A DNA stretch of 64,000 nt from Paramacrobiotus metropolitanus (Eukaryota > Tardigrada > Eutardigrada > Parachela > Macrobiotidae), in contig NW_026570282.1 in NCBI RefSeq assembly GCF_019649055.1, forward strand, positions 744,001 through 808,000, in the 5' to 3' direction. The position numbers were made by a program, and so were the translations under genes. Shown in pieces: positions 1 through 64,000 of the stretch. The notes below the pieces were generated by a model that searched no databases, was not told the DNA's origin, and was given only the letters and a program-made list of their open reading frames with translations. Each line of letters opens with the position of its first letter. The first letter of the stretch is position 1.

Positions 1-3000
1 CGTTTATCAGAATCTCATGCTGATTGCTGCAGACACTTACCGATATCGCTTTCTGCTGCGCCTGCGTAGCCACCACTGGCACCTCCACCCATAGCACTGG
101 CCGCATATGAATACAGCGGACCACTTGGTCCGCCACCATATTGCATTTCGTTGGGTGAGCCGGGAATCACGGCGTTGCTTAAAACAAGCAACCCCGCATT
201 CTATAAAACATTAATCGTTAGACAATACCCCATCAATCATGGCGGCCGGTTTCCTTTCTGTATTAAAAGCGAGCTAGCACCGCGCCCGCACGAAAGTGAT
301 GCGGTCAGAATGCGATTGGTACGATTGGTACCAATCGAGTGGTACCAATCGTAACCACTACATTTTGCAAACTAAGTGGTAAAAATTAACATAATATAGA
401 TAATTAACGATTTTGTGCACTACATATTGTGGTCTCACCTGAAAGTAACTCCATACTGACTGGCTGTATGGTATCCAGAAATCCGACGTATTACCGTACT
501 GAGTGCTGAAAGTCCACCGATTATCGTCCATACTGTCCAACCAGTTTTCCACCTAGCAGAACAAAGTGAGTGCAAAAGATAAACCTGTACAAGTATATGT
601 TTGCATTAACGAGCAGGTTGTGTCCCGTACTGTAGAACTTGTAAGGTCATTGCCGGAAGACAATAACAGCAAGCTTTGATCCATTCCCAGCATACCGACT
701 AGAGAATTGGGAGACGTGGTAACACGCACACGGACACTTTCGCCAGGTTGAGTGTACGAGGCTCCTGTTGCTGGCTCGATAGACATATTGACCTGTAAGA
801 CAATTTTCGTGATTCGTATTTCTGTCAAAATTTTTTCGGATTGCTGGTAGCCAGACACACTCTACTGACTTTCGGAGACATCGCTTTTTACCAACCTACC
901 GGATTTCTCATGAAGTCCGACACTGTAAAATCCATGACATTTGCGACTACTTCCTTATCGGGCCGAATGTAATAAACAAGGAGCCGTCCACGTGGAGCAA
1001 TTTCCGCGGTCAAAGGAACTTGCAGCGAGGTCTTCGGACCGTTAACAGAAACACTGCTTTCAGTAAATGTACGACCTTTAGAGAAAATCTGTAAAAAACA
1101 AACAGTTAATTAATTTCTGTGCAGTCGTATGCAGGTGACTTTCAAAAAGCGAGCAATGAGTATTATGCTTTCCGAGTGATGAGATTATCGTCAATACTTC
1201 TAGATCGAAATTGTACCGTGTAGTTTAATCGAGAAACGTCGGTATAGTTGGTCAGTTCCACAGAGAACAGTATCGGTTGGCCTAATGTCGTGTTGGTGGT
1301 CAATGGCACAATGTTGATAAAGCTGTTACTGGGCGAAGAAGCTCCCTCGACATTTAATCCGCCTGTCACTTTTCCCAGTTGCGCACTTATGTAAAGACTT
1401 TTTGTCCCGGTTGGTGGCACCACATCAAAAGACACTGTTCCACTGGCAGGTACGTCGAAACTCTTCTCGTCGTTCACGGTGAATCCAGGTGCGGATGACA
1501 ACACACTTCCGTAGATGTTAATCTTAACTTTCAGCTTCTTGGTCGTCGGGGGAATGGGTCGGCCATCATCCATTATCGCTTTAATGACGATGGTTACGGG
1601 CGTTCCCGGTCGAAAAGAGGGGCTGGATGCATGCATGTCCAACCGGTAAAGCTGTGATCGCAGTGATACGCTTGTTGTGGCATTGCGAACGAGATTTGTA
1701 TTGGCTTCTGTGACCGATCCGTGGATAGTCAAAATTTCATATCCATTCATGGAATCAAGGATGTCAGACAAAAGCACAGTCACGGTAGCTTTTCCGTTAA
1801 AATTCTGAAATATATAAATTGTTCAACAGCGATGAACTGCAATTCTGCACTGCTAAGAGCGGTCATTGCCGGGATTCTGCTGCAAATTAGTCTATTTGAG
1901 CAGTTTCCAGCAGCTTTTGGACAGCCCGGTTACGCTGTGAGACAGATTAATTATCTTTTATAGGTTTCGCACTTACATCGATGGTGAAATTTTTCCACGG
2001 TGCTCGATCAACAGGTGAACAACCATTCGGTGGATAAATGGCTGACACACCAGGAAACCCAGGACTGGACATAGATCCGTCTGCTGACGGCAACTGCGGG
2101 AACTGGGCGGGGGACATTGCCGGCACCATGGGCATCGGTTTGCTGGCGCAAAGTGGATCAGACACAAAATTCGAAGGCCCTTTCACGCTAATGGTAGCGC
2201 GACCGGTAACATTTTCTCCGAATGTGTAGCTGGAAGTCAGCCATAGGAAATTACTATTATTTAACAAAATTGTTCCTCCAGTTCAATCTGATGACAAATT
2301 TGAAAATCCTATATTTTTATCGTATTAGAATAAAGGGTACGTGAAATGGAATTTAGCTTAACCTAACGGATTGTGCGAATGGTCCTAACATACTTTGCCA
2401 TTATTGTAGCAGTAAAGGATTTTGCGCTGGTGGAAACAAATGCAGGAACACGGAAGTCCACATCAAATCGGGGCAGAACTGAAATGTGGGACCGTGGAGT
2501 ATAAAATGGAAAGTGTTCTGCATTTTCAAGGTTTTTCGTACGAATACTTCTACTCCTTAATTGAGACACGCCTACGGCATACCATATTCTTCGACGGTGA
2601 AGGTTTTTGAGGTCGTTGTGTTTCCTCCAGAAGCATCAACGCTCCACATGCCCAACGATGCTTGAGATGCAATCTCAAACTCTCCGGCACCGAAGCCTCT
2701 GTCTGTAAATTCGGTAACCGTATTAAAATAAGAAAACGTTCAATCTCACATTCCGTCATATGCAATGTGCAAAGCCGGTTTCAGATACCTTTTCAGATTT
2801 TGTACCGTTGTTGTAGATAATATGTATACGAACTTTAATGCGTGGAAGGATAACTACGTACTTTGTAGTACGTACTAATAGTTGAGCTAACATTAATTCT
2901 GCGACCGTTACATGCCACATAATTATGTATCATCAGATGCGAAAATAGAGTTATTAAGTTATTATCAGATGCGATTTTTTGAGCTAATGACATTTCATCC

Positions 3001-4439
3001 GATGCCGTCTTCCTGTGTAAACAGTACCTGTTGGACTTTGAAAATTAAGCATTTGCTTGATAAGATTTCGTTGAGGATCCTGTAAAATTTCGTGGATGAA
3101 GTCTTTTAAAAGCTCTTTTGCTTGCAGAATCGTTCAAGTACTGTAATGTTGCAAAAATCAACTGGTTGATCGTCGACTCACATAAATTTTTACGTCAATC
3201 GGAGTATTCGCAGGTCTTAAATTTCGATCCACGGCGATCTATAGAAAACTATTACTGATTAGAGAATGAATCAGACCGTTCGGGAAAATGTCTTACTAAT
3301 CTGGTCACAGAAGTTACGTACCACACTGTAGTTGTAAGCGAACGGGACACACTTACCACGCGGAATTGCACAGTGTCTCCCACTTTGTACAATGGTTTAT
3401 TAGTCTGTATCAACAGCAACGTGTTCGACCGTTCCGCTTCGTTCTTCCGACTAATATAAGTGCTTTCCGAAAAGTTCGCTCCGGATTGATCTTGACCTTT
3501 AATCAGCAGCCGGTAATTATAGCCGTTGGGATATAGAAGATCCGGTATCTAATTAAACAAAGTGTTACAGGTGTAACGCTTACAGTTGTTGTAACGCCTT
3601 TTGTGTTGAGCATCCCTCAAATTTCATGTACAGTATTGATTTTTTATAATCAAAATAAATTCCAGTGAAAGTAATACTAACCTTTTTTTACAACAAGGCA
3701 GTAATGTTAGTTTTATACAGATATCAATGGGTGATTCCGCTTTCCACCTAAGGTCACACACTTAATTTTACCGCCGCCGCTCGCTTTTACCTTTAGAGAA
3801 ATTATTTGCGTTGCTCCTGGAGAAACAACTGCGCTCCCTGATGATACCGTAGTATTTCTGCTCTGAATCTGACTCGGGAAAGCGAAAGGTTCTGTCGAAG
3901 GGTTAATAAAATTGACCGGGCCATTATAAGCGGCTGGAATATAAATTGCAGCCTCAACCGTCACCGGCGACGGTGCACTGAGAATTGTTACAGAAACAGG
4001 ATAGTTTTCCATGGACGAAAACATATTGCGTGCTTTGGCAAAGTACACAATTCTACAAACAAATCTTAATGAGATAAGATCTGCAAATAGCAAATCCGTA
4101 CAACACCCATCGTATAATAATCACGATATTGTATTAACTTAAGGTAATAATAGCTTAAGTATGATTTAAAATTGATAATAATTCTAATAAGCTGCCCCGA
4201 ACAAATTGCGATGAATATTGTGCAGCTGCAATAATTGATAACGTAAACCAGCATATCCGTACTTACTTGGACGACGATGTTGATACTGGATCTTCCACAA
4301 TATCTCCCATGTTATCTTGTGTGAATACTTGGGAGACGTCCGTTTGGCCGTACGTGCAGCCAGTTAAGAGAGCACCGGCTAGTGTTATCGCTAAAACATC
4401 GCGGAAGAGGAAAAAACGCTTCCGAAGCACACGCCCCAT
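1..4439 (-). CDS. Alpha-2-macroglobulin / thioester-containing protein (A2M/TEP/CD109 family), 3' part missing
   Basis: Thirteen phase-consistent exons (4267-4439, 3791-4052, 3357-3548, 3182-3238, 3028-3079, 2583-2702, 2394-2478, 1977-2229, 1217-1804, 900-1088, 631-792, 439-552, 41-200) encode about 802 residues before the left edge. A hydrophobic signal peptide is followed by A2M macroglobulin-domain hallmarks in family order: LLIQTNKPLYKVGDTVQFRV, RNLRPANTPIDVKI, KTFTVEEY then VLPRFDVDF, NYTFGENVTG, FSKGR, YYIRPDKEVV, GNDLT and AGLLVLSNA. The family traps proteases or opsonises microbes through a reactive thioester; the thioester and complement-like domains would lie off the window, so whether the thioester is intact cannot be judged. 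Odd features: a Pro/Met-rich insert in the exon at 1977-2229 and a Gly/Ala/Ser-rich stretch after AGLLVLSNA (exon 41-200). The exon 9 to 10 junction is the least certain. It could be TEP-, CD109- or A2M-like; the subgroup is not resolved. Confidence 0.93.
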
Positions 4440-5625
4440 TTTCCTCCAAGTTTATATTTATTCAGTAATCCCAACAAAATATGCGTATACGAAACGAAAC
4501 GACAAAGAAGCTTTTAGTTAATCCAGTCTCCAGTATTTATTGAGTACGTAATGGATAATGCAACTTGCTTAGATATCAACTGACAGTGAGGTTTGCCATA
4601 TAGAAATATATTACTACTTAATTTGGAGGACAACGTTTTTCAGAATCACTCATAAGTTTAGCAGAGATGAGTGCATGCCGATTGCGTAAACCATGGTCAA
4701 AATACATATCACAACATGTAAACCACTTTATATATTCTCTTTTACACTAACTTGGAATTGTAATGTCAGCAGTTTATGGCAAGGACCTTGAACATGAATA
4801 TTTGCGGAATAGAACAAATGTGCCGGTTCTGACTAACCATTTCTTGCGACATTTGCACAATGAACGCAAACACTTGCAACCCAGTGTATACGGATACGGG
4901 TTATTTACAAGTAGACAGCAGCAGCTCACAAACAGATGTTTCCGGGCGCACAGGAATAAAAGGGAATGAAAAATTTTGGAATCGTAATACGTAAGTTCTT
5001 CAGCCTACGTAACTGTATGCAGGAATTAATACATCGGGTTTCATCGTGCCGGACGTCGTGCACTGCTAAGGTCCAGTGTTACAAAAAGCTATAACAAGTA
5101 CAAGTAAAAGTACTATAACAAGTACTCGTATTAATAGTGTTAACTCATTATTGCAGTATTTTTAATATTACCGTATTAGCCTAATGAGATAGGATAGCAA
5201 TTTTTACTGGTACCGCCAACGTTTTTTAATCATTTTTTTCTGTTTTTCCGAAACGAGTAAATACTATGCCTCACATTTTTAATTGGCCCTCAAAATAACG
5301 TCAATACGGCGAGCCTCGCACGGAGCGTGTGCACAGTTCATTATTGTATATTTACCGAGCAACAATGCATTTGAGAACCGGTATTGTAAAAACGACACAA
5401 CGGAAAAACAAACGTTGTACGAATCAGCTGCTTGGCACATGAAAAAGCTTGGAATGCAGAAGCAGTATTCTCTGCTATTCCTTCTCTACAGCGAGCTCAT
5501 TATGCATTCGTCAGCCAAAAAACGCTGTATCAATCGCAACTCAAGCATCCTTATTATCAGGAAAAATATCAAAAGCGGAACAACAACAATTTTTAATTAC
5601 ATTAAATTTCCTATGAATCACCACA
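4440..5625. other. Intergenic, no gene supported
   Basis: This stretch separates the 5' end of the A2M gene from the 3' end of the secreted protein at 5.6 kb. Short open frames at 4763-4969 and 5283-5702 lack domains, signal peptides or splice partners and look like chance. The A2M promoter should lie just above 4440, but I see no convincing core element. Confidence 0.5.
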
Positions 5626-7395
5626 TCAATATTCCGAATTCGATTCATAGGCTACATTTGAACTTTCCACTGTCTTTTTGTTATTGCTGGATGCGTACTT
5701 GACGCTCTGTCTACGCGGCCCAGATACCGGCGGAGGTGGCGGCGGATTTCCGAAATTAGACGCGCCGGCCTGGGCATTGGCCGACGCATCAGAATACGCT
5801 GCATTATTATTGCCATCGTCGTTATTGCCATTGTTACGATAGACAGTAACCTGGGGTTGGACGTTGCTAGTATAAGAAACTACAGCTTGACCATTGTCCA
5901 CTGGGACACTGACGGACTGCGCACTGGCACCGGACGCCGCGCCAGCCCCTTGACCACCGTAGTTGCTAACCTGGAAGGCCACAGCCTGGTTGGGTTGGCC
6001 GATATATTTGTAGGCTACGGCTACTGGCTGCTGCGATTGATACTGAGACATTCCACCGTTCGACTGGCTTTGCGCTTGGTAACCGCTGCCCATCGACTGG
6101 AACTGCGACTGATCGTAGTTTCCGCTGTACGGATAGCCGTTGGACTGGTAAACGTACACTTGACCAGGCTGGAACGAGGCACGAACATTGTTGGCCATCT
6201 GGATGCCGAATTTGCGGAGGACTTCCCGGATGGTGAACTGGATTTGTGACCCAAGATCACCCATTTGGTTGGTGTTGAGATTCATCACCCGCACGTTGTT
6301 ATCGTAGCCACCTGCTGGCAGGGCCACGGCAATGACGTTTCCGGGTCCGGCTCCAGCTGGAACATAGGCCGCTCCGGATCCGCCACTGGACGAGGACGCC
6401 GCCGCTGCACTGCTGGCAGCGCTGCTGCTGCCAGCATTGCCGGCATTGTAATCGTCGCTGCTGTCGTCGCTCGTGTATGTATCGGATCTCGTGTCAGTCT
6501 GGCCACCGGTAGCATACGCATTGGAATTGGCGTTGTTCATGCTGGATCTAGACTGAGCTGCATAGGGTGCGCGATTTGATGCACTTGAACTTCCGGCCTG
6601 GCTGACAAGTCCCACTGGTCCACCATAGTCAGCTGCAATAAAAACGTATTCAGATCGTTTACCGTTACCATCTTATCCAGGTCATTTAAATTATAGATGT
6701 TAACATTCACGGACAGTTTTGTTACAGCATGGGAAGATTTGTTCTACACCATGAATTTGAACTTTAACAACTATCTGCACAAAAAATTAAGATCGTATGA
6801 GCGGACAATAACACTTTCGTCTTCAATATATTTGACTACGCAGATTAATAGCAGTTAGTCCTAATGGCGAATTACAGATTTAAGAATTGTCTTAACCAAT
6901 TATCACAGTACCGCTTTATGTATTGCATTTGCAGTTGTAGCCTGTACGTATACTGTGTAGGCAATACATTTATAGGCGATTAAATCTGAGCACTCCCTCA
7001 TAAATCAGGCTAAACTACATTGAACAATAATAGGATATGGCACACAATTTTTTTGCTTGTTGATTTGTTTTTAAATTTTTTCAAATTAAATTTTTATATT
7101 TGCTTTTGGATTTTTCTTTGTCTGTAAATTTGAATATTTGAACATTTTCTCGTTTTCGAAAATCTCCACTTCCTAAAATCGAATTCAGAAAAGCATTAAT
7201 TACTTTAAAAGATACGTTACACTATTAATTCAACGAAAGTTTAAGGTAATCGTAAAGGTGAAACTAATTAAAGTGTTAAAAAACGTAAGTGAGGTGAACT
7301 GCAGGCAGACTAAGTCACTAAAGGGCATACTAACCTTTTATCGCGGCGGTGCACACAAGCAAGCATATGCATACAAGTAACACTCGGAAGGCCAT
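5626..7395 (-). CDS. Secreted Ser/Gly/Asn/Gln-rich low-complexity protein, 355 aa
   Basis: Two exons, 7335-7395 and 5626-6632, join in frame (61 + 1007 nt) to give 355 residues. Exon 1 is almost exactly a signal peptide (MAFRVLLVCICLLVCTAA). The mature protein is low complexity: Ser/Ala/Asn runs, an acidic Ser/Asp patch, then a more ordered centre starting at GNVIAVALPAGG and running through QIQFTIREVLRKFGIQM to QVYVYQSNG. Gln/Tyr/Gly-rich sequence follows, then a PPPPPP tract and a basic Ser/Asn tail. Composition resembles structural cuticle, silk-like or secretion proteins, but I recognise no family. The ordered centre of about 75 residues is the likely functional domain. A good TATA box lies 111-117 nt upstream of the start codon. 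Function is unknown; secretion is well supported. Confidence 0.8.
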
Positions 7396-7505
7396 TGCGT
7401 CGAGGACAAATTCCACAGATAGATATGACAGAATGAATGGTTTGCAAACTATAACCGAATCACTTCCGTTCCAGTTGTATCCCCTCGTGTGCCTTGGCTG
7501 GATTG

Positions 7506-7512
7506 TTTTATA
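7506..7512 (-). promoter_or_regulatory. TATA box of the secreted Ser/Gly-rich gene
   Basis: TATAAAA on the minus strand, in the context CTACTATAAAACAATCC, sits 111-117 nt upstream of the start codon at 7395. Initiation about 30 nt downstream would leave an 80-90 nt 5' leader. This suits a highly expressed, tissue-specific secreted-protein gene. Confidence 0.5.
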
Positions 7513-8640
7513 GTAGCTCCTAAACAACCACTAAAAGGTGTGCACGAGTGTCTTCGGCTCCGTTTCGTTCACGGTTCACGGCAGATCGCGCCGTGGATTT
7601 CGCCGTATGTACCGTATATCGGAATGGCTGGAGGGCATTTCTAAACAGGAAATCGCACAAACCGACAGGATGCCAAGAAAACACATATAAACGTCGCCGA
7701 ATAATTAATGCCAGAGTATTCATAAGTCAATTATGTACGGCCGCGTCATGCCTTGTGAATGGTTTAATGCACAACACTCATCGCTCGGACTTCCTAAACT
7801 AAAGCAACACCTTTATATGCGGGCTACCTTATTAGGAAAACATGCAGGGGCAGTTTTTCTGACCCATTTTTAATCCAACAATCAAAACTGCGACATTAAT
7901 TGCGTGCAAACACATGCATACCCGTCTATCCAATATGTATATGATGACACTAACGAAAATTATATCAGAGGTATGAAACGCGTAAGGATTTATTCCGGTT
8001 TTCGCCAAGCGCAAATCAGCAGCAAACTAAACAACCTTTTCAAAGTTGCAACAGTCCCCACTCTTATAATATATAAGTCAAATTCTTACTCATTATTTTA
8101 CAGGCACCTAGTTTTTTGATACCTAAGTAATTTAAATAAGCTGCTCGCTGCCTATACTACCAAATCTAAATCCTATCGAAAGTGCCGCCGGCACCAATGC
8201 CAATTAATTTTAATTATTTGCAGTAATTGTCGCAGTAAGTTTATCGGGCACGAGACTACGAGTAATATATCTTATAAAGTATTTGTATACTCGTATTGTC
8301 GTACGGGAAGTACCGCCACATTCTTTGTATCGATTCGCAATAATACTGTGTTACCGCAGAGGCATTGACCACTTTTTAAATTTGAATTACTGTGGCACTA
8401 AGTGAAATCCGCACTTTTTGGTATGGCACCACAGTCATAAGCACAACAAAACAAACGCTACGGAAATTCTTGCAGTTCGGTAGCCTTTTCGGTAGCTAAC
8501 AGCGGTGGGTTAAAGTGCGCAGAATATTAATATTAATATATTAACAAGCTGGACAGTGCACACTGCGGTCAAGAAGTTTCGAAATCTTCTAACGTTAATG
8601 CGCCCACTATTTTATCAACAATATCAGTGTGTTAGTAGCA
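7513..8640. other. Intergenic, no gene supported
   Basis: AT-rich with scattered short open frames on both strands (for example 7548-7802 and 7904-8119) that have no recognisable domain. The right end abuts the truncated 5' side of the Helitron-type remnant. Confidence 0.5.
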
Positions 8641-8654
8641 GGACGAAGCATCGC

Positions 8655-9948
8655 TACCAGCAGTTCTTTTGGCGCCAACTGGAGCATCTGCTTTTTTGGT
8701 GGACGGTAGTACGATTCAATCTCGCTTACGGATTCCACCTAATGCCAAATCGATGAAACCTCTTACTGGAGAAACTTTGCGCAGTTTACAGAATAAATGG
8801 AAAAGTTCTCGATACCTGATCCTAGAAGAGCGTAGCATGATTGGCTGCCGAGTTTTCTGTGCCATCGACAAGCGACTTAGGTTAGAGAAATATTTGTTCA
8901 ACGGTCGTCTGAACCATTCGGTGGGATGTCTGTCATCATGATTGGAGATCTGTTCCAGTTACCTCCGGTAAATGATCGCTCCTTACTGCCCATCTAATGT
9001 TTTGTCAACAAATAAGGACCACCAGACTGCTTTCATGCTGCATAACCTGTTCAACCGAGCTGCGGTTTTGAAAATTCAGCAACGTCAAAACGGTGAAGAC
9101 CAAAGTTCGGTAGTGTTCTGGGACATTTTGTGGAGACTGGGCCATGGCACTTCAACGATTGCAGATTTTGAAGTTTTACAAAGCCGCCGGTTGGCAATTC
9201 TTCCCTCTGAAGAGCAACAACAGTTTTGCACCGCTGTATGGCTGTTTTCGACGCGACCGGAAGTTGTACAGTATAACTGCGAAGCTCTGGAAAAAAATGG
9301 GTCAACCGGTAGCGCTCATCGAAGCCATTCATAACTGTACCTATGGGAAAAAAACGGACGCCGACGACGCTAAAGGTCTGCCAGCTGTCCTACGAGTTAG
9401 TGTGGGCTGCCGTGTGATGCTGAAGTTGAACCTGTGGGTCAGCGTTGGCTTGGTTAATGGAGCCACCGGAACAGTCGATAAGGTTGTTTACGAACTAGAT
9501 AGCAGGCCTCCAGCACTACCGATTGCCATTTTCGTGCGGTTCGACAAATACCATGGACCTGGTTTTCCTGGATTAGAAAACTGCGTTCCGATAAAACCAG
9601 TAACGAAATCCTGGTCAAACGTTGACTGTCCGGAGTTCAAGTCAAATAAGCAGCACTGCTGCAGTCGGACCGCCATTCCATTGGTTCAGGCCGATGCTGT
9701 GACCATCCATTCTAGCCAAGGCCGTACTATGGAGAAGACGGTGGTTGATCTGGGCAAAAAGGAGTTCGCTCCCAGCCTCGGTTTTACCGGTTCCTTACGC
9801 ACTCGCCGATTATCGGATTTAGCCTACGGAAAGACATTCGATTTTAAAAGAATTCAATTTTCTGGCTCAAGGGTAATAGCTGACCGCCTCAAGGAGGAAG
9901 CCAGATTGGAATCTTTAGCGAAATCAACATTTTGCAATGGTACGTGTT
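8655..9948 (+). pseudogene. Pif1-like helicase, frameshifted (Helitron)
   Basis: Conserved Pif1/Helitron helicase blocks appear in order but in different frames: LLAPTGASAF, GSTIQSRLRIP, TLRSLQNKW, YLILEERSMIG (a Walker B-like DEISM variant), MIGDLFQLPPV, a middle region at 8972-9334, then GLPAVLRVSVGCRVMLKLNL, GLVNGATGTVD and ADAVTIHSSQGRTMEKTVVD. Frame changes occur near 8920 and near 9290, and a stop follows the DLFQLPP block, so no continuous protein is made. The Walker A segment is missing upstream. In active elements this domain unwinds DNA during rolling-circle transposition. The 3' end (CNG) splices in frame to the OTU segment across an intron at about 9942-10010. Confidence 0.85.
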
Positions 9949-10010
9949 AACTTACTATTGTTCACTTCTTGTGCCTGAAAACTGTTGGTCTATTGGCTAA
10001 TATGCGTAGG

Positions 10011-10537
10011 TGAAACAGCATACAACACCGAACAGGCGGAGATGGAAAGAAGTAACCCGCAAGAAGGATCCGACCGTCAAGAGGAGAAAAACGAAAGAAG
10101 ACTGGCAATCTGGAGCGCGTTCTTGAATAAAACGCTGGCCGATAGAAGATTGACACTTGTCAATGTCGCGGGCGATAGCAACTGCTTTTATCGTGCCTTG
10201 TCGTTTGCATTATATGGAACCGAAGATCGGCACCTTGGAGTTCGCACAAGTATTCTTGAGTTTCATGTCACGTACTGAAAACTTCCCTTTTCTAAAGGAG
10301 CGGTGTCCAGATTTAACCAGGGAGAGATTGTTGTTTCTCTTAAACGAAATGCTCGAAGCAAATACGTGGGCTGGTGCCGAGCAATTGGTACCAGCTCCTG
10401 AAGCTCTGAACTGCAGTATTACTTTTATTTTTCCGCATAATGTTTGGAATTTCGGTGAAAATCAGTCTCAGAAATCTGTGTGTTTAGTTTATGATGGAAT
10501 TTCTCATTATATGACTGCGGTATCTGAAATTGAATAA
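10011..10537 (+). pseudogene. OTU-type cysteine protease domain, frameshifted (Helitron-associated)
   Basis: The start of an OTU domain, VNVAGDSNCFYRALSFALYG, contains the Asp and nucleophile Cys of the family. The C-terminal block ending in SHYMTAV supplies the expected catalytic His. Between them one frameshift near 10266-10278 separates TSILEF from the continuation RTENFPFLKERCPDL. The preceding ~40 residues are charged linker. OTU domains remove ubiquitin in cellular proteins; in Helitrons their role is unclear. All three catalytic positions are still readable, so decay appears recent in this part. Confidence 0.8.
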
Positions 10538-10540
10538 AAA

Positions 10541-10761
10541 TTTCGAATAACACATGTGCTAAATGAACATTTGCCGGTGGACAGCGCTCGCGCTCGGTGC
10601 AAGAATGTGGTTAACAACCACCACTAGTGATAAAAGCTAAAACGATATCCGTAACCGCCAGTCGGCAGGAGGGAAACAGCCTACAGAACTATTGTACTCC
10701 ACTTGGTTTTCCGCCGTTTATTTTACGGTGTTTGGTTTGATGTACGCGTATGTTTGATTCC
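10541..10761. other. Short spacer between Helitron remnant and foldback repeat
   Basis: No gene. It separates the OTU stop from the left arm of the inverted repeat; the Helitron 3' end may lie here but no clear hairpin plus CTRR terminus was found. Confidence 0.4.
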
Positions 10762-11507
10762 GGGCTTTGCGTTGCTACTTGTATGCTACACAACTAAGGA
10801 CCCATCAATAGAAGTTACGCCATGGCCGAACCCACAATGCGGCGATTCGCTGCCGCGCAAATTAGATCTGTGCTTGGGTGAGGGCGGTGCCAAAAATGCA
10901 TACTCGTAAGAGCCTTACGCGTATGTATGTAACTCCACCCCCTAGCATGCATACATACACGAAACTGATCGAACTGCCAGTGGATCTCGAAATTTCAAAC
11001 GCTCGTCTTTCGTTTATTTCTCAACAGAACTTCCAAATCGATATATCAAAGATAGAGATTTTGTCAAATTGGAAATCTATGGCAAATGAAGAAAGTTATG
11101 GCTGTTTTAGTTTCTCATAGACTTAGCATAGGATGCAAGCAACGCCTCCTCACACGGGCCTATGCTTTGTTTACGAGAAACCAAAACAGCCATAACTTTC
11201 TTGATTTGCCATAGATTTCCACTTGCTATATACCAAAAGTTTGAAAATTAATTCTCTATCTTTTTGATATATCGATTGGGAAGTTCTGTTGAGAGGCAAA
11301 CGAAAGAAGCGTGCTGCAAGTTTTGGGGATTGACTGGCAGTCAGGTCGGCTACTTATGTGTTTATGAGCGAGCTGGTCACATCTACACGCGTGCCGCACA
11401 CCAGCTCGTTTTAAGCCATACGCACAAACCAATTTCGACGGCCGGAAGTCTTACTTATATAGACGGGTGCTAACTTATGTGACATACAAGTTGCAACGCA
11501 AAGCCCC
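10762..11507. repeat. Large imperfect inverted repeat (foldback/MITE-like), about 745 bp
   Basis: The two halves are reverse complements over most of their length with indels. The outer arm GGGCTTTGCGTTGC near 10762 pairs with GCAACGCAAAGCCC ending near 11506. Inner stems pair ACTGCCAGT with ACTGGCAGT, TCAACAGAACTTCC with its complement near 11290, ATGGCTGTTTT near 11098-11108 with its complement near 11187, and AGCATAGG (11124) with CCTATGCT (11159). The loop is about 27 nt. No transposase is encoded. It could be a foldback element or MITE, or an inverted duplication whose transcript would form a long hairpin. Confidence 0.75.
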
Positions 11508-11719
11508 TATTGTCGATCGATTCTAACAAAAATTTCGTATTCTTGATGTTCATAGACGAATCATAGTTCATACAAGTTGTACGAAATGTCCTTGCAATAC
11601 ATTCTCTTAACCATACGTCTTTTTCCTAATCTTATTCGCAAAATTTAACAGCAGCGCGGTTATTTTGACGTTGTTATATTGAAAACTGGAGAGCAGGTCC
11701 CTGTTTTCCCGAACCCGAA

Positions 11720-14326
11720 ATGGCTGCCTTGTTAGAAGTGGAACAAGGTAAGCAAAACAGCTGAAGCTCCTGCATGTTGACCAAGCTGGTGATCCCGTTC
11801 ACAACTTTGGCTGTTTCCCTACGTTTATATGGCATTATTATTTATATCTGGTTATTTTTATCTCTTAGCCATAGCCCTGTTGCTGCGGACCATAAAATTA
11901 GAGGATGCCAGATTTTCTGAAGGATCTGTGGAACTGTAAGGCTTTTTCTTCCAGTGTTACCTGTTACGAAGGCAGTTAACGGTATTCAGTATGCTAGCTT
12001 ATGTGCTTATATTGAATTTGGACGTTCAAGATTAATTTTGAGCCGTAATTTGACGGACTTTAGTAGCTATCCAGTATTTATCGTGTTTGCACTTTGTCTG
12101 AATGCAGATTACGGGATTTCCATCAAGTGTATAAAGAAAGGATAAAGCGCACCACAAATGATTTGGAACTGCTGATTACCGGAGTTGCAGACCGCACCGA
12201 TTTTGTCCGAAGTATTCGCTCGGGATTGACTGGATCGTTCGGGATATATTCAACTAAACAGTTAAGAATTTAAGACTCCGAATTATAAGTTGTAAATAAT
12301 AACCAATAAATCTCTGCGCATTAGACAATTATCCTTTCTTTATTACGCAGAAGCGACAGATATTAACAACCGCGTTTCTGTAAGGTTCGTAGTCTGATAC
12401 TTTGATTTAATAGAATACCGTATATTTCAGGGACCTATTAAAAAAGCTGGAAAATTTACCGAGCAACGGCAGTGAACTTGATGAAATCCTGCAGGATAAT
12501 ACTCAACTGCGTATGGCTGCCGTCTGCGAAAACGGGACAGAGATAATTCAAAAGGTAAATTACTGTAAATGCAGTTACTTTATTTGAGCTCCTTGGAACG
12601 TTAACATTAGAATTTCTTTCGAACTCTGTTTAACAGATGGAAGAGGATTTGGTTACACTAAATTCAGTTAGCAGTACCCTTCGGTCTGTGTGTCTTCCTG
12701 AGCCGAAATCGAGCATGGAGCTCGCTTCTGGTTGTCATATTCCTTTCTTGTCCTACGCATCGTTGTTCGAATGGCAGGCAAACGTGAACATGTTTAATTC
12801 CAGATTATGGGGAAGGATCTACGAGGTTTTAAATAACTTATATAAAAATTAATTTTCATAGATTCAAATCTAATTCTGTCCTATTAGTTGTCGCCACAGG
12901 ATTTCTCTGATACAGCTCATCCTGTTCCGCATGAAAAATGTGTGGAATATAACCGCCGATGTGATGCTGCTGTGGGCATGATGAAAGGGTAACTATTTCC
13001 TTTTTCGTCCACGTTAGTTACAAAGTGGGTTGTATCCTGTTGTGTTGATCTGCTAATACGAGTATGTTCAGATTTCGCTGCTTAATTGTGCATGACAAGT
13101 TGACAACCGTTTGGACGTTTTAGAATGGAAGAGTCCACAATGTTATTCCACAGCTTACGGGCGGAAACCGAAGCCACTGCAGCCGTTTGCGGGATCCTTA
13201 AACAGCTTAACACTGGCAAACTGTATGGTGCTTGTATAGGAAAGTGTTGAAGATTTGTCAGCTAATTGTGGTTGGGGCTTTTGTAGATCTTGGGATCAGT
13301 TTTATTCGGCGCATTATCCACATGGCGACGCTGATGCTGAAACCGCCGATAGCCAGGATCGCCAAGCGATTCAGCTGCTCTTGGAAAAGCGATCTGCTCT
13401 GCAGGTCCGCCTGGTTGAGAAATTAACGGAAAAAATAACTGCCGAAACTCTGCTGTCTATGATGAACGCTGTTGAACTCGTAAGAATTCAGTTAACCATA
13501 AATCGAATCGAATACTTACTTTTTTCACAAACCTTGTTAATTATAGGCGTGGAAAGCGTATGATGACTCGCTGCGGACTTTGCTGGTTTACCTGCATGTT
13601 CTGACAGGCGAACTGAAGCAATGGGAGAACCTGGCGATCAGGTGTGGAAATCTATCTTCGGGAGTGCAAGATAAAAAACGCCGGATCGAGTCTTTCATGG
13701 TGAGCGATTGCTGCATTCGTTTGAGACTATTTAGTAGTCGCGCTCGGTTGCATTAGTACTTACATAAAATCTCAGAAGGGACCTTGTTACTTGCCGAGAT
13801 AATCTTTTGCCGACAGGGTCAAATGGAAATCGGCCTTACAAATGAAGATAATGATTCACTGGCCGCTAGGGAGCGATGCCGCTTGCTAAATTCGGATATT
13901 GATAAAAATATTCGGGCATTAAGTGCTGTTGGATTGAATCTGGATATGAGTTGGATGAAGTAAGAGATGTGATATCCGTTTCGCTAGTAAGAAGAATCAG
14001 TTAAAAATTATTACCGTTTAAACTGTTTTCAGAACCAAAGTGCTGGAAAAGATCAAAGATTTGATATATGGTTTTCTGTCAAAGTCGCCGGTGCAAGAAC
14101 ACATGAAAATTATGGAGCATTTGGAGCGTCTTCTGAATGATAGTTGTGAAATCATGGGAAATCTGCCAAAAACTTCTCCTGTGGACGTGGTAATGTTTTG
14201 ATTTTGCATCGTTTCACGATGGTTATCTCTTACTATTCATTTTTGCAGCGACATAGAGGACGCGACAGCTACGCTTCCGATATCCAGAATGACTCCTTAC
14301 TTACATCGTCCCCTCAGTCTCAATGA
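11720..14326 (+). CDS. Twelve-exon gene, 504 aa, helical protein of unknown function
   Basis: Twelve exons with consistent phases (11720-11747, 11869-11935, 12108-12260, 12431-12554, 12637-12825, 12888-12988, 13124-13227, 13262-13479, 13547-13699, 13817-13959, 14033-14189, 14249-14326) give 504 residues starting MAALLEVEQAIALLLRTI. There is no signal peptide or membrane segment. The sequence is rich in Leu, Glu and Lys, with long predicted helices (around LLEKRSALQVRLVEKLTEKI and KVLEKIKDLIYGF) and a polar C-terminal tail. The organisation is that of a conserved intracellular, partly coiled-coil protein, but I do not recognise the family. The donors after exon 3 (GTTAAG) and exon 5 (GTTTTA) are weak, so those borders are less certain. 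The stop TGA overlaps an ATG (14323) opening another short frame, probably chance. Confidence 0.8.
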
Positions 14327-15213
14327 CAACGTTGCTGGAGCAGAAATTGTTCGGTGATGCTGCAGCTGACGAAGTTTGCGACCATTATTTCGAAAAAGAT
14401 TGCATAAAAGATATGGTACTCGTACCTAAAAGTATGTGGCAGTATTGGTTGTTTTCTAAACGTTTTTAGTCAGTTTTAGATTTTAATGTCTGTTTGTTTA
14501 TTGATATGATTCGGGTTTTGATGCAGTTAGCGTAAAATCATTCTGAAGTGTTTTAAAAAAATGTAAAACACATTAGTGCCACTAAAATGTTTGTGTAACG
14601 CACCCGTGATAAAGTCTAACTGAAAGTTTTTTTTAATTTATAGCATTAAACTTCGAAAAAAATCATACAATTTCCGGTTGGTGCCTGACACTTGCCTTGC
14701 AAGTACGTACTTACCTGATCACATTTATAATATAAATGTTATGGTACTTGAAGTTGAAACGGATGTATGAGATATGGATGTATGATGTATGAGATATGGT
14801 ACTTGAAGTTGAAGTTGCACAAATATTACTTGCATCGGTTGCATGGTTGGTGGAATAAACTGAATTTGCAAAAGCGGAATTTCAGTGATTGGTAGTACGA
14901 ATAAGTAAACCATTTAATACGTGGTGTATTCAAGGGTACTTCCAGTTCAGTTTTTTTTATAAACAGACTGCACTGCCAAATATCAGCATCTGGAAATGGT
15001 CTACATAAATCTTAATGATCGTTTTGCGACTTGATTCCTCCAATTCTTCGCAACAATTATAAGGAGTTATAAAATATTTCCTAGTAATATCTTTGGTGCT
15101 GAGACGATATTGATCCTACTATATGCTAGATATAATACAACTACTATGTACACGGTTTAGAAATATTTATAGTATGTACAGAGGTACACCGGTTAAAGGG
15201 AATCTTGACCTTT
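14327..15213. other. Intergenic, no gene supported
   Basis: Lies between the convergent 3' ends of the 504-residue gene and the small Cys-tail gene. It holds the short local duplication at 14738-14815 and otherwise nothing recognisable. Confidence 0.5.
14738..14815. repeat. Local direct repeat
   Basis: ATGGTACTTGAAGTTGAA occurs twice, flanking tandem copies of GGATGTATGAGATAT-like sequence. It is a small replication-slippage type duplication with no coding role seen. Confidence 0.6.
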
Positions 15214-15481
15214 TTATGTCTTGAAACAGCCGCACTTCCCGCCGCAACACGTGCAGGCGGCTTTGTCTCCACAGCGCCAAAATGAAGCTCCTCCTTCTTG
15301 AGCTCTATAATAGTAGGTGTTTTACTATAAGTTTACCTTCGACCGGCAACGGTTCTTGCGTAATTCCTAGTTAATATTTTAGTTTTATTTTATGTACTTA
15401 CGGGCCCGGATATCCTGACCCCGGGAGACCGGGCTGCATCCTGTACACCGTGGAATCATTAGCATTGGTTGGTTGGTCCAT
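15214..15481 (-). CDS. Small protein with C-terminal Cys cluster (56 aa), paralogue of the 16.45 kb gene
   Basis: Two exons (15402-15481 and 15214-15304, 171 nt in total) give 56 residues. The first ~30 residues are polar and Pro/Gly-rich (MDQPTNANDSTVYRMQPG). The C-terminus after the junction is AQEGG, a short hydrophobic bit, and a Cys cluster spaced C-x4-C-x-C-C-x3-C-x-C. There is no signal peptide. The divergent gene at 16450-16926 has the same design: a polar N-terminal exon, a phase-2 intron at the same place, a Gln-Glu-Gly-Gly start of exon 2, and a Cys-rich tail. Such clustered Cys at a C-terminus may bind metal or be palmitoylated. No named family was recognised. Small size limits certainty, but the matching paralogue makes it a real gene. 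Confidence 0.7.
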
Positions 15482-16449
15482 TCTTGGCGCTGTAAATGTG
15501 ACTTGAATAGTGTGATCAACTGGACTGGCCATATTGCTGGACTGGTAACGCTCAGGTGAACTTCTCCAGGCGAAAAAATAAGAATAAATCCCTTTGGTCC
15601 AAGAAAGTGGAATATCTTAATGCAGTGTACTTTTTGCCTGATCGTAACTGTCGATGATACACCAATTTTTAACGTGTTGTAAAATAATTTGTCCAAATGT
15701 GAAAGTTCTTTTGGCTAACTGTACTGCATGCACGTCGTTTGTCGATTACTTTTGGAAACAGATTTTTCGCGCTGACTTCTGTTAAAGAAACTGTGTACTC
15801 GTTTTTATGAGGGCGAAGTAATGTGAGTATATCTGGAAAGTTTGGTATTTTCCGTTTGAAAATCTGTGTGCAGTTGTAATGTGGTGTGTACTGTGTTGAT
15901 ACTAAGTAGTTCCGCTTGCGTAATCACTCTGCTTGCAAGTGTAAGATTGTAGTATCAGCAAAATATTGACGGTTCTGCGGCTTCCTTTTCGGCTCGCGTA
16001 TGTGTATAGGCATGTTCTTTTGATTTTTTATGGCCTTGTACTTCTCCGTAGTTATATAAGCATTTCTATGAATTTTGAGTTATAACATATGAGTCATCTG
16101 AAAACTATTCGCTCTGTTCGATGTAGCTGTACGACACCGATACGGAAGCAGGAATTTGTTGCTGTACTCGTATGTATTTGTAATTATTTGTCTCACCTAC
16201 ACTAAATGTTTTTATTATGGTCGATGTGTATTCTACAAAGCAGACACTACTGCGCAACGTAGCGTAATGTCATTAATGTTTTTTGGTAATCTACTGTATT
16301 TGTAGTATTTTCTCACCCAGCTAAATGTTTTAATTTGAAGGAATAAAAGAGTTCATTGCTGTTATTGTATGTACTCCGGCTACCTTTTTGACGTTCTGTC
16401 TTTTCCTAGTTTTTTTTTTGTGTAGATTTTACGTAGCAGTTAGACAAAA
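15482..16449. other. Divergent intergenic region between the two Cys-tail genes
   Basis: 968 bp between head-to-head paralogues transcribed outward, so it must hold both promoters and could act as a bidirectional promoter. It is AT-rich with T tracts just before the right-hand start codon. No coding sequence seen. Confidence 0.5.
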
Positions 16450-16926
16450 ATGGCAGCAGAGCGTACAGCCAATCCTTCATGGAGCAATTTACAGCTACGA
16501 TTGGATTCAGGTGTGACAGATATACCTGAAGAAAGGGAATCAACCGGAAATAGAACCGCCCGTTATCAGCCGACAACAGATTCTGTAATACGAACTGTAC
16601 ATACCTCCCAGCCTGATTCGAAGCTACCGTATGTAATTAGTTAAGGGCAATGTATTCGTAATAATGTAACTTGCATATGCGTTACTTATTAAAAACGCAA
16701 CTTTTATTTGTACCGCATTTTTGTTCGAAATTACATCGTGATACAGATGTGAGCTGTTTTGGTCTGTTTATCTATAAGATGTACAGCCGTACTTTTATTG
16801 TTGTTAATGTTTTTAGAAAATTAATGGTCGTTTGTTTTCAGGGTGCAGGAAGGTGGCGGGTTTGGGTGTGGAGAATCGTGTGGCTGCTGTGGCCTTGGTG
16901 AATCATGTTCCTGTAGATGTTGTTAA
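16450..16926 (+). CDS. Small protein with C-terminal Cys cluster (87 aa)
   Basis: Exons 16450-16628 and 16842-16926 join in phase 2 (264 nt). The N-terminal 59 residues are polar and Thr/Ser/Arg-rich with no signal peptide. Exon 2 begins VQEGGGFGCGES and continues with a dense Cys tail spaced C-x3-C-x-C-C-x4-C-x-C-x-C-C, ending in Cys-Cys. It is the divergent paralogue of the 15.2 kb gene: same intron position and phase, same QEGG entry into the tail, similar Cys spacing. Possible roles are metal binding or membrane anchoring through fatty-acylated Cys; both are inference from composition only. Confidence 0.7.
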
Positions 16927-18255
16927 GAGTAGCAGCAAGTTGACGTCCGCACGTTTCGTTTCCTTTGTTCTTTACCATGGACCACCAAATTCAGTAGCTT
17001 TCGTCACTTGTTAAATTTATTATGGAATCAGACTCGCTTGTCTTAGTCTTGGAGTTCTCGTGTCTTATTTGTTAGCCTCTAAGTTTCAACTGCATTTCTG
17101 CTGTTAGCAGTAAAAATCTGTTTAGGTAGGATTTGTTTCATTTGTTTGTAACGTTCTCAGTTCTCTTGATTGGTGAGTAGCCGTACTTACTACTCACTTC
17201 ATTAATTATGGCTATCAATCACTTCGGTCGTTTTCATTTCGACCATGCTCATTTCCGCCATAGTTTTTCATTATTATCATCCAGAATGAAATCTAAGTAG
17301 GTATAAAGAGCTGGCAAAGGTAGAGAGATAAGCAAAGAACAATTCTTGATCTTGCTGCCGTTAGCCGCTTAGCATCCTCCTAATACTGTGCTTTATTAAA
17401 GAGCAATCTACAGTACAATTAATACAGCACTTAAAGTGTTAGTTAAACAACTGTTATGAGGTAACCACTCATTCGGTTTTTTGTTACCATATATTGTGAA
17501 TTATCCTTTTCACCGGCAACTACGAGTACGAAGTGATCCTTGTTAATTCTGGCATTTGCATGTGTAAATAAAGCCAATAGTCGTACCTCGCGGTACGTAT
17601 GCAGAGCATGCGCAGTTCCCGTTCAAGGGATAATTACTGATTTCTACATTCGAATTCTACGTATTACTGACTACGCAGAAACAGTAAGATCTGTGTCTCT
17701 GACGGTCTGCCAATGCATACACAGTAAAATTTAATAATCATTTTTCTACCAATTCTGATGTCAAGAGTTGCGCAGACTAGCCGGTGGCGTCGTTGTTTTG
17801 CCATTATATTAAGAAGCAGATGGAGTGAAAAAACGAAGCTTACAGTTAACTTAAATGACGACATTTTATAATATTGGGTGAGGGCACCTTGACAGTTCTT
17901 ACGAGAAAAAACGAAGGACAGCATCCACAGTTCGGGCACAACAAACACACAACAACGCACACCAAAGCAAACGAATTGCTGTTGCATATCCGGTTGTGGA
18001 ACTGGACGATGTACGTAAATGATCACATCGCTTGGGTTGCTAAATCGCAGGCGTAGAACTATGCAGATGCCGGTAAAGCAATACAACGTACACGGTTCAA
18101 CTCCGGTCACCGTCTAAGATTCTACTAAGTATATACCGGCAATAATATAGAATTTACTCGCATGTTGGATCGTGCGCTCTATAGTGCAATAATATCTGTA
18201 GAAGAACAGAAGTATAACTTTTTTGAAGTATGTATTTACGTAAACATTTGAATTC
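16927..18255. other. Intergenic, no gene supported
   Basis: Contains several open frames, the longest on the minus strand at 17664-18110 (148 codons). It mixes hydrophobic and Cys/Arg-rich stretches without a domain or splice support, so I do not call it. Confidence 0.45.
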
Positions 18256-18546
18256 TCATCGTACTGTAGTGCTTGCAGTATTGTGAAATACAAAAGTTTG
18301 CGTTATAGTAGAATTAATATTTGTGCGCCAAGCAGATAGCTCCTCAAAATGAGGAAGAATCGATAACAATTGCGACGTTATTGCATTTACAATAGATTCA
18401 ACGAGACCATAAACCGGTATGACTGTACAGCCAGCCGCCGCGGCGGAAGCATCAGTGTCATTTTGTTCCTCTCCAGTCGTCGATAGCACCAACGAGATAC
18501 CGACAACAAACCGTGCGCTAACCGAAATCTTCAGCACATGATGCAC
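18256..18546 (-). CDS. Possible small secreted protein, 96 aa
   Basis: A single open frame starts MHHVLKISVSARFVVGISLV, which could be a signal peptide. It is followed by an acidic Thr/Asp patch, an Ala run, one Cys, an amphipathic helix-like stretch and a potential N-glycosylation site (NST). It lies head to head with OGDH, about 370 nt apart. No family is recognised and there is no paralogue here, so it may be a chance frame. Confidence 0.35.
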   Translation of the reverse strand: MHHVLKISVSARFVVGISLVLSTTGEEQNDTDASAAAAGCTVIPVYGLVESIVNAITSQLLSILPHFEELSAWRTNINSTITQTFVFHNTASTTVR

Positions 18547-18688
18547 ATCCCAGACTTTCCAAGCCCTCGTTTGTAGTTACCTGCAGGCTACGGATATCGG
18601 AAATATTATGGAAATATTTCGTCATCCGTATACTTTCATAATTGATCAATGCTATTATCTTGGCAGACTCGACCCATGAGCTTTGCTC

Positions 18689-18696
18689 TATAAATA
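18689..18696 (+). promoter_or_regulatory. Candidate TATA element upstream of OGDH
   Basis: TATAAATA on the plus strand lies about 225 nt before the OGDH start codon. Position and orientation fit, but housekeeping genes often lack TATA boxes and the region is AT-rich, so this is tentative. Confidence 0.3.
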
Positions 18697-18918
18697 GCCG
18701 TGATAAAAAGTGCAAAGTTTTGCCGTTTCGATATTTCCACGACGGTGTTGTTACCGTTTTTCGATTCCGCGATCGCTTTCAGCACGTGTGATACCATTTA
18801 AGTGACTATTAAGGTGCTGACCGCCTTTTCCCGCTGGTATTTCTGGAGTTGTGTTACGGTTCACAAGTGGACGAAGCAGGGAAGCGTAAAGGCCAGTCGC
18901 AGCACTGCGCTGATAATC

Positions 18919-21900
18919 ATGCTGCAGCGCCAGCTTATCCGGTTCCGCCAGACGGGAAAGCGGCTGCTAGCGGGATCTTGGCTCCCAAGAACCGTGCAGC
19001 ATGGACGCGGCATGCAGACCGGGATGAAGACCGACGAATTCCTCAACAGCGGCTCGGCGGTCTACCTGGAAAGCATGTTGGAACATTGGAGGAAGGACCC
19101 CAACAGCGTTCATTCGGTAAGACCGTCAGTGTGCGAATTGCAATCAGGAAGCATGATTTGCATAGCACTCTACTGGCTGCATTCAGCAGCTGAAGTTTAG
19201 AAGTCTATTTCTGCTGAATCATGCTTGCCACTTGTCAAGCATTGTAGTCTAAAAGTATTGTATATTGAGGTTCTGTGATTGCATATACATTTATTTCCAC
19301 TCGTTTTACAGTTTTTGTAGCTGAATGCTGGTATTGCAAGATGGATACGAGTTATTATAAAACGAGATTATTGTAAGAAAAGTTATTGTAGACTTAGTCA
19401 CTTGCTGTGACTGTTTTTGCTGTAGTTAATACATTAATATTTATGTTGGCTTAAGTACGAAGTTATTGTCAGTGAAGTCATAAATAACTGGAGCATAATT
19501 GTGGTATTCCTGCATTCGGCATGAAGGTTGTTTAGATTGTAAACACTAAACAGTATGCCCACTAAAACAAAGTATGCTCTAAGGTGGGCTTGAGTTTTAA
19601 ATTCCCAGTTATCAGTTAGGTCTGCAGTTTCATTTTTTTGGTGAGTTGCAAATTTACAGCAGTCATGGTCAGCAGAAATTTTTTGCTGTGCTGTCAGTGA
19701 TTTAGCAACACGGGGTTTGTGTTTAATTATTCCAGTGAAGTTTTAATTAAGTATTCCAGAAAGCGCTGCATTATTACGGTAAATTACAACCTGGTTGAAG
19801 CACATAGCGGCTCACAAGAGGCTTTCAACTTTTATGTGCTGGTTTAGAATTGTTTGCCGCTTTATTTCCACATAATACAACTAAATTTTTGAAGGAAAAG
19901 GAAATCATTTTCCAGCTTTTGCCTGAAATTACGATAACAAACTTAGTTAAATAAGTTGTACTAGGTTTAATATGTGCGAATAAAACATCGTACAAAATGT
20001 TATGCTACACAATATTTCGTCATTGACCATGTGATGACGGAAAATTTTATGGCGGAAGATTTTTGAGCTGGCAAAAGTCAAAATGGTGCATTTGTCGCCA
20101 GCTGATTCAAGGTCACACAATATGGTAGCAGCGTCATGGCGTATTGCAGTAACTTTATGAGATCATCCGACATAACTTTATGAATGAAATCTTCCGATAT
20201 GCTGAGAACAGTTTTGTTAGTACTTATACCGAACTTTGTGCAGTAGTTCGCACTTGTGCACTGGATATTTATGGCAGAGGCAGGTGTCGATTGTTTTGCG
20301 TTTGTTGCGTATTTGCTTGACGCATCGTAATAAATACGACATGGTTGTTTTGTTTTTTAGTCTTGGAGTTCGTATTTCAAAGATATGCACTCCGATGGAG
20401 GTCCTTCAGCCATATTTGAAAAAGATGAACGTGTGTTACAACCTGGAAATTCGAGAACCACAGCACTGCAGCTGGAAAAATTAGAAAAGGCGTTTAATGA
20501 TCACATGTCGGTTCAGACGCTTATTCGTTATTATCAGGTTCGGTGATTGCTGAAATCTTTTTTTGCGTAGGTGCAGCTGGAGCCCGTGCGTTTATTTATG
20601 TGCTCTTCTCTTTACGGTAGTATTGCAGTACTTCTGAGTTTTGACATTTCTGTAGGAGCATGGTCATAAAGTGGCTGATATCGATCCACTTCGCCAGGAT
20701 CAGCGCATCACCCGTTATCTGCCAGAATTGGACCCGGCACATTACTCCTTGGGTATGCAGATAAGCTTAAATTTCTTAGAAATTACCGCTCTGCGTAATG
20801 GATTTAGCTATAAGCGATTTTAATTGGCATCTTATTGGAGCGCGAATTAAACTTTAGGTGAGCAAGAGTTTTCCCCAGGAGGAGGAACTGCCCAACAGTG
20901 TATTACATTTTTTGTAGCTAATAAAAATGCTAATTAATTAATTAAGGCATGATAAATTTGTTTGCAGGAAAGAGTGAATTGGATACAACATTTGCGTTGC
21001 CCGTTACGACATGTATCGGCGGTTCGGAAAAGGTGCTAAGTTTACGCGAGATTATTCGCCGTTTGCAAAACGCCTACTGCGGCACTGTGGGGGTGCAGTA
21101 CATGTTTATTCCGCGGCGGGACCAGTGTGATTGGATCAGATCCAAATTCGAGACCCCGGATGCCGCCAAGCTTACCGCTGCCGACAAAAAGCTGATTCTG
21201 AAACGATTAATACATGCTGGAGCGTGAGTCGCTTTTTTTCGTTCCGATTTAAAGCCGTTGGGGTTATTCCTTGAATGATGCGTTCACAAAGTTGAAAAAA
21301 ATTCTGGTCTCGCAACTTATGAAGCGATAAAGATAACTAACGATACAGGCCTAACCGAAACTGTTGTGGCTGTCTGTTTCAGGTTTGAAGATTTCATATC
21401 TAAAAAGTGGCCGAATGAAAAGAAATTCGGATTGGAAGGATTGGAAAGCCTCATCCCTGCGCTGGACGCGATCATTGATACATCCCGTGCCGCTGGGGTG
21501 GAGAGTTTTGTCATGGGAATGGCACATCGTGGTCGTCTGAATGTGATCGCAAATATCTGCCAGAAACCGCTGGAACAATTGTTTGCTCAATTTATGCATC
21601 TGAAAGCTGCCGATAGCGGAAGCGGTGACGTCAAGTATCATCTGGGTCTTTCTCAGCAGTTCATTAACGACGCCACGAATCTTCCCGTGAAGGTCACCCT
21701 GTGTGCCAATCCCTCGCACTTGGAAACCGTAGATCCGGTTGCGCAAGGAAAGACAAAGGCTGAACAGTTTTATATGGGGGATAAAAAGGGAGAGAAGGTA
21801 ATGAGCGTCCTTGTGCATGGGGACGCTGCGTTTCCTGGGCAAGGTGTTGTCTATGAAACTTTCCACCTAAGCGCGCTCCCTGAATACTCCTGTCACGGGA

Positions 21901-24900
21901 CAATCCACATTGTCACAAACAATCAGGTAGAAATTTTGATTACCGATGTGTTTGATTTGTTATGTTATAAGTTTTCGCTATTATTACGTATTATTAAATT
22001 TAGCGTTTATGCTAAATTTTCTTTTTCCAACATAGTATGCCGTTTATTGCGCGGTATTTTTTTAAGTGGGCATAAGATATACTAAGCTTGCTCTGGCAGT
22101 GGTAGTCCTGTTGTGCTTGGCGTTTTGTGTTTCTTAACGATTTCAATTTTGTCATATTTTGTAGCTCGGTTTCACAACCAACCCGCTAGTGGCACGCAGC
22201 TCTGAGTATTGCACTGATCTGGCTCAAGTGGTGAACGCACCGGTCTTCCATGTCAACGCAAACGATCCGGAAGCTGTTCACTATGTTGCACAAGTGGCAG
22301 CATTATGGCGCGCGACATTCCATAAAGACGTTGTCATTGATCTGGTCCGTGAGAAGTGTCTAAGAACAAGGTCATCGTCATCTGTTTTTGACTGTTAATT
22401 ATATTATTATGCAGATTGGATTCCGGCGAAATGGGCATAACGAATTGGACGAGCCGCGTTTTACTCAGCCGGGGATGTATAAAATTATCGATCAGATGGA
22501 CCCAGTAACGGTTTCCTATACGAAGAAATTAATTGATAACGGCGTTATTGATGCTCATTATGCCGCAGTAAGTGCGCGGTCGACGAAGGGTGTTTGCGTC
22601 GTTTTTTCGTGTTGAGGATCGGACTAAGTCCGCCACTATCTGCAGGAGGAAACGAGCAAATACATCAAACGATGTGCTGAATCTTATCGGACAGCTCAGG
22701 GAATAACTGCTGTTCGCCATCGAGATTGGTTGGATTCTGAATGGGAAAACTGGCCCCCAACATCTTGTCAACCGTTCAATACCGGTGTAGATGAGGGAAT
22801 CCTTCATCGCATTGGCACCGTTTTTAGCGAGATACCTAAAGATTTCAACATCCATCAAGGTAGTAGAAGTTTGTATCATTTCAGCTGCTACCGATCAGAC
22901 ATCGATAGTTATGGTTGCCGGCATGATTTAGGCCCTAGGAACAACTGATACAGTGTACCATTAAAACCATTAAAAGTGAAATGCTGCACTACCATTAAAA
23001 GTGAAATGCTGTGATTACTACATATATGACACAGTGGTTCACAAATTGCACTCATGAGGGAAATATATAGGTTTGAATAAGGAAATCGTTGCAGGGTTCG
23101 GTTTGGGTTTCTTTTCACGTTCCTGATTTTTGTTTAACTAGCAGCTATTATTTGAGCCATGATTGCTTGATAATGTAGCTGTATAATGCTACTGTGTTTA
23201 GGCACAAAACGGATACTGGAGAACAGGCAAAAGTTACTCCAGAAACGGGTGGCTGATTGGGCGATGGGCGAGGCGTTGGCTTTTGGATCTCTTCTTTGCG
23301 AAGGCATTCATGTCCGGTTGAGTGGTCAGGATGTTGAACGTGGAACGTTTAGGTGACAGCTTTATGGCAATCCTAACGTTTTTGTTTTGTCTGCATCACA
23401 GCTATTTCTTTTAGCCATCGTCATCACGTACTGCATGATCAGGAACGCGACAAGGAAACGTACAGTCCTTTGGCGAATATCCGCCGCGGTCAGGCCGAAT
23501 ACACAGTTTGCAACAGCTCGCTGTCGGAGTACGGCGTGCTTGGTTTCGAGTTGGGATTCTCCATCACTGATCCCCATGCGCTGGTTTTATGGGAAGCACA
23601 ATTTGGGGATTTTTCGAATACCGCCCAGCCCGTCATTGATCAACTGATTAGCAGTGGGGAAGATAAATGGGTGCGCCAGGCTGGGATTGTCTTATTATTG
23701 CCGCATGGATACGAAGGAATGGTAAAATTTTGGAATTACAATGTAGTTTTTTGCTTTCGACCAGAAATTCTACGGCTATTTATGATATTTTTACAGTTAT
23801 CTTGTTACCGTTTTATGTTCGTTACCGACATTATTCGCTTTAATGGCAATGTATAATTTCGATAGGGACCGGAACATTCCAGTGCCCGTGTAGAGCGATG
23901 TTTGCAGTTATGCAGCGATGATCCTTATGACATGCTACTGGACTGCAGTCGAGAAGCAGTTCTGACCCAGTTGAGAAACACAAACTGGCAGGTTATGAAT
24001 CTGACGACTCCAGCCAACCTTTTCCACGCTCTTCGACGACAAGTGAAACTACCATTCCGGAAACCGCTTGTGATTATGACCCCTAAGAGCTTACTGCGCA
24101 AACCCGAAGCGCAGTCTAGTTTTGATGAATTCTTGCCATCCAGCGAATTTAAACGTATTTATCCTGACAAAACTGCTAGCAAACACTCAGACACGATTAA
24201 ACGCGTGGTGTTTTGTTCGGGAAAGCTGTTCTATGAATTGGATGCAGAAAGAACGAAAGCTGGACTGGAGAAGGATATAGCACTCATCAGAATCGAACAG
24301 GTGAGAATTTGAGTACCCTGCACAATTAAGTACAGTGTTGTAGTCGGTTGTACTTTTTCATCAGATTTATGCTGTGCACCTAACTAAATAAGTTAATTTC
24401 GACCAAATAAATGCTCTGTATTGTATAGAAGGTCGAAACAGAGTGGAAGAATACTGTACAAGTTGCCCTTGAAAGGCTGATGATGTTTTGGTGTTTTGGA
24501 CGATTTTCCTAGATCTGCCCTTTTCCGCATGATCTCATTAAGGAGCAGCTGAAGTTGTACCCTAGCGCACAAATCGTTTGGGCACAGGAAGAGCACAAGA
24601 ACGCAGGTGCATGGACATACATCCAACCCCGTCTGGATACGCTGCTCGGGCACGGGATGAACGACGAACGATCTGTACAGTAAGTCAGGTTTGGAAGTGC
24701 AGTACCGTAATGTGAGACAGATGGGCGGATACAACAAACCACCGTTATTTTTTAGATATATCGGAAGGGCTGTATCTGCTGCCACTGCTACGGGGAATAA
24801 AAAGCGACATGAGGTAAATTTGTGAAAATTATAAAACGGTATACGTTGCCTTGAACGCATAATTTGCAAAACCGAACACAAAAGGATACATGTGATACTC

Positions 24901-24967
24901 GTACTGATATTTTTGATTGCAGTCGGAACAAGCGAAAGTGATTCAGGAAGTTATGACATGGCTATGA
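18919..24967 (+). CDS. OGDH: 2-oxoglutarate dehydrogenase E1 component, mitochondrial
   Basis: Fourteen exons (18919-19116, 20361-20537, 20656-20752, 20968-21223, 21383-21926, 22165-22344, 22415-22567, 22646-22859, 23202-23352, 23415-23721, 23866-24300, 24513-24679, 24756-24813, 24923-24967) total 2982 nt, 993 residues, close to the usual ~1020. It is the thiamine-diphosphate E1 of the TCA-cycle 2-oxoglutarate dehydrogenase complex, decarboxylating 2-oxoglutarate and acylating the E2 lipoyl group in the matrix. Evidence: a basic presequence ([19 protein letters not shown]), the N-terminal block [31 protein letters not shown] (around 291), [59 protein letters not shown], and the C-terminal YIGR with ATGNKK. 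Start chosen as the first Met of the presequence. Oddities: donor GTTCGG after exon 2 and donor GTCCGT after exon 6; the latter is needed to keep frame although a stronger GTGAGA lies 4 nt downstream. Intron 1 is long (1.2 kb). Confidence 0.97.
22964..23011. repeat. Short tandem duplication in an OGDH intron
   Basis: ACCATTAAAAGTGAAATGCTG occurs twice within about 47 nt inside intron 8. Likely slippage, no function inferred. Confidence 0.6.
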
Positions 24968-25512
24968 AGGCGTTAATTTCCGGTGCTTACACCTGCGAGG
25001 CAGCTTGGCTGTGGATCTTCTTAAAGATGTTTGTGTGCGGGCAGTTGTTTCTAGCTTTGGAAAAGACATATTCTTTGCTTTCATCGCAGGTGGTTAATGA
25101 TCTTTATTTTTATGATGCAGAAAGGCTGTGATGGGAATTTTGCAGAAAGGTACAGAAGTATGCTTTGAATTTTTGAAATTTCGCTATTCGGCTATGTGCT
25201 GCGCTTTTCTTTCGCCACACTCTGTGACCAAAATTGATGGCTTTATTTTTATAGTGTAAAACAAGATTATTGTGAGCTTAGTTTTCTGGAAGACTTTTCT
25301 GTTACCATTAAAATACTTTCTGCGAAATCGAACGCCAAAGTACCTTGAGCGAGCGATTTCCTTGCATATAATTTACTGAGTAAATCTTTAGGCTTTTTTT
25401 AGAGTACACTCTGATAATATTCGTCGATTCATTACCAGCACAAATAAGCACACGGCTTTTTTAACTGTCAAGCGTAAATAATGGCAAACTTTAGTAACCA
25501 ATATTAACGGAA
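24968..25512. other. Convergent intergenic region OGDH / LysM homologue A
   Basis: Holds the 3' flanks of two convergent genes. No further coding sequence and no clear AATAAA pair seen. Confidence 0.45.
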
Positions 25513-27145
25513 TTAGCTACTTGACATGGCTTTCTGGAGCCAGTCCCAGTTTGATTTGTGACGGAGGTCGACGAAAATGTAATCATGTCCAAACTTTTCC
25601 ATTGCACATCTACAAAAACGCAAAAACAATGAATAATGACATGACATGACTAGCCCCATAATTACAAACAAGCCGCCAATAAATATTGCCTTCAAAGTAG
25701 ACGGTTTTCCTGAGAAAACAGTATTTGTGCAAATTGTGCAGGGTTTCGGCAAGTGGAACATACCCTCCTGCAGTAGCCACCCCGATACCGATTACGTAAT
25801 AATGGTTTAGCTGCCGGTCGAACTGAATAAGCGGTGCGCCGTTACCGGTGCGGCATACATCGTAGTACCATTCGTCCGGATCCATCACGGTGCAGATCAT
25901 GTCGTCAGCCAGGTAAAAGTCTGCAAATCCTTTTGCCCAAAATAATTCCCGACATTTATGTCCTTGCACCGGATTGACTTTATTGTGTTTTTGAACCACA
26001 GTATCCGTTTCTGTTATAAGGTCACAGTTACCGAAAGGAAAGTGTAAATCATCTTGCGTGCGCCGTATTAAAGAACCATAAACTGAATGTAATTAGAAGC
26101 TTTAGATGTATTAAATTTTTGAGAGGTAAGATAGAGAATTCTTACTGTTTTCTGCTTCGGTTCCGTTCTCCATAATGTATTTTTGAGACCATGGGTTCAT
26201 CATAACGACATAAAAGCTATCGACTAAATCTTCTGCACCGGCCTGTACGGCGGCTGGATCAGTCGGCAACCTGATTTCCTTTCCAGTGCGGTTAAATTGC
26301 GCCTTTTGTTCTAATGTCAATATGGCAACGTTGTGGGAATTCCCGGTCGCCTGTGGTTTATACAGCGGGTGAACAGCGATTTTGCTGACGATGTTCCTTT
26401 TGTCCACCATCTGCCCCAGTCGCTTAGACTTCCGCTGGATGACTGTGGTACTATTAGGTTGCAATCCGGCTACACAGTTTGCGCTGGTGATGACGGTGTC
26501 TGCGGTGATGAATGTTCCGGTACACTGCTGGCTCTGAGTGGACATGCGAGCCGTTGTCTCGATGGATGCAACGCGAGACCAGTGGTAGAGGTCAGCACCA
26601 TATTCGTCAGAATTTAAAATGAGATCATCCGCACCTTCGGGACTACGTACCGGTGGTTTTTCTCGGTTGGCTGCTTTTGACGTTGTTTCTGTAGTTTTAA
26701 GTGATAAAAAGGGATATAAAGCACAATGAAATTGAGTGCATCTTTTTAAAAAAAATTGGAAAAACCCGGAGAAAATGCGAACAAAACTATGTGAGCAATT
26801 CAATGTCCAATAAAAAAACTAAGCTGGGACTTGCTTGTACCGTTGTACATATGATTGTATATGAAGTACAACGTATTACGTACCTACAGCTTGAACGCAT
26901 AACATTTGACCAGGAATGAGAAGGTCTAGGTTGTCCTGAGGATTGAGCAGCTGGAGTTGATGTTTGCGTAGACCGTACGGTTGCAAGGTCCACATGGTTT
27001 CGTTGACCGGGTCGGTTACCACATGGTAACGCGCGCATGTCTGGTAGGATGATTTAGGGTTACTCTCATTATCAGTGTCCTGTTCCGCACAAACACAACC
27101 CAGAATGCCAGATGACAGCAATATTATTATACAAAAAGCCAGCAT
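25513..27145 (-). CDS. LysM domain plus inactive serine-protease homologue (copy A), 382 aa
   Basis: Exons 26884-27145, 26146-26688, 25764-26010 and 25513-25609 sum to 1149 nt. A signal peptide (MLAFCIIILLSSGILGCVCA) is followed by a LysM module at about 36-85, from CARYHVV to IPGQMLCVQ, and then a chymotrypsin-fold domain. All three catalytic positions are lost: TAAHC is replaced by TSANC, the Asp region reads SHNVAILTLE instead of NDIALL, and GDSGGP is replaced by TGNGAPL. It is therefore a secreted, non-catalytic serine-protease homologue. LysM binds GlcNAc polymers such as chitin or peptidoglycan; arthropod protease homologues act as cofactors in melanisation or clotting. A role in recognising chitin or bacteria is inferred. 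Copy B lies directly upstream in the same orientation and has the same layout. Confidence 0.85.
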
Positions 27146-27842
27146 TGCAACCTTTTTCTTCCTTTTAAGTCTGATATTTTTCTTAGCTTTTAAGCAAGAC
27201 GTCCTGTAGCAAAATATGTAGTAGCAGGGGTCGGCGCAGCAACGGTGTGTTGTGCACATTCAAAAAACTACCGGACAAAATACGAACCGTATAACAACTC
27301 CATACATGTTATCGACTTGTCGTATAATATTATGTTGTACATGCATTGTAGCCTGACCGTGTTGGACGATCCCAGCAGCTTCCGTTAATTTAAGCTGCTT
27401 TACCAGTTAGTTCCGGATGTGACCGAAAAAAAAACAAAAACTTGCTTCTGGCTGTCGTTTTCTCACCATATACAGATACGTTCCATGCTAAAAAATTAAC
27501 GAAAAACCAAGGGCGTGTAGTATAGTCAGTTAACACCCGCGATTTTGCTTATTTCATAATTACGCACTCGGATCTCGTTGCCTCTAAGTTTGTTATGACC
27601 GTATATAAAAGTTTCATACTAGTACAGTATGTAAATACTCAACTAACTCAAGTGAGCAAAACACAGATCAAAAGTTAGTTTTTTTCGAGTACAGTTTCGA
27701 AACACAATCTGAGTTTGTTTCACGCAGTTTATTTTATGCAAAAAAACAAAATAGCCGTTTACTTAATGCAGCAAAACAAGTCGTTCAGTGATTAATATTG
27801 CTGATTAACATCAGCTGAAAAAACACAGAGCACTCCAAGCGG
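27146..27842. other. Intergenic between the two LysM-protease homologues
   Basis: About 700 bp containing the copy A promoter. A TATATAAAA-like sequence near 27602-27610 is on the plus strand and does not suit copy A. Nothing else recognised. Confidence 0.4.
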
Positions 27843-29807
27843 TTAAATGTTCTGGTTAATCCAACTAATGTGCTTTTTCACATCCACCAGCGGAACTTGT
27901 CCATTCCAGCAGCGATTCGTCCAGGTGAGAATGCCGGTTAATGTGAAGTCTTGGGAATTCGAATCATAAGCGTAGAATGGAGCACCGTTGCTGCTCTGCG
28001 CACAAGGAGGTAACTCAGGTAAGTTTAATTCTCAAACTTCGATTTCGTGTGACACAGTGACCCAAAGTTTGTATAAGGTTATATAAACAAAGAATCAACA
28101 ACGAAAACTTCTCCTTACAACGCAAATGTTGGTTTCATGCAAAGTGTTCCCACTATCTGCACACATCAGAGTATCCTGCTCGCCGCCCCAACCATTTTTT
28201 CCTACAACCATGTGCAGCAGAGGCTTGCACAACTTGTTGTCCAGCAGTTTCCATTTCCATGGAACAACGATATTGCGTTTGTCTAATAACAGGCAATACT
28301 TGTATTAGCAAAAACATTATTGTTGAGAACGGGAACGTTAGTTGTGGTTTATTAAAACAATTTATGTTGAAAGGCTGCTTACCGACTTGTAACAGAAAAC
28401 CGTCAAGGGTATAGTTTGCCACACCCAGGCCATCCCATGCGCCCATTGTCACAATGCTTTGCTGGCACACCGGTAGATCACCTTCCTTGGGCATTTTCGC
28501 CACAAGTGCTCCGTTGTTTGCGCTTCCATTTGCGGTCTGTTCCATAACGACCAGGCCTAGATCGTTAGCCCGTTGCGCAGGGTCGAACTGTGGGTGGGAG
28601 ATGATTTTCGTGACCTTTCGGTAAGACAACCTATAGGAATTTTCCTCTGCCCCAGCATACAGTCCCACTTGGTAGTTTTGAGGAACCGGGATTTTGCATT
28701 CGATTCCATTCAGTCCAGGTAGACAGGTGTGCCTAGTAAAATCCGATAATTACAATTCTTCGATTTGGACGTCAATGACAAAGCGTAGAAGTACGGATAT
28801 TATCTGTACGGTACGTACAGACAATAGTCAGGTAATAAATATTTTGAATAAAGCGCTCGTATTGTACTCCTTAATATTATAATTATTTTTGTACAAACAC
28901 TATCAAGCAGGTCATGGAAGTGAGAACCACGTCTCGTGAAATGAGAACGCCCGAGCAGAATCCATAGGGATCATCCTTATCCAGTCCCAGTCCTTGAGCA
29001 CTTGATTTAGGACTAACAAGATCTATTCTGATAAGTGCCTGCTGACGTATCAGCTTCTCGTCCAATGAGTCATTTCCGCCTTAATGTACAACAATAGAAC
29101 AACATTATTATGACTTACATTATATACATAAACGGGAAATTACAATTAAAGCTGCTTATATGCTCCGCCGAAAAAGACGACGTCGTTAAAAAATACCAAA
29201 GCACAATGCAGTATCAAGTTTAAGTTATGATTGCTGATAGGTTTCGATTTTGTTTGTTGCATATTTATTTCATTGGTGTAATTAAACTATAAAAACAAAA
29301 CTCACCAGCTATTCGGCAGTTTTGCTCTGGCACATCTGTAAATATAAATTATTTAAAGCCAGAAACAGGAATTTGATTTGTAAATGATGTAACTAACTTG
29401 GTTAATTATGTGTTCACGAAATGTTCAAAAATAACAGGGAAAGGTGCGCATGTCCCTTCCCTAATTGTTACACGATTTTTATGCCGCATAACAGCACACG
29501 GTACTGTATTTACAAATTTGTTAGCTAAAGTGTGAATCGGATGGTACTGGTACGTAGAATACTGTACAGTACCTTTGGCAACGCACACCATTCGACCTGC
29601 GACAAAACTGGACATGCCACCATAAAACAATTCATTGGCTAAGAGCTCTTTCTCGGTGAAGCCGTAGTGTCGGGCGATGGATGCGGGTGTGTCGCTTTTT
29701 TGGATTATGTGAAACTTCCGGCATAACTGGTCGTTAGCCGTCGTAACAGCCCAGCACAAACATAGCAGCAAAATTATGGATCCCATGATATTTTGAGTCT
29801 CGAGCAT
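27843..29807 (-). CDS. LysM domain plus inactive serine-protease homologue (copy B)
   Basis: Exons approximately 29573-29807, 29306-29335, about 28911-29079, 28383 to about 28728, 28154-28282 and 27843-27995. The signal peptide (MGSIILLLCLCWAVTTA, possibly preceded by 7 residues) and LysM module (CRKFHIIQKSDTPASIARHY to AGRMVCVAK) precede a protease-like domain. That domain starts CRIAGGN, echoing the R-IVGG activation site. Catalytic His is Met (TSMTC), Asp is kept (ANDLGLVV), and Ser is Asn (DSSNGAPF), so it is inactive. Other trypsin landmarks are the GWGG block and the C-terminal WINQNI. The exon 3/4 border is irregular: no GT-AG choice keeps frame, and the sequence ACCTG occurs at both edges. 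That is either a non-canonical intron, a missed micro-exon, or a disabling change. Layout and intron phases match copy A, so the pair arose by tandem duplication. Confidence 0.78.
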
Positions 29808-30670
29808 TTTTATTTGAAATCGCTATAATCCTTACAACAGATTCAATGTCACTATTATTTAACCAGTTGGCCAAAAGTGTTTTATGGCACAAACAAGTTT
29901 TAAACATTCTGTGTAGTTTGTTCTTGTTCACAGTTAACATAAACTGCGCCGTATCTTGTAGGTACGTACAGTATATCTATATACCTACATACATGAGCAT
30001 TCCCTCGGGCCCATAATTGTACAACAACCTTGCTGTAAAAACGGCAGTGTACCGAAATTCGGCTTGCATCTTGTATTTATTTCTACCGTACTGCAGTAGA
30101 AAAAAGTTTTTGAACTACCGGATATGACAATTTAAATATTTTCCTATTTAGGGTCGAGTAATACCGTTATATCTGAATAATGCGGGTGAAAACGTACAGT
30201 ACAAGATAGCACATGCGTTTTTTACTACAACAGCGAACTTTATTCAGTATGTACAACATTAAACAAACTAGCCTTTTTCGAAAAAGAGCACTGAACAGTA
30301 GAAATATCTGCTTTGTGAAACAAGTTACCACTGGACGGCAGGTAAATTTTAAGTTTGCAATATCTTTGCCGGGTGTGATCTCCGCTTCAATTTGTAAGCC
30401 CTCTTCCATATATCGACAAGACACACTGTGGAATGAAATCTGCAATTTGAGAAGGCAAAAAAGAGATAATGGCGTGCTGAATGCATACCTAAGATTATTA
30501 GAGATACGTTCACATATTCGGGATTCTTGTTCGTGGTAGCTAATACAGTAGTTTTTGTATTTCATGCGCTGTCAAACTTCCACGATAGGGTCAACGATAT
30601 TGGATTATATTTTTTAGCTGTGTATAGGTTTTTAAAAACATTTCTGGAAGCATAGAAAATCATTTAACAT
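29808..30670. other. Intergenic, no gene supported
   Basis: Lies between the 5' end of LysM homologue B and the 3' end of otopetrin. Open frames at 30167-30565 (minus) and 30213-30539 (plus) overlap each other and lack domains. Confidence 0.45.
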
Positions 30671-33600
30671 TTATCGGCGCGCGCCACTCGAACCAGTAAA
30701 AGTCTGCTCGTAACTGTAAAAACATGGTTGGAAGCATTCTCGTAATCCCGTTTTTATGGTTACATGTGTAACTAGCATTTTCACACTTCACGACAGCAAT
30801 TTGTTAAGCTTCTTTATAATTATAAGATTTACATAGTATGTTCTAAAAATTTACTGGAACTGCAAAACTTTCCCATACCGATCAGAGATTAATTAAACAC
30901 ATTAATTATATATATGACTTCAGCATACCAGTAAGACTTCGTATCTTACCGGAAGAAGATTACCAGAGGCACTGAAAGATGTAGCAAAACCGCCCATCTG
31001 CAAAAAGTTATGTGGACTTTAGGCATGCAGTGTAGTGCATGTGCATATGCGCTCTGTAATACTGATCATAATGACTTTATTCGCAACAGCTACGTACTGC
31101 TCTTCTCCAAAATATTCTTTTTGGGTCGGACTGGAATCCGTCCTTAAAAGGCAAAACACCTACAACAAAAATGTGTATTCTTTGTTGCTCGAAGTACGAA
31201 CTACCAAGAAATTTTTAATTTGTTATGGGTCTATAGATACAGATAGCTCCCAAGTAACACTTACGTCCACAGCCCACAGAGCGAAATTCACCAAAATTAA
31301 AAATGTTAGCGCTTCCCGACCGGGTTTTCTGTAATTTGCCACTCCAGGATCACTTCCAATGCACCGCTTCCCAGTGCCAATAATAAAAACGGTTTGAACC
31401 GTGGCCTCCAGCAGGATCAGCAAAGTTGCTGTTACGGAAAGCGCATCTCGGAGTGTGTCGACCATATAGGAGCCCATTAAGGAAACCACGGAATACGTAT
31501 AAACGCCGATCTTAAATTTAAACAATCGAGTTGATAATTTTAGCCCATATTTTTAGCTTTGCAGAATTGTCCTGTTTTTAAATTGCAGCCTAATCGAAAT
31601 CGATGGATATGTAGTATTGGTCAGTTATCGAAGCAAAGGAAAAGCGGAAATACAATGAAATTCCCAGGTTACCATGCAGATCATAAGGAGAGCATTTTCC
31701 AGATTCGATTCGGCTGTTTCGGTCTTGTCTTGTCGAGGTCGAAGTTTTTTGATAAATATAACCATGCAGTACAGTGCTGTCAAGAATCCCAAGGCATTTA
31801 GCGTAATTTCCATTATCTGGAAAGTCATCACTGCCACACCGGACAGTTCCTTTTCTTCAGAGTATACAAAATAAATGATTATGCCTACAACTGACAGGAT
31901 GCCGGTAGTGATGCCAGAAAATAGTCCTTTTGTAGCCTGATCACAGTCCACGGAGTATCGGAACAACTGGCTTTGCGATTCGTGTGAATGGTATAGCGGA
32001 TGGCTGGAAACTTCCTGTTGGGCAGCTATATTAGGGGAGCCGATGACCTTCCACATCGTAATAAGAACACCAGCTGTTATAAGCGCGTACCTATCACATA
32101 TATACAACATGTTATCTTCAGAATTCTTAGTAGTCCTGCAGCTCCTGAAATGCAAAGAACCTAAACGTATCACTTACTCGATTATACAGGGATACAGGAA
32201 AATTGAGGCTTTATCCAACATGTCTTTCATCAAGGATTCCTCATTCACGCACAACGGCGCACCTGTTCAGAAGTTTAAATTTAATAACAGAAACTGCACC
32301 ATGAACCTAACAGAAATTGCGATAAATTACTTGTACAACAATTAAAACCTACTGAATAAAGATCGATGTAATTCTAACGACTGAAACTGGAGCATGGGAA
32401 TTGGTTATAGTTTGAAGTACGTCGCTTTTTTCGGTCAATAATTTTTACGTACGGTAATTTGGACCACTTCCGCTTTCGGCCAGTGCTTCCAAGCCCATTT
32501 CTGTAATGTTGTGCCTCTTTTCCGCAATTAGTTTAATTTCGTGCTGTGTTTCGTCAATTAAAATCCGTATCCAAAGACAAAAATCCGTAGCGGCTAAGTG
32601 AATCATTCCAAACCAGCAGACAGCCCGGTACCGATAATCGGTAATACTTAACTGCAACAGAATTAAAAGCACATAATACATACATAATACATACATACAT
32701 ACAACAGGTTCCACATTTTGTAAACACTTCAGAAAGAAAAAAACTTGAATAAGCGTAAAAATGCTAACAGAGTAGAAGTTGCTATCAACTGTCCACTATA
32801 TAGTATGAACAACGAACGCTGCCGTTCCACAAAGCCCATAATAATAAAGCAACTTTGCCTGAACTTGTACTGCTACATTAAAATAACACATAGGTAGGTT
32901 CACCTTTGATGTGCGAAAGATGAAGTACAATTGCATCATCAGGTAGACGGTGAAACAACATGGCTGCATGGCCATGACGATATTGAAACAGGACTCATTT
33001 TCAGCAAACACTCCTATCTCCAAACTCGTGTATATGAGCGATCCAACAGCAAAAATCAGCGCTCCCATTTTCATATAAAAGCTGGAGCTATCAGTTTCCG
33101 TATGGAAAATTTTGTCGGGCGGAGTTTCGCTGGCAATATACTGATCCGTTGTGCTGGGAAACTCATTTTGACGCTTATGAAGCGATGTTGTTGGAATGTC
33201 ATATAAATGGTTGTTGTCCGTAACAGAAGAAGCCTCGCCCAGGGAATTCTGCCGTACTGGAAAATTTTTGTGAGCATGTTCGGGTTTCTTTTTTGGTTTC
33301 CGGAACAGAAATGCGATGGAGAATAACAGGAAGCAGATTCCGGAGATAAGCATTGCACAATCAAACCACTATAAACCGAAGATAAATTGAGTGATTATAA
33401 GTGTATTAACAATACAAAAACCGGTCTAGCCACAATAAATTGTTTTACTCGAGCATGGGTAGCATCAACGTTGTGTGTCAAATGTGCTGTCAGTGTAAGG
33501 CACACCGCCGTAATTGCCACTAGAATCCCATACAAAGCGCTGGCGTGTCTGAATATGCCGATACTGGAAAACAAATTGTTAATGCTTTTATTGCAATTTA

Positions 33601-33922
33601 AACATTTTATAAACGGGAATTAATTTTAGCTGCAAATGCCCAACAGGTTGTGTATTACAAGGGGCCTATTGAAAGCTTTTCTGGCTACGCTATATAGCAT
33701 CCACATAAATTATACCTTTAATGAAAATAATTCCAATTGGCTTTAGGTTGTTTAAGCATCAGAAGCTTACCTGTGCGGATGACCTTTTACGTCGGTAACG
33801 CATAACCTGCAAGTGCAGGTTCCAGGTTTGACAATGTTTATTGAACGGTTGGTTGCGTCACTGAAGCGATCAGTAGGTCGGATGGTGTGCATTTCTAAAT
33901 TACTACTAGAAGGTTTGTGCAT
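30671..33922 (-). CDS. Otopetrin family proton channel
   Basis: Exons with matching phases: 33771 upward (N-terminal), 33422-33563, 32904-33368, 32453-32651, 32178-32262, 31673-32090, 31265-31510, 31098-31159, 30950-30997 and 30671-30713. Otopetrins are multi-pass membrane proteins (12 helices in the family) that conduct protons and underlie acid sensing. Family signatures are the block FYMKMGALIFAVGSLIYTSL, then MMQLYFIF, then WFGMIHLAATDFCLWIRIL followed by DETQHEI, DMLDKASIFLYPCIIEY, IGVYTYSVVSLMGSY, YRKPGREALTFLILVNFALW, and the ending WAVLLHLSVPLVIFFR. A long polar cytoplasmic loop separates helices 2 and 3. The N-terminus is unsure: the start given is the first in-frame Met of exon 2. 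An upstream frame at 34269-34390 (MIDNRYFSDSGPLYDFP) would fit as exon 1 except that its phase is off by one. Confidence 0.92.
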
Positions 33923-34390
33923 TGCGGGCAATGCGGGGTATGTTTTACAGGCATCCCAATCGGCGGAAAGGGTGCTGCTGCTTCCACTATGAATGCCGAA
34001 TCTGTGTTCGGAAGCATTATAATATACAGCTGCTTTTTATATGAAAGTAGTTAACATTCTCAACTGGAAACTGGGAAAGATATAGATGCAAATTCGACAG
34101 AGAAGTTACTGAAACAACAAATTCTTTACTTTACTTTGATCTTTATATCCAAATGGCCATAAATAAATAAGTTCCAGTATACGTATAGAAAGCTTATTAA
34201 TACTAGTTTGCTTTAAGTACAGGTACATAATTATTAGCATTAAAAAATTTATAATACCATTTGCTTACTTTTGCGTCGGTTCCGTTGCCGAAAGGCGGCT
34301 TCTGGCGATCTGCGAGGAATAAGGAGCACGGCTGTTTTTGGGAAAATCGTACAGAGGGCCAGAATCAGAAAAATAGCGATTGTCGATCAT

Positions 34391-36210
34391 TATTATTAAA
34401 ATCTCGTTCACAGCGCCGACAGGATTAATGAAAGCGATTTAAACGGAAGCAAAAGCGACATTATCAACATAACGGTAAAAGGCAATCGTGAAGCAAGTTT
34501 TAAGGGTAAAATTTGGTAATAAGTTATAGCAACTATAATTTCTGTTTACTTCTTTTGCAGCCGATATTTGTCGCTGCTGTCACTGACTACAAAGACACAA
34601 GATTTAAATATTTTCGAGCAGTTAGGGAATAGTGACTACAACACGGAGCCCAAGTGCATGACCGCTGGTTGTGCATCACTCGCCGGCATGTGAATTTTGA
34701 AGCGTTGTGTAACGAGGATATTTACAAAGTGCGTAGTAAGTGGAAGATCCTCTCAATATGGAAGCCGCGGTTTCTTTAGAGAATGCCGTACATTATACGT
34801 TCATAATGATTTTTCAACGTTTTTTAACTAGACAATGTTGTCTTTGATGCATTTAGGCAGTGGCAAAAGTCGCCCGGTTCAAGGTGTTCAAGATGGGACT
34901 TCAGTGTTCACAAGAATTCAAACTGTTTACGGCATATGTGGCATATTCGTAATTTTGCACATCCGGTTTTTGGCAACCGGAATTTTTTGTTGAGCCAAGA
35001 CTGAGAAGTGGGGCCACCTCGTGCAGTGTTCCTTATTGGTGCCATAAAGATGGATAATATAGGGGAGCATCTCACAGTTATTAACGTTTAACGTTATTTA
35101 TATGGAGCAGCGCGCTCGATTGTGTATATAGTCTACTAGATAAAGAGAGTATCTTCTGTTTTATATTTCGGTATTCTTAGGTTATATGTTCCTTATTGGA
35201 CCTCGCATCGCATTATTGCATATATCTGTACAATCATTTCAGGGACTTCGCGTGACCGATACAAACAAAAAGGTGGAAACAAAACTGGAAGAAAAACTTG
35301 TGCTAATTTGCACCTTAGTACCTTACAGTTACATACTGCTAAACTACGCAAAAATCTATATTATTAATATCCAATTTTGTAGTGGCACGTACCCTGAGAA
35401 ACCGCTCTGTTATTTACTGTTAATGTTGATATACTGTACAAATACGTACGACTTACGAGAACATAATAATATTCATTCTTTTTTTGTTGTGGATTTTGGT
35501 GCGATTTCGATCCAAACAAAAGCCCCATACGTTTTGCATTGTCCATTGGCGCTTCTGTCAAATTTCATCGATGAGATCATCGAGGTAAATTCCATCGCCG
35601 TTTCGTAAGACCCAAAGGCTGCTAAATATGCAATCCATTAAAACCTCAACACTTTATGGTCCACGCCCAGTTATTTTGCTTACAGATGCAGTGTTTAAAT
35701 GGCGTCTGGCTATTCCATAATATTTGTACACTCGTAACTGATCAGCATAGAACGTGTATGAGCATTAAAATAAGAACAATAGGTCATTCGACCGAATAGC
35801 GAGACGTCACATTTTTACTGTTAACATGTGCTAGTTCCGGGAATCTAATGGATCAGTTTCTTCTTAGCTGGTCAGCACTTGTACGTAGCTCTTTCGTCTT
35901 CAATATCTTTCACCATTAATTAGCACGACGTCTGGACTATATTCATGAAAGAAAACAAACTTCCACGGGCTCCTGTATTGTACTTCAGATGCTCTTTCAG
36001 ATTACAGATATCGTTTCTCGGCTGAACAGACCAAAGAGAAACCACCCAAGTACCTCCAAGTATATAATGGCGCAAAGACTTCTATGAGTTTCGATCACTG
36101 TGAAGTAAAGCAATTAAAATTAAAATCGAACCGATATTTTTTTTTTCAAATTGATATTTATTTTTATTTCTTGTGTTAGCGGGAGTTGTGTTTGTAATCA
36201 AGCCATAAAG
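34391..36210. other. Intergenic, no gene supported
   Basis: 1.8 kb of AT-rich sequence between divergent genes (otopetrin and the exon-array gene). The open frame at 35186-35608 has no domain or splice partner. Confidence 0.45.
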
Positions 36211-39200
36211 ATGGTTCCGAAAAAGCAGCTAGGACTGAATGTTGGTTTCATCGTCGTATGCATTTTGGCGACAACCGCTCCAATTTATTCGAATAATTTA
36301 AGTAAGAGTGGCACAGTAATATATTTTAGAATTATGGCTCGCGAAATTATGCGACCTGCAGAATTTCTGTAATCCTTTCGTCAGCAACACAACACGCCCT
36401 CTAACCCGTACAGCGGAAACAGCGACTACAGGATCACATAGCGACTGGATCACTTTCTAAAACCCATCTTCATTATTGCCATTTCTTTCAGTAACTGAAA
36501 CAGCTTTGGTTTAGGATCACAACGACAGGCTGTGGTGGACACAGTGACAACCGAAGATGAAATCGTCCGACCGGATGGTGTCAGAATTCCGGTGGCGACA
36601 TCCTCAAACACCCAAGTGTCACCTGTTGCTCCAAATGCGCCGCAAGGTCAGTACAAGCATTTTTATACGTTGTACTGCACGCGACAATAAAAGCAGCGCC
36701 CGCCAGTGTTCGATTCTATAGTTAGCGTTATGGTTTGGTACTTTCGAAAAGAACGAATGTGTACTGTTGTTAAAAGTTTGAATAATATTAACATTAGTAA
36801 TTATATTTAACCTTATAATTACATTAAAGTTAACTTAAAATGATAATGAATCTAACCTTATGATAATAAGTAAGTAATAAAAATTAATACGACACCGGCA
36901 AACTGGGATTCGGTCATTCGGGCCTATTAGGTAAAGTTTGTTGTAGTTGTGGATACGGTGCAAACCCAAGATTCGATCATCACGCCGGGTGGAGCTCAAA
37001 TTCCTGTTGCTACGTCGAGTAACACGCAACGAGTGGCACGACAATTTGTCAGCGCAATGAATGCTCCACAAGGTAAAGAAACTGGTGAGAGATGACCAGT
37101 GAATAGGCTGTCGAATTGCACAGTATGAAGGGACTGTAATTTGTAGCCTCTGTTTATCCATATTAAAAATTCCAGGGTTATTTCGTTATTTGTCTGCTTA
37201 AATTGTTCGTATAGTTGTGGACACGGTCAGCGTCCAGGATGAAGTTGTGCATCCCAGTGGTGCCATCATTCCAGTTGGTAGTTCATCGAATACTGTCGTT
37301 TCTCCAGTTGTGGCTCCGGTTCCGCAAGGTGTTATACTCGTATTTTTGGCTTGGTGGTTTTTTGTGTGGTAATTTGAAATACATTTTGTGTTATCGTTTT
37401 TTTCGTATTTATGTAGTGATTGACACTGTGCAAGTGCAAGACACAGTTGTTTCCCCATCCGGTCAAGAAATCCCCCTGGCCAGTTCCGTGCAAACCCAAG
37501 TCCAACCCGTTGTGACGCCCGTAATCAACCAACCTCAAGGTACCGTTGAATTGAATAATCGGGAAAAGCATATTGATTGGGCAATAACGCAACAAAGGTT
37601 ATTATAGGCACTAAATATATTTGTTGCGGCTGTACGGTTTGGTTTTCTACTAAGGCGTGTACTAGTTAGACTATTCAAGTTTGCATAAAATTGTGTCCGC
37701 CGTCCTATTAATATGCAGTTAGTACAGATAATTACCATTATTATTATTATTATTACGGCACAAGAGCAGACAACCCCGAAGGGACTTCAGGTCTGGTCGA
37801 ACAATTAAATTGTGTCAGAGTAACTGCTTTATATTCCTGCTCTGTACTCATAAGTAACTGCTTCTTACCATTAATTATGTTTTCATGTTTACGGACGTAC
37901 TGTGCGTCCTAGTGGCAGGACGCTGACCATATAATATTATGGATGAAGTTTGTGAAATACTGTATATTGAATTTTGTTAATCTAGTAATGGATACGGTCA
38001 GCGTACAGGATTCAATCATCGCTCCTAATGGTGCTGTCATCCCGCTGGCGTCTTCAATACAAAATCGAGCACTTCCGGTCTATCCATCATTTTACGCAGC
38101 TCCGCAAGGTATTCAAATGGAAAATAAATGGCGTCAGTATAGCGGTACAATTCTAACGGTGGTTTTTAATAACTCCAACAGCAATAAATTTTGACCGGGG
38201 ATGCAGTTTTACAGTAATGCTAACAATCAGCGGCTACCAGACTTTTAAAACTATGTTTTCGTTAATAGTAATGAGCACCATGGTCCAAGGTTCTGCCTTG
38301 GCTCCGCGCGGAATGATGTTTCCTGTCGCCCAGTTAGCGGGTCAGACTTACGTTTCTCCTGTGGCAATTCCAACCAATTATTATGCTAATCCGCGTAAGC
38401 GAAAAACTAAGAACTATCAGTGCTAGATACTGCAGCAATTAAAAACACTCGTGCGTAACCTTTATTTATTTTATAGGAAAAGTATTCAACTAAACCGTTT
38501 GTGATCAAAATAAGTTTTTATCATTCTAGTGCTGCAATATTATTTCTGCATACTAATTGTAACACAATATTTACGTCAGAAATTCAGAAGCGAATCTTTA
38601 TTGCGTATATAGATATATGTACCTTGCACTACGCAGTACTGAACTTAACTTGTATCTGTAGTACTGTATATACATGTATATATCAGCACAACAGGCCTCG
38701 TTTGCTGTAACTTGAAAACAATAATACAACTGTACGAAAATATTATTTAGGTGGTTTTTACAAGCGAGAATTCCACGATAAGCATGACGGCCACCACAAG
38801 CACTCCCATCTATCAACAACAGTTACCGACGATTTAAAAGCGATTTTGGCGCCATCACTTGCCGCTTTAAAGAAGGATTCCTCATCCAGTTCCGACGAAA
38901 CAAAACAGATTCAAAAGAAAACTGGAAGGAATAACCACAAGAGCAGTTCATCTGAATCCACCAGTTTTGCACAGAATGTTTCTACGTCAAGTACTAGCTT
39001 CGTGAAGGTAGAGAACATCACCGCGACATTTGAAGCAGCAGCCACTAATGTGCCAACATTTCCCTTGAACGCTACAGTGAAGGCGATGAATGCATCCCTG
39101 AAAGTGGAGTTAAACGTTTCCACCAGTTTAAACACGAGCACAGGCAAGTTGAGCACGTTTCCTTGAATACAGTACTGTACAACTAGCATGTCTTTAGTGG

Positions 39201-39843
39201 ACAAAAATTTCCACCGCTCGTATTTTAATAATTCTTTGTAGATTACTGCGGGTTGCGGGCTATACATATCAGCGGTATATTTATGAGGTTACGTGCATGC
39301 ATATCAAAGGCTCCCACTGTAACCTGTTTGTCCCAAAGCTGTCAAAATTAATTACAATTTATAAAGTAGTTATAATTATCCGCTTTTACTCATCGTCATC
39401 GGTCTAATTGGGGTTTTTAAATAAGTTTGTAATTGATTAAAAAAAAGTATGTCTGCATAATTTTGTAAATGTGAACTGTATTTCGATTCATAATTATCAC
39501 AGTATTAACCAGACACCACTGCTACAAAATTACGTAAATATAAATGTTACGTTTCATGCGCTTAACAGCGATTTTGTGGTTGCGTGCAGAAACTGTTTCC
39601 CTGTTCTCCTCCACGACCGCATTTCCGGATCACAATACGACGGCTGTAGTGATCATCGAAAAAGTTGCCACATCAATGGACCAGGGCAATACACTGAAGG
39701 ACGAAGATCAAGAATTCCCAGTGACCGCGGCTGATCTGGAAAGTGCCGCAGAAAAAGTGGTCCTGTTTCCCAAGAACGCCTTTATTCCAACGGACAATCA
39801 AACAACATTCAGTCCTTTCGTAGGCAATGAAACGTTTCACTGA
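36211..39843 (+). CDS. Secreted protein built from six tandem repeat-encoding exons, 493 aa
   Basis: Nine exons (36211-36301, 36515-36646, 36947-37072, 37215-37328, 37417-37539, 37986-38108, 38269-38394, 38751-39143, 39590-39843) total 1482 nt. Exon 1 is a signal peptide (hydrophobic GFIVVCILATTAPIY). Exons 2-7 each encode one copy of a ~40-residue repeat, with pattern V-[VIM]-D-T-V, two to three residues, Asp, two hydrophobics, x-P-x-G, then I-P-[VL]-[AG]-[ST]-S, ending P-Q-G; the sixth copy (VMSTMVQG) is most diverged. Every repeat exon is in phase 1 at both ends. Exon 8 encodes a His/Lys-rich patch, a SSSSSDE cluster and Thr/Ser/Asn-rich sequence. Exon 9 is acidic and Thr-rich. Intron 8 uses a GC donor (CAG/GCAAGT). 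Function is unknown; an extracellular structural or matrix role is inferred. Skipping any repeat exon would keep the frame. Confidence 0.85.
36515..38394 (+). repeat. Tandem array of six homologous exons, one repeat unit per exon
   Basis: Six exons of 132, 126, 114, 123, 123 and 126 nt share sequence at DNA level as well as protein level; for example GTGGATACGGT, GTGGACACGGT and ATGGATACGGT near the start of exons 3, 4 and 6. Introns between them are 300, 142, 88, 446 and 160 nt and are not obviously similar. Intron 5 also holds a possible decayed unit near 37896-37935. Confidence 0.85.
37735..37757. repeat. ATT microsatellite
   Basis: About seven ATT units in intron 5 of the exon-array gene. 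Confidence 0.8.
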
Positions 39844-40010
39844 TTGTACTAGGCAGCTCTGCTCTGCGGTACATGCGATCCGAAAAGTGCATCATAATAA
39901 TTATGACGAATGCATGAATTTTTTATCGTCTCTGTATCGTAACTGAATCTTGACTGGTACGTAGTGTTAACACTAAAGTGACTAAACCGAATGTGGCTTT
40001 GTGCTGTTTT

Positions 40011-40030
40011 TTTATTCAGAAATTAATAAA
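40011..40030. terminator. Back-to-back polyadenylation signals of two convergent genes
   Basis: TTTATT at 40011-40016 reads AATAAA on the minus strand, about 160 nt beyond the stop of the mucin-like gene. AATAAA at 40025-40030 on the plus strand is about 180 nt beyond the stop of the exon-array gene. The two 3' untranslated regions would overlap or nearly meet here. Confidence 0.5.
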
Positions 40031-40171
40031 TAGACCAGTACATTCGTAGTGTGGATTTTGGTAACAGATCAAACCAGACAATAACTAATTAATCCTTTTT
40101 CACTGGGATATTACAAAGGAAGCGTCCAAAGTAGAATCATGCATCATGGAATCCTGATTGCCGCATAATAT

Positions 40172-41785
40172 CTAAAAGAATGGTTTAGGGACATTTGAGG
40201 CAGGCTTAGCGGCTAATGCTATTGCTGGACCAGGCTGTTTGGGTGTGGTTGCCGGACTGGACTTGCCAGTGGTGGTACTCGGTGCGCGAGTAGTAGTCGA
40301 GGTGGTGGTCGTGGACGTTGACCTTGAGGTCGTCGTGGGCGCCGGAGTGCTGGACGTTCGTGGTGTAGTTGAAGGCGTTGTGCTAGTGCTTGATGAACGC
40401 GTCGTTGATGTCGTGGTAGTACTTGTGGTGGTGGTGCTGCTCGTGGTGGGTTGCGGTGTTGTCCTTGTCGAGGGACTCGATATTGTCGAAGTAGTACTTG
40501 GAGGCCTTGTGGTTGTCGTCGGGGCTGCGCTTGTGCTTGTGGATGCTGCAGCAGTGGTGGACGATGCATTCAAACTGGCCACCGGCCGAGATGACGCCGT
40601 AGAGTTGGCGGTCACTAACGCAGAGTGCGCTGTTGTAGTTGTAGGAGGTAACGGTGATGATGTCGGCGCAGCTGGTGTTGCTGGTCGTGTGGTATTATTG
40701 TCGCTTGGTTTCGTCGTCGCTTGATTTTGGCTCAGTGCAACTTGTGGTTGGACAGTACTGGTGGACTTTGCAGTGGTGGTTGTCGTCGGTGCTGCGCTTG
40801 AGCTTGGAGACGGTGGGGAGACGGCAGCAGTGGTAGAATTAGGTGCATTTGAATTTGTTACGGGTTGGGAGGATACCGGCATGGAGTTGGTAGCTAATGA
40901 AGAGCGAGAAGTTGTCGGAGGTACCGTTGATGTTGTGGACATGGGGGTTGTAGGTGAGGGAGTAGTGTTTCCAGTGGTCCCGGTTGATGCCTCGGTTCCT
41001 GTAGGTTTGGTGGTAGCCGATGCTGTCGTAGAAGGTGAAACAGTCGAGACGGAAGTTGGTGGAGCATCACTGCTTGTAGGCGCAACCAGTATTTGTGGCA
41101 CTGGATTAAAAACTGGGACGACGGCCGGTTGTGGGAAAATGGGGATCGGATCAACAGCTGGTTGAGGAATACCTTGGATTTGTTCAACCGGGAAAGCTGG
41201 GACAGAGCTAATGCCTGGCTGAGGATATCCTGTCCATCCAGAGTTGATCATTGGTGCAACAACTGGTTCTACCGGAATGGATCCAATCTGTTGCGAAAAC
41301 GGCTGAGGAACGAAACCTCCATGGGGCGGTTCTGCAGGTCTCTCGCCAAATGTCCATGTTGCTGGATCGATAACGGGTGGCGAATGAGGTTTACTGTGGT
41401 GATGAGGTCGATGCTTGCCTTTGTGACCTTTCTGTTCGAAGGTGATCCTTTGGGTGGCCTCGATAGTCACTGTGACTGGAGCACCGGTTAAAATCTTCAT
41501 CAACAGAGCCCGACCCAACGCTTTCCGGATATGCTTTTTGATGTCTCTGGAATGTTTGCCGCCAAATAGTTCGGAGAGCGGATGGTGTTTGCCATGGGAT
41601 AAGCTTGAGTTTTCTTCTTCTGAAGACTCTTGGGATCCAGAAGCAGAAACCGATGGCGATCCGTGAAAAACTGGAGGAGAACTGTTTACCGTTGAAGTTA
41701 TAGGAGAAATACCAACGCCATTTTGGGCGCTTATTAGCTTTATGCTTGCCAGAAGGGCAGCCAAGAGAGCGCACAGAAAGGTCAT
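40172..41785 (-). CDS. Secreted mucin-like Thr/Ser/Pro-rich protein, 537 aa
   Basis: A single-exon frame starting at MTFLCALLAALLASIKLISA, a clear signal peptide; the open frame extends further upstream but this Met gives the best secretion signal. Residues ~47-63 are an acidic Ser cluster (ESSEEENSS). Residues ~70-125 are a Lys/Arg/His-rich helical segment ending in the core TGAPVTVTIEATQRITFEQK and GHKGKH, then a HHH tract. Residues ~130-260 are Pro/Gln-rich. The remaining ~270 residues are long Thr/Ser/Ala/Pro runs typical of O-glycosylated mucin domains. The FEQKGHKG core recurs in the gene at 53961-55250 and, weakly, at 42832-43860. Probable role: glycosylated extracellular or cuticle/gland protein. 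No named family recognised. Confidence 0.82.
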   Translation of the reverse strand: MTFLCALLAALLASIKLISAQNGVGISPITSTVNSSPPVFHGSPSVSASGSQESSEEENSSLSHGKHHPLSELFGGKHSRDIKKHIRKALGRALLMKILTGAPVTVTIEATQRITFEQKGHKGKHRPHHHSKPHSPPVIDPATWTFGERPAEPPHGGFVPQPFSQQIGSIPVEPVVAPMINSGWTGYPQPGISSVPAFPVEQIQGIPQPAVDPIPIFPQPAVVPVFNPVPQILVAPTSSDAPPTSVSTVSPSTTASATTKPTGTEASTGTTGNTTPSPTTPMSTTSTVPPTTSRSSLATNSMPVSSQPVTNSNAPNSTTAAVSPPSPSSSAAPTTTTTAKSTSTVQPQVALSQNQATTKPSDNNTTRPATPAAPTSSPLPPTTTTAHSALVTANSTASSRPVASLNASSTTAAASTSTSAAPTTTTRPPSTTSTISSPSTRTTPQPTTSSTTTTSTTTTSTTRSSSTSTTPSTTPRTSSTPAPTTTSRSTSTTTTSTTTRAPSTTTGKSSPATTPKQPGPAIALAAKPASNVPKPFF

Positions 41786-42831
41786 CCTTATAGAGAAAAG
41801 TCCGTATACCGCACCGTAGTCACAAAAGCCGTCTGCTGGTTTTGCATAAAATTTAAGTTTTACTTGAATCAAGAGTAAGAAGCCACGCGTAATGAATCTG
41901 CTGAGCATACTTGAAAAACTTAGCAAACGGTGCTGGAAAAAATGCAAATTCGTTACATTTTTCCGGAACATAAACCGTAAGCACAGTTCTAAGCCATCAT
42001 GAGTGTGCGATCGGAATTAACCAAAGGAATATTGCATGTTTCATTTGACGTCAGTTTAAAAGCTATTTTGCTGTGCTTGACAACTGAGGTAATTATTTTA
42101 TTGTCAAAATGTGTGGTAGAAGGCACAAGTTTCGTTTTCAATTTGGATCATGCATTTGGCTTGCATTGTTACATAAAACACATACACATACGTTTTGTAC
42201 AAGCAGCTACCTAGATAGCAGCCGTCTGGCTTAACTTTTTTGACTGAGGTAGGCGAAAAAATATGCTTAAAATTTCGCTTTAATTTCATTTAAAATCGGC
42301 ACTGGATTGTCTGGTCCTGGTACCTAGTCGGATTTATTGCGTCGCCTGATCATGGCCGATTATTTTCATCGTGCTAGCAATTAGTCACTACTCCTAATGA
42401 CTGTCACATAATTCGGTCCACACGAGCTGCGGCCGACCGTTTTACGATCGGACTACACAAAGTTCGACTATGATGGCATAATAAAAATTGAGTGTGGATT
42501 GAGTTTTTGTGCGAGTTTCTGGGTTAGAAGAGAGTATTCTCGAGTTCATAAAAATAAGACAGATTTCGCACAGCTATTACCATTTTCGCACAGCTATTAC
42601 GAGCATGTATAAAGTTAATACAGCTTTATTATGCGATCGTGATATTTTATGTACACTTTTTCTACATCTATGTACAACGCAAAACATTTAGCAATTATTT
42701 TTAAATTTGCCGAAAAATATCAACAGAGAAAGCAACTGGTAGAAGCGTAATTATGGTCGAATCATTCGCCTGACAAGTGAAACCCAATTGAGTATACAAT
42801 GCCGGCTAGAACTCTGTTTGACAGCTGGCCG
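41786..42831. other. Intergenic, no gene supported
   Basis: About 1 kb between two same-strand secreted-protein genes, with a short duplicated CGCACAGCTATTAC near 42565-42601. Likely holds the promoter of the mucin-like gene; no clear TATA box seen. Confidence 0.45.
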
Positions 42832-43860
42832 CTAATTTATCCATCGTACGTTAAAATAATCTTCGGTGATGTTTCGTGTCGTTCCAGGAATGGCAGTAGT
42901 TGTCATGTTGGCATTGTACCAGTTTTCGGATACGGTGAAAGACTGCACTGTCTGGTTCACCGGCTTCTCCGGAATGGCACTGACAGTAGTAGTCGTCGCA
43001 AACAGCTGGGTGGTGGGATCAATATCCGTTCCCGGAAGTACAGTTACAGTTTGACCCGTCAGTACATTCTGGCTAGCGAAGAGCGGGTCGCCTACCGGGA
43101 CAGGCTTACCAGGCAGAACGCCCTTTAGTGCTGCACGAGCATGCCCTGACTCTACACCCGAAATGACATAGGTCCCAATAGACTTTCTGTTTCCCCGCAG
43201 TCTACTTCCAGCTCGATGATTAAGCGGCATCTCCTTACCGTCCACAAAGCGCGAGAGTTTTAGCGGCTGTCCTTCGACCAGTAACCTTTTAGGAATAGCA
43301 TGACCAATACTTCTGCCCTTGCCGCTACGCATGTCATGTCCCATGAGATGTTTTGGTTCAACCATGGAGGCAGATGGTTTACCGTTCAACGACTGGAGCT
43401 GTTCGTGCGGGAACATACCAGGTCCAAAAAACGGATGCGGTGGGCGTGGCCACATTGCGCCATGGAATGGCAGAGGATGCATGCCAAAGGGTAGGGATAA
43501 CGGATGTGCTAGCGGTGGCGGCTGGTTAGCATGACTCATTATGCTGGACGGTACATCTGCATCACCAGGAGATGGCTCATTTCCAGCAGATGAGCCGACC
43601 AAAAGGTCACTTGCTGCTGGCTCGCTGGTCTGGCTTTCGCCATGAATTATGGCAGGAATAATAATTCCAACGGTTGTATTTTCATTGTTTGCAATAAGTG
43701 GAGAGATAGTGAAATTCGCCGATATATCAAACGATGTTGTGCTGTTGAGCTGCACGAGGGAATGCTGCCAGTGTGGCTTCGAATTCTGTACTGCACTGGC
43801 CGGTGAGTACAGCACTAATCCTACGAGAAGTACGATGTTTAGCAGAGACTCTCTCTTCAT
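42832..43860 (-). CDS. Secreted Pro/His-rich protein, 342 aa
   Basis: Single-exon frame from MKRESLLNIVLLVGLVLY, a signal peptide ending near SPASA. The N-terminal half is Ser/Thr/Asn-rich and then Pro/His/Met/Phe-rich (PPPLAHPLSLPFGMHPLPFH). Residues ~185-240 are basic and more ordered, including RLLVEGQPLKLSRFVDGKEM. This segment lines up with the cores of the neighbours at 40.2 kb (ILTGAPVTVTIEATQRITF) and 54.0 kb ([19 protein letters not shown]), though the following GHKG is absent. The C-terminal third is Thr/Val-rich with several N-glycosylation sites. Likely an extracellular member of the local family; the role is unknown. The C-terminus might instead splice at GTACGATGG just before the stop. 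Confidence 0.75.
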   Translation of the reverse strand: MKRESLLNIVLLVGLVLYSPASAVQNSKPHWQHSLVQLNSTTSFDISANFTISPLIANNENTTVGIIIPAIIHGESQTSEPAASDLLVGSSAGNEPSPGDADVPSSIMSHANQPPPLAHPLSLPFGMHPLPFHGAMWPRPPHPFFGPGMFPHEQLQSLNGKPSASMVEPKHLMGHDMRSGKGRSIGHAIPKRLLVEGQPLKLSRFVDGKEMPLNHRAGSRLRGNRKSIGTYVISGVESGHARAALKGVLPGKPVPVGDPLFASQNVLTGQTVTVLPGTDIDPTTQLFATTTTVSAIPEKPVNQTVQSFTVSENWYNANMTTTAIPGTTRNITEDYFNVRWIN

Positions 43861-44383
43861 GTTTAACAATGATTCTACACAAATAAAAAGCGAAACAGAA
43901 ATAATTAAACGTTTGAAACTCTTTACTTAGCTGAATTTCGATCGGATCGCGGGCTTTATGAATTACCACAAGTTGGCATGATCCATAATCAGGAAGTGCT
44001 TACGTGAAGAGCCACTCACCGTCGAAGTGATAATTCATTATTTTGGCATCAAATCGAAACAATTTAATTTTTCCAACTTGATTTACGCAGCAAGCCATTG
44101 TAGTGGCACATATATATATTTGCAGTAAAAGCATTAGTTCAAGTGATTAATAAAGTGAGCTGCCAATGTTCAACTTACGATTAATAACACAAGGGTTTAA
44201 ATGCGGCATAGCTGATGCGAGAAGTGGCTGACCATGAAACATACGCACTGGAGCAGCACTACCCCAAATGCCGTATTGGACACTACGAGTAATCTAGAGT
44301 AGAATCTGGATACCGCTTATATTATTGCCGTACAGCAAGATAATTTTAATTTGCTTAAACTCACACGGTCATGTAGCTAAGTT
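43861..44383. other. Intergenic / 5' flank of the non-LTR element
   Basis: Contains the upstream region of the secreted Pro/His-rich gene and the poorly defined 5' end of the retrotransposon. No further gene. Confidence 0.4.
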
Positions 44384-46943
44384 TTGCAAATCACCTTGTC
44401 GTCAAGTTACCGAAAATGGTGTGGCACCCACCGGGAGCTCAAAAAACGGGTAGAGTTTGCTGATGTGACTAATTATGTTACCAATTCTGATTGTGTTATT
44501 GAAAATTTGCAAAAAGTTAAAATAAGATGCTGTAATATAAACGGAATTTTGTGTAAGTACAGTAATGTTAAACACTTTTGTTCCGAGGCAGATATCACCG
44601 CATTAACCGAAACTTTTGACAGAGCAGATTATAACGATAATCTGTTTGCCAACTTGAATAATTTTAATGTTTTTCGTAAATGGCGGAAATCTGACGTTTT
44701 CGATGACAATCTTGGTGGAGTGGCGTTAGTAATGTCTCATAAGTTTAGTGGAAAAAGACGGTCTGACCTCGAGTGTGATGAATTGGAAATTTTGTTCGTA
44801 GAGTCAACTTCGCTCGATTGTATTTTTGGTGTATTCTATGCACGACCAATTTTTAAAACTATTGTTATCCCTCGCCTAATTGAGCATCTACAAGAGAAAT
44901 TTCCAGTTGAACTACGTAATAAACTTATTCTAATGGGCGATTTCAACTTACCGGATATTTGCTGGAGTGCAATGAGCGCCTCTAGCTGTACTTCTCATAA
45001 ACTGCTGAAAGCGCTCAAAGAATTCAATTTTCGTCAAATAATAGATTCTCCAACTAGAAAAAACAACATCCTGGATCTTTGTTTCGTTTCCACTTATCGT
45101 TTAGTTACGGATGTTGAAATTATTTCGCCTCCTTCAGCAACAAATGACCACTCTGCGTTTCAGTTTTGCTTGCACACCGAATCCTGTTTAGTTGAGACAA
45201 AGTATCTGAAGGAAACGTGGAAAATACCGTCTGCTAAAATCGTGCCCTTTCAGGATGCTTTAGGTTCTGTTGATTGGTCTGCTTTTCTGATTGATCCCGA
45301 TCCCTCTGTTTTAGCTTCACGCTTTGACCAAACGCTGATTAAAACTGCTGAACTTTTTTTTCGGTTTGGAAAACATAACTCTAAAAAAATTCGAAAATAC
45401 CCCGCCCGAATACAAAAGGCAGTTAATGCTCGCGACAGATTGCATAAAAAGTTTTTGAAAGAAATTTTCCCCGTTGAAAAAGAACGCGTAAAACGGCTGT
45501 GGAAAACTGCGTCGAAAAATTTAGATGCTCTTTTGCGTACCTATGAAAGGCATAATATTCTTGAAGTAGCCACGTCTACACGTAATAACCCAAAAAAATT
45601 TTGGCAGTATGTTAAGCGTACAGTTGATCGAAAACCGTTTCCTCCTATTAAAACTCCGGATGGTAAAATTCTGATTTCTGATGCTGAAAAAGCGAATGCG
45701 TTTAACAAGCTGTTTTTGGAATCTCAAAACGTTTGTCTAAGACACTGTTCCGGTACTTTACCAGCAGAAGACACTTCCGTGACCTTTGTGATTACTGAAG
45801 ACGATGTCACCCGTGCAATGGGTCAAACCTCTTTTTCCTCTTCGTCGGGACTTTTTAAAATTTCAAACTCTTTGTTAAAGGCGTGCGGGCATAAGATTGT
45901 TGCTCCTTTGGTTAAATTGTTCAATGTTTGTATTCAAAGCGGCATATATCCGTCAGTCTGGAAAACTTCTTTTATTTCGCCCCTCCCAAAATCTTCTTGT
46001 AATCAAACTGTATTAAATAATTACCGTCCAATTGCTATTTTGCATCCTGTATCCAAAATTTTCGAACGATGCTTGGCTAATTATTTAACGTTTTTTCTAG
46101 AAACTAACGGGTTGTTGAGTGATAATCAATTTGGGTATCGAGCAAAAAGAAGTACAGAACTACAGTCGTTGCTTTTTACAAAATTCATAAAAGATTTTAT
46201 TGGAAGTGGCTACGAAGTGGATGCCCTGTTTTTTGACTGTTCAAAGGCGATTGACCGAGTGGACCATGCATCACTGCTTGAAACACTCGCTTCGTTCTCC
46301 GTACCTCCTGATGTCGTACGGCTATTCAGCAACTATTTAACGCATCGGCGACAAGTGGTAGTTGTAAATGGCAAGGTTTCTGAGAGCGGTATTGTAACCA
46401 GCGGCGTACCACAGGGATCCATAGTTGGCCCTATTTTTTTCAACTGCGAATTGAGCGGCCTGCCAGCTGTCTTGCCTAATGGAAGTAAAATTTTTATCTT
46501 TGCAGATGACGTTTTTTTATGTAGGCCAATAGTTGGGGACGATGATCGCGAAAAGTTACAGGAAGATGTTAATTCGGTTTCCGATTATGCAGCGAAGAAA
46601 AACCTAAGTTTTAATCCAAAAAAATCTGTGTTTATACGTTTTTCTTTGAAGCGTGATTTGACATCTGTCCCTAAATATTATTTGAACAACGTAGAGGTTG
46701 AACAGAAAAATATTACAAAATATTTGGGGTTGTTTGTTGATAGACATCTGCGTTGGAGTGAACATACCAGTAATCTGTGTATGAAAGTCCGCAAACGAAT
46801 TGGCTACCTGTTTTCGATGTTCGATAGTTATGATTCTGCGGCGCTAATATGTTTATTCAAAGCTCTTGTCCTACCCATCTTTGATTATTGTAGTCCCGTA
46901 GTAAATCCTTTTTTTAAAACACCCAGGGATGCCCTTGAAAAGT
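44384..46943 (+). mobile_element. Non-LTR retrotransposon ORF2 (APE endonuclease plus reverse transcriptase), 3' truncated
   Basis: One uninterrupted frame of ~850 codons. The N-terminal AP-like endonuclease shows KIRCCNINGIL, ALTETF, LILMGDFNLPDICW and ATNDHS. The reverse transcriptase shows NNYRPIAILHPVSKIFER, NQFGYRAKRSTE, FFDCSKAIDRVDH, TSGVPQGSIVGPIFF and the catalytic FADDVFL. The order fits the CR1/jockey group. No ORF1 is visible upstream, so the copy is 5' truncated. The C-terminus ends abruptly after FDYCSPVVNPFFKTPRDALE, where DIRS-type terminal sequence begins, so the usual 3' end and tail are absent. The intact frame suggests fairly recent activity, but this copy cannot be complete. 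Confidence 0.92.
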
Positions 46944-47264
46944 GCCCGTCAGCCCCCCTTTATTAATCAAACAACAACATGATGAATGCCACCGCAAGAG
47001 ATGCAACAGAAGCAGAATATACTGTGCAAAAAACATTAAAGTTAATGCAAAGGGAAAGGGCGGGAGGGAGAAAAATTCACTGCCCAAACTACAGAAATGA
47101 TTTCAACTGAACACACCAACACTCAGCAGCGCAGAAACCGCTCAGAATCTCGATCTCTCAAGAAACAAAGCAACCAATGAAAGCTGACAAACAGCCATAA
47201 ACCAGAAATGGGATGGATATTCGCCCACAATTAACTATGATTAACTATATTAATTATTCATTTA
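46944..47264 (-). mobile_element. Remnant of a DIRS/Ngaro-type element terminus
   Basis: Matches, with scattered substitutions and indels, the B2-spacer-A2 end of the full element at 49056-53904: CCCGTCAGCCCCCCTTTATT, then AAAGGGAAAGGGCGGGAGGG, then the AAAAATTCACTGCC to CATTTA block. It carries no coding sequence. It directly abuts and truncates the non-LTR reverse transcriptase on its left. Confidence 0.85.
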
Positions 47265-47416
47265 TAGACATTTGTAACGTATCACATCATTGCTTTGCCA
47301 GTTAATGATCTTGAGTGAGAGTGAGAACTATCCTGGTAGACCAGTTTGCTAGCTGTTCCGGTTTACCAGCATAAGGATTGGTAAAATTACCATTCCGTTG
47401 TGCACCTGGAGAAAGT

Positions 47417-47806
47417 TCACTGATGAGGCTGACCGGATGGACTAAATGGTGGTGCAGCACCCGGTGGAGGAGGATAAGGCAGCAAGGCAGATGACCCTAC
47501 GAGTTTCTGTTGACCTCCAGGTTGTTGGTTGTCATTCTGACCGGACGGCACTGGTCTTCCCAATTGCTGCTGGTTCCCGGGTTGTTCTTGTTGTGGACCA
47601 CTGAATAAAGGAGGCGGAGGTGGTGGAACCCCTAAATGGGGAGGCCCCCCATTGTTTGCCTGACCTCCAAATGGATTCGCAAGCACCATAAACCGGTTAG
47701 ATGCTATATTCATCAACTGGACTGATTCGCCTAAAACATGACTAGTTATAAGAAGAAACACCGCTGAATAAAGATTGCTTATGGGTTTCATGCGGATCAT
47801 TTTCAA
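47417..47806 (-). CDS. Short secreted Pro/Gln/Gly-rich protein, about 125-129 aa
   Basis: Single-exon frame with start at 47806 or, more likely, the Met of MKPISNLYSAVFLLITSHVL (signal peptide cleaved near VLGES). The mature part is Asn/Gly/Pro-rich with PPPPPPLF, Gln/Gly/Asn tracts and PPPP motifs. A TATA-rich stretch lies 80-97 nt upstream. Past the stop (TGA near 47420) another frame stays open for about 37 codons, so the 3' end may have suffered a frameshift or use an unseen intron. It resembles its neighbours in style but lacks their conserved core. The DIRS remnant lies 150 bp downstream. Confidence 0.65.
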   Translation of the reverse strand: MKMIRMKPISNLYSAVFLLITSHVLGESVQLMNIASNRFMVLANPFGGQANNGGPPHLGVPPPPPPLFSGPQQEQPGNQQQLGRPVPSGQNDNQQPGGQQKLVGSSALLPYPPPPGAAPPFSPSGQPHQ

Positions 47807-47885
47807 GTTTCAAATAATTAAAACTGGCCAAAAGGAAACGCACGTGTCAAAAACTGGGACTTCGTACCTGTGCAATATACGGTGG

Positions 47886-47903
47886 TTATATCTATATATA
47901 AAA
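47886..47903 (-). promoter_or_regulatory. TATA-rich promoter element of the 47.4 kb gene
   Basis: The minus strand reads TTTTTATATATAGATATAAC, centred about 90 nt upstream of the start codon, a plausible TATA box. Confidence 0.4.
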
Positions 47904-49055
47904 ACCGTATTACGGATATGACAGGCGTGTTTTGAGTGAGCAATAAAAAAAGCTGTATCCATCGTCAGCGCAATTATTTTTTAAATGCTGACTTTGCATT
48001 AGGCTGTCTGACGTTTGGTTTTATTTGTAAAAAAATTCACGTAGTGTTCTTACATTTCTACGGCAAATGCGTATGGTGATCCGTAGAAGCACTTGTCGGT
48101 ACTGCATGCTTATAATTATAAACTAAATTATTTGCAGATACTTCGATGATTTCATTCATTCATTGTCGTTCAGCTTATTTGGTTGCCGACATACTGAAGG
48201 AGATTTTTAGCTTTCCAAGAATGACTGTTTTCTGAATTCTATCCGAACACCCTCTTCTCCGACAAGAGTTTTTTTGTGATAGCATTCTGCTATACTGACA
48301 AGTGGCCAGTGAGTGCAATACAATCATATGGTAGAAGTTGTTCGATGAACTTGCAGTATCCACAGCTTGCCGCGCTTCGCGGTTCGCACCCGCTGGCCGC
48401 TGAAAGCAGCTGTTTGACCTTTTTATCATCGCTCTTTTCAAACTTTTACAAATAAATGCTGTTTTCACTTTGAACTCAAAAATCCAATTGGTAGAACAAA
48501 TAAAACAGCTCTTCTAGCTCTTGTGAACAACCAACAGTTCCCAGAACAAAAGCCGCACTTCCGTGCTGAATTTCTACACTTATGTCTTATAGTTATATTA
48601 ATGATTAATCTTATACGCTGCATGCCACAAGACTTCGGTAGCGCGTGCTTTTCCTGTTTGGTCCTTTATGCGTCGGGCCGTCGGCCAACTCCATTCAAGA
48701 ACTGACGGGTACTGGCGCCGCAACTTAATTTTATCGGACTGATCACCGATGAAAGTTGTATATTTTTAAAATAAATTAATGTGCGATTGCGACTCAGATA
48801 GTCCATAAACCGCTGATAAAAGCTGCTTGATAAAGTTTCGAGCATGTGACAGACTTGTGTTGCTTTTCGACAGTCAGGTTAATTAGAAACTTCGTGAGCA
48901 TTTCTATCTGCTGATTACTGTGTAGGTGCCATATTGTATGATATCAAAGCCTGTATATTCCGTATTCGTATAGAACATTACAAATGAATTCGCGCGTACA
49001 GAATTTTATTCAACTTAAACAGTAATATAATGGATCAATGACACTGCTTCATTAA
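47904..49055. other. Intergenic, no gene supported
   Basis: Open frames at 48175-48468 (minus) and 48523-48705 (plus) have no domain support. The right end is the left flank of the DIRS-type insertion and ends TTCATTAA. Confidence 0.45.
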
Positions 49056-49134
49056 TTGTGGGCGCTTAAACGAACAAACATAGCGTGGTGTTGCCGGAAC
49101 TGGAAGACATCTGGGCAAAGGCCCGTCAGCCCCC
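49056..49134 (-). repeat. Split direct repeat B2 (3' terminus)
   Basis: 79 nt copy of B1 forming the outer 3' end of the element. Confidence 0.9.
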
Positions 49135-49236
49135 CTTTATTGAACAACCAACAACAGGATGGAAGCACCACAACAAATGCCACAGAAAAACACTCATAAA
49201 AACAAAGTCAATGCAAAGGGAAAGGGCGGGAGGGAG

Positions 49237-49430
49237 AAAAATTCACTGCCAAACTACAGAAATGATTTCAAATGAACACACCAACACTTCAGCAGCGCAG
49301 AAACCGCTCAGAATCTCAATCTCTCAAGAAACAAAGCAACCAATGAAAGCTGACGAACAGCCATAAACAAGAAATGGGATGGATATTGGCCCACAATTAA
49401 CTATGATTAACTACATTAATCATTCATTAA
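49237..49430 (-). repeat. Split direct repeat A2 (internal 3' copy)
   Basis: 194 nt copy of A1 directly joined to B1. About 100 nt of spacer separates it from B2. Confidence 0.9.
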
Positions 49431-49509
49431 TTGTGGGCGCTTAAACGAACAAACATAGCGTGGTGTTGCCGGAACTGGAAGACATCTGGGCAAAGGCCCG
49501 TCAGCCCCC
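49431..49509 (-). repeat. Split direct repeat B1
   Basis: 79 nt, TTGTGGGCGCTTAAACG to CAGCCCCC on the plus strand, identical to B2. Confidence 0.9.
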
Positions 49510-49572
49510 AACAACCAACCCCCAACGAACCGGCAACAACAGCACGAACGACATCAGCGACCAGTAAAAACA

Positions 49573-50516
49573 TCAAAAAAGAGCAGGATTCACGTGCACA
49601 TCACGGATATAACGCTGGTAACAATCGGACTTCCATCTCCCAGCCTCCTTGATCCGATAAGCAGGAACATTTCTCCTGGCGGCCGTAGTCGCAGCACCAA
49701 TTCGAAAACTGTGTGTATTGAACCGACTAACATTCGGGTGATTCCTAAGGCAATACTTGAGGACCGACAGAAACATGGAACGGGAGATTATGCGATGAGC
49801 ACTGTCCACAAATAATCGACCACAATGTGCACCTGACGCAAACCGAACACGCAGACATTTCTGTACAGCCCGAACAGGGCAAATGCAGCCAGAGGCGCGA
49901 ACACAGTGAACCCAATGTCCACGGCGAAGCTGATCCGTTTTGGAATGAGATAATCGAAAAGAGACCAGGGATGAATCCTTAGCAACACAAATATCTTCAA
50001 AATTCAATGCCAGCAGTTCGCCAATTCGCAAGAAACCACAAAAAATCATAACAAACGCACACCAATATATGATTTTATCGAACTCACACAATGATGACAC
50101 AACCAGCTGATTTTTAATCAGCACAAGGATATTGGCGTAATAGGAAGTCTAGAATCAACAATTTGCTGATGCAGTCGCGCATATCCTTTAAATGCGTATG
50201 TACAAGAAGGATTATCCACAGGATTAGGCAAATTATTCACACAATGCAGATCAGAAATGGCAGCAAGATAAACCCGAACGGTGGACAACGCACGTTTTTT
50301 AGCAAACTGGAAAGCTATGAAAGCTAATACCGTAGAAACAGAAGCAGGACAAAAAGCAACTTTCTTACAACGACAAAACTTGATGAACTGATTCAAAGCA
50401 GAGTTATAAGCGCGGCGGGTAGCAGGAGAGACATGGTTTAGGATAAGATGATTAACTAACGTATTAGTAGATCGCTGTACAAATCGGGAATAGGATCTGG
50501 ATCGAGTGATGCACAT
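49573..50516 (-). pseudogene. Tyrosine recombinase of the DIRS-type element, one frameshift
   Basis: Two overlapping frames (50118-50516 and 49573-50124) together encode about 314 residues. The N-terminal SAM-like part contains SPATRRAYNSALNQFIKFC. The catalytic part shows GFLRIGELLAL (first Arg), HSFRIGAATTAA (His-x-x-Arg), GRWKS and the terminal Tyr in CYQRYIR. A one-base frameshift at about 50118-50124 separates the halves, so this copy cannot make the enzyme. The family integrates a circular DNA intermediate without an aspartate integrase. Its start overlaps the end of the RT frame by about 60 nt. Confidence 0.88.
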
Positions 50517-52282
50517 GGTACCAGCGACCTAAAACGATCAAATTGAAACCGTGACAAAGCGTCAGCAATACAATTATCAAAACCATCAATATGTTCGATT
50601 TTAACAGTAAAATTTTCAACAGCTGCAGACATAAGCAGCTTGCGCATCAAATGCAACATCGTCAGATTTTTCGAACCAAGACATTTCCACGCATCAACGA
50701 CGGAACGATTATCACAGTGAAAAATTAAACGACGACATCTAAAGTGAGATCCCCAAATCGTACAAGCAATCAAAATTGGGAATAATTCCAAAAGCTGGAT
50801 GCACAGATTATTTTTCAAAACAGACTCCGGCCATCGGGAGCAGAACCATCGGCCGTCAAAATATCCACCAAAGCCCGTAACCGCAGAAGCGTCGGTATAC
50901 AAGTTCAAAACATCTGATGTTAACCAATCAGAACAGATAAACGATGATGTGCCGTTCCATTTAGGAAGATACTCTCTCCACCAATTCAAATCAGCATGAA
51001 ACTCAGCGCAAAGATTAATAGATCCAGTAACCGACCCACTAGACAGCAGATTGATCATTCTACGAGTAAATAACCGACCAGCTGGCACGCAACGTGCAGC
51101 AAACTGCAAACTGCCTATTAAACTTTGCAGCTCTTTACGAGTGCACGAAGAACGAGCGGACCAAGAATTTAAGAGACCAACAATTTCAAACAACTTCCCA
51201 TCTGGAAGACTCACAGTTTGAGATGCAGTATCAACAGTAATACCCAAAAATGGTAATTTAGTGGATGGACCTTCGGCTTTATCAAGAGCAAGAGGAATAC
51301 CAAGCTCTGCAGTTAATGCAACAAACAAATCGATATACTTCGAGGCTAACGACGGGGATTTAAAAACAAACAGATAGTCATCGCAATAATGTACAAAATC
51401 TTCAAAACTGTACAGATTATTAAAGATCCAATGAAGAGCATAAGAAAACATGCAAAACAAATAAGGAGAAGAGCGGGAACCGAAAGGCAAAACACAATCA
51501 AAATAATAGTATTTACCAACCTTAAAACCCAAAAGATGATAATCTTCAGGACGGACGGGAACTAAACGAAAGGCATGCTTAATGTCTTGTTTACATAATA
51601 GACATCCAGGCCCGAGTGAAATGATAATCCGAATCGCATCATCAATAGAACAATAAGTCAGTGAATAATCTTCTTTACTGATGCCATCATTAACACTATC
51701 ACCTACAGGCCGACTAAGATCGAGAATTATACGATGCCCACCAGTGCGTTTCTCACGCACACCTAACGAACTGCAGACAAAATTAATAAAGGGAGGATGA
51801 GAAAATGGGCCCACTGTGTGGCCCAACATAACTTCTTTATGAATGGCTCCAGTTAGAACATCTGCATGAGAACGGGCAGACTGTGCGTTAGGTGTAATAC
51901 GAGAACGGTGTGCTGCACGAAAACCAATATCCGCACCGCAGTCGAGAATTTGTAATAAATCATTTACAAAATGCCGATCCGGGTGGCTGGCAAGGTACTT
52001 ACGGAAGACATCAGGCTTTAACGGCGTCTGAGGCGCCATTGGAATGGCTGGATTTAATGGCGCGGCGCCTTGGACAATTCCACTTCCCGTGACGCTGCTC
52101 ATCACAGATGAGGCAGATGTGCTGTCGTCCACTGGGGCAGATGGCGTATCGACAGTTGCCGTTATTGAAGGCAAAGCAGACCTGGTCAGCCCCACCCGAG
52201 GTGGGGCCGCCACGAAAGGGCCCGTCATTACGAACAGTATCCTGGCGTGATGTAGAAGGGCCAGCAAAGCGGTTATCCGCAC
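50456..52282 (-). CDS. Reverse transcriptase / RNase H of the DIRS-type element
   Basis: An open frame of 608 codons; the real start may be later (MSSVTGSG), as the first ~60 codons overlap the gag C-terminus in another frame. The RT shows SSLGVREKRTGGHRIILDLS, CKQDIKHAFRLVPV, LPFGSRSSPYLF and the catalytic YCDD. RNase H shows LYTDASAVTGFGGYFDG, the block ending LLELFPILIA, FHCDNRSVVDA and a C-terminal HIDGFDNCIADALSRF. No protease or integrase is present, as expected for the superfamily. This is the only undamaged frame in the copy. Confidence 0.92.
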   Translation of the reverse strand: MRITALLALLHHARILFVMTGPFVAAPPRVGLTRSALPSITATVDTPSAPVDDSTSASSVMSSVTGSGIVQGAAPLNPAIPMAPQTPLKPDVFRKYLASHPDRHFVNDLLQILDCGADIGFRAAHRSRITPNAQSARSHADVLTGAIHKEVMLGHTVGPFSHPPFINFVCSSLGVREKRTGGHRIILDLSRPVGDSVNDGISKEDYSLTYCSIDDAIRIIISLGPGCLLCKQDIKHAFRLVPVRPEDYHLLGFKVGKYYYFDCVLPFGSRSSPYLFCMFSYALHWIFNNLYSFEDFVHYCDDYLFVFKSPSLASKYIDLFVALTAELGIPLALDKAEGPSTKLPFLGITVDTASQTVSLPDGKLFEIVGLLNSWSARSSCTRKELQSLIGSLQFAARCVPAGRLFTRRMINLLSSGSVTGSINLCAEFHADLNWWREYLPKWNGTSSFICSDWLTSDVLNLYTDASAVTGFGGYFDGRWFCSRWPESVLKNNLCIQLLELFPILIACTIWGSHFRCRRLIFHCDNRSVVDAWKCLGSKNLTMLHLMRKLLMSAAVENFTVKIEHIDGFDNCIADALSRFQFDRFRSLVPCASLDPDPIPDLYSDLLIR

Positions 52283-53171
52283 GGTTAAAACGATGCTGCG
52301 CAGCGGAGCGACTCTTAATCAGCACAAATTCATGGAACAAGGAGTTGTGCAACTCACCCCACATTAGAAAATTGTCCGGGCGAGTAGACATCAACAGCCG
52401 AAACTGCGAGTCATACTCAAGCCACAGAACCGAATCAAAATTCTTCGAGAGATTTCTGATGACATCTATGTATCGAAACAGGTGTGGCGCCAGATGGGGA
52501 AAGTAATGGGAACGATAAGCGGCAAACACGTTGAAACCAGACAACCAAGAATCAAAATCAAAAATGGACACCTTCCGAGCTGTGTAACATTGCAGCAACT
52601 GCCCAGTGCGATTATCAAATTATCGTGTGATGGGCTTCACATTAGAAGTGCAATTTTCAGGCAAACAATCACTTAAGTCGATAAATTCATGTAAATCCTG
52701 CAGTTTGGGCACAAGCTTATCTGAAACTGGACGAAGAAATTCAGGGACAACCGCATCAGATGAGATTTCATCAAAAATTACGTTTCGCTTAGAAGACGGC
52801 AACCGATCAGCAGGCGGATGCGGCATGACGACCACAGAAGGGGAATGGCGGCTATGCTGACTGGCTGCTCCAGATAATACCAGCGAAAGCTTGTCACTCA
52901 GTAATTTTTGTTCCCGTTGTAAAGCAACAATATCAGGATCAGGACGTTTATGTGCATTCTTCTTACGTGGACGACGACGACGAGTGGACTTTGCGGCTGG
53001 CGCGTTTGAACGCTCACGAGCAGAGACTGGTGCAGAAGATGGAGCCGTTTCGGGCGACGGGGATGAAGATCGGGACGACTCAGACGAAACAGACTCAAGG
53101 CCATCAGATTCACTGGGAAACTCATCAATCTCCGAAGAGTTCAGCATGTACAAGGTTTCACTATCAGACAT
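52011..53171 (-). pseudogene. Gag-like ORF of the DIRS-type element with in-frame TAA
   Basis: Two frames in the same phase (52620-53171 and 52011-52598) are split only by TAA at 52620-52622. The N-terminal half is acidic/Ser-rich then basic (STRRRRPRKKNAHK). The C-terminal half carries a Cys/His cluster, CFAFNNGNCRYAICP then HICLICDEQRHGKWNCP, typical of nucleic-acid binding in this superfamily. The stop could be a point mutation or a leaky codon. The 3' part overlaps the RT frame, implying frameshifting or a separate start for RT. Confidence 0.8.
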
Positions 53172-53183
53172 TTTTTGACACGA

Positions 53184-53519
53184 TTATGCGGAGCCGTTAG
53201 ACAAAATAGAATGGAGAATTGAAGCAACGCCAGAGGAAATAACATTAACGGTCGAATCAGATACGCCTAAATTTCGGAGATGATAACGTAAAAAACGATT
53301 AAGAATCAGATTTGCGGTAGAAAATCGCGCAGGAAGATCATACAAATCAGATGAATAAAGGTGCACCAAATCTGTCACAACTTGATTTGCATTTATATCA
53401 GAAGAACACAAAGTACAAATACAAGGATAACCTGAATGCAGACAAATATGATTCGGCATTTGAAGCAACCGGCAATTTGCCGGACTAAAAGAACAGAGCA
53501 ACCGCCAATACAGAAGCAA
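53184..53519 (-). CDS. Small accessory ORF upstream of gag in the DIRS-type element
   Basis: 111 codons ending 12 nt before the gag start. It contains clustered Cys/His (NHICLHSGYPCICTLCSSD) followed by a Leu-rich helical stretch. It may be a genuine extra protein or a former N-terminal part of gag; no family recognised. Confidence 0.45.
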   Translation of the reverse strand: MLLYWRLLCSFSPANCRLLQMPNHICLHSGYPCICTLCSSDINANQVVTDLVHLYSSDLYDLPARFSTANLILNRFLRYHLRNLGVSDSTVNVISSGVASILHSILSNGSA

Positions 53520-53710
53520 TTACAGTACTTTACTGCGATTTCGAAAATCAATTTTCATCAACTACCAAGACAAAAACAGGATGATCAAACGATTTATCGT
53601 AACCTAAACAAGCAGTTAAGAAAAGGTCATTCAAATACCGGCCGCGTAGCCGGCTGAAACAACGGTTTTGCTGTGAGGAATAACTATACCAATCAGTTTG
53701 CATGATAAGA

Positions 53711-53904
53711 AAAAATTCACTGCCAAACTACAGAAATGATTTCAAATGAACACACCAACACTTCAGCAGCGCAGAAACCGCTCAGAATCTCAATCTCTCA
53801 AGAAACAAAGCAACCAATGAAAGCTGACGAACAGCCATAAACAAGAAATGGGATGGATATTGGCCCACAATTAACTATGATTAACTACATTAATCATTCA
53901 TTAA
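53711..53904 (-). repeat. Split direct repeat A1 (5' terminus)
   Basis: 194 nt, same sequence as A2 at 49237-49430. It forms the outer 5' end of the element and should carry its promoter. Confidence 0.9.
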
Positions 53905-53960
53905 CACCGTCATTATTGCAAGTCAACAGGCTGAATTACATGAGAACGGTTTTTCAACGA

Positions 53961-55250
53961 TCAGCCACCGAAATCAAAACTTTTGGCACGAGTTGGCTGA
54001 TTGGTATCCGCCGAAATCGCTGGATTAATGGGACCGACTGGGTTAAGGGGGTTGGTCGGATTCACTGGGTTAATGGGACCGACTGGGTTAATGGGGTTGG
54101 TCGGATTCACTGGAAAGGGACCGACTGGATTAGTGGGGTTGGTCGGATTCACTGGGTTAATGGGACCGACTGGGTTAATGGGGTTGGTCGGATTCACTGG
54201 ACCTTGACCTGGGTTGACCGGGCTAACTGGGTTAGTCCCGGCGCCGGCTCCATTTGGTGGCATGCTAGGGTTTACGGGCGGTCCTTGCCCAGGTGGTCCC
54301 CAGGGAGGAGGAGGACCATACGGAAACGGTGGGCCAGGTGGTGGAGGTCGACCAAAGGGACCTGGAGGAGGTGGACCAAAAGGACCTGGAGGAGGTCGCA
54401 GTCCGTTTTGACTGGTACTGCCAGCTTGGTTAAATACATTTTGACCACTAGGTTGGTTGTATCCGTATTGATTAACTCCATATTGGCCACCAGCTTGGGG
54501 ATACCCGTACGGATTAAAAGTGGGATATCCATAATAACCATAAGGATTGTACCCGTATCCAGCTGGCTGAAATGAACTAGGTCCACTCGGATTTTGCATT
54601 GACGGCCCATTACTGATCGTGGCTGCACGATTGCCACTCGGACGAGGAGGTCGCTGGTGTGCAACAGCACCGGACCCGGAATGGTGCTCTCGAGATTCCC
54701 CGGAATGCTGTGGCTTTCCAGGATGACCTTTGTGACCTTTTTGTTCAAACTTGATTTTCTTTCCGTGTTGGAGTGAAATCTTTAAAGGATCACCACGAAT
54801 GATCTTCTTTAAAACGATTAGAGGAAGGACCTTTCCAGGATTTGGCTTTCCATGAGAATTCGGTTGAAAGCCTGGAAAGCCGGGGTGGTCGGCAGGTCCG
54901 TCGGCAGCCTCGCTGCCGCTTTCTTCTTCGCTGCAGCTGCTGCTTTCGCCGCTTCCAGCAAATGGCGGCGGAACGGGTGCTCCTGGCGGTGGTGGAGGAG
55001 GTGCCGATCCTGGTGTTCCGGAAAGCGGCAATAGTGGTTCTGGTACCGAACCGCCCGGAGGCGGGAGAGCAAGAGGTAGCGCAGGCGCACCGTTAAATAT
55101 CCCCGCTTGGCCTCCTACAAAGGGTGGTGGTGGTGGTGGGCTCAGCGGAGGTGAAGGAGAACTAGAGGAAACCGGGGGTTGAGCATAAATGCACCCTACT
55201 CCCGCAAGAGCTAGCAGCGCGCACAATCTAAAGGACACCATTTTTAACAT
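53961..55250 (-). CDS. Secreted Pro/Gly-rich protein with NP(V/T/I) repeats, 426-429 aa
   Basis: Single-exon frame starting at 55250 or 55241 ([20 protein letters not shown], signal peptide). Order of regions: Pro-rich ([11 protein letters not shown]), a Gly/Pro stretch, an acidic Ser cluster at ~100-115 ([13 protein letters not shown]), then a core at ~144-175, [20 protein letters not shown] then [11 protein letters not shown]. After that come His-rich sequence, a Tyr/Gly/Pro segment ([12 protein letters not shown]), Pro-rich PPGP repeats, and a C-terminal run of about 20 Asn-Pro repeats ([15 protein letters not shown]). A good TATA box lies ~50 nt upstream. The core shows it is a paralogue of the 40.2 kb gene. 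Probably extracellular structural; the DIRS-type element inserted 57 bp past its stop codon. Confidence 0.85.
54010..54235. repeat. Coding minisatellite (Asn-Pro repeats)
   Basis: Tandem copies of units such as GGGTTAATGGGACCGACTGG and GGGTTGGTCGGATTCACTGG encode the C-terminal NP repeats. Near-identical units imply recent expansion and probable length polymorphism. Confidence 0.85.
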
Positions 55251-55297
55251 ACGTAAATCCAGGACGTGCGCATTCTGATCAAACTGCCCGTTGCACG

Positions 55298-55303
55298 TTT
55301 ATA
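55298..55303 (-). promoter_or_regulatory. TATA box of the 54.0 kb secreted gene
   Basis: CATATAAACG on the minus strand, 48-57 nt upstream of the two candidate start codons; initiation about 30 nt downstream gives a very short leader. Confidence 0.55.
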
Positions 55304-55906
55304 TGCTGATTTCCAGACAGGGCACGTGTTTTAGAGTGGCTTCTAACAAACAATTTTCGTGATCAGCATGTCTTCAAATGCTGATTCTGCATTCAGCCAA
55401 CATTTTCACCGGTTTTAACGTCAAAACCTCCCTGAACTTCTTATCCACAATAATTAGCATAATCGGAATGGTAACTGTCATCGCTTTTATCTTATATGCG
55501 CACCGCGGCTGTTATTATTACAGTGTCAAATAAACATAAAGACCCCGAAAACGACAGTAAGTAAGGTTTAATTAACGAAGATTCATATTTCTCATAACGT
55601 CACCGTACATTTCCCTAACTTGTAAGCAGAGAACAAACACAAGCGAGCTACGAGGTAAATACAGGAGAACGTCTAGCGCTAATTACTTAATGAAATTTAC
55701 TATTCTGTTACTTCTGAATATGACCATGAACTTATGGTAAGATTAACAACCTGCGAAATTTCTAACGAAATCGTACAATATTCCGTATCATTATAAAGCT
55801 CTGTTAAAACCAAATTATCCAAATAGGCTGAAATAGCACAAAAAATATTACACCGGTAATCACTCTTTCCCGAACCAACAATCGAGTAACATTGATACAG
55901 TTGCAA
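55304..55906. other. Intergenic, no gene supported
   Basis: Between the promoter of the secreted gene and the MMADHC stop. The minus-strand open frame 55700-55906 is simply sequence past the MMADHC stop. Confidence 0.45.
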
Positions 55907-57234
55907 TCATTCCACATGAGCCTGGAGGATTTCTTTCAAGATCGGATGGCTAGTGGATGCTGACGTCAGAATGCAACCCACAAAGGCATTGGGGCCCCAA
56001 ATAGGATGCTCTAAGCATTTGCAACATCCAAGATCCTGCACCGTAAACCCGAAATGTCTGTACCGGTCATCCGTTTCGAACATGGTGGAATTCGTGTAAG
56101 GGCTGAAGTAGGGACGGCCGGAGGATGGGTCAATGAAATCTCCCCAGACACTATTTTCTTTCAAGGCTTCCACGATTTCCTTAGCAATCTCCACGAATTG
56201 AGCGGTCAGTTCCTCACGCTCCAATTCCATGTCCGTTGACCATATACTCATATCGTTCTGGAATGTATTACCATTTTTAGCACAAACACCGTCAATAAGG
56301 CTTAAGAAAAAAGCAAGACAACAAAACGAAAGAAACTGTTACAAACAGCAAACAAAATCAACGTAAAACGGTGAAGTACGCATTTCAAATAGCGGGTTTA
56401 CCATTTCCGCAAAAGGAAGTCATGATGTAGTACTGTACTTTCTAAAATCTAACGTGAAATCTTCTACAAATCGACATTTTGAAGGTGATAATTTTAACAG
56501 CTTCAGCCACTTCGAAGATTATTTTTACTGAATAATATAAACTGATCTCTAGTTCAAATCGGACGAATCTCAGCCTATTCGTAATTCGTATGGCTTTGCC
56601 TTTCCAGACTTCAGTAAAATGTGACAATGCACTGAACTGACTGTACCTTGGTTTTATGGCTAACAATGACGGCCGTAAGCTTTCCATGAGCTTCTTCGGG
56701 AAATCCTCCCGGAAACAGATCACAAAGACTCTGACGGGCTTTGTCAGAACATTCCTGCACCACACATTCCACTTGATCCGTTTCGATGCGCATATCCGCA
56801 GATCGTTCCATTCGCTGAGGTGGCATAGTCGCGTCCACCACGATCTGGTTTTGCAACCCAGACAAGCGTGAATCCTGATAATTAATACCGTTGAATACAC
56901 TAGGCAGTTCCTGACTCGGCGCAGTAACGAGAAACAGCTGGAGTGATGGATTTTTCTTGAGACAGGCCGCGTTGCGCTCGCCAGCAGGACCGACAAATCC
57001 ACGTAAAGGAAAAACTTTTGCAGTTTTTTCCGCGGCTGAAACATAAAAATTCTATGTTCAGAACACAGTTTATTAAATTTCATAATTATAAAACTTACTC
57101 AAATTCTGCAGCACTTTGTCCTTCTGCTGCTTCTGTGTTCTAACGGCACTACGAACTTTACTGAGTACAGTCTGGAACTGATTGCAATAACACGCACGAC
57201 GAGAGGCATTAACGACGTTTCCCAGATTATTCAT
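55907..57234 (-). CDS. MMADHC: MMADHC (cobalamin trafficking protein CblD)
   Basis: Exons 57099-57234, 56647-57035 and 55907-56257 sum to 876 nt, 291 residues; human MMADHC is 296. MMADHC takes cobalamin from MMACHC and directs it to cytosolic methionine synthase or mitochondrial methylmalonyl-CoA mutase. The C-terminal family block is strongly conserved: RPYFSPYTNSTMFETDDRYR then HFGFTVQDLGCCKC. It includes the Cys pair and the ETDDRYRH motif. Upstream are VFPLRGFVGPAGERN, ECVVQECSDKARQ and a LCDLFPGGF stretch, as in orthologues. The N-terminus (MNNLGNVVNASRRACYCNQF) is Arg-containing and could act as a mitochondrial presequence. Phases agree across both introns and the start is the first Met. 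No oddities. Confidence 0.95.
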
Positions 57235-58132
57235 TTTCAGAAAGAAAGTCAACACTAGCGTCCGAGGTAGATAAATGTGAACTGCCAATGAAGCGTAGCT
57301 GCTATTTAATTACAGCAGCACTAGACATTAACGATTTCGCGCATAAAAATCCACCCAAAAAATGAAAGTCAGAGTCAATATATTCATCTCCTGCAAAAAA
57401 CTATTCAAATTAAAAATCGGGAATGCACTCAATGCAGCCAGCAGCCTCGAGCGAAAAGCGCATGATCGTTTGCTGTGACGTCAAACCGGAAGTGTTACAA
57501 ACAGCAACAACAGACGGACATGGGCGGCTGCACCTTCGCTAACATTGATAATTTTAGCACTCTTGATCCTTGCATAAAATGATTAGTTCATGTTGACCCT
57601 GGACAGATTGCACTAAAATTAAGTAAACGTAAACAATGCAAATTTAATTTTTAGATACTGTACTACTTACCAACAAGTAACTAGTAAGTTTCTGTTGTTA
57701 TTGCATCCGCTCAGTAAGCAAGTATAGCGTCGTACGTCCATTGTCATTCTGGTCAGTCTGGTAACGTGAGTTACCTGACTGTTACTGTACTAGTATTTTC
57801 ATTTTCGAATGATTTTGAACCTTAGAACGCGGTAATGTCCTTATTCGTATTATCCACATTTGGCAATATTAGGGGCAAACCAAAGTCAACATCTGCTATC
57901 AGTATTATTGTACAGACACAATGCTGGAAGAAGAACAGCCTAGCATAAGAAATAAAATAATAATTATGCAACACGATATTAAGGTCAAATCGGAACAAAC
58001 TTCTTTGCGCCACTGCATTAATTACAGATTCAATAGGTGTTTGAGCGAGCAGTGCCGAGCACCCATAATTCAAATTACCAACATACGGTACAGGTGCTCT
58101 CCACTCTTCTCCACAAAGATACTAGCTTGGGT
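57235..58132. other. Intergenic, no gene supported
   Basis: Holds the MMADHC promoter region and the 3' flank of the next gene. Short frames near 57822-58136 have no support. Confidence 0.45.
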
Positions 58133-59957
58133 TTAAAGAAACCGTTGCAGGTACGATTTTCTGACCCGGTCACGATAATGATAGAGTTCTGAGAAATAGG
58201 TGACTCTTGAGATGGCCTGTTCCAGCCATTTCAATTGTCCGTCTACGCTGAGCGTTTCCGGTGATGTACGGTGAAGAAAATCCAGATCAACACCACGGGG
58301 CGGCGCCGGAAGGGGCGGGAGTGCCAGTCGCTTTCGGCCGTTAATCATTATGGTATCACCAATCCGTACCTCATCTAAAACCGGCCGATTCGGCATTTGG
58401 CCTAGAAAAGCAGTAAAATATTCGGAGTGTAATCTGAAAATTGGATTTCCTTAAATTAAAGTTTCGGTAATTGTATAGGTTACGTGAAAATGGCCATTCA
58501 TGACGGTATATAGGTACGGGGGTGGCTATTCAAATTTGAATCCTTCTTTTTAATCAAAGGAAACTTTTTTTGTTTCTGTTTGTGCTAATCCTTTCTTTTA
58601 AATCAAAAAAAGTTTTTGTGTTTCTATTTTAAATGAAAGACAACCATCTCTTAGCATGTAAGTAAATTTAAATGCGTCAGTTACACTTCCTTCAGCTAAA
58701 CGGATTACGTGTCTGAGGTGAGCAAGATTAACAATCAGTGACGACCGCGACGCAATAATGAAAGCTGTAAATGCACTACATAAACCGAGTACAAAAGGTG
58801 AGACGCCTTCAATTAACATTGTAATTAATAAACTTGTAAGTGCATATCCAAAGGCTAGCTGCATAACTGTTGAGGAACTTGAGGTTACAATCTCTTCGGT
58901 TTTTTCAACAAAAAAAAATGTGCGTACCTAGTATACTTGTTGGCAACGGAAAATTTGTTTGCACATTGGGAGAGTTTTGTGCGATTTCGCCTGTAATGTG
59001 TGGACAGATGGAATCATGGCATTGTGTTCTCTGCTGTTCCAGATTAACCTCGCTGGTATTGGACGTCTTAAAATCAGGCATAACAATGCTGGTATTTTGT
59101 GCAACACCAAATTCACCGTCTGTTCCAGCATTGTATGGAATGGAGCGATAGTCCACTGTTCCCACAGCACCGTGAACGACTTCTAGCGGATCTGTCATTA
59201 TTTCCGTGTTGACCAGTTTAAACGTAACATGAGAACTTGGTTCGTTACGCGGTTCCATTTTTGTAGACATCAATGGTCCAGTGGCTCCGGAAGTAGAAAT
59301 ATTTAAAATGCGCCTCCATGCTGGTACAGGAACAACAGCGCTCGCAGCAGTGGAAGCAACAATTTTGGCGGGCGTAATTGAGCAACCGATCATAGGCGCA
59401 GAAACTTCCGTATCAGTTCCATCGTCCTGAATTTTAGAGCGCGGTTTTGAGTAACAAACTTTTTTTGCTTTCCTGAAATCAGATGTCGTAGCTTCGGCAT
59501 GAATCATTGTCGTGCCGGCACTCGCTGCAACGGCCGCAACTAAACGGTGTCTTCGCGGATCTGACGATAAATCTTGATTTACAGCAGGACTTGCGCTTTT
59601 GATGATCGGTATCTGTTTATTAGATTCATCTGCAATAACCGTTCAAATAATTTTTTAAGTTTTCGATTACGTACGAGAAAAACCTATCGACAATAATTTC
59701 ATTCAGATATAAAACATAAGTGTTTTCGAACCGTTGTGGTGTTTTCTGTGTGCCGGATTCGATTGTTTGTTAAACATCGTGTCTTGTGCTTTTTGCGTCA
59801 TAGCTGATTGATCACCCTTAGGCTTTTCAAAAACGCAGGCACGTTCTTTTGTGCTACGATCCAGTAGATCTGGGAAAGGTTTCCTTATGATCGCCGCAGA
59901 GTCGACTGCTTTTTTCTTTGGAACTTGGTAAGAACCTATTCCGTTTTTCTGAAGACA
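58133..59957 (-). CDS. Unrecognised gene, at least three exons, 5' end missing
   Basis: Exons about 59732-59957, 58928-59629 and 58133-58401 join in consistent phase 1 and encode about 400 residues, ending LQRFL. The first visible exon probably starts at the acceptor before AAAAACGGAATAGG, so the true start lies further upstream (above 60 kb). Exon 1 is basic and polar. The middle exon is Thr/Ser/Ala-rich with VPAWRRILNIS. The last exon has the most conserved-looking sequence: RPVLDEVRIGDTIMINGRKR, LALPPLPAPPRGVDLDFLH and VTYFSELYHYRDRVRKSYLQ. It looks intracellular, possibly nuclear, but I do not recognise the family. The first donor is GTTCGA. A phase-compatible hydrophobic exon lies in the second intron. 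Confidence 0.6.
58645..58866 (-). other. Possible membrane-spanning cassette exon
   Basis: An open 222-nt block bounded by an AG acceptor (CAACAG) and a GT donor (GTTGTC), phase 1 at both ends, inside an intron of the unrecognised gene. It would add 74 residues including two very hydrophobic stretches (LTSLLITMLIEGVSPFVLGL and SAFTAFIIASRSSLIV). Frame and phase fit exactly, but the donor is weak and chance is not excluded. Confidence 0.3.
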
Positions 59958-59969
59958 TCGCAAATTCAC

Positions 59970-61744
59970 ATATTTGCCAATTTTCTTATTTATGAGGCAG
60001 CAGCTTCATTAGCATGCGCAATTTTCTGCCGTGGAAAGGTTATTCTTGAGCTTCGAGTCAACTAATTAAACACCAAAGTCCAACATGGCGTCACGTTGTA
60101 AATTTTTAATTAAAATACTGAACGAATTGTGATCTACATGAAAGCAGACTGACCTTAAATTATATTTGAATAACAAAATTCGGCTGGCATATGTAAGCCT
60201 ATATGATCATATGCCTATATAATCATATCAATATCAATATTAAAGTAAGCCTATATAATCATATCGTTGAATACCTGAGTGACATCGACCTGCGTCGAAT
60301 CTTCATTTCTACCTTCTTTCCACTGGGATCGACATTTTAAGTTAATCCAATGTTGATTCTCTGATGAACTTGAATGCCTGCAGTTGTCTAAACTAAATGT
60401 TCTCAGAATAATGGAATCCGCTGGCATTCTGGATATTTTGAGCAGATGTTTAGTTAGGCTGCAAACAGAGACTCTGTTAGTGAGAGTTCGAACGGTCGTC
60501 TCCTCTCCAAAATCCCAAAGGTCGTCTGGGCCGCTGAAATATCAGATAGACAAAACATGGATTTGGATGTCAGAAATGCAGGAAAAATAGTCGCTTTATT
60601 AAAAAAAGTCGCTTTATTAAAAAGATCTGCGGAACAGACACCGTAATATCCCACCTTTCGGGGTTGCGCATGAAATATGAATGCTTGTTTACTGTCTGTT
60701 CTGGATCCCGTAAACGATACACAGATACAGCACATACTTAAGTTATTTCGAATCAACAACGTACCTGCGATTTGCATAAACAGCTGCTGCCAGTGAGTGC
60801 TGCGTGAGTAGTAAGTACTCGTCTATGTACATATGTTATAGATATACTTACTGGTATAGTGTACGTATTATAGTGGTAAAACAACAGTGGAAATATTTAA
60901 CATAATTATGTAATTAATACAATTTATAATAATTACGTAACTTTAATATAATTATCCTTAATAATTGTAAAAACTAGTTTTTAGTTTTGTAACGAAATTC
61001 CACATCTTTGACGTTGGAATATCAACTTTTTCTCGTTTTTTGTTGCAACGGTTAATTGATGTGTTTATTTTCATTATCACTTATTAGTGGAGCAAATATT
61101 TCTTATGTATCTGTACATAACAGATTTTGAGTGAATTCGCTGGATCGTCCATTGTTGTTTAAATCTGAGTGTGTGTTCATATACGTACATTGTATAAGCA
61201 TAAACATACGTAGTTTACTGCTAAAAAGTTTAGAAAAGAAGGGCATACACTTTTGCAATGCAGAACGGAGACCACGAAGAAGTCCTACGCTAACATACTA
61301 TTATATTCAGATATCACAGCTGTCCAGTTTCAAAACAGTCCTGTACATTGTACAGTATGCAAACGAGACTGAAATGGATGTTTAGAATTCATCGAACCGC
61401 TGATAGTGCACGATGTTCCAGTTTTTTTTCGATTGCGGGCATCATGTGTACTAATAAAAAAGTCCAGTCCAAAATGGCATAGCATGGCCGTGGTACTAAA
61501 TATGTTCTTGTTTCATTTTGAAACTAATTGTTCTTTTCGGACTTTTTTATAATTCTACTGCCATGAGCCTCGCGCCTGTCTCCGTATATCTGGTTACAAC
61601 TCATTGACCTCGTTTATGAAGTCATTACCGTAGCAATTCTTATGTCGAGAAATACCGAAAATATTTGGCTACAGCAACATAAACGTTTAATACTGGTGTG
61701 TCGGATTAAGTCGCATCATTTGCAAAGATTTTGTTTTTCTGATT
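59970..61744. other. Intergenic / possible 5' exons of the unrecognised gene
   Basis: AT-rich, with CATATAATCATAT-type repeats at 60180-60265 and a TCGCTTTATTAAAA duplication near 60590-60620. A minus-strand frame at 60454-60777 (107 codons) might contain a 5' exon but I could not join it. Confidence 0.4.
60180..60265. repeat. Short imperfect repeats
   Basis: GTAAGCCTATAT followed by AATCATAT or GATCATAT occurs three times with AT-rich spacers; simple local duplication. Confidence 0.6.
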
Positions 61745-62695
61745 ATGGCTACTTCTATGACTCTTCTGTGTATCATGATTTTTTTTGCCTTTCTTGGCAT
61801 ATCGGCTAACACAAACGTTTTGCAATCCCTCGAAGATGCCATAGAGGAAGATGAAAACCGCGCTGGTCATATCTCTTCCCCCGCAACTGCTACTACTAGA
61901 AAACCGCTTAATCTTCCCCAGTCTATGGCAGTACCAGGTAGTTACAAGGTTAGAATTATGATATTATCTGATAAAACTAACTGAGCTAAGCTGCTGCACA
62001 TTATTGTTATCATCATTGTTATTATTACCATTACTTAAATACGCGCGACAAAAATTTCGTTCCAGTTTAATTAACTTACAATAGCTATATCTACTAGTAA
62101 CCTTATAATAACTATGACAAGTAATGAAATGCGTATCTTGCTACGTCAGTTCTGTAGAAGTACAGAGTATATTGTATTCTTTTGAAAGAATTGACCTACA
62201 AACATTGGCGTTGTGTCTTCCACAGAAACCATAACTTTGGTGCATATTGAGAGAAAAGATTATACTGAAAATCTGCCGGTACGCCACCGCAACGATTATG
62301 CCTTCTATACTGGAGAATTGAGTGGCGACCATCACGATGACTGGAATCGCACAGCAAATAGTGGACGACAGGATGCAATGGAATGGAGTTCCGAGGTGGG
62401 TACGAATGCCAACCACGTTAAGAAACTGGACCCTTATGGCACAGAGAGATCCCCACCGGAAATCAGGCTAATGAAAAACTCGAAGAAAGAGTCCAGAATG
62501 CATGACGATATTCGAATTCCATCGGAATCTCGCGTTGACCCTTTCGACGATGAGGCATACGACGACAGATACGGTCAGCAACTGCATGGACAGCGCCGTT
62601 CATTAGGCCGAGCACCATCGTTGTATCCAGGTCAAAAATCTTGGAAACTGCAACGAATGCTGGAAAAACGGGCTCAGCGCAAAAGCTTCACGTAA
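61745..62695 (+). CDS. Secreted acidic/basic protein, 220 aa, possible prohormone
   Basis: Exons 61745-61937 and 62226-62695 join in phase 1 (663 nt). A signal peptide (MATSMTLLCIMIFFAFLGIS) is followed by an acidic stretch (LEDAIEEDEN), a Thr/Pro linker, then highly charged sequence with several mono- and dibasic sites. The C-terminus is basic (RRSLGRAPSLYPGQKSWKLQ then an EKRAQRK tail). There are no Cys in the mature part, so no disulphide fold. Length, secretion, charge alternation and basic cleavage sites are compatible with a neuropeptide-type precursor, but no repeated or amidated (Gly-Lys-Arg) peptide is obvious, so that is only a guess. No family recognised. Confidence 0.7.
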
Positions 62696-63708
62696 CACAT
62701 ACCAGAAAATGCCTGTATTTCGTTTTATTTTGAGCGTTGACCGGTGACCGCCATGGTGAATTTATCTGCACAATGAATTAATATGTTTCTCCGGTGCTGC
62801 AAAACGCCGTTCGTGTAAATACTTTCGATATTGTCGGCCTGGGTACTTGATAATATATGTATCATTACATCACTGCGTACATCACACTATTTGTTCTAAT
62901 TAATTGAAATATTGTAATACTTTAAGCCTGATTTTGTATTTACAATTGTATTTGTTGTAATAACATTATATGGATATGCAGGAAGCGATATTGCGAAAAT
63001 TTGTGATCAAATTTTGTCAACGATAGATAGTATAATTTTATAATGCCTGTACTAACGTACCGTAATACAAGTGGATAAGAACAGTAAAACAAACTTAGCA
63101 AAATAAGGACAATCGAAATCATAACTTTGCATAACACAATGTAAGCACCGGCATAGTTTTGTGTTAAATACGTAGGTACCATTTACAGTACTGAACACAG
63201 TGTAGCCGGTAATTCGTTAAGATAAGATTGCATTTACCTGTTCCTTTTTTAGTGGTAACTGAGATATCGCTAGAAAGCATGGGTTTTTAATTAAGTAACA
63301 AATGTCTGGTACGCGGCGTCTGCCGTATCCTTTCACATTTATGGTTAGATTTTGGAAGCGCTAACAGTGGCTAACTTTACAGAGTGATTGTGAGGAGAAC
63401 ATATCGTATCGGCTGCACGTGCATCGAAGTTGTACGTATTGTAGCGTCTTCCTGTTAAAGGGTTCTCCTCAATCGATGGATCGTTAAAATTTTAGCTATG
63501 TTCACTGTGCACTAGGCCTAGGGTAATTGATTGTGCAGCCTTTTGGGTCTTCTGTGGTTATTGCCATTCGTCCATCGTGAAGGTGTAATCGTGCAACTGA
63601 AATAATCCTTGAAACTGTTTAAGTTGCGGTAACTGGGAATTACAGATCTGGTTTTTTTCCTGTTATTTTTCTGCTGCATTTGATTAACGAGTTGCGTGGT
63701 AGTGTAAG
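62696..63708. other. Intergenic, no gene supported
   Basis: Separates two plus-strand genes. Minus-strand frames at 62940-63182 and 63518-63718 are AT-driven or low complexity. The last ~200 nt should be the 5' leader and promoter of the DGAT2-family gene. Confidence 0.45.
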
Positions 63709-64000
63709 ATGTCGACACTAGTAGCCGAGGAAAGCGGAGAGCCGGAAACTGACTCCATGAAACCTAAGTTTCGACTGTGGTCCGCGTTACGCCTGGTCTG
63801 TGGCCTGCTGCCGTATGCCGCTTTGTACTGGGTGGCCACATCTTATTTCTCGGCGTGGCATTGTAAAATCACCTTACTTTACGTATGTTGGTATCTCTAT
63901 GATGATGCATCGAGAAAAGGCGGCCGGGCAAATGTCTGGGTGCGTCGGTGGAGAATTTTCCGCCGTGTTGCCGAATATTTTCCCATCTCTCTGGAAAAGA
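63709..64000 (+). CDS. DGAT2: DGAT2/MOGAT-family acyltransferase, N-terminal part
   Basis: An open frame starts MSTLVAEESGEPETDSMKPK and runs off the right edge after 97 codons. A polar N-terminus is followed by two hydrophobic segments (LRLVCGLLPYAALYWVATSY and the stretch around KITLLYVCWYLYD), the re-entrant membrane hairpin of this family. Next come GGRANVWVRRWRIFR and EYFPISLEK, matching the conserved GGRRSQWVRNW with YFRDYFPI of DGAT2. These ER enzymes make triacylglycerol from diacylglycerol and acyl-CoA; the catalytic HPHG motif would be just beyond the window. Whether it is DGAT2 or a monoacylglycerol acyltransferase cannot be decided from this part. Confidence 0.85.
   Translation, partial: MSTLVAEESGEPETDSMKPKFRLWSALRLVCGLLPYAALYWVATSYFSAWHCKITLLYVCWYLYDDASRKGGRANVWVRRWRIFRRVAEYFPISLEK

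Follow-up and report, generated by a model that had tools for sequence, protein, structure and literature searches.

Gene content of the window

The window, by which we mean the whole 64,000-nucleotide stretch of Paramacrobiotus metropolitanus DNA analysed here, contains a nine-exon gene on the plus strand (36211-39843, with the stop codon at 39843), which was read by translation as 493 codons without internal stops. Exon boundaries were placed by eye at splice sites and then checked via translation. All eight introns of this model are in phase 1; seven have GT..AG ends, and the last, between exons 8 and 9, has GC..AG. An in-frame stop is found 5' of the start codon, at 36121, and an AATAAA hexamer at 40025, 182 bases past the stop codon.

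Exons 2-7 are 132, 126, 114, 123, 123 and 126 nucleotides long, each divisible by three, and each encodes one repeat unit of 38-44 residues (Table 1). A preliminary description of this DNA had placed the repeat array at 36515-38394, and these two positions coincide exactly with the start of the first repeat exon and the end of the sixth; it had also proposed that every repeat exon is flanked by phase-1 introns, and all six are indeed of phase 1-1. The leading exon, which it took to encode a signal peptide, has the corresponding basic start and hydrophobic core. As to the tail, the His/Ser-rich exon that it listed is present, but the C-terminal exon, 39590-39843, was missing from its list.

The evidence for this last exon comes from codon use. 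Exon 9 scores +0.20 per codon when read in its own frame; its two other frames score -0.19 and -0.30, and every frame of the 3' stretch and of the two introns that were scored lies below -0.3. The training set of the codon table comprised exons 2-8 of the repeat gene together with one dehydrogenase frame and two neighbouring frames. Exon 9 lies outside this set and so is an independent test, unlike exon 8 (+0.16), which lies inside it. With the GC-AG intron retained, the protein would end in ..GKLSTFP, seven residues past exon 8, for a total of 416 amino acids and a stop codon that ends at 39166. Either end is possible, with the exon 9 end being better supported than the read-through end after exon 8. 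Judged by translation, profile and codon comparisons, the gene and its repeat exons are almost certainly real.

Table 1. Exons of the repeat gene and other features recognised in the window, in order of position.
Positions	Strand	Feature	Evidence
1163-1822	-	Macroglobulin-domain-like exon	MG4, E 9.5e-5, just under cut-off
5626-6672	-	Ser/Ala/Asn/Gly-rich open frame, 348 aa, without Pfam match	
9114-9950	+	Pif1 helicase-like fragment	Pif1_2B_dom, E 6.9e-5, just under cut-off
21279-22085	+	Dehydrogenase E1 exon, 2-oxoglutarate dehydrogenase by eye	PF00676, E 1.4e-20
26111-28749	-	Trypsin-like protease exons	Second exon, 28153-28749, below Pfam cut-off
31625-33368	-	Otopetrin-like gene	Matches, E 8.8e-24 and 5.8e-12
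36211-36301	+	Exon 1: start codon and signal-peptide-like N-terminus, 30 aa, phase-1 end	Translation, hydropathy
36515-36646	+	Exon 2: repeat 1 behind short RSQRQA leader with R-x-x-R site	Translation, profile, codon comparison
36947-37072	+	Exon 3: repeat 2	Translation, profile, codon comparison
37215-37328	+	Exon 4: repeat 3	Translation, profile, codon comparison, hairpin model
37417-37539	+	Exon 5: repeat 4	Translation, profile, codon comparison
37736-37804	-	Stump of dispersed element in intron 5, (ATT)n and ~50 bases	Genome matches
37986-38108	+	Exon 6: repeat 5	Translation, profile, codon comparison, hairpin model
38269-38394	+	Exon 7: repeat 6, diverged	Profile score against shuffles
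38751-39143	+	Exon 8: His-rich, then Ser/Thr-rich tail, phase 1-1, six N-glycosylation sequons	Translation
39590-39843	+	Exon 9: C-terminal exon, three more sequons	Translation, codon use
40172-42016 and 53961-55298	-	Secreted-looking open frames, Pro/Thr- and Pro/Gly-rich	
42832-43926	-	Secreted-looking open frame between the two preceding ones, no Pfam match above cut-off	
44381-46966	+	Non-LTR retrotransposon frame, endonuclease and reverse transcriptase domains	
49573-53183	-	Reverse transcriptase frame, then tyrosine-recombinase-like frame	Phage_integrase, E 1.1e-5, just under Pfam cut-off

Several of the surrounding features look like mobile elements or their remains. The element in intron 5 has at least 39 other matches in the genome (40 of 231 candidates were scored, one of them being the intron 5 locus itself) and resembles the 3' terminus of a retroelement with a (TAA)n tail. 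A tie between this element and the non-LTR retrotransposon frame downstream was considered and found to be unsupported: intron 5 is the single place in the window where the end sequence of the element is present. The order of frames in 49573-53183 resembles the layout of a DIRS/Ngaro element, and the Pif1-like fragment may derive from a Helitron.

Downstream of the repeat gene, three long uninterrupted low-complexity frames on the minus strand have, by eye, signal-peptide-like starts. The two outer frames have in common a KGHKG-containing segment with the end I-x-F-E-Q-K-G-H-K-G (E 0.002), and a genome search with one copy of this segment gave two matches, both in these same frames, out of three candidates; the frame between them has no significant match to either. 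Homology of the repeat gene to its secreted-looking neighbours was rejected, the best BLASTP match to any of the four neighbouring frames compared having an E of 2.5.

Sequence of the repeat unit

In the spliced product, the unit reads V-x-D-T-V ... P-x-G-x-x-I-P ... P-Q, with the Val of the next unit directly after. P-x-G is found in all six repeats, and V-x-D-T-V, I-P (F-P in the last repeat) and P-Q in five each. The motif proposed earlier is the same but for the Gly of its terminal 'P-Q-G', which is wrong: this Gly is the last base of the exon read together with the GT of the intron (G|GT). At each of the five junctions between repeats, splicing yields G|TT, G|TG or G|TA and hence Val; the split codon after the sixth unit encodes Arg.

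Common ancestry of six consecutive repeat exons, also part of the preliminary description, holds strongly for five of them and weakly for the sixth. When each of repeats 1-5 was left out of the profile in turn, and the six frames of the window were searched, the left-out repeat was the top remaining match in 5/5 runs, with scores of 78.2-88.5 against shuffle maxima of 25.2-28.0 per profile (40 mononucleotide shuffles of the window). Repeat 6 was the next match in each run (31.0-33.8), and its score with the full profile is 32.2, where shuffled sequence reached at most 26.2 in 40 shuffles or 23.0 in 20; its ungapped match to the profile begins one residue ahead of the exon. V-M-S-T-M replaces V-x-D-T-V and F-P replaces I-P in this repeat, while P-x-G is retained as P-R-G. 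The score, position, length and phase of repeat 6 weakly favour its being a decayed copy. Outside the gene, the best match in the real window scored 21.8 with the full profile and 27.0, to a Thr-rich frame, in one leave-one-out run. Beyond these six repeats, the profile detected no further copy in any frame of the 64-kb window. Intron 5 was considered as the site of a lost repeat exon, and this was rejected on account of that negative result and of the dispersed element that sits there.

Age of the repeats and selection

Repeats 1-5 were compared over 28 aligned codons. The proteins are 43-71% identical; pN is lower than pS in 10/10 pairs, and dS is at least 1.04 in every pair and beyond saturation in three. 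Agreement is 18-50% at third codon positions and 61-75% at first and second positions, and 101 of the 159 codon pairs that specify the same amino acid use different codons. As DNA, the exons are mostly unalike, the best pair of repeats, in exons 4 and 6, matching over 23 bases at 91% (E 1.2e-4). The eight introns compared with each other (blastn, E<=1) have matches of just 9-10 bases, with the best E at 0.13. A 14-base inverted match between exons 1 and 9 (E 3.7e-4) was also seen and is probably due to chance.

With pN below pS, and with silent and intron similarity nearly erased, the units have been kept by selection at the protein level since old duplications. The array is without sign of recent gain or homogenisation, and ancient duplication of a class 1-1 exon is, from these comparisons, highly likely.

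Two other accounts of the array may be weighed against the same data. The preliminary description had suggested that the number of repeats can change, and the reading frame does survive the skipping of any of the seven internal exons and the doubling of any of the six repeat exons, so that one could imagine an active array in which repeat number varies between individuals or via splicing. However, there is no close pair among repeats 1-5, as the dS values indicate, and introns that share at most 10 bases would offer little substrate now for exchange between copies. The claim finds no support as regards a present-day process, and an array that is still changing seems very unlikely. That the gene might be a pseudogene, or the repeats a chance pattern, is scarcely credible. 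The divergence of repeat 6 is the sole point in favour, to be set against the open frame over 493 codons, the selection against protein change in repeats 1-5, and profile scores far over those of shuffled sequence; selection and scores together contradict this account for repeats 1-5.

Searches for relatives of the repeat

We searched for homologs of the repeat in domain, structure and genome databases. Pfam gave no families for the 493-residue protein (E<=5) and none for any of the six repeats (E<=10), which agrees with the earlier statement that no described family is known to have this repeat. Just two matches were obtained in NCBIfam, at E 0.063 and 1.1, both far below the cut-offs. In PDB, the sole chain matched by the whole protein at E<=10 was Malcavernin (E 2), evidently by chance, and the repeat profile gave one chance match, to a CagY fragment (E 0.86, 14 positions). 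A scan of prokaryote genomes with the five-repeat protein produced 34 pattern matches, none of which was confirmed.

The genome of the animal itself was searched in 169,799,020 bases on 533 contigs. The whole protein had ten matches there, of which nine fall within its own gene and the remaining one (E 2.51) is to the tail. The consensus repeat had five matches, 5/5 inside the repeat gene, so that the module was not found in a second gene; the same search missed repeat 6, and relatives equally diverged could escape it too. A cluster of SAHS-like exons was observed at C3:446414-467166, where 13 of 14 genome matches fall within ~21 kb and are up to 64% identical; the SAHS1 query sequence was confirmed against PDB 5xn9. 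This cluster is good evidence that the genome is that of a tardigrade.

In the literature covered, which is a part of the whole, we found no account of this repeat protein, which does not show that the protein is unpublished, and no account of such cuticle, eggshell or secretome proteins in tardigrades.

Predicted properties of the product

The N-terminus of the protein is basic and then hydrophobic, with a 15-residue mean hydropathy of up to 2.36, compared to 1.51 or less past residue 35, and the product is very likely secreted, as judged from its sequence. The sole Cys, residue 17, is inside the signal-peptide-like N-terminus, and Cys-rich disulphide domains are absent. The array is rich in Val, Pro, Ser and Gln, with a calculated pI of 4.12 and a GRAVY of 0.21, the value for the mature protein being -0.14. 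Nine N-glycosylation sequons are present, every one of them in the tail.

AlphaFold2 models were made for two single repeats. Each was predicted as a hairpin, the two strands spanning residues 2-12 and 18-29 in repeat 3 (mean pLDDT 73.9, pTM 0.29) and residues 3-12 and 18-28 in repeat 5 (mean pLDDT 68.0, pTM 0.27); the two runs used the identical six alignment rows and hence are not independent. The invariant P-x-G falls in the turn of the predicted hairpin. At this modest level of confidence, the models suggest that the repeat is a β-hairpin, which we regard as a lead; a lone hairpin may be unstable.

Basic sites are found at three places, namely residues 31 and 103 (both R-x-x-R) and residue 283 (KR), and they leave room for proteolytic processing of the putative secreted chain. 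The product could then be a precursor that is cut into similar small peptides, one per exon, in the manner of neuropeptides or antimicrobial peptides. Besides these sites, a signal peptide followed by one unit per phase-1 exon would suit such a precursor, as in nasonin-6 of Nasonia (PMC2853521). But basic cleavage sites occur at none of the five repeat-repeat junctions, and the array is acidic and Cys-free, all of which makes a peptide precursor very improbable.

It is somewhat less improbable, though still quite unlikely, that the product is a secreted desiccation protectant similar in function to SAHS proteins, i.e., a heat-soluble, partly disordered filler without fixed structure. The host is very likely a desiccation-tolerant tardigrade, and the mature protein is Cys-free and, on average, hydrophilic. 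The array, however, is hydrophobic on average, and its repeat is predicted to be β-structured. Likeness to SAHS or fatty-acid-binding proteins was not detected: no SAHS chain was matched, though such chains are in the PDB library searched, and neither a lipocalin/FABP family nor any other Pfam family was matched. The SAHS-like cluster, moreover, sits on a different contig. SAHS proteins are called tardigrade-specific in PMC5531438.

A model for the origin and role of the repeat protein

We think it fairly probable that the gene encodes a secreted, cysteine-free modular protein, which consists of a signal peptide, six repeats of ~40 residues and a glycosylatable tail, and which has a role in the matrix or at the surface. 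For an extracellular structural role in particular, composition and architecture give about an even chance. Each unit would be made of a V-x-D-T-V-x-x-x-D strand, a P-x-G turn and an I-P-V-A-S-S strand, and then of a flexible Pro-rich linker. A phase-1 intron behind the signal peptide, with a second phase-1 intron after it, may have delimited one symmetrical exon, which would have been multiplied long ago through exchange between introns. The resulting protein might serve as a structural or adhesive part of an extracellular layer, such as cuticle, eggshell or a secreted coat; in this layer, hairpins could pair side by side or across chains, and the tail, glycosylated, charged and perhaps metal-binding, could anchor or hydrate the layer.

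A stronger and rather unlikely version of the model is that the repeat is a new extracellular module found only in tardigrades, i.e., a self-contained β-hairpin which turned into an exon of class 1-1 within a single lineage. If true, this would be a rare datable birth of an exon-shuffling module, and the module might be a main building block of a cuticle or eggshell layer of tardigrades. A module restricted to tardigrades would stand outside the few dozen module types covered in PMC8001218. Given such restriction, it would also be a clean case of a new extracellular module born as a symmetrical exon and then multiplied, and the protein would be a candidate structural component of the egg or the body surface in tardigrades.

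Comparison with known repeat and modular proteins

Elastin, silk and insect cuticle proteins are extracellular and have Val/Pro/Ala-rich units with P-x-G turns, and Pfam includes models of chitin-binding cuticle proteins. The repeat gene is similar in its Val/Pro/Ala-rich units, in the P-x-G turns and in the putative extracellular location of the product. Its repeats, however, are longer than those of elastin, silk and cuticle proteins, have a conserved Asp, and show no match to Pfam.

The nasonins of Nasonia are defensin-like. According to PMC2853521, the signal peptide of nasonin-6 is followed by domains that are each encoded by an exon of their own, phase-1 introns separating these exons, and nasonin-1 was refolded with glutathione, the nasonins being disulphide peptides. 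On this account, nasonin-6 is a close architectural parallel to the repeat gene, but its domains are disulphide-bonded, whereas the tardigrade repeats are free of Cys.

There is also a likeness to animal extracellular proteins built of symmetrical modules, which in the survey in PMC8001218 are all of class 1-1 and mostly β-structured; the same survey describes phase-1 introns as over-represented close to signal-peptide cleavage sites. The repeat gene shares with these proteins, as they are described there, the symmetrical 1-1 exons, the phase-1 intron behind a signal-peptide-like start, and the predicted β-module. Unlike class 1-1 modules, the repeat is only ~40 residues long, Cys-free and without a Pfam match, and, unlike those that were shuffled, it is found in a single gene, at a search sensitivity that missed repeat 6. 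The repeat thus characterised appears to be new as a sequence; the architecture of the gene is already well known and is ordinary for animals, and its layout fits the class 1-1 pattern insofar as the predicted secretion and β-structure hold.
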